Under the pieces are notes generated by a model that saw nothing but the letters and a program-made list of their open reading frames with translations, was not told the DNA's origin and ran no database searches. From positions 1 through 28,273 of the IMG/VR virus record IMGVR_UViG_3300035035_000060: 28,273 nucleotides of DNA. One strand, written 5' to 3'. This document shows, piece after piece, positions 1 to 28,273 of the stretch. How positions within the stretch are numbered: position 1 is the stretch's first letter; every line of letters begins with the position of its first letter. The DNA is from a virus. The position numbers and the translations under genes were made by a program.

Positions 1-53
1 GAAGGGGTTTGCAGTCGTACTGCATCTGGTAAAACTATGGTGGGTAGTTCCAC
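1..53 (-). CDS. 5' end of a gene running off the left edge, proline-containing protein
   Basis: A GTG codon at 53-51 shares its first base with the TAG stop of the upstream fibre gene (TAGTG). This is the same junction style that links many genes in this window. The frame stays open for 17 codons to the edge and begins (M)ELPTIVLPDAVRLQTP. Short proline-rich proteins after the fibre genes occur in marine cyanophages, but I do not recognise this one and assign no function. An ATG at 25-23 in another frame also stays open, so the frame is not certain. The call rests on the stop/start overlap and the absence of a stop. Confidence 0.4.
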   Translation of the reverse strand, partial: MELPTIVLPDAVRLQTP

Positions 54-1660
54 TAAGCTTTCATGATGAATGTAAGTGCATAGTAAGGTGATCTAGTATC
101 AATACTTACAGTATCTGAACCAGAAATGTTTACTGTATCTGTACCTGTACCTGAGAAACTAATTGTACTACTACCGTAGTTAAATCCAGAACCGATAACA
201 CCTGATCCACTAAGACTACAATTTCCTGAGACAGTAATACTAACAGTATCAGAACCAGAAATGCTAACTGTATCGGTTGCTGTGTTAGAACCACCTGTAG
301 CGTTTTGCGAGTAACTGTTACCAGCACCAACAATAAACCTATCTCTTAGATCTGGTGTACCATTATTACCGTCACATAAGTACCAACCAGAAGGAGCACT
401 TGTACTGTTGTACATAATTATCATACCGCTAACAAACGATACGATACCGGTTAATGCAGAACCGTCACCAGCAAAGGCTGTAGCTGTGCAAGTACCTGTA
501 ACTGTAAATCCTCCCGAAACTGTCTCTGCCTTTTTTTGGTTGTTGTGATATAACTCTACGGCTCCATCTTCATGAGCATCAAGATATTTTTTAGAGGTAG
601 TTCCTAAAAATATATCACTACCTTGAAGATAAGCGTCACCAGTACCAGCCCTTACTATCATATCATGATTATTTAGTGACTGTACAAAGTTGTTTCCACT
701 ACTATCGTGATAAATATTAAAATCATTACTAGCACCAAATTTTAATCTGTTTAAGTTAGTACCAGCACTTGAGCTATCACCAAATACAACATTAGATCCA
801 CCTATTGTTAAATTACCTGACATTGTACCGCCAGCAAGAGGTAACTTTGTAGCAATGCTGTTAGTTACAGTTGTAGAGAAGTTTGCATCATCACCTAAAG
901 CTGCTGCTAACTCGTTAAGAGTATTAAGAGCACCCGGAGCTGAGTCTACTAAGTTAGCTACTGCTGTATCTGTGTATGCAGTTGTCGCAACCTTTGTAGA
1001 GTTATCAGATGCAGATTGGGTGGTTGCAGTTACACCGTTAGCCAAAGAACCATTTACTGATGATAAAGTAGCTACTGTAAGATTTAAAGCTGCTACGTCT
1101 ACACCGTCTACTGTTCCTGAAACTGTGATGTTTCCTGTTACGTCAACACCAGCACCAACGTCTAAGTTGCCAGCTACGTCAACGTGTCCATCTGATTGAA
1201 CAGAAAGTCTGCTTGCATCGCTAGTGCTATCTCTAATATCAAAGACTCCACCATTTGTTTTTATTAAGTAATCTGGGTTTCCATCAGAATCAACAAAACT
1301 AACTTGTGGTTGAGTTCCATTAATAATTAAATTATTGTTACTTAAAGTTAATGATGCACCAGATATAGTACCAGTTGTAGCTATATTTTGCGATCCAAAA
1401 TCAGGAGCTATCTTAGTTCCAGCTATTGCAGCAGATGCGTTAATTTCTGCGTTAGTTAAAGTAGTACCTAATCTTCCTTTAATATTAGCAGCAGATACGT
1501 TTGCCATATCCTCTGCTGCTACTGGATGTCCTCCAGCAGTTGAGCCGTCATGTACAACAAGAGTTTCCTTGTCTGTATCTACTGTAACTTCACCCTCGGC
1601 TCCAGTAAAGCTACCATGTTGCGTGGTTGTACCACGTCTTAGTTTTAATAATTTTGCCAT
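53..1660 (-). CDS. Second tail fibre / receptor-binding protein with collar domain
   Basis: This 535-residue virion protein is probably a distal fibre or adhesin. Residues about 1-48 (KLRRGTTTQHGSFTGAEGE, then TLVVHDGSTAGG) resemble the N-terminal module of phage tropism-determinant proteins. The middle is low-complexity Ser/Thr/Asn beta-rich sequence with an ALNTLNELAAALGDDANF motif common in marine phage fibres. Residues about 411-447 (GWYLCDGNNGTPDLRDRF) are a phage tail-collar domain. The last 75 residues hold repeats of GSDTVSI and end in SPYYALTFIMK, a typical collar-protein ending. Its start overlaps the stop of the gp17-like gene by one base (TAATG), so the two fibres are probably translationally coupled. 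The role is inferred from domains and position; the receptor is unknown. Confidence 0.8.
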   Translation of the reverse strand: MAKLLKLRRGTTTQHGSFTGAEGEVTVDTDKETLVVHDGSTAGGHPVAAEDMANVSAANIKGRLGTTLTNAEINASAAIAGTKIAPDFGSQNIATTGTISGASLTLSNNNLIINGTQPQVSFVDSDGNPDYLIKTNGGVFDIRDSTSDASRLSVQSDGHVDVAGNLDVGAGVDVTGNITVSGTVDGVDVAALNLTVATLSSVNGSLANGVTATTQSASDNSTKVATTAYTDTAVANLVDSAPGALNTLNELAAALGDDANFSTTVTNSIATKLPLAGGTMSGNLTIGGSNVVFGDSSSAGTNLNRLKFGASNDFNIYHDSSGNNFVQSLNNHDMIVRAGTGDAYLQGSDIFLGTTSKKYLDAHEDGAVELYHNNQKKAETVSGGFTVTGTCTATAFAGDGSALTGIVSFVSGMIIMYNSTSAPSGWYLCDGNNGTPDLRDRFIVGAGNSYSQNATGGSNTATDTVSISGSDTVSITVSGNCSLSGSGVIGSGFNYGSSTISFSGTGTDTVNISGSDTVSIDTRSPYYALTFIMKA

Positions 1661-4281
1661 TAAATTGTTCCGAAGTCGAGTTGTAAGTTAGCACCATCTA
1701 TAGTACCTATGTTTGACATGTTGTTGTTTTGTCCATCTAACGCTCCACCTAGTTGTGGAGAAGTATCTTCAACAAGATTTGCTATTAAAGTAGATACATC
1801 TTTTCCATCTACAGTACCTGATATAATAATGTTTGCGTTTATTGTTTGATTACCAGTAAATGTGTTAGCACCTAGACTAGCTAAGTTACCAGTAGCTGTA
1901 ACACCACCTTGCCAAGATGAACCGTTATATACTCTAAGTTCGTTAGATGTTGTATCAAAGTATAGATCTCCTTGATCGAGACTAGAAGTAGGTGCAGAAC
2001 TTGCTATACGGTATGTATTAGCAAAGCTGTTTACATTACTTAGATTACTTGCAACTGTGTTTACATTAGCTATAGAACCAGCTACAGAGTTTATATTACT
2101 AGCATTAGATACTGCACTGTTTATGTTACTTTCATTACTGTTTACAGCATTAACATTAGAAATATTAGTTCCAACAGCATTAACGTTTGCAATGTTAGTT
2201 GCAACTGTATCTATTTCAGATGTGCCTTCAGTTAAATCAGAAGCAACAGTATTAATATTAGTTATATTGTCAGATACTGTTTTAATAGGATCATCCTTAA
2301 CTGTAATACTATTACCCATACCACTGTGGTTTGTGCAGTAGTATATGAAACTTGTTGGTTGTGACTCAGGTACTACAAGTTGGACTTTTGCACCAGCTTG
2401 TCCTTGAGTGCCAGTAACAGTAACACCAGTATTATAAGCACTACCTCCACTTGAGAAACGGAGCGGATGGTTTGCGTTTGAGTTGTCACTTACGTCGAAT
2501 GTATATGTCCAGCCTTTGTATAATGTTAGTGCAGGCTTATCTACACCATCAATAATAAATTTACCAGTAGCAGCTGTAACAGTAAAAGTAATCTCATCTT
2601 CTAACGCATCTGCAACTATATCAAGTGACCCGTTGGAGCTACCTGTAGAAACAGCGTTAGTAATTAGACCTAGATCTTCACTGTATGTTATAGCACCTGA
2701 TACAATAGCTACGTCATCAAGAACTGCTTGAGACGGTGTGATAATAGAAAACGCACTACCTGTATAAACTTGTAAGTTATCGTTAGAACTATCGAACCAT
2801 AAGTCACCTTCTTGTAAAGATGAACCATCGTTTCTTGTTGTAGGTTCACTAGAAGATATGATGTATATATCAGCAAAGTTATTTATATCAGCTACGTTTA
2901 CACCAGCTTGTACAATATTAGTTATGTTTTGTGCAACAGTATTAACTTGAGTAGCTATAGGTACTAATCTATGAAAACTGTATGTATGTAATGTAGATGT
3001 TGACTCTACCAAGAAACCAAAGTTCTGTGGTATAGCTGTAGGTACACCTGTAATAGTTACAGTGTTTCCTGTACCAGCACCGTTTGGTATAGTAACTGTT
3101 GTACCGCTAGGTGTTAGAGTAGCAGTTGTAGCTGCGATACTTAGTATAGCTGCCTGTCCTGTAGCTCCTTGTGGGTTAGTTGTTGGAAAGCTAGTTTGGT
3201 TTGCAATAGCTGTAAAACCACCAACCTCATCTATAAGGTCAATGATACGTGCATTGATAGCAGCTGTAGTAGCTACAAATGCGTCAGAGTTAGACCAAGT
3301 TTGTCCACTAGCTATAGTTTCAGAAGAGTCTTGTCTAAGGAATCTATCTTCGGCTTCTGTTTCTGTGTAGTATCTACCATCCAATGCACCGTTAGACAGT
3401 TCAGTTTCTGTAAAATACCTATTGTCTAATTGACCATTGTCTAATTCTGTTTCTGTGTAGTACTGATTATCTAATTGACCATTGTTTAGTTCGGTCTCTG
3501 TGTAGTATCTGTTATCTAAAGTTCCTGTTACTATTTCAGAATCAGTAACAGCATCAGCTTGTATATGTTCAGATCCAACAGCATTATCTTGTATATTATC
3601 TGCATCTATGCAGTCATTAGATAAATGCACATGGTCAATAGACCCATCTACATAGTGCTCAGAATTTATAACGTCATCTTGAATGTTATCGCCATCTATA
3701 ATGTCATTGGCTAGATGCTCATGATCTATACTAGCAGCAACATAATGTTCAGAGTTAATTACATCATCTTGTATGTTATCTCCGTCTATAATGTCGTTAG
3801 CTAAGTGTTCATGATCTATCGACCCAGCTACATAGTGTTCAGAGTTTATAACATCGTCAGCTATTTTATCAGCGTTTACAGAATCATTTTTTATATTACT
3901 TGTTTCTATAGCACTTGGTTCTATATCATACGACTGTATGAGATTAGGCACTTGCTCTTCTTGTGCTCTGTATAAAAGCTGTGTTATGTTATTATTTAAG
4001 TCAGCTGCTTTTACAGACGACCCCGGTGTAAAAACAGCCTTAGCTGCGTCAACACTGGTGTCACGATATATGCGGATAGTTCCGCTAAGTGGTATATTGC
4101 CTGATGTAAAAACTACATTACCACCACCTGTAGTAGTGTAGCTAGTAATATTGTAGTGTGTACTTGTTGTTTTAAGCACACCATCTACACGGACTTTGAC
4201 ATCAGATTCTTGATATGAAGGGAAAGAAAACTGCTTAGTTGCATTTCCATCCCCAGTGTGTTCTACGAATGTTGTTGCCAT
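1660..4281 (-). CDS. T7 gp17-like tail fibre with internal repeats and cupredoxin-like domain
   Basis: This 873-residue tail fibre is longer than T7 gp17 (about 550). Residues 1-110 form the T7 gp17 N-terminal tail-attachment domain ([20 protein letters not shown], then RIYRDTSVD and FTPGSSVKAADLN). Next come three 30-residue repeats (142-231), four 15-residue YYTETEL repeats (255-314), and a beta-rich region. A cupredoxin-like domain at about 562-661 has H605, C649, H652 and M655 as candidate copper ligands. A ten-residue NIxNVNxV repeat follows at about 671-752. A module around SSxPTxxxLxxGDLxFD occurs twice, at about 469-513 and 754-791. The gene shares one base with the stop of the gp16-like gene (TAATG). 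The family call is firm; copper binding is inference. Confidence 0.9.
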   Translation of the reverse strand: MATTFVEHTGDGNATKQFSFPSYQESDVKVRVDGVLKTTSTHYNITSYTTTGGGNVVFTSGNIPLSGTIRIYRDTSVDAAKAVFTPGSSVKAADLNNNITQLLYRAQEEQVPNLIQSYDIEPSAIETSNIKNDSVNADKIADDVINSEHYVAGSIDHEHLANDIIDGDNIQDDVINSEHYVAASIDHEHLANDIIDGDNIQDDVINSEHYVDGSIDHVHLSNDCIDADNIQDNAVGSEHIQADAVTDSEIVTGTLDNRYYTETELNNGQLDNQYYTETELDNGQLDNRYFTETELSNGALDGRYYTETEAEDRFLRQDSSETIASGQTWSNSDAFVATTAAINARIIDLIDEVGGFTAIANQTSFPTTNPQGATGQAAILSIAATTATLTPSGTTVTIPNGAGTGNTVTITGVPTAIPQNFGFLVESTSTLHTYSFHRLVPIATQVNTVAQNITNIVQAGVNVADINNFADIYIISSSEPTTRNDGSSLQEGDLWFDSSNDNLQVYTGSAFSIITPSQAVLDDVAIVSGAITYSEDLGLITNAVSTGSSNGSLDIVADALEDEITFTVTAATGKFIIDGVDKPALTLYKGWTYTFDVSDNSNANHPLRFSSGGSAYNTGVTVTGTQGQAGAKVQLVVPESQPTSFIYYCTNHSGMGNSITVKDDPIKTVSDNITNINTVASDLTEGTSEIDTVATNIANVNAVGTNISNVNAVNSNESNINSAVSNASNINSVAGSIANVNTVASNLSNVNSFANTYRIASSAPTSSLDQGDLYFDTTSNELRVYNGSSWQGGVTATGNLASLGANTFTGNQTINANIIISGTVDGKDVSTLIANLVEDTSPQLGGALDGQNNNMSNIGTIDGANLQLDFGTI
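2026..2271 (-). repeat. Ten-residue Asn-rich repeat in tail fibre
   Basis: Fibre residues 671-752 repeat a ten-residue unit close to (A/S)xNIxNVNxV about eight times, with one degenerate unit (LTEGTSEIDTV). Similar Asn/Val repeats occur in marine phage fibres and may form a trimeric shaft. The structure is inference. Confidence 0.75.
2299..2598 (-). other. Cupredoxin (plastocyanin-like) domain within the tail fibre gene
   Basis: Fibre residues about 562-661 show a cupredoxin-like pattern: LTLYKGWTYTFDVSD, then NHPLRFSS with H605, a beta-rich stretch, and FIYYCTNHSGMG with C649, H652 and M655. A His followed far downstream by Cys-x2-His-xn-Met is the type-1 copper ligand layout of plastocyanin-like proteins, although here only two residues separate His and Met. 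Comparable modules occur in marine phage structural proteins. Whether metal is bound cannot be told from the sequence. Confidence 0.6.
3340..3519 (-). repeat. Four 15-residue YYTETEL repeats in tail fibre
   Basis: Fibre residues 255-314 carry four units of LDN(R/Q)Y(Y/F)TETEL(N/D/S)NG(Q/A). The 45-base DNA period is visible. The fourth unit diverges at its end (TETEAEDR). The unit resembles YYTE-type modules seen in other phage fibres. Confidence 0.85.
3589..3858 (-). repeat. Three 30-residue tandem repeats in tail fibre
   Basis: Fibre residues 142-171, 172-201 and 202-231 are near-identical units of the form DDVINSEHYVxxSIDHEHL followed by ANDIIDGDNIQ. The period is exactly 90 bases. The third unit is the most divergent (VHLSNDCIDADNI), and a decayed partial unit (NAVGSEHIQ) follows. 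Such arrays change copy number easily by recombination. Confidence 0.9.
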
Positions 4282-7200
4282 TATTTATAAATTCGTTGTA
4301 GGACTTGAATTTCGGATTGGAATGTTTGTTTAGTTTTGGTTAGTCGCTTTGCTTTCTTTGCCCTCTCTTCTTCTTTTATCTCAGCTACCTTTGGTTGCTC
4401 TGCACTAACTTGCTGCCATGCTAATTTTCTAGCAGCTTGGAATATAGCATCTATCTGTTTATTATGATAGAAGTCCATAACCTCATACTCGGTTCTTTGT
4501 CCTGTAGAAATTAGTCTGTTCATTTCTGCAATAGATTCTTGTATCTTAGGATCTTCTGCAAGTCTATTTAGTCTAACTTCTAGGTTCTGATCTCCAATAG
4601 CTTTCTGAAATGCAGATCTAAGTCTAGGCTCATCTGTTAGGTTGTCACCCTCTGGAGAGTATAGAACTGACAATCTCATGTCATAACCACTGTTAAACAG
4701 TAGGGTTCTACCGGGACTTTGGCTTAGGTTAAACTGTATAGGGCTAAACATGTTAAATGCTCTAGTCATAAAGTCGTACGGCTTGACTGGCTGACCATTA
4801 AGTATATCATACTTGATTGGTAAGTCCTCGCCGGGTAAGCCTTCTGCGTATAGGTTTCTGTTTCTAAGAGAGTCAATCAAACCTGAGTTTAGTTCTCTCA
4901 TGTATGGTGTAAATAGTTTACCAAGCTCGTTACGTAGACCACCTAAAGGTATGGTGTTATTCATCAAGTTAGCTGCTATTCTTGCAGGCTGTCCGGGTTT
5001 TGCACCAAACAAGTCTACAAACGATTGTAAACCAGCAAGATAAGATTTACTTGTTACACCTTGAGCTAGTAGTAGAGATACCTTGAGTAGGTTATCTTTT
5101 GTCCACTCTTCACCCATAAGTAAACTAGCGTCACCTATATCAGCTATCATAGACATAACTTGGTTAAACGGTTCAAACGAATCGTAACCTACTTGTACCT
5201 CGCCTATTTTTATAGTTCTAGGTTTGTAGCCTGCATCCATCCAAACATTACGCTTTTGTCTATCTATTGGGCCGTTACCTGTCAGCTCTCCTGACATCCA
5301 TTTTTGTGCAGCCATAAATACTAGAGCAGAGCCCATCGCCAATCGGCCACGTTGTAGTGCCTTAGCGTTAGCAAGTTCTCTAGCATTAGTAATACCAAAC
5401 TTTGGCCCAAGCTCTGCAAAGGCTTCTGGTGTTGGTTTTGCAAATGCTATATCGTTAAACTCTTTGACTAAGAAGTTAAAACCGGGTGTAAATTTAGCTG
5501 TAAGTTTTAGACCGTTTACACCTGTACGTGCAAATAAAAAGAAAGGTCTAGCCCAAGGATTCTGTTGAAACACTGCGTTTAGGTTTCTAGAAAAACCACT
5601 AAGGTCTTGAGTTAGTGTTACTTCTTTACGTGCAAACTTTGTAGCTTCGTCAACTATATTACCATTTGCATCAAATATATCACGATAGAAAAAGTCCTCA
5701 AAGTCTCTTACAAGAGGAGCATCAATCTCAGTATATGAAGTTAACTTACCAGCATCTCTTACATCAAATGCAGATAGTAATGCTTTCTCACGCATCTTAG
5801 CTCTACCTAGTATGTATGCAAACGCATCGTCAGTAGCAGCCATGATTTTTGTAGAGTATCCTAAGAAACTCTTATCATTCAATGTACGTGCCATATTAGC
5901 CATACGAAATGCAGCCTTGTCGCCGGGTGTAGCACGGCCACTATTTTCTGCCCATCTACGTAATACTTCCCAGTTTTGATCTCCAGCTGTATACTCAGAG
6001 AATCTAGTTTTAACAGTTGATATCTCGCCTGACCAGTAAGAGTTTAGTCTTGTTTTAAATAACTCAAATGACTCTGGTATAGCTTCCATCATAGCGTTCA
6101 TAGATGCTAGCCCTGCACGTAAACCACGCACGTCTTTGGTAAATGGTAGTGACAATGCAGCACCTAAAGTTGTAGCCATAGGACGTAAGAATGTATGTGT
6201 GGCTGTACCGATGATAGCTCTAGCTGGTGTCTTAGGGCCAGATAGTATACTGTGTGTCATTACACCTTGTAGTTCTCTGACAAGAGCACCTGTCTGTTGT
6301 TTACCTTCGATCTCACCACCTCGTATCATTTTACGAGCCCACTGGTCAAAGTCATCTAGATTGTTTACAGTCTTCATAGATGAAAAGGCTTCAAACAATG
6401 CCATAAGCATTTCGCCATTTGGGTCTGTTTCGACTGATATATCTAGTATAGCCTGTATTGACTCACGTGTGTCAGCCATTTCTTGTGACAATGTCTTTTC
6501 TAGATATCTACGTTTGCCTGCACCTAGTTCTCTAAAGTTCTGTGATTTAATTATTCTAGCACGTTTAGCTTCTGTTAGTGCCACAAACATGGTGTCACGT
6601 ATAGCTTCTAATGGGCCATCAGTATCAGCTAGGTTTACAAAATCTTTTAGTTCTCTACCAGCAATACCTAAGTCACGTACTTGTTGTAAAAGTGTACCAA
6701 CAACCATGTCAGTAACAACAACATACTTACTTGTTATTGTGTCAACTTTATCTATGACATTACCATCTATATCTGTAATAGAGTATGTGTCAGTAGCTCT
6801 TAATATCTCTTCTAGATACTCTTCTGGAGACATATCAGCAGCATTTCTACCAGCTGTAATACGTTGATGTGCAGCTATAGAATCACCAAATGCTTCTACA
6901 AGTGTCTGTCTGTTTGTTTTAGCTTCTTCTATAAGTTCGTTATATCTGTTATTACTATATAATTTTTGTAATACTTCATCAACAACCTCTTCACTAAGAC
7001 CTGAGTTTTTAGCAGCACGCTCTCTTTGTACTGGTGTTATAACATTACCAGCCGCTCCTTCTTCAGAACCCCAGTCATTTTTTATTTTCTTTTGGTTTTC
7101 CCATACAATAAATGGGTCATCCTGTGATAAAGTTGCACCCTGATGTGTACCAGCCATAGGCTTGTTTTTAGCAGCTCTAAAGCCAGATTCACCTTCACGT

Positions 7201-8018
7201 AGTTCCTGTAAGCCTTTTGCTAGTGTCTCTTCATCAACACTTCTAGCTCTATTTTCTATCATGTCTTGCACTGACTTCTTACCTCTACCAAGAGCCATAG
7301 CAGCTCCATCAAAGAGAAGACCTATACCCATACCTTCTACAATGTTCTTCATCTTCATCATAATAGGATGGTCAGTTTCTTTTGTGCTAAGAGGTGTATC
7401 AATCCAACCATAGTGATCTCGCATCATACCTAATGCGTTTTCTGCATCAGATTCTTTTGACACTAGGTCAGATATAGCACCAATACCAGCTGCACGTACA
7501 AGACTAGGAGCACCTAGTAAAGCTTTTGCACCGGCTGCAATACCTAGAGGAGCACCAGCTGCGACTGCACCTTTTGCTGCTAGCACTGTTGCACCAGCCA
7601 TAGTACCAAAGTGTACTGTGCCTCTTAACATCTTACCCCACCATGTCTTTGTAACAATAGGATTAGAGTAAGATTTGAACGGATCCCACTCTGGTTCGTA
7701 GTACCCTTTTTCTTCACGCTCTTCTTGCATTTCGCCAGATAGAGCATCTGCTGTTCTTTCAGCAAATGTAGCTACAGACGTAGCTGTATCTTGAACACCA
7801 CCAGTTAAGGCAGACTGTAACTCTTTTGCTACAGCCTTGAAACCCCAGCTACCTTCTCCACGAGGATCTGTTAACTCTTCAGCTTCGTTTTGGATAGCCC
7901 TTTCTTCTTCAATAGCCTGTTCCTGTATGCGTTCTTCCTGTTCGACATTACCTTTGAGAGCATCATTAGCTTGGTCAAACGAGTCTTTTTCTTTGTTTTC
8001 TTCTTCGTATATAGGCAT
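4281..8018 (-). CDS. gp16-like internal virion (ejection) protein
   Basis: At 1245 residues this is the longest gene, close to T7 gp16 (1318). It sits directly after the gp15-like gene and before the fibre, as in T7. The T7 homologue is part of the ejected core that spans the cell envelope during DNA entry. Residues 1-60 are strongly charged and coiled-coil-like. Residues about 130-185 are Ala/Gly-rich and hydrophobic ([20 protein letters not shown]), possibly membrane-inserting. The C-terminus is basic ([17 protein letters not shown]). I see no lytic transglycosylase motif at the N-terminus, unlike T7 gp16. It starts with a one-base TAATG overlap at 8018. The assignment rests mainly on size, position and composition. 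Confidence 0.8.
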
Positions 8019-10816
8019 TAGTCTATTTCAGTTAGATAATAAGTGTTCATTAATCCTCTGGATATTGAGTTTGGCATAGAGAATGAGTCGTACCCTAGAC
8101 CATCAAAGTCAGTATCGTCAAAATCTATGTTGACTGGTTCGATAGATTCGTATGTAGCACCACCTGTAAAACTGGTCATACTGCCTAACTGGTTGTCACC
8201 ATACAGTATTTCGTTTTGATGAGCTCTAAGTAGTAACTCTTGATTTTTAGCATTGAATGGTGCATCAGCTGGTAAGCCTGATCTTTCAAGAGCTTTGTTA
8301 AATGTTGACTTGTTCCATTTATATTTACCGATTTGTATGCCAGCTCCGGTAAGTATACCAGACCTGTTACCTTTACTTGTAAATAACTCACCAACCTCTG
8401 TCATAGATTTGGTCTGTATGTTAAACGAATCGCTGTAGCTTCTACCAGTTCGATCTCTAAATGTGTTATGGTCTGCACCTTTTGCAGCCATCTGATCCTT
8501 AAATATATTCATGTTATCACCGTCATATATTTCTTGGCTCATAACCTGTATAAGATTTGATGGTGTAGGAAATCTATTTAATCTCTGTTGGTCACGCTCT
8601 GACATACCATCATCTGGAAACTTAACAAAATAAATCTTGTCAGGATCAATAGTTTCTATGTCAAGGCCAAGTGCTTCTACTCTTTGCTTCATTAACTTTA
8701 AAGGATGTATACCAGTCTTTCTAGATAAGTTTAGATAGAACTCAGGTATCTGTCCATTCTGTTTTTTCAAAGCTCTAACACCTAGAGGTAAAGCTGACTC
8801 TTCACCGGGTAGATACTTGTCACTACCAAGTGTGTTACTATAGTCTTCATCATCCTTGTTTAGACGATCAATAAGCTTGTCTTGTAGTAAATATCTTGTA
8901 GGGTCATTCTCAGGCTGACCGGGAGGTGGGTAAACATCATATGGGCCAACGCTTTTTGTTGTACCATCTAATGCCTTAACTTCTGACTTTTGGTCAGGAT
9001 CTGCATAATTAGCTTTGATTTTATCAATAGCTATCTGATGAGCTTTGTTAGCATTATTTGTTTGTAAAAATGCTATTCTATATTCCTCTTCATACGCTAT
9101 GCCCATATTAGTTATAGTTTCAAGATCTTCAATACTAGCTTGATCTGGGTCTTGTACAATAACATTACCAGACTTATCTTTCTTTACGTTTACTAAAGCA
9201 TTAAACATCTTATTAGCTTTAGATGTTAATGCAGAGCTTGGCTTGAATCCATTAATTAAGTCTTCTGCTTCTTGCTTAACTCTCTTTCTAATATCACCAT
9301 CTTTTATAGCGGCAAGTCTAGCTTCTAAAGTACCAGAGTCAATCTTACCATCAGCTGCGTCAAGCAGTAGAAATCTAGCTTCTTCTTCATCATCGTAGTC
9401 ACCGGGAACATAGTAGTCAGCAAGTTTCTTTAGCTTCGGATCTGTAACAGGTAGTCCTAGATCTTTGGCTATTTTGTGTAAATCTTTTGTAACCATGTCT
9501 CGAGTCAAGACAACATCATCTGGTAGATCTTTGTAAGCTTCGATAGCTGAGTTAACAGCAGTTTCAGCTTTGTTAGTAATTTCTAGCTCTCTTTTTTCAA
9601 TGTCTTTCTTTTGAGATCTCATAATGAGTTCTCCAAGTTTGTTATCTAGAAGAGTAGCACCCGGAGTATTAACACCAGCTAGATTTGTTTTGACCTTACC
9701 AGCTGTGCCTCTTTGAGTAAAGTATGTATCTCTAATTAGCTGTAGTTCTGTAGTGCCTATGTAACCTTGTTCAAATGCTTTGTCAAGTCTGTCGCCTAAT
9801 TTAGCATATGCAAAGTTCATATCTTTCTTACCACCCGGAGCCCCATGTGCTAGCCTTGTAAGTAGTCCAGAGTTAGGGTCATCATCAGTACCAAATAAAT
9901 ACTCTGATGCCATTTCTGGATTGTTGACCAACATGTCAGATAAGTTAAGTATCTCTTTTACTTCACCTAACTTTAGCTCTTCTTCTATCTTACGATTTAG
10001 ACCTTTAGTGCTGATACCGTTGATGTTTTTACGTAGATCATCAAGCATCTTGTTCTTGTGTCTACCTTTTAGAGTGCTCATAGCACCTGATTGCATCAAA
10101 CCACTGCGACCCCAAAAGAATAAAGCTTCGTCAGCTAAACCTGAGTCACCATCAGCCATAAGTTGGTTGTAGCTTCTACCGTTAGCACCCGGAACCGCAG
10201 CATTACTGAGTGGGGTGTTAAGATTTTGACCTACAAAGTTGCTAGTCCAGTTTACAGCTTTCTTAGCAGTAGCAGCTGAGTTTTCATCATATGTAGGTAT
10301 ATTTCTAATAGTAAGAGTATCTAAAGTTTCAGTGGCTTGATTTTTACTGTCTGGAGCTGCATTGTTTTTTTCTACTTCTTGTGCAGCTAGACTCTCAGCT
10401 TCAACTTTATTTTGATTTACTTCTTTACTAAGTTCTTTTTCAGCTTCTGCATTTTCTTTAGTTACCTTATCATCTTGACCGGGTACAAGTTGACCAGTGT
10501 TGGTATCATAGATCTTACCATCTGTACCTTCATATGTACCCTCTCTCTGATCTTCTCTTAACGACTTAGTATCATTCCAAGCATCTAGCTTTTTCTTAAA
10601 CTCGACACCTTGACCTATAAGCTTACCAAACTTTTGAAAGTTACGAGATCTAGTTTCCGCATCTGCAAGAGCGTTTTGCTTGGCTCTTTCGTATGCAGCT
10701 GCATATATCTTGTCTGTTTCTGCTAGAGCTTGGTTTGCTACTTTAGAACCATCATAACTGACTTCTGCAAAGTTGCTGTCAGAATGGTTGAAACTAAACT
10801 GTTCAAACTCCATCAA
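8018..10816 (-). CDS. gp15-like internal virion protein with lysozyme-like C-terminus
   Basis: This 932-residue protein lies at the T7 gene 15 position; T7 gp15 is about 750. Most of it is charged and helical, including a Lys/Glu/Asn-rich stretch around residues 115-165. Residues about 799-871 read NIQTKSMTEVGELF, GAGIQIGKYKWNKSTF, then PFNAKNQELLL. This resembles the later half of phage muramidase-type domains (SMTxxEV, GRYQ, FxxxxQD). The preceding stretch lacks an obvious catalytic Glu. Its ATG lies in a four-base ATGA overlap with the gp14-like gene. The ejection-core role is inferred from synteny; the muramidase resemblance is tentative. Confidence 0.8.
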   Translation of the reverse strand: MMEFEQFSFNHSDSNFAEVSYDGSKVANQALAETDKIYAAAYERAKQNALADAETRSRNFQKFGKLIGQGVEFKKKLDAWNDTKSLREDQREGTYEGTDGKIYDTNTGQLVPGQDDKVTKENAEAEKELSKEVNQNKVEAESLAAQEVEKNNAAPDSKNQATETLDTLTIRNIPTYDENSAATAKKAVNWTSNFVGQNLNTPLSNAAVPGANGRSYNQLMADGDSGLADEALFFWGRSGLMQSGAMSTLKGRHKNKMLDDLRKNINGISTKGLNRKIEEELKLGEVKEILNLSDMLVNNPEMASEYLFGTDDDPNSGLLTRLAHGAPGGKKDMNFAYAKLGDRLDKAFEQGYIGTTELQLIRDTYFTQRGTAGKVKTNLAGVNTPGATLLDNKLGELIMRSQKKDIEKRELEITNKAETAVNSAIEAYKDLPDDVVLTRDMVTKDLHKIAKDLGLPVTDPKLKKLADYYVPGDYDDEEEARFLLLDAADGKIDSGTLEARLAAIKDGDIRKRVKQEAEDLINGFKPSSALTSKANKMFNALVNVKKDKSGNVIVQDPDQASIEDLETITNMGIAYEEEYRIAFLQTNNANKAHQIAIDKIKANYADPDQKSEVKALDGTTKSVGPYDVYPPPGQPENDPTRYLLQDKLIDRLNKDDEDYSNTLGSDKYLPGEESALPLGVRALKKQNGQIPEFYLNLSRKTGIHPLKLMKQRVEALGLDIETIDPDKIYFVKFPDDGMSERDQQRLNRFPTPSNLIQVMSQEIYDGDNMNIFKDQMAAKGADHNTFRDRTGRSYSDSFNIQTKSMTEVGELFTSKGNRSGILTGAGIQIGKYKWNKSTFNKALERSGLPADAPFNAKNQELLLRAHQNEILYGDNQLGSMTSFTGGATYESIEPVNIDFDDTDFDGLGYDSFSMPNSISRGLMNTYYLTEID

Positions 10817-11574
10817 GCAACCTCCCTAAACTCAACGTCAATCTGGCTGTAATCTACAGCAAAAGCACCATCGCTTCTTTTTGATACTGCTTCTGGTTTT
10901 CTTAGTAAAACATCCTGTGCCATAACACCTATGTATTGTGTATCTTCATTAATATAACTAAACTTGTAAATATCATAGCCACTAATAGACGTACCTATCT
11001 TTTTGATATCTTCTTTTATTCTTACGTCACTACCAATAAATGGAGAGATAACGCTCATACCAAAGCTGACACTGTTCATAAACTGACCAGCTCTGTCTTT
11101 TGGAGGTAACATAGTAGGTGGCCCAAACTGTGGATCAAATCCAAGTTGTGTACGATTACTACGTAGTTGCTCTTGTAAACCTCTTGATATTTTAGTCTGA
11201 GCTTTTGCTTCTCCAACAGTTGCTAGAGCATACTGCTTTCTGTCAACTTCAGCTAGCTTGTTATAAAAGTCTGCTTTCTGTCTTCTTCCAAAAGCTCTTG
11301 ATCTACCACCTTCATTTACAGCTGCCTGAGCATAATACTTCTGTGCTGCTTGTTGTTTATCTAGTAGACCTTTACCTTGCTCACTTAGAGCGAAGGCAGT
11401 AAAGTCAGATTGAGAACGAGATTGTCCTAGTCCAAGAATGTTGTTTATATTATCCTTGAAGTCAACCTCTTTATTCCATTGTTTGATGCCGTCGGAGTAG
11501 TATTTTAGTATCCGCTTTTTGTTTTCTTGTCTAGCGGCCTCTCTTCTTCCGGCGTTAGGATCTGGTGCACACAC
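10813..11574 (-). CDS. gp14-like internal virion protein with C-terminal S74-type chaperone motif
   Basis: This 253-residue protein is at the T7 gene 14 position. Like T7 gp14 it begins MC and has an alanine/glutamine-rich helical N-terminal part (about 1-150). The last 75 residues begin GSDVRIKEDIKKIG, with S182, D183, R185 and K187. They continue with YKFSYI, YIGVMAQDV, PEAV and AVDYSQI. This matches the intramolecular-chaperone / peptidase S74 family, in which a Ser-Lys dyad self-cleaves in fibre trimers. T7 gp14 has no such extension. The start lies 20 bases inside the gp13-like gene. The core-protein role is inferred from synteny; S74 cleavage is untested. Confidence 0.8.
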   Translation of the reverse strand: MCAPDPNAGRREAARQENKKRILKYYSDGIKQWNKEVDFKDNINNILGLGQSRSQSDFTAFALSEQGKGLLDKQQAAQKYYAQAAVNEGGRSRAFGRRQKADFYNKLAEVDRKQYALATVGEAKAQTKISRGLQEQLRSNRTQLGFDPQFGPPTMLPPKDRAGQFMNSVSFGMSVISPFIGSDVRIKEDIKKIGTSISGYDIYKFSYINEDTQYIGVMAQDVLLRKPEAVSKRSDGAFAVDYSQIDVEFREVA

Positions 11575-12034
11575 GGCAAAATTCTATAAATTGTATATTG
11601 TTCGGCCCATGTTCAAACTTACGTAAGAACTTGAAACCTAAAAATTGTAATAGTTTTAGATGTACGGTGTTACGAGAATCTACGATATTCCACAGTAATT
11701 TTTCGTTACGTTGTTCAAGCCAGCGTTTAGCTTCTCTTGCAAACGTAATTGGGTATTCGTGTATAGCTGGAGTGCATAGCATCCAGACTTCTCCAGTCGG
11801 CCCAACTCCGGCCATGCCAGCAGTCTTGCCGTTAGGCACTGTGAAATACACGCACAAGCCCGTTCTAGCCGCTCGTAGCAGCTCTTCCGTAGCATCTAGC
11901 CCATGACCTTCTTCGACCTCTCTGCGGTCATCTGGACGTAGATTAGAGGCCACCTCTCTGGCAGCCTCCTCTGTGATTGGGTGTATATATTCGTCTAATT
12001 TAGACACGTCTGTAAAATTTGGGTGAGAAATCAC
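11555..12034 (-). CDS. gp13-like protein, GNAT-fold, virion assembly
   Basis: This 159-residue protein is at the T7 gene 13 position between gp12 and gp14. The C-terminal half (LLWNIVDSRNTVHLKLLQFL, then GFKF) aligns by eye with the same part of T7 gp13 (LWNYVWVGNTSHIRFLKTIG). This layout is typical of acetyltransferase-like folds. The middle (GLCVYFTVPNGKTAGMAG, then WMLCT) fits the central strands of that fold. The usual acetyl-CoA loop is not clear, so it may be a structural or assembly relative rather than an enzyme. It overlaps gp12 by 35 bases and gp14 by 20. Confidence 0.7.
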   Translation of the reverse strand: MISHPNFTDVSKLDEYIHPITEEAAREVASNLRPDDRREVEEGHGLDATEELLRAARTGLCVYFTVPNGKTAGMAGVGPTGEVWMLCTPAIHEYPITFAREAKRWLEQRNEKLLWNIVDSRNTVHLKLLQFLGFKFLRKFEHGPNNIQFIEFCRVCTRS

Positions 12035-14897
12035 CTTCCCAAGACATAGCTCGTAGCGTAGCTGGGGCAGGGTGAGTTGATTTAAGTGTAATATCTACGT
12101 TTTTATTTCTTTCGTAGACTGGGATAGTTTTGATAAACTCTTCGAGATATGGTGCATCAGAGACTTTGTATTCGTCAAGCTCTGTTGATTCATATACTTC
12201 TGTGTAGTCAGTTTTTCCAGTTCGTTCAAGTGTTGTTTCATAAAGACCTATCTTACCGAAGTGAAGTTTGATTCTATGTATAACAAGAGATGAGTTTACA
12301 TCAGCACTTACCCCTTGCCCTTGAGTTCTAGTTACAAAAAGTGTAGGAAACTTTATACTATAGTCATATATGTAACCTATGTGATATGTGTCTGTCCATT
12401 GTCCCGGTACTGTGAGTGTTGTACCGTTGATAGTAGGTTTTGCATATCTACCTACACGTGTAGAGTTTGAGTTGCTATCTACAATAGCTAGTGTATAATT
12501 TGGACTTGTAACTAGACTTAGCCAACCCACATTACTGAAGGTTGTGGTGTTGCCAACTGGATCATAGCTACCACCGTCAAGAAGAGTACGATTATCCAAA
12601 TGTAATAAGAAGTCGACATTATCTTGTAAAATAAAAGGATCTGATTCTTGTTGTACTAACCTTACGCTTTGTAAAAAATTATCAGTATCTATAAAATAGT
12701 ACTCATCATTTATAACAAAGTGATACAGTAATGGGTTGTTGAACTTCCATTTAAACCATGATGACTGCTGACGCTTATCTCCTACGTTAACATATCTAAA
12801 TCCTATAACCTCGTCAGAGCCAGTCTTACCTATAAGAACCATATCATTTTCTCTAGATACAGTAAGTAAGTCAACTTGTTTTGGTATTAGTGTAGGTACA
12901 ACTCTACTTTGTTCTACAACATTTGGTTCTGCTTCTCTAGCTATGTTAGCCATTTCATTGAAGCGACTGAACTTACCAGAGTTATCCACATAAGCTATAG
13001 TTGTACCAAGTGATATAGGAGGTATTTTTATATTATAGTTATTAGTTGCAAGACTACGTAGCTTTGCAGTATCAGGGTTAAAAACTGTGTCGTCAGATGA
13101 TAACAAGAATTGTTGGTTTGAGCTGAATACAACTAGACCTGTATTTATATCTATACCATCAAATAGTTCTGATGGAAAGGTAGAAGAACATGCTATATCT
13201 ACAGGATCGTTTGCACTAACTGTCAAAGCAGTTTGAGCAAAGAAGTCAGGTTCTCCAAGTGTACCAGCTTGTGATAATATTACATTTTCTCCAGCTAAAA
13301 AGGCTAACCTATTTCTGAAGAATAGTACTTTATTAATACGTTTATTATGAAACGACGGGAGAGGGTTAGTCTCTTCATCACCTACAGCTCTGTCAGCGTA
13401 TGTAAACTGTTTGATAGTAAATGTAGCTATCTCGTTTACTGTACCGGGATTAGTCAGGGCTGTTCTTTGTATAACCAAAGGCATGTTTGTCAGAGTCTTA
13501 GGTATACCGGGCTTGGCACATTCTGTCCATGAACCTGTACCATCCTGATCGTTTAGACCCTCGAATCGTAGGTAGTAGTCGTCTTCTTCTGATATTCTAG
13601 CATTTGCAATTTTGACTATGTAGCCATTTTTACACTGTTTTGGTAGTAATGTAACATCGTTTACTGATGTACCCATGCTTCGCATCAGGTCATCTTCTAC
13701 AATCTCTACGTTAAAACTAGAGCTACTAGACATGTAGATGCCATTACCGATTATGCTTGCAGAGATACCTGTACTGTTTAATTCTGCTACTATGCCAGCT
13801 AAAACTGTATCAGCACTTACAGCAGTATCAGCATCAAAAGGTGTACATGCTGGACGTACAGCCTTGATGTTTGCTTTTACGGCAATAGCTTCGTGGTCGG
13901 TAACTTCTATAGTGTATGTAGCAGATGCTTCACCTTTGTTAGATCTACCACTATTACCTTGGGCTGTTCCTGTTATAGTACGACCCTTAGCAGAGTCCAT
14001 AGTAACTGTAAATTTATCACCAGTTACCCAGCCTTCTCCACCATGAAGTAGAAAAATACTTCTTGCATAGGCACATGCAAAGTCTTCTGGTTCGTTACCT
14101 TCACCACCTATACTACCTTGCTGTCCACGTATGTCAAGCTTAAATACCATATTATTTTTACCACTGGTAACTAAGTTGTTACTGGAGTCTCTGACTTCAA
14201 CTGTAGTCGTACCTGTGTAACTACTTGCAGCATCAACAACAAATGTCTGTATTCCAATGCCTCTACACTGACCTGTACCCTCACTTTCATCAAGTGTATC
14301 TGATGTAATTTTGATACGTGTAGCTCTATTTATAGTAGTTGTACTATTATTACTGTAAACATTTAAGCCATACTGTCTGCCATTTTCAGTACGAGTTATT
14401 TCAATAAATGCAAAGTGAGCATCTGGGTTATCCTGAGTAGTACCTGTAGTACCTACAAGAGTATTAGAATTGCTAGAATCACGACTTGAAACGAAAGTAG
14501 TGTCATTGATAGTAAGAAACTGTATGTTTTCTGAGTTGCCGGTAGCTAGATAAGCTTTGATTGCTGTTTCTCCACCTGTACCATATACTATAGTCTGTGC
14601 AGCTCCAGCATTATCACCGTCAGCTTTCCATACTCTAAGTGTACCATCAGGTGCTACTTGCCCAACATATGAGCCTTCATCTTCATCTCTATGATAATGA
14701 AACCACGAACCACCTGTAGCAACGCTAGGTAAAGGCTGAGAGTTTATTCTTTTTGCACCCGGTCTTTTATATAGACCACGTGTTATATCTGGTATCGCAT
14801 TTACGACATCCTCTACCTGACCCGGAAACTTTAGTTGGTCTGGCTGTTCTGATATGCCACCAATAAAGTTTGGGATGGTTTGTGTTATTGCTGCCAT
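12000..14897 (-). CDS. Tail tubular protein B (gp12-like)
   Basis: This 965-residue tail nozzle protein is longer than T7 gp12 (794). The N-terminus (AITQTIPNFIGGISEQPDQL, then VNAIPDITRGLYKRPG) is the classic start of gp12-type proteins. Characteristic segments follow, including NKVLFFRNRLAFLAGENVIL and SQAGTLGEPDFF. The protein forms the tubular tip of the short tail below gp11 and contacts the fibres. Extra beta-rich sequence at about 170-460 may account for the added length. Its ATG shares one base with the gp11 stop (TAATG), consistent with coupled synthesis. Confidence 0.95.
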   Translation of the reverse strand: MAAITQTIPNFIGGISEQPDQLKFPGQVEDVVNAIPDITRGLYKRPGAKRINSQPLPSVATGGSWFHYHRDEDEGSYVGQVAPDGTLRVWKADGDNAGAAQTIVYGTGGETAIKAYLATGNSENIQFLTINDTTFVSSRDSSNSNTLVGTTGTTQDNPDAHFAFIEITRTENGRQYGLNVYSNNSTTTINRATRIKITSDTLDESEGTGQCRGIGIQTFVVDAASSYTGTTTVEVRDSSNNLVTSGKNNMVFKLDIRGQQGSIGGEGNEPEDFACAYARSIFLLHGGEGWVTGDKFTVTMDSAKGRTITGTAQGNSGRSNKGEASATYTIEVTDHEAIAVKANIKAVRPACTPFDADTAVSADTVLAGIVAELNSTGISASIIGNGIYMSSSSSFNVEIVEDDLMRSMGTSVNDVTLLPKQCKNGYIVKIANARISEEDDYYLRFEGLNDQDGTGSWTECAKPGIPKTLTNMPLVIQRTALTNPGTVNEIATFTIKQFTYADRAVGDEETNPLPSFHNKRINKVLFFRNRLAFLAGENVILSQAGTLGEPDFFAQTALTVSANDPVDIACSSTFPSELFDGIDINTGLVVFSSNQQFLLSSDDTVFNPDTAKLRSLATNNYNIKIPPISLGTTIAYVDNSGKFSRFNEMANIAREAEPNVVEQSRVVPTLIPKQVDLLTVSRENDMVLIGKTGSDEVIGFRYVNVGDKRQQSSWFKWKFNNPLLYHFVINDEYYFIDTDNFLQSVRLVQQESDPFILQDNVDFLLHLDNRTLLDGGSYDPVGNTTTFSNVGWLSLVTSPNYTLAIVDSNSNSTRVGRYAKPTINGTTLTVPGQWTDTYHIGYIYDYSIKFPTLFVTRTQGQGVSADVNSSLVIHRIKLHFGKIGLYETTLERTGKTDYTEVYESTELDEYKVSDAPYLEEFIKTIPVYERNKNVDITLKSTHPAPATLRAMSWEGDFSPKFYRRV

Positions 14898-15508
14898 TAT
14901 CTTCTAAGGTTTCTCCATGGTTGATAGGTTTGATATGCACTATCATCTTCAAATCCAAACATACTATGATCGCCTTGATTGCACTCATACTCCATGAGAG
15001 ACGCTCTGGCTAGAGACTCCTGACCTTGTAATAATTTTACTAGGTTTGGGTTAGCAACAAGCTGCGTAGCTGCCTGTCTAGATGCTCTGTATGTTATGTA
15101 TCTTCTAAAGACAATAGGTAAGTCTTCAAATTCGTATAGTCTGACAATATCAAGATCTAGGTCAGTTGTAAATACATCTGTGTGATCTTGTTTGTCATAT
15201 AAAAATCCATTACGACGTACGAGGTTATGTGTACGACGAGCTTGGTCGTCATGTAAATCCATAGACAATATGTCATTACCAATAGCAATTCTGCCATTAG
15301 CATCTTTGGCAAACGTTACATGTTTTTCTGTGTTAAAGTGCCACCCCTCTGCCTGCGTGTCTACGTTAGCATCACGGAGTAGGTTGAATATAAATGATAT
15401 TTCTGGGTTGTCAAAATTAAGTGTTGTTATTGGCGATTGTCCAATAGCCCCCAGTATATTATTTACTGCGGACAGTTCTGTGTCGATGTCAATAGTTGTG
15501 GAAGCCAT
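14897..15508 (-). CDS. Tail tubular protein A (gp11-like)
   Basis: This 203-residue protein is close in length to T7 gp11 (196). It shows family signatures: IDTELSAVNNILGAIGQSPI near the N-terminus, then GWHFNTE and FRRYITYRASRQAATQLV. It forms the ring joining the portal to the tail nozzle. It starts only three bases after the T-tract of the terminator that follows the capsid gene. The only Shine-Dalgarno-like GGAGG upstream lies inside that hairpin, so initiation may be weak or structure-dependent. Capsid and tail genes are separated by a terminator here, as in T7. Confidence 0.93.
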   Translation of the reverse strand: MASTTIDIDTELSAVNNILGAIGQSPITTLNFDNPEISFIFNLLRDANVDTQAEGWHFNTEKHVTFAKDANGRIAIGNDILSMDLHDDQARRTHNLVRRNGFLYDKQDHTDVFTTDLDLDIVRLYEFEDLPIVFRRYITYRASRQAATQLVANPNLVKLLQGQESLARASLMEYECNQGDHSMFGFEDDSAYQTYQPWRNLRR

Positions 15509-15511
15509 AAG

Positions 15512-15536
15512 AAAAAAAAAGGAGGCCGAAGCCTCC
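15512..15536 (-). terminator. Strong intrinsic terminator after the capsid gene (T-phi position)
   Basis: On the minus strand GGAGGC, loop TTCG and GCCTCC form a perfect 6-bp stem with a UUCG tetraloop, followed by nine T residues (15520-15512). It lies between the capsid stop and the gp11 start, matching T-phi between T7 genes 10 and 11. Partial readthrough would explain high capsid and lower tail expression. Confidence 0.93.
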
Positions 15537-15550
15537 GTATAATGTGTAAG

Positions 15551-16735
15551 TTAGAAAGCAGCGTTTCCAACAGTTGTTGCTTCGCCAGCAGCGTTGCGGC
15601 TTGTTGCCACACCAGCTACGAACTCAACAGCAGCAGCAGGGTTAAGTGCATCTACACCCATAGCTAGACGTCCAAGAATAACATCACCTTGGTATACCAC
15701 TGAGATGTCTCCACTTGTTGTCTGAACTTGTGGGCCGATTGCCTCAACACAAGCAGCAGCTTCTTTTTGGAAGATAAGTCCACAGCTGTTTTCAAATGCA
15801 GATCCACCGTTACCATAAGAGTTAACAGTCTTAGTTGCAGATGAACCAGCAGTCTCATCAGCCATAGCAACTTCTACGAAGTCACCGCCTGCTCCGGGGT
15901 CTGTAACACCGGGGTTTGTGTTAGATGCAGTACCAAACTTAGTACCGAATCTGCCAAAGAATGGGATGTTCATTGACTTGAATATCTGGATTCCAGCTAT
16001 TTCAATGATTCCGTTACCTGATTGTAACGCATCTCCTCTCTCTGTACGGTTGATTAAACCGTTTGATTCTACGTTCTGGATAAGTTCGTAGTACTGTCTT
16101 GGGTTGAGTACAGCTACTCTTCCTTCTTGACCTACTCCCTTCTCATCTAGCGCAGCGGCTGCGTCGTAGAATCCGTTGATTAGACATGTAGAGTCATAAG
16201 CAGCTGTACCATCGGTAACACCTGTTCTGGTTAGTCTAATCTGTGTTCCACCGGGCTCTTTGAAGTTAGACTTCGTGATTGGTGAAGCTTGTCTTGCAGC
16301 CTTTGTGATAGCTCTGAAAGCTTTTCTGTCATACTGCTCTGCAAGAGCGTATCCGATCTTACGAGAAATTTCACCACGTAAATCGTAGTGAGCAAGTGTC
16401 TCGTCAAGTTCATAGACAAATGCACTGGAGATTAATAGATCATCAACAGTCACTGTCTTTTCAGCTACTGGAGGTGCTCCATCAGAGTTACCTAGTATGC
16501 TGTTGCCGGGTGTATGATACTCGGCTGTTGTTCTTCCTGTGAAGATGAACTGAAGTGACTTACCGTTTGTAAGTGTTCTCTTCATAATTAGGTCACGTGC
16601 TATCGTGTTCCTTTGGAAGCCTTTGAACATCTCTCCGGAAAACAATTTAAGGTATAGTGCCCTCTTGTCTCCAGTTGAGTTTGACTGACCGGGACTTGTT
16701 ATATTAGTGGTCAGTGTGCTATTTTGTTGTGCCAT
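15551..16735 (-). CDS. Major capsid protein (gp10-like)
   Basis: This 394-residue shell protein compares with 345 for T7 gp10A. Diagnostic segments include KRALYLKLFSGEMFKGF, RNTIARDLIMKRTL and SLQFIFTGRTTAEYHTPG near the N-terminus. Further on are the E-loop/A-domain segments VYELDETLAHYD and AVLNPRQYYELIQ. It assembles on the scaffold encoded upstream. No clear Shine-Dalgarno sequence precedes the ATG; the leader is AT-rich with A-runs and sits below a hairpin-rich region. A UUCG terminator follows the gene. Confidence 0.97.
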   Translation of the reverse strand: MAQQNSTLTTNITSPGQSNSTGDKRALYLKLFSGEMFKGFQRNTIARDLIMKRTLTNGKSLQFIFTGRTTAEYHTPGNSILGNSDGAPPVAEKTVTVDDLLISSAFVYELDETLAHYDLRGEISRKIGYALAEQYDRKAFRAITKAARQASPITKSNFKEPGGTQIRLTRTGVTDGTAAYDSTCLINGFYDAAAALDEKGVGQEGRVAVLNPRQYYELIQNVESNGLINRTERGDALQSGNGIIEIAGIQIFKSMNIPFFGRFGTKFGTASNTNPGVTDPGAGGDFVEVAMADETAGSSATKTVNSYGNGGSAFENSCGLIFQKEAAACVEAIGPQVQTTSGDISVVYQGDVILGRLAMGVDALNPAAAVEFVAGVATSRNAAGEATTVGNAAF

Positions 16736-16886
16736 TTCTAAGAATGATATTGGTTTACGTTTCTCAGATCTGAAATTTTTTTGGCCTTTTTTTGTGGTCT
16801 ATCCCACCGTCTAGACGGATCAAGGTATCCAGCGTACTGGGCTCTCTCCAATAGAGATGGGAGGACTTGAACCTCCCTGTACGGCC
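16736..16886 (-). other. Hairpin-rich non-coding leader of the capsid gene
   Basis: About 150 bases with no supportable gene. Inverted repeats follow one another: 16764-16773 (TCAGATCTGA), 16794-16807 (GTGG/CCAC), 16807-16818 (CCGTCTAGACGG), 16817-16830 (GGAT/ATCC), 16829-16840 (CCAG/CTGG), 16843-16857 (TCTCT/AGAGA) and 16859-16877 (GGGAGG/CCTCCC). Three consecutive members share two bases with their neighbour, so not all can form at once. Two A-runs (minus strand) flank GGCC at about 16776-16793. It could be a processing site, mRNA-stabilising leader or promoter region; no promoter could be identified by eye. Confidence 0.55.
16859..16877 (-). other. tRNA T-arm-like hairpin
   Basis: On the minus strand GGGAGG, loop TTCAAGT and CCTCCC form a perfect hairpin. 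The seven-base loop and closing G-C pair match a tRNA T-arm. Seven bases (ATCTCTA, after the last stem C) follow, like an acceptor 3' strand plus discriminator base. No convincing D-arm or anticodon arm is found upstream, so this is at most a tRNA 3' fragment. Confidence 0.4.
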
Positions 16887-16940
16887 TTAACCGATTACTC
16901 TTGTGTACTTGATGCCACGATATACGAATGTTACAGTCAT
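16887..16940 (-). CDS. 17-residue micro-ORF, DUF4278-like start
   Basis: The ORF reads MTVTFVYRGIKYTRVIG and then TAA. A GGAG sits six bases upstream of the ATG, one of the better ribosome binding sites in the window. The pattern (T)(V/L)TxxYRGxxY resembles the start of short DUF4278 proteins common in cyanobacteria and their phages. An in-frame ATG at 16952 would add four residues but has no ribosome binding site as good. The gene may be a genuine microprotein or the truncated remnant of a longer one. Little more can be said at this length. Confidence 0.4.
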   Translation of the reverse strand: MTVTFVYRGIKYTRVIG

Positions 16941-16991
16941 GGTAATCTCCATATATCCAAGCCCCGTTCCATGCTTGGGTGTCATGCGTCC

Positions 16992-17249
16992 CTATCGGGA
17001 TGAACGGACGGACAGTTTCTTCCGTCTTTTGTGATTATAATTAATCCTCTTACTACTTGTCTTTGTTCTATTGAACTTGGCCTTCTCGCCTTTAGACATT
17101 TCACCTGTAGTCTTTGGTGTTTTAGATGACACACGTCTAGATGGTCTGCAAGCTGGGTAGCCTTTACGCTTCTCACCTTTCTGTCTGCCACAGGGCTTAC
17201 CAGTTTTGGTGTCAACCCATTTCTCTTGGAACCATCTACGTAAGCTCAT
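16992..17249 (-). CDS. Small basic protein, DUF5872-like
   Basis: This 85-residue, strongly basic protein is probably a virion or DNA-associated accessory protein of unknown function. The N-terminal half (SLRRWFQEKWVDTKTGKPCG, then RKGYPACRP) matches a domain I recognise from marine phages and some large DNA viruses, often labelled DUF5872. Two Cys residues (in KPCG and PACR) are conserved there. The C-terminal half ends in a Lys/Arg-rich tail (EKAKFNRTKTSSKRI). Its ATG lies in a four-base ATGA overlap with the upstream gene. A 77-codon frame at 16982-17215 covers the same DNA but shows no family resemblance. Confidence 0.75.
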   Translation of the reverse strand: MSLRRWFQEKWVDTKTGKPCGRQKGEKRKGYPACRPSRRVSSKTPKTTGEMSKGEKAKFNRTKTSSKRINYNHKRRKKLSVRSSR

Positions 17250-17410
17250 CTTCTTTTTGCTTTGCTATAACCGGGGGCAGTCTTCTTCTTACCACCAGCT
17301 TTGACTTGACCCTTACATACTTTGACACCATAGGCGTTAGCGTATGCAGAAGGGTATACTTTGAATTTTCTTTTGGCAGCTGCTTTACCACGTGGACATA
17401 ACTTACCCAT
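17246..17410 (-). CDS. Small basic protein with KVYPSAYAN motif
   Basis: This 54-residue gene reads MGKLCPRGKAAAKRKF, then KVYPSAYANAYGVKVCKG and a Lys-rich tail ending SKAKRR. The KxYPSAYANAY...VCKG pattern recurs in small proteins of marine phages and some large viruses; function is unknown. Cys5 and Cys32 could pair or bind metal. It starts in a TGATG overlap with the 18-codon ORF upstream and ends in an ATGA overlap with the next gene, so translation is probably coupled on both sides. Confidence 0.8.
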   Translation of the reverse strand: MGKLCPRGKAAAKRKFKVYPSAYANAYGVKVCKGQVKAGGKKKTAPGYSKAKRR

Positions 17411-17466
17411 CAGCGTTTCTTACCTCCATGCTTGCAGCCACATTTTGATCCTTTCTTGTGTGCCAT
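17410..17466 (-). CDS. 18-residue Lys/Cys/His-rich microprotein
   Basis: The ORF reads MAHKKGSKCGCKHGGKKR. It begins with a TAATG overlap on the previous gene and ends with a TGATG overlap on the next, so it fits exactly between two genes. CGCKHGG gives a cluster of two Cys and one His that could bind a metal ion. It has no family I can name. The exact fit on both sides supports real translation, although it could act mainly as a coupling linker. Confidence 0.6.
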   Translation of the reverse strand: MAHKKGSKCGCKHGGKKR

Positions 17467-17657
17467 TATGCTCTTGGGATTTTAATTTTTGATCTAATTT
17501 TATCATCATTAACTCTACCAGCACCTAAGTTTGGCATGTATTTACGCATGCCGGGATCGTACTTGATAGGTGTGCTTGGGCCATCGTTGAGAGCGATAGC
17601 CTTCTTGTTACCTTTGCGAACCTTTTTAGATCCGTCTTCTGAATAAGTGATTGCCAT
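17466..17657 (-). CDS. Small conserved-type phage protein, unknown
   Basis: This 63-residue basic protein begins MAITYSEDGSKKVRKGNKKA and contains DPGMRKYMPNLGAGRVND near the end. I see no membrane segment or catalytic motif and do not recognise a family. It is joined by TAATG overlaps at both ends and belongs to the tiny-gene train between scaffold and capsid. A virion or capsid-assembly accessory role is possible from position only. Confidence 0.7.
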   Translation of the reverse strand: MAITYSEDGSKKVRKGNKKAIALNDGPSTPIKYDPGMRKYMPNLGAGRVNDDKIRSKIKIPRA

Positions 17658-17860
17658 TATGCTTTACCTTTTTTCTTTTTCTTTCGATTAAAGATCTCAT
17701 CCATTAACATATCTCTACCGGCATCTTCTCTGGCTTTTTTGTTCTGCCTAGCTTCTAGTATATCCCTCTCTATTTCGTAGTCAGGGCCAAGCTGTGCAAG
17801 TCTTTTTCTCTCGCTAATAGTGCGAGTCATCCTTCCTTTTTCGTCGTATGTTTTAGCCAT
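17657..17860 (-). CDS. Small charged helical protein, unknown
   Basis: From the ATG at 17860 the protein has 67 residues, starting MAKTYDEKGRMTRTISERKR and ending in a Lys run (NRKKKKKGKA). It is predicted to be mostly helical and highly charged. The frame is open to 17953, but the 17860 ATG forms a TAATG overlap with the preceding stop, the rule in this cluster. Two other in-frame ATGs lie just upstream (in MEMLM). No family is recognised. Confidence 0.7.
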   Translation of the reverse strand: MAKTYDEKGRMTRTISERKRLAQLGPDYEIERDILEARQNKKAREDAGRDMLMDEIFNRKKKKKGKA

Positions 17861-18108
17861 TAGCATTTCCATCTGCGTAAGGCAAGTGCCTTTCTTGTGG
17901 GCTTGCCGTTTGGTTTTTTGAGCGGGCCTTTCATGCCAGACATGCGAGCACAAAATGACCTCTTTCTAGCCCCTCCTCCGGGCTGTGGAGCTTTGAGATT
18001 AGAGCCAGTGGCACGATTGTACTTGGCTCTACCTTTAGCTGTCAGGCCGCCTTTGCGGCTCTTCTCACCTCTTCCGAGAGACAGGCTTACTCCCTTTTTT
18101 CTTGCCAT
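17860..18108 (-). CDS. Small basic protein, DUF6321-like
   Basis: This 82-residue protein has an ordered set of conserved-looking segments: GVSLSLGRGEKSRKGGLTAK, GRAKYNRATGSNLKAPQPGG, KRSFCARMSGMKGP and KPTRKALALRRWKC. The combination matches a small-protein family seen in many phages (labelled DUF6321 as I recall), function unknown. Two Cys residues lie in SFCAR and at the C-terminus. It overlaps the upstream gene by 44 bases in another frame. The Gly/Lys/Arg-rich composition would suit nucleic-acid or capsid-interior binding. Confidence 0.8.
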   Translation of the reverse strand: MARKKGVSLSLGRGEKSRKGGLTAKGRAKYNRATGSNLKAPQPGGGARKRSFCARMSGMKGPLKKPNGKPTRKALALRRWKC

Positions 18109-18220
18109 TTTTTCTTAGTTTTGCGAAGTCTGCTCCTGTGATTTTATCTCGGGGTGGTGCTACTCTGGCGATCTTCATTTGACCGGCAGAGTACTTCTTC
18201 TTACCAGCTGGCTTAGGCAT
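18065..18220 (-). CDS. Small basic protein, unknown
   Basis: From the ATG at 18220 the protein is 51 residues: MPKPAGKKKYSAGQMKIARV, then APPRDKITGADFAKLRKN and a basic tail. The frame continues upstream to 18253, but the 18220 ATG shares a base with the hli stop (TAATG). AxPPRDKITGxDFxxLR recurs in small proteins of marine phages, without known function. It overlaps the next gene by 44 bases. Confidence 0.75.
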   Translation of the reverse strand: MPKPAGKKKYSAGQMKIARVAPPRDKITGADFAKLRKNGKKKGSKPVSRKR

Positions 18221-18354
18221 TACCAAATACCGGGTATGATTTGCCCTGTCCAAGCGTAGTTGAGTAGAGCTGCGACTATGCCTATCATAGCTAGTCTTCC
18301 GTTAAGCTCCTCTGCTGGATGCCATTTCTGATTTTCGTGGTTGTGGTGTGTCAT
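18220..18354 (-). CDS. hli: High-light-inducible protein (Hli), phage-encoded
   Basis: This 44-residue photosynthesis auxiliary protein binds chlorophyll in thylakoid membranes and protects the photosystems. After a His-rich leader (MTHHNHENQKWH), the signature ELNGRLAMIGIVAALL (about 16-31) is the single chlorophyll-binding helix with ExxNGRxAMxG. It ends TGQIIPGIW, the standard Hli C-terminus. Glu16, Asn18 and Arg20 are the expected ligand and salt-bridge residues. It starts in an ATGA overlap and ends in a TAATG overlap. Cyanopodoviruses often carry hli, with psbA, between scaffold and capsid genes; here psbA is absent. The identification is strong despite the length. Confidence 0.92.
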   Translation of the reverse strand: MTHHNHENQKWHPAEELNGRLAMIGIVAALLNYAWTGQIIPGIW

Positions 18355-18581
18355 GCTTCGTTTACATTATTTGATGCTTTTTTATTTCTCTTGAATACCT
18401 TGTCGGCATTTTGTTTAAACTTGTTGATGTTTCTTAGATCATCAAGGTAAGGAGTAGAGAATACACTCTTACCTTTTGCCAGTCGTGGAGCTGGCACGTA
18501 TGGATTTTTGGGATCTTCTTTTGGTGCTTGGTAAGGCTGGCCGGGAGATCCACCTTTTCCCGGCTTTATCTTTCTAGCCAT
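18351..18581 (-). CDS. Small basic protein, unknown
   Basis: This 76-residue protein begins MARKIKPGKGGSPGQPYQAP. It is proline-rich in its first half and then has SVFSTPYLDDLRNINKF and a charged helical tail. It starts in a TAATG overlap with the 41-residue gene and ends in an ATGA overlap with hli. I recognise no family. It is probably co-translated with its neighbours; a structural or assembly role is a guess from position. Confidence 0.7.
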   Translation of the reverse strand: MARKIKPGKGGSPGQPYQAPKEDPKNPYVPAPRLAKGKSVFSTPYLDDLRNINKFKQNADKVFKRNKKASNNVNEA

Positions 18582-18706
18582 TATCTTCTGGATTTAACTC
18601 CTTTCTTTTTGTTAGCTTTTTTTAGTTTTTCAAGAGCCAACTTTTTCTTCATGGCTGGTGTCATTTTGCCTTTAGCTGGCATTGATTTTCCGTAATGTCC
18701 GGGCAT
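18581..18706 (-). CDS. 41-residue Lys-rich protein
   Basis: The gene begins two bases after the scaffold stop and reads MPGHYGKSMPAKGKMTPAMK, then a Lys/Ala/Leu-rich helix ending KKKGVKSRR. The MPAKGKMTPAMKKK type of sequence recurs in short genes of marine phages. Its stop overlaps the next ATG (TAATG). With nearly half its residues basic, it may bind nucleic acid; this is inference from composition. Confidence 0.7.
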   Translation of the reverse strand: MPGHYGKSMPAKGKMTPAMKKKLALEKLKKANKKKGVKSRR

Positions 18707-18708
18707 GG

Positions 18709-19509
18709 TTAAAACTCCAAGTTGTTTGAACGATCTAGTTTTTCAATTATGTCTTGTCTGTAAGCAGGGTCATTGTCATAACGAGGATCACTCATTGCTC
18801 TGACTAACTCTTGCTGACTGCGGAAGACATCGCCGCCTGTTTTTGGTGGTTTACCTGTGTACATTTTTCCTTCAAATCCATTAGCTGCTTCGTACTGTGA
18901 CTTCAAGCCTGCAACAGCTATGTTGATAGCCTGCACACTTCCTGTAGCTACGATGCTATCGAAAGCTTCTTGTGCTTGTGCATCTAGATTATCTTGTGCC
19001 CAACCTATGATGTTGGAATAAGCCTGCTCTCCACCAACTGAGTTTTTAACTTGGTTGATTTCTGCATCTGAAAGATCAGTCGTGTCTGACGACCGGGCTT
19101 GAAACTCAGGTGTACCTTGTACTTCTAAGTATGCTTCGACTAGCTCTTTGCTAGACATAGAGGAGAACTTCTCAAGAGTCTCTTCTGAGAGCTTGCCGTC
19201 ATTGGCATAGAACTCATCGTTAGCTGATGTAATTAAAGAAGCACCGTCAGAGAGCGTAGTCTCCTCCGGCTCCTCATCAGCTGACTCTTGTTGTACTTCT
19301 CCCTCCTCTCCGTTTTCTCCTAACTTTTTCTGCAACTCTATGTAAGCCTTCTCAAGCTCTGCTGCATCTTTATATTTACCAGCCAGTAACGCTTCCTGAT
19401 CTCCTTGCAGCTTTTCACCAATCTCAAGATTCTCTTGCTCTTCTGGTGTTAAGCTTGTAGCTATGGTTTCAGTGGTTGTTTCTGGTTGGTATGATAATGT
19501 TTCTGCCAT
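18709..19509 (-). CDS. Capsid assembly / scaffold protein (gp9-like)
   Basis: This 266-residue acidic, Glu/Gln-rich, helical protein lies between portal and capsid, the T7 gene 9 position (T7 gp9 is 307). Typical segments are EALLAGKYKDAAELEKAYIE, the common scaffold motif of a glycine-rich turn followed by a Leu/Glu helix, and YNNIIGWAQDNL-like sequence (YSNIIGWAQDNL) in the second half. It directs prohead assembly and is then released. The ATG follows the portal stop immediately. Family membership is well supported by position and composition. Confidence 0.9.
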   Translation of the reverse strand: MAETLSYQPETTTETIATSLTPEEQENLEIGEKLQGDQEALLAGKYKDAAELEKAYIELQKKLGENGEEGEVQQESADEEPEETTLSDGASLITSANDEFYANDGKLSEETLEKFSSMSSKELVEAYLEVQGTPEFQARSSDTTDLSDAEINQVKNSVGGEQAYSNIIGWAQDNLDAQAQEAFDSIVATGSVQAINIAVAGLKSQYEAANGFEGKMYTGKPPKTGGDVFRSQQELVRAMSDPRYDNDPAYRQDIIEKLDRSNNLEF

Positions 19510-21120
19510 TTATTCTGGTGGTGATGTTGTTTCTCCAAAGTTTTCTGTTGCTGCTCCTAGTCCTAGATTCTCTCCTAGCTGTTGTACACCCTCTGGGTTC
19601 TTACTTGGATCCATGAGAGGTGAGCTTGCTAGTTGTCCAGCTTGTCCTAGTAGCTGTTGCTGAGTTGCCATAGCTTGTTGCTGTTGCATCTCAGCCTCCA
19701 TAGTTTCTGGAGACTTGACTAAGTTGAGTACATCAATACCTTGTGCAGCTGCTAATCTCTTGATAGCTTCGGTAGGATCTATGAATCTCTGTAAAGCGTC
19801 TGGCCCCAGAGTCTGAGCTATAGTTCCGATGAACTGTGTTAGTGCCTGTTGATCCTGACCTCTACCTAGAGCATTGACTCCAGCTACGATCTTTGGTCTT
19901 ACCAAGTCTTTTGGTAGTCTAGGTATTTGATTTCCTCTTTGCATGACTAGAAGTATCCTGTTCAAGTATGGTATCAGGAACTCAACCGTCAGTAGAGAGA
20001 ACAGTCCTCCAAGGGATTGCTCTAGTTCTAGCTGAGTTAGGCGTACCTCTTCAGCTGTAACACGCTCTGCCTGCCTGACGTTCATAACCAAGAAAGCTTC
20101 TAGTATTCTTTTTTCTATTTGTGTAGACAAGTTAGCAGCTGTCGCAAAGTCAGCCGTCTTACCTACTTGCACTACTCCTACGTCCTCTGGCCTACCTTGT
20201 ATGATAGCTCCATTGCCTGCCTTGGCTAGTGTTCCGGGTTTGGTTGTAGCTGATGGTGAGACAAGAAAGATAACTTTACTTGCTACACTAGCACCTTCTA
20301 CTAGAGCTTGAGCCAATCCATTGAGACTCCTTAGATCCCCAATAAACTCCTCTACTCTACCTCGTCCATAGTCTTCACCATCGACAGTGTTAAATCGAAG
20401 CACCAACCAAGGTGAAGCGTTCTTGGGAGCTGTACTGCGTGACCCGGGAAGTACTTGTCCATCGACTTCCTGATGCCATAGCCAGCGTCCACTACCTTCA
20501 TCCAATCGTACGTAGGTGTATACCTCTGCGTCGTCTTCATCTGAGCTATAGTCGCCGTTTGCTTCCTTCGACGGTACTTGACGCTCAAGACCAAGTACTT
20601 TTCTATCAATCATTTCTTTTGTAACTATCTCTAAGACGTTACCATTACCATCTCTGTTGACTACAAACCTGTTCAAAGGGTAGTGCTTCAAGCCATCTTT
20701 GGACATGAAGATAAGAGCATTACCTGAGACTATCAAATGCTTCAGTGCTTGATGGACAACCACTCTGTCACTTGATGCAGCTATGTACTCCATGATGTTT
20801 CGTTCTATCTTTGAGAATGATAGATCTAACTCACTTCTAGTCTGCGGGTCTATCTCTTCACCTATCTTATCATCTCTGATCTGTAGTTTGAAGAAGGCTG
20901 TCTGTGGTGGTAGCATTGCTAACATTAGCTTTGCTGACAACGTAACTACAGCTTTAGCTCCGACTGATTGGAAGGGCTGTAGTAAAGTTCTTTTACCTTT
21001 GTAATTATCATCACGAGTTACAAGGTATGGTAAGGTAAGCTCAGAGGCTTCTACAGCCACGTCAAGGAACTGTGTTCTACCTGACTCTAACTGACTGTAG
21101 CGTTCTCTAGCTTTAGACAT
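19510..21120 (-). CDS. Portal / head-tail connector protein (gp8-like)
   Basis: At 536 residues it equals the length I recall for T7 gp8. The N-terminus (KARERYSQLESGRTQFLDVA) and segments such as LTLPYL, QSVGAKAVVTLSAKLMLAML and PPQTAFFKLQI are characteristic of T7-like portals. VRQAERVTAEEVRLTQLELE and the Gln-rich C-terminus (about 475-500) also fit. The dodecameric ring sits at one capsid vertex, where DNA is packaged and later leaves. Its start overlaps the gp7.3-like gene by eight bases. Confidence 0.96.
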   Translation of the reverse strand: MSKARERYSQLESGRTQFLDVAVEASELTLPYLVTRDDNYKGKRTLLQPFQSVGAKAVVTLSAKLMLAMLPPQTAFFKLQIRDDKIGEEIDPQTRSELDLSFSKIERNIMEYIAASSDRVVVHQALKHLIVSGNALIFMSKDGLKHYPLNRFVVNRDGNGNVLEIVTKEMIDRKVLGLERQVPSKEANGDYSSDEDDAEVYTYVRLDEGSGRWLWHQEVDGQVLPGSRSTAPKNASPWLVLRFNTVDGEDYGRGRVEEFIGDLRSLNGLAQALVEGASVASKVIFLVSPSATTKPGTLAKAGNGAIIQGRPEDVGVVQVGKTADFATAANLSTQIEKRILEAFLVMNVRQAERVTAEEVRLTQLELEQSLGGLFSLLTVEFLIPYLNRILLVMQRGNQIPRLPKDLVRPKIVAGVNALGRGQDQQALTQFIGTIAQTLGPDALQRFIDPTEAIKRLAAAQGIDVLNLVKSPETMEAEMQQQQAMATQQQLLGQAGQLASSPLMDPSKNPEGVQQLGENLGLGAATENFGETTSPPE

Positions 21121-21382
21121 TTAGTCCTCCTGTACCAGCACCACCGCCACCGCCTGTATTGACGTTGATCTTTAGTGCATCTGTTCCGGTTTTCTTACCA
21201 GCACCGGGGCTGCTCTTCTTCTGTCCTGAGCCATACTGTACTTCAGCAGTATCATCTGGATCAAGAAGTTCTTTCTTTTCTGGTTTTACAGCTTCTTGTT
21301 TTTGTTGTTGAACTTTAGGCTGAAATGTTTGTTGTGGCCCGGGTAGGGGTGTTGACCTACGGCCACCTCCGAATACACACAT
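21113..21382 (-). CDS. gp7.3/gp6.7-like small virion protein
   Basis: This 89-residue low-complexity protein lies directly upstream of the portal, where T7 has gene 7.3. It begins MCVFGGGRR; T7 gp6.7 and gp14 also begin MC. It has a Gln/Lys-rich middle and ends with GQKKSSPGAGKKTGTDALKI and a Gly-rich tail closing GGLNV. T7 gp7.3 has a similar Lys/Gly-rich end (GGKKSL, then GGGINI). In T7 these small proteins are virion components needed for adsorption or tail assembly. The homology is judged by eye from short motifs, so moderate confidence. Confidence 0.6.
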   Translation of the reverse strand: MCVFGGGRRSTPLPGPQQTFQPKVQQQKQEAVKPEKKELLDPDDTAEVQYGSGQKKSSPGAGKKTGTDALKINVNTGGGGGAGTGGLNV

Positions 21383-21383
21383 G

Positions 21384-21569
21384 TTATTCTTCTAGTATAG
21401 ATTTAATATATTGTACCACTTCCCATTGTCCGGAGCGATACATAATGGAGGCTAAGTCCTCCTTGGGGTGGACAGGATACCAAGCGAACTTGGATTCCAA
21501 ATCCTCTACTAACGTCTTAAGTTTTTCTGAATGAAAGTTAAGCGTATTGGGGGAGGTTTGTATTTGCAT
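21384..21569 (-). CDS. Small protein after the RNR genes, unknown
   Basis: From the ATG at 21569 the protein is 61 residues: MQIQTSPNTLNFHSEKLKTL, then VEDLESKFAWYPVHPKED and a C-terminal YRSGQWEVVQYIKSILEE. The frame is open to 21632, but that start would overlap the RNR beta gene by 95 bases and add residues of unusual composition; the chosen start overlaps by 32. I see no membrane segment or known motif. Its place between nucleotide-metabolism and head genes gives no clear hint of function. Confidence 0.6.
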   Translation of the reverse strand: MQIQTSPNTLNFHSEKLKTLVEDLESKFAWYPVHPKEDLASIMYRSGQWEVVQYIKSILEE

Positions 21570-22251
21570 GTTCAAAGAACGCTGGCATGCGAGCTGCTTT
21601 TGTGTCGGCAAACTGTGGTGCTTTGCCTTCATACATCAGCCGGTCGCTCGCATCCAGCCAAAATGATTTGTCTAAATATTTATCCGGTGAAGTTTTTAAG
21701 GGGTTTAGTACCCATGCGATAGTTGCTTTCCGAAGCTTATCCAAAGAATTGCTAGGAACAAGACCCAGCTCACGACATACGAGACTATTAGTCGCAACGT
21801 GTATTTGTTCATCTCTGGAAATATCAGCTGATACTGTTCTAAGAGCAGCATCACCAAGAAAGCGAAACATAGGTAATAGAACAAAGAATATAGCTCGCTC
21901 TGCAACGAGTGCTTTGAGTATAGTGTGGTCAGGATGTTGTATCCAAGCATCTCTTAATCTTATCGCCTCCATTTCAGCAATCGGATCAGACCCATGGGAT
22001 TCAACAATGAAACCCAGAGCGAGATCATGCTTGATCTCATCTTTAACGTTTGACTCAAGAAGTGTCCTCGCTGCTTCCGGGACTTCTTTGTCCAAGCCTT
22101 GTGAAATAAATTCTCCAACTGGTAGCTCCATATGACGTATTGCGAGAGCACGCTTGATGGTTTCTTCAGCACCAGATCTTACCTCCCCTTTGGTGGGTTT
22201 TACGGGAGTCCATGTTCTTTTTCTTTCTAATAATTTTGTATAAGGGTTCAT
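21538..22251 (-). CDS. nrdB: Ferritin-like di-iron protein, ribonucleotide reductase beta (small) subunit-like
   Basis: This 237-residue helical protein carries the spaced ligands of a di-metal carboxylate site: E42, E72-x2-H75, E118 and E148-x2-H151. That is the layout of class I RNR beta subunits. The radical tyrosine of E. coli NrdB lies four residues after the first His; here that place is L79, so no Tyr radical is expected. It follows the alpha gene with an ATGA overlap, which supports a partnership. As I recall, reannotation of cyanopodovirus RNRs recognised a class I enzyme with a tyrosine-less beta subunit next to alpha; this pair fits. It is much shorter than E. coli NrdB (about 375). 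Metal type is unknown. Confidence 0.75.
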   Translation of the reverse strand: MNPYTKLLERKRTWTPVKPTKGEVRSGAEETIKRALAIRHMELPVGEFISQGLDKEVPEAARTLLESNVKDEIKHDLALGFIVESHGSDPIAEMEAIRLRDAWIQHPDHTILKALVAERAIFFVLLPMFRFLGDAALRTVSADISRDEQIHVATNSLVCRELGLVPSNSLDKLRKATIAWVLNPLKTSPDKYLDKSFWLDASDRLMYEGKAPQFADTKAARMPAFFEHANTNLPQYA

Positions 22252-23621
22252 TGTTGGCAGTCACATTCGATTTTGTTATCAAGAATACCATCCAAATAAT
22301 CCTGTATGTCAGTATCTCCAAGTGCTGCATAAGCGTCAGACTTATCTTGGACATCACCCATAACTTGTAATGAATAGTACAAAGAGGTCTGTGGACTATG
22401 TAGCCACTCCTCTATAAAAGCTTCATCATATCTAATCATGTCGCTCCAGCTGTTGAAGCTGTAGCCATGAAGCAATCCTGTCCTATCGAGCATGGTCATG
22501 ATTTCGTCTGCTACACGCTTATATGCGTCCCATCCTACTTCACTTGCAATCTCAACGTTTCCATAGTTGACTCTTTCTACTCCGAACTCGCCAGAGTCTC
22601 TGTCAACCATCTTTGCTATTGGTGGTGCTATCTCGGGTGTGCATGTAAAGCCGTCTAGGTCTCTACTGCGATAGCTGCAACTGGCAGTGGGTGCAATAGC
22701 GAACGCCCTTACCATATTGTTTTCTCTTGCAATCTGAGCTGCTTCAAAGATTGCATTGTTTAATGCCCAAGCGGCACAGCCTGCTTCGTTACTTGCGGAG
22801 TGGCCAAGGTTTACCAAGCGGAGTGCCTCTCCGAATTTCTCGTACGTGATGTTGTATCTTCTGAGGAAGTTTGCAAGACCGAGCACTCCAAGCCCCACTT
22901 GTCTGTCATTGTCTGGGGTAAGGTATTCTCCAGATTCTCCAACACCTGTCCTCCCATGGAGATCGCACAACTCGGACATACCTGTAACGAAAGCCTCTTG
23001 TAGATTGTCGAGTGTACAGGAACCGAGATTGACATGCTGTAACAAGCACGTTCCACGTGAGGGCAAGTATACCTCAAGACAGACGTTTCCATAGATACGC
23101 TCCCCGGCCTCTGTGTATTTGATTTTGTTGAGCCAGATGTCTCCTGATTTGATTCCATAAAGTAAAGCGTCCTTTGTGTCTTGGTCTGCGAACTTCCACA
23201 TCTCATCGTCGATGTCAACACAACGCTTGACCCAAGGCAGTTCTGTTCTGGAAGCTGTAATAAAGTCTACCACGTCTGGGTGGCATAGGTCTAGGTGCAA
23301 TACGATAGCACCATTCTTGTAAGCTCCACCTCTTCTCAAGGTTTCATTTAGAGCTGAATATATTTTGCCGAAGCTGACTGGGCCAGTAGCCACAAGTCCT
23401 TTGTCATTTGTATGACCGGCTGGTCTAAGCTTTGATAGGTGGATTGCACAGCCAGCACCAAATCTTAGTGCGTGACTTGCGAACCTCCAGCTAGCTTCGA
23501 TGCCGTTGTCCCCTTCCATGCTGTCTTCAACAACGAAGGTTGTGCATGATACAGGTAGTCTTGATGTAGGATCGTCGATCCAAGACTGTACCCGTCCAGT
23601 GCGGGAGATTAAGTTAGACAT
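22248..23621 (-). CDS. nrdA: Ribonucleotide reductase alpha (catalytic) subunit, compact cyanophage type
   Basis: At 457 residues it is far shorter than E. coli NrdA (761) and lacks the N-terminal ATP-cone. Catalytic residues are all visible: C26 (LPVSCTTF) and C192 (GTCLLQ) as the redox pair, N179-x-C181-x-E183 as the active-site triad, and the phosphate loop PTASCS at 311-316. Tandem Y415-Y416 match the radical-transfer tyrosines of class I enzymes. The C-terminal C453-x-C455 can accept electrons from thioredoxin or glutaredoxin. It reduces ribonucleotides for phage DNA synthesis. Relatives have been labelled class II, but the tyrosine pair and the adjoining beta gene argue for class I. It starts one base after the NblA-like stop. 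Confidence 0.92.
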   Translation of the reverse strand: MSNLISRTGRVQSWIDDPTSRLPVSCTTFVVEDSMEGDNGIEASWRFASHALRFGAGCAIHLSKLRPAGHTNDKGLVATGPVSFGKIYSALNETLRRGGAYKNGAIVLHLDLCHPDVVDFITASRTELPWVKRCVDIDDEMWKFADQDTKDALLYGIKSGDIWLNKIKYTEAGERIYGNVCLEVYLPSRGTCLLQHVNLGSCTLDNLQEAFVTGMSELCDLHGRTGVGESGEYLTPDNDRQVGLGVLGLANFLRRYNITYEKFGEALRLVNLGHSASNEAGCAAWALNNAIFEAAQIARENNMVRAFAIAPTASCSYRSRDLDGFTCTPEIAPPIAKMVDRDSGEFGVERVNYGNVEIASEVGWDAYKRVADEIMTMLDRTGLLHGYSFNSWSDMIRYDEAFIEEWLHSPQTSLYYSLQVMGDVQDKSDAYAALGDTDIQDYLDGILDNKIECDCQQ

Positions 23622-23622
23622 T

Positions 23623-23787
23623 TTAAATAAAGTTTATTATGTTTTTTAGATTGTTTGTTAGTACAAAGTTTTGTTTTTGTAAAGCAAGGAAGAGAGTAAT
23701 TATTTCTTCCTTGTTTCTATCGTAGTTTTCTCTGAGCTTATTCTCAACTAACTTCAATTTGAACTCCTGTTCCAGAGTTAATTTCAT
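23623..23787 (-). CDS. nblA: NblA-like phycobilisome degradation adaptor
   Basis: From the ATG at 23787 the protein has 54 residues, the usual NblA length (about 55-65). The start MKLTLEQEFKLKLVENKL matches the conserved NblA start (LSLEQEFxIRxxExQV). The second half (EEIITLFLALQKQNFVLTNN, then LKNII) matches the second helix (FLVxLYRQMMMxExxYKxLL). In cyanobacteria, NblA brings Clp protease to phycobiliproteins to dismantle the antenna. Phage-encoded NblA is known from cyanophages, including uncultured marine ones. The gene overlaps the exonuclease end by 44 bases, and RNR follows after one base. An upstream in-frame ATG at 23835 would add 16 unrelated residues. Resemblance was judged by eye. 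Confidence 0.72.
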   Translation of the reverse strand: MKLTLEQEFKLKLVENKLRENYDRNKEEIITLFLALQKQNFVLTNNLKNIINFI

Positions 23788-24508
23788 ACTCGGGCGTAGG
23801 TGTCCAGAGTCTTGGTTCTTGCTTTTGGGAATCATAGTCCTCGTTTGTAAGTATTCTGGCTAGCCTTGCATTACAAAGAGCATCTTCTTCTGTCAGCCCT
23901 TTGTCTTCAAAAGCTTTGACAACTGTAGCCCAGCTGTAGCCCTCTTTCTCGAAAAGAGTAGTTGCTCTCTTCACTCCGATCCCGGGAACGCCACTGTAGC
24001 CATCTGTCTGGTCGCCTGCAAGCGTCTGAATCAGATGCCACTTCGCACCCTCTTCTGGTGTGATCGTGATGGTGTCTTCGAGATTGTATAGCTTACCGGG
24101 GATCTGTTTCATGTCTTTGTCAGGAGAAACAATGATATTCCCTGTAAGTTTGGTGGCATAGATGCCCATAGCATCATCGGCCTCCAGTTGTGGCATGACG
24201 ATAACATCATACTCAATTTTAAGTCCTGATATGACACGTTTGTATCCACAGGGCTTTTTTCTGTTTCTGTGACCCTTATAATCTGGGTAAATTTTTTTCC
24301 GAAAATTTTTAGAGTCGCTAAAAAACAGTGTTGGCTTCGCAAAAGAGCCAAATTGCATTTGTATGTTCGATATTTCACGTTTTACGGCACTATAGGCTTC
24401 TGAAAAGTTAGAAGTCACTAATATTACGTCTTCTCCGTAGTCTATCTCTGTTTCACAGGCTGCACAGCACTTGTATACTATGTAGTCTGCATCAATTAGT
24501 AATTTCAT
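23744..24508 (-). CDS. 5'-3' exonuclease (gp6-like, FEN family)
   Basis: This 254-residue nuclease is at the T7 gene 6 position. Metal-binding acidic residues appear in order: LLIDADYIVYK, the arch region with IYPDYKGHRNRKK, QLEADDAMG, VSPDKDMKQIPG, then GDQTDGYSGVPGIGVKRA with the helix-hairpin-helix that binds DNA. In T7 gp6 degrades host DNA and removes RNA primers. Nucleotides released by gp3 and gp6 would feed the phage, complementing the RNR genes downstream. The C-terminal 44 bases overlap the NblA-like gene. Confidence 0.94.
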   Translation of the reverse strand: MKLLIDADYIVYKCCAACETEIDYGEDVILVTSNFSEAYSAVKREISNIQMQFGSFAKPTLFFSDSKNFRKKIYPDYKGHRNRKKPCGYKRVISGLKIEYDVIVMPQLEADDAMGIYATKLTGNIIVSPDKDMKQIPGKLYNLEDTITITPEEGAKWHLIQTLAGDQTDGYSGVPGIGVKRATTLFEKEGYSWATVVKAFEDKGLTEEDALCNARLARILTNEDYDSQKQEPRLWTPTPEYEINSGTGVQIEVS

Positions 24509-24515
24509 GGTGGTT

Positions 24516-25778
24516 TTAGTGTACGTCAGCCCAAGTATATCCGATCTTAGCTTCTGCTGCGATGGGACACCTTAGATTGTAGTGTTCGCCTGCCAATCTG
24601 GCGGCTGTTTCGAGCCATTTTGCAAATTCTTCTGCAAATCTTGGATAACATTCGTAGTTTAGCTCGTCATGTACGAATGAGAGTTGATGTCCGTCGGGTG
24701 GTAGACATTCATTCACAATCACCATCCATCTTTTGGCGATCGTCGCTGCTGATCCCTGTAAGAGGTAATTGAGAAACTTATGCCCTTTGTCAACGCTGAT
24801 ACGACGACCGTCGATGGCGTTTGCATAACCTCTTTTGCTAGCTTTCTCGCAAGCGAGTAGCAAATCTGCAAGACCCGGAATGGCAGCAATATAAGCCTTA
24901 CGAATCTCTGCCCCTTTGACAGCAGCGGCCTTTTCGGACAATAGCTTATCATAGCTGTATCCTAGTTTGGTATTCCCAGCCCCGTAGAGGAAGGCATAGG
25001 TAACTGTTTTAACTTGTCGACGGGTGATTCCAATCCTGTCGGCATTTGTTTGATGAATATCCCCCGTAGTAAGTATTCGTTGATACCGGCCATTATCATA
25101 CCTCGAAAGGTAATGAGCAAGCATACGGAGCTCAATGCCACTAAGATCGGCAGACACCATTTGATAGGTAGGCGTGGCCCGGAATAATTTTCTGAATCTT
25201 TCATCTGATGGTACTTGTGCTAAATTTGGTTTTCTGTGTGCACATCGAAATGTGCTGGTGGCAACCCCGCAGTGGTGATGTATACGATTACACGTCGTAG
25301 ATAGCTTCTGCCATGCGTTCACGCCTTCCGAGATCATCCCCAATTTCTTGGTAATATCTAGACATTTCAGAAACAAGAGGGCTGTCTCCGACCCAATATC
25401 TTTCAATACTGTCTCGTCTACGACCGGCTTGCCGGTGGCTGTTCTCTGTGTTGGTTTCCAATTTTCGTGGGTCTGTAGTATCCATGCTATGTGGTCTCGT
25501 GAGGTGGGGTTAAGTTGTTTAAGTTTTGTAAATGGGCATCCTTGTACGTACCCTTGTGTCCGGTTATTTCGCTTAGGTGTAAACACTGTTCCAGCAACGA
25601 ACCCGTATTTTCTGCGTAATATTTCTGTAGCTTCTTCCAGTTCTCCTCTGAGAGCTGATTCGAGCTCGTAGGCTGCTCGTTCGTCGAAATACCATCCATG
25701 TTCTTCTTGTTTTTGTAAGATGTGTGCGACCTGATGTTCTAGTTGTACCCAGTCAGGTAAGGGTGGAAATGTTGGCAT
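24516..25778 (-). CDS. DNA polymerase, polymerase-domain ORF (gp5 C-terminal part)
   Basis: 420 residues of family A polymerase. Motif A is SADLSGIELRMLAH with D211. Motif B is RRQVKTVTYAFLYGAG with K257, Y261 and Y265. Motif C is FVHDEL with H370, D371 and E372, so all catalytic residues are present. Like T7 gp5 it has LEHQVAHILQKQEEHGW before the thumb. The thioredoxin-binding insertion is reduced: about 30 residues separate RRKYGF from NPTSRDHI, against over 70 in T7. The 3'-5' exonuclease domain lies on a separate ORF in another frame, overlapping by 40 bases. A TAA in this frame sits six bases before the ATG, and there is no ribosome binding site. Confidence 0.93.
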   Translation of the reverse strand: MPTFPPLPDWVQLEHQVAHILQKQEEHGWYFDERAAYELESALRGELEEATEILRRKYGFVAGTVFTPKRNNRTQGYVQGCPFTKLKQLNPTSRDHIAWILQTHENWKPTQRTATGKPVVDETVLKDIGSETALLFLKCLDITKKLGMISEGVNAWQKLSTTCNRIHHHCGVATSTFRCAHRKPNLAQVPSDERFRKLFRATPTYQMVSADLSGIELRMLAHYLSRYDNGRYQRILTTGDIHQTNADRIGITRRQVKTVTYAFLYGAGNTKLGYSYDKLLSEKAAAVKGAEIRKAYIAAIPGLADLLLACEKASKRGYANAIDGRRISVDKGHKFLNYLLQGSAATIAKRWMVIVNECLPPDGHQLSFVHDELNYECYPRFAEEFAKWLETAARLAGEHYNLRCPIAAEAKIGYTWADVH

Positions 25779-26281
25779 AGTTTATTTGTAACAATAACGT
25801 CTTGTTCGCAATAGTCCTCCATCTCCTTGCTCCATGCTGACCAGTCGGCAGTCTGTCCAAAGTTCCCTTTGTATTCTCCCAACCTGTGGCCATAGGACTC
25901 CAAAGAGTGGCGACCATAGAGTTTTGGTGGCATACCGTCAATCCTTGCCTTGCGGTCTACCTCTAGCATATCGGGGTGGTACAACCTCGACAGCAATAGT
26001 GTGTCTATAACTCTACCCTTCGGTTCAAAGAATGGGTAGACTTTCTTTATCATCGGTATGTCAAAGCCAATGATGTTGTGGCCAATGATCGTGTCAGCAT
26101 CCATAAGATACGTGACACCTCTGCTGATTGGCTCGGCAGTTCCTGTGTCGTTGTATCTGGTAGTCTCACCTGTCTCATAGTCAAGTGTGACCAAGCAGTG
26201 CAGCTCAACGTTCCTTTGATCTAGGGGTGTTGTTTCCAGATCGAACAGGAGGGTAATAGGTCTTGTCTCTGAATTTTGCAC
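25739..26281 (-). CDS. DNA polymerase, 3'-5' exonuclease-domain ORF (gp5 N-terminal part)
   Basis: 180 residues with a complete DEDDy proofreading domain: exo I FDLETT (D14, E16), exo II IIGHNIIGFDIPMI (N69, D74) and exo III EDYCEQDVIVT (Y157, D161). The ORF ends at TAG after HFHPYLTGYN. Read with a -1 shift just before the end, the protein continues HPYL-PDWVQLEHQVAHIL, which is what an intact T7-like polymerase shows here. The product may therefore be a separate proofreading subunit, the result of a frameshift, or an assembly indel. The first codon is GTG (26281-26279) with a weak ribosome binding site. The nearest upstream gene, primase/helicase, ends 32 bases away. Confidence 0.92.
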   Translation of the reverse strand: MQNSETRPITLLFDLETTPLDQRNVELHCLVTLDYETGETTRYNDTGTAEPISRGVTYLMDADTIIGHNIIGFDIPMIKKVYPFFEPKGRVIDTLLLSRLYHPDMLEVDRKARIDGMPPKLYGRHSLESYGHRLGEYKGNFGQTADWSAWSKEMEDYCEQDVIVTNKLCQHFHPYLTGYN

Positions 26282-26313
26282 GTCTTTTCTGTTCTTTGGT
26301 GGGTGGGTTTGGT

Positions 26314-27909
26314 TTAAAAATCTGTAGCTGGGTTGAACTCAACTGTGTCTTCGGGTTTAGTTTCATAGAATTGGCAGGTAGATAGGTCATAGCTCAGAGT
26401 TGTAGCAACTCCAACCTCTCCTGAGAAACGGTTTTTAAGCACTCTAAGAGTTGTAAGGTTAGCGTTAGCCTCTCCTTGCTGGTCTCGTTCCAATGCGATG
26501 ACGCTATCGCTGAGTTGAGCGATCGAATGAGATCCTCGTAGCTGGCCAAGAGAGACACGTCCCCCTTCTTCGTGTGAGTTACTGTCACTGTTTGTTCTCC
26601 GTAGGTGTGATACTAAAAATAGTGCGATACCTGTACGTTCGACTAATGATCTGAGCTTCGTCATTGTCGAGTCTATCATACGTCTTTCATCGCCGTCAAG
26701 ACCACTTAATAATATAGAAAGATGGTCAAGAAATATAATACGGCACTCCAGTCCACTGGCAAGGTACTCGATCCTGTTGTAAATAACATCTGGGTCAAAG
26801 CTACCAAAGCCATCAAACAGAAAAACATTCCACTTTGCAAGAGTATCAGCAAAAGCAGACTCGAGTTCTTCTTTGTCATGTTCTCCAATGTGATAGGGTT
26901 TACCAACGGCTGCGGACATAAGTCCTAGTGCCGTGCGTTTGTTGTTTGCTTCAAGCTCAAGGATACCAACTGTCTCACCTTTCTGTGCAAGATCAGCTGC
27001 GATAGCCCTGACCAGTGAAGTCTTACCACTACCTGACCCAGCTGTAAGAGTTGTTAGCTCTCCATATCTGATGCCATGTAGTTTATCATTGAGCCCCTCG
27101 AATGGGTACTCGTGGTCACAGGTTTTGGTAGGCTCTGTGACTAGCGACATGAGGTTTTTACCATCTACGATACCGTCTGGCCTGTATGGCTTGGCATCCC
27201 ATATCGCTCTTCTTATTGCGTCTTTGTCGTCAGCTTGGAGTGCATCGCTTGCATCTTTGTAAGCATCGAGTCTAGCAATCTTAACCCTACCGGCTGGTAA
27301 TATACTCGAGGCAGATTCAACGGCCTCACGCCCTGCGTCGTCGTTGTCGAAGAAGAGGACGATCTCTTGGTAGCCTTGCAAGAAGGGTATGGCTTTCTGC
27401 AAGTCTTTTTTGGCTGCTGCCGCACCATGAGGTAAGCTGACCATCGGCCAACCTGACATAACTTCGTAACAAGAGGCAGCATCTAGTTCTCCTTCAGTAA
27501 TGACAATTCTTTTGCCAGTTGTAGGAAATAGGTGTTGACCAAAAAGTGTTCCTGTAGATTCGCCTTCGTAATGGAAGTCTTTTGATTTAGTTTTAATTTT
27601 GAACCCAGCAAGCCTTCCATCGTCTGTGTAATATGGGAAACGTAAGGTATTACCGTATCTGTAGATTCTGTAGAAGGAGTTGGTGGCTTCGCTGATTCTT
27701 CGCTTATTGAGCTGCTCGGGTTGTCCGAGGAAGTTTGCTCTGTCATTATTCATTCTGGGTGTATAGTTGTCCCCGTCACTCGGGGTGTACGTCTGGCACG
27801 CAAAGCAGTACGCATGGCCGTCAGAGTAACGTGAGTTAGCGTCCGACGAGCCACAGTTGTTACATGGTTCGTGTGCCACAAATTCTGATTCTGTGTTCAT
27901 CTTAACCAA
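26314..27909 (-). CDS. DNA primase/helicase (gp4-like)
   Basis: 531 residues, near T7 gp4 (566). The N-terminal zinc ribbon has C16, C19, C35 and C38 (CNNC...CFAC). The TOPRIM primase core shows VITEGELDA (E139, D143) and FFDNDDAG (D188, D190). The C-terminal RecA-like helicase has Walker A GSGSGKTSL (about 291-299), Walker B CRIIFLDHLS and HLRRTN. It unwinds the fork and lays RNA primers for the polymerase encoded next. It overlaps the endonuclease gene by 13 bases. Confidence 0.96.
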   Translation of the reverse strand: MVKMNTESEFVAHEPCNNCGSSDANSRYSDGHAYCFACQTYTPSDGDNYTPRMNNDRANFLGQPEQLNKRRISEATNSFYRIYRYGNTLRFPYYTDDGRLAGFKIKTKSKDFHYEGESTGTLFGQHLFPTTGKRIVITEGELDAASCYEVMSGWPMVSLPHGAAAAKKDLQKAIPFLQGYQEIVLFFDNDDAGREAVESASSILPAGRVKIARLDAYKDASDALQADDKDAIRRAIWDAKPYRPDGIVDGKNLMSLVTEPTKTCDHEYPFEGLNDKLHGIRYGELTTLTAGSGSGKTSLVRAIAADLAQKGETVGILELEANNKRTALGLMSAAVGKPYHIGEHDKEELESAFADTLAKWNVFLFDGFGSFDPDVIYNRIEYLASGLECRIIFLDHLSILLSGLDGDERRMIDSTMTKLRSLVERTGIALFLVSHLRRTNSDSNSHEEGGRVSLGQLRGSHSIAQLSDSVIALERDQQGEANANLTTLRVLKNRFSGEVGVATTLSYDLSTCQFYETKPEDTVEFNPATDF

Positions 27910-28262
27910 TCAATGGGGATTGCGTGTGCTGCCGCCCATTTGATGTTGTGTTTCTCACACCATTGGGCGTATGTAGTTTTGGATTTCTTACTGATCTTGT
28001 TGAACGGTGCTTGGAAGACCATACGAATATCAAGGTGTGGGTTGTCACGGATGACGGCCTTGATCTTGCGTCTGTCCTGTGCATCCCAGTAACCTTTGGT
28101 TTCTAGCATGATGCCGTTGAGCAGTACGAAATCAGGATTGTAGGTATGCTGTATGGTATAAGGAACTTGCTCGCCCTCATACACATACTTGCAACCCACT
28201 GTATCTAGCAGATCAGCAACGCTGACCTCTAGCTTAGACTTAAAAGTCTTCTTCTTCTTCAA
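27897..28262 (-). CDS. Endonuclease I, Holliday-junction resolvase (gp3-like)
   Basis: At least 121 residues, against 149 in T7 gp3. The active-site cluster PDFVLLNGIMLETKGYWD has D44, E54 and K56, with the same 10- and 2-residue spacing as D55, E65 and K67 of T7; E12 is the likely partner of T7 E20. The enzyme resolves branched phage DNA and nicks host DNA. The first codon shown is TTG, and the frame stays open to the window edge, so the true start may lie outside and the 5' end is uncertain. It overlaps gp4 by 13 bases. Confidence 0.9.
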   Translation of the reverse strand: MKKKKTFKSKLEVSVADLLDTVGCKYVYEGEQVPYTIQHTYNPDFVLLNGIMLETKGYWDAQDRRKIKAVIRDNPHLDIRMVFQAPFNKISKKSKTTYAQWCEKHNIKWAAAHAIPIDWLR

Positions 28263-28273
28263 TGCTATCTTCG

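Follow-up and report, generated by a model that had tools for sequence, protein, structure and literature searches.

The window analysed here, the whole 28,273-base stretch of a virus record whose nearest cultured kin are marine T7-like cyanophages, carries a short nblA-like gene on its minus strand, between a T7-like exonuclease gene and a gene for ribonucleotide reductase (RNR). The best explanation, to which we assign a probability of about 87% taken as a whole, is that the source is an uncultured marine T7-like cyanopodovirus of clade-B-like affiliation, whose nblA makes a helix-turn-helix NblA protein that would trigger antenna breakdown. The family and its mechanism are already known, and the window gene is a further member from an uncultured lineage. 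The relevant features are as follows.

23623..23835, minus strand: nblA-like gene in its most likely full extent (70 aa, MIPKSKNQDSGHLRPSMKLTLEQEF...IINFI), from the ATG in 85/85 relatives, the TAT bias in the exonuclease frame and the P-SSP7 annotation
23623..23787, minus strand: NblA-family core of 54 codons, the ORF of the preliminary description, covering Pfam NblA profile positions 1-47 (ORF, Pfam and profile matches)
23744..23835, minus strand: overlap with the exonuclease 3' end in a different frame, 92 bases (44 from the start given in the preliminary description), from the frame positions
23744..24508, minus strand: T7-like 5'-3' exonuclease (gp6-like), upstream neighbour (Pfam 5_3_exonuc_N, E 4.9e-11)
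22248..23621, minus strand: ribonucleotide reductase large chain, downstream neighbour (Pfam Ribonuc_red_lgC, E 5.1e-20)
21538..22251, minus strand: ribonucleotide reductase class Ia beta-like protein, the gene after the RNR large chain (phrog_6799, E 2.2e-125)

When the frames of the window are read, the 54-codon frame, MKLTLEQEFKLKLVENKLRENYDRNKEEIITLFLALQKQNFVLTNNLKNIINFI, runs from 23787 down to 23623, and a plus-strand reading of the same interval meets many stops. The preliminary description, which left the strand unstated, had the 54 codons and their coordinates right, but probably not the start codon. It also placed the beginning of the ORF within the exonuclease gene and its end one base before RNR, and the coordinates agree: the 5' part lies inside the exonuclease ORF, and a single base separates the nblA-like stop from the RNR ATG (23621). 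Several other traits of the window were recorded. DNA polymerase occupies two overlapping minus-strand frames, an exonuclease part and a polymerase part (24516-25778 and 25739-26281), and is annotated in the same split form in S-TIP37 and P-SSP7. A gene for a 44-aa high-light-inducible protein (18220-18354, minus strand; phrog_178, E 1.6e-17) lies between the scaffold and capsid genes. This scaffold-capsid region (15551-19509) contains no psbA, unlike P-SSP7, which has hliP and psbA; both genes are present in nearly all clade-B phages (PMC9381782). GC content is near 39% in the tail/capsid half (1-16000) and near 45% in the replication half (16000-28273), with a step between the two.

By tblastn, the nblA-like gene has relatives in 36 phage records and in no fewer than 288 IMG/VR stretches. 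A tblastn count of the neighbours places the exonuclease upstream in 77/77 loci long enough to test and RNR downstream in all 70 testable loci; counting by short motifs misses divergent loci. Among 19 close relatives, pN/pS is 0.20 in the part of the frame without exonuclease overlap, whereas the other two frames of the same part give 1.5 and 3.1 and contain many stops, and this part of the nblA-like frame is under purifying selection. Given these relatives, this selection and the constant place between exonuclease and RNR, the ORF is not a chance frame; it is a maintained protein-coding gene, conserved in marine T7-like cyanopodoviruses. The window gene shows all the features of a cyanopodovirus nblA orthologue, namely the exonuclease-RNR position, the overlap with the exonuclease, the kept start and the ALQKQNF motif. 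Because of that overlap, the gene is often left unannotated or given a wrong start, and many records, including that of S-TIP37, lack an annotation for it.

The start proposed in the preliminary description, the ATG at 23787, is probably wrong. Only 10 of the 85 sequences, each closely related to the window, have ATG there, and most of the others have a threonine codon, whereas an in-frame ATG 16 codons upstream, at 23835, occurs in 85/85. The exonuclease tyrosine codon overlapping this upstream ATG is TAT in every one of the 85 sequences, while the remaining tyrosines of the same exonuclease frames are TAT in 285 of 615 cases and TAC in 330; the codon is fixed as TAT because the ATG overlaps it in another frame. 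The sequence AACGAGGACT, a plausible ribosome-binding site, precedes the ATG at 23835 and has AAGGAGT as its equivalent in S-TIP37, and the P-SSP7 homologue PSSP7_019A, a later annotation, begins at the equivalent codon. On these grounds, the ATG at 23835 is most likely the real start, which would give a protein of 70 aa and the 92-base overlap.

Membership of the NblA family, as first proposed for this ORF, is borne out by Pfam, by the relatives, by profile-profile comparison, by the predicted two-helix layout and by a published assignment. The window protein matches a single Pfam family, NblA (18.9 bits, E 0.0021, positions 1-47 of the 50 in the profile; 16.8 bits in a whole-genome Pfam search of the window). 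The profile search suggested in the preliminary description thus returned the expected family, but both scores of the single sequence lie below the PF04485 gathering cut-off of 25 bits, which is an operational threshold and not a biochemical feature. Among 29 relatives, 24 match Pfam NblA at E <= 0.1, with a best E of 2.8e-7. A profile of the phage family aligned with a separate cyanobacterial NblA alignment (three cyanobacterial genomes supplying 14 copies, with Ma-LMM01 added) over the whole core, with an hhalign E of 2.9e-7, a probability of 93% and 51 columns. Against an HMM of NblA built without cyanopodovirus sequences, the window protein scored 16.0 bits, a value reached by 1 of 20,000 shuffles. 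Weak matches of the phage profile to PDB sequences (E 0.11-0.13) were confined to the NblA structures 2qdo and 2q8v. The window protein also falls into phrog_27006 (E 5.3e-14), and since this PHROGs family carries no function, automatic annotation would likely miss the NblA identity.

The AlphaFold2 monomer of the 70-aa protein has helices at residues 21-36 and 38-69 (mean pLDDT 77, pTM 0.46), and its leader, with pLDDT below 50 at residues 1-8, is predicted to be disordered. In this monomer model, a short helix followed by a long one reproduces the NblA-like layout in a core of the expected ~50-65 aa, in keeping with the helix-turn-helix anticipated in the preliminary description. No meaningful match came from Foldseek or VIA searches of the PDB or from a Foldseek search of BFVD, and we place no weight on this, because helical hairpins of such small size suit these methods poorly.

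The closest known counterparts are the NblAs of marine T7-like cyanopodoviruses (S-TIP37, S-CBP1/3/4, S-RIP2 and P-SSP7 PSSP7_019A), which are orthologous, occupy the same exonuclease-RNR place with the same overlap, and share about 46-54% identity with the window protein over ~50 residues. The 2025 study by Nadel is said to have worked with S-TIP37, whose orthologue has a position equivalent to that of the window gene. Many of these relatives have a longer C-terminal tail and ~560 bases with an extra gene before RNR (MazG in S-CBP1), whereas the window protein ends at IINFI without a tail, and its gene abuts RNR. PMC9602691 credits Nadel 2019 with predicting nblA in 14 isolates of cyanopodoviruses; in its account, the cyanopodovirus NblAs form their own cluster, apart from and distant to freshwater phage NblA, and the cyanomyovirus nblA groups with picocyanobacterial nblA. 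Uncultured marine cyanophages (Nadel 2019) and the cyanomyoviruses S-SCSM1 and S-TIM5 are further marine carriers. The freshwater Microcystis phage Ma-LMM01 also bears nblA, likewise adjoining a ribonucleotide reductase gene (nrdA), but its aligned NblA shares just 22% identity with the window protein. In its own stretch, the Ma-LMM01 nblA (4899-5138) overlaps the end of nrdA, the same pairing in an unrelated phage.

Cyanobacterial NblA (PF04485) resembles the window protein in its length, its LTLEQEF N-terminus (LTLEQEFKL is common to both), its short plus long helix and the whole-core profile alignment, but identity in the alignment is 25-31% and a short loop insertion is present. The ALQKQNF core, strongly kept in the phage family, distinguishes the phage side, the surrounding FLALQKQNF region being absent from host NblA. 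The C-terminal lysine, nearly invariant in the aligned host NblAs, is Asn in the window protein and variable among phage relatives, including S-TIP37. Work on Anabaena NblA reportedly found this lysine to be needed for phycobilisome binding, but we do not count it among the firm hallmarks of the family. Cyanobacterial genomes were reached through psbA, and their Pfam NblA copies were then taken; the Ma-LMM01 NblA, used as a query against genome contigs, gave no match. Nor was PF04485 matched at E 0.1 in any of six picocyanobacterial genomes or in Prochlorococcus MIT 9201. In the case of Synechococcus, the missing match may reflect no more than a Pfam model that is too narrow, since a divergent nblA-like gene has been reported in Synechococcus WH8102 (PMC7439483). 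A phage-profile search of 151 RCC307-family genomes returned two matches, one of them a phage fragment. This divergent fragment, at 1438-2422 of its contig, keeps the exonuclease-NblA-like-MazG order and encodes an NblA-like protein of 95 aa.

Under the best explanation, the 70-aa protein (54-aa core) would be made alongside nucleotide-metabolism and replication genes, and its neighbours, among them the exonuclease, polymerase and RNR genes, point to co-expression with the replication genes. Cyanobacterial NblA links phycobiliproteins to ClpC for degradation (PMC7966870). In the same manner, the phage protein would attach to phycobiliproteins and couple them to the ClpC chaperone of the host, after which Clp protease would degrade the antenna, freeing amino acids and lowering light capture during infection. 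Dimerisation into the four-helix bundle of NblA, binding to the phycobilisome and ClpC, bleaching and a benefit to the phage are features that we infer by analogy, from the literature on relatives. According to PMC9602691, S. elongatus loses phycobilin through the action of nblA genes recovered from marine viral metagenomes, and PMC12892361 cites Nadel 2025 for the degradation of host light-harvesting complexes by an oceanic cyanophage NblA. Nadel 2025 reportedly also links NblA of marine cyanopodoviruses to an effect on the photosynthesis of the host.

Other readings of the locus were weighed against this one. That the frame is no gene at all, but an artefact of the overlap with the exonuclease 3' end, might be suspected from its partial location within that gene and from its missing annotation in many records; the selection tests refute this reading, which we reject as having a negligible chance of being correct. 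A pN/pS of 0.20 outside the overlap, against 1.5-3.1 in the other frames, speaks for a coding sequence, and the start codon is kept in all 85 sequences at the cost of the exonuclease's free choice of tyrosine codon. An unrelated two-helix phage protein that came to resemble NblA by convergence of short amphipathic helices is also highly improbable, if somewhat less remote. The short sequence, the score of the window protein under the Pfam cut-off and the lack of an assigned function for phrog_27006 would fit such convergence, but the best E-values of the relatives and of the profile-profile comparison (2.8e-7 and 2.9e-7), the rarity of comparable scores in shuffled controls and the LTLEQEFKL motif, also found in cyanobacterial NblA, argue against it. 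In addition, nblA was assigned to cyanopodoviruses independently, as PMC9602691 indicates.

The preliminary description took the gene to indicate a phycobilisome-containing host, and this is not supported: the Prochlorococcus phages P-SSP7, P-SSP3 and NATL1A-7 carry orthologues, while Prochlorococcus has neither phycobilisomes nor nblA (PMC7439483), so a phycobilisome-bearing host does not follow from the gene. In their stretches, the intact orthologues lie at 1450-1761 in P-SSP7 and at about 1450-1650 in NATL1A-7. The protein might be an NblA-descended Clp adaptor re-purposed for another target, such as a host protein that harms the phage, Prochlorococcus phycoerythrin or the Pcb antenna, with phycobilisome loss not its main role. 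The intact orthologues in the three Prochlorococcus phages, the conserved phage-specific motif around FLALQKQNF and the absence of the C-terminal lysine seen in almost all aligned host NblAs speak for this reading, which we nevertheless regard as unlikely. Against it stand the light-harvesting complex degradation reported for an oceanic cyanophage NblA (PMC12892361) and the fact that most cultured carriers of the gene infect Synechococcus. Moreover, clade-B phages as a group infect both Synechococcus and Prochlorococcus (PMC9381782), so infection of Synechococcus may be what maintains the nblA-like gene.

Collectively, an NblA acting on the antenna remains our preferred reading, and the only part that would be surprising is how the gene acts in Prochlorococcus phages. 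It is unlikely that the NblA-derived protein of T7-like cyanophages is a general Clp adaptor with targets beyond the phycobilisome; if true, such a role would explain the intact gene in Prochlorococcus phages. Phage NblA ties infection to antenna loss in ocean picocyanobacteria, and the resulting drop in global photosynthetic light capture is estimated at up to 5% in a 2026 review that cites Nadel 2025 (PMC12892361).
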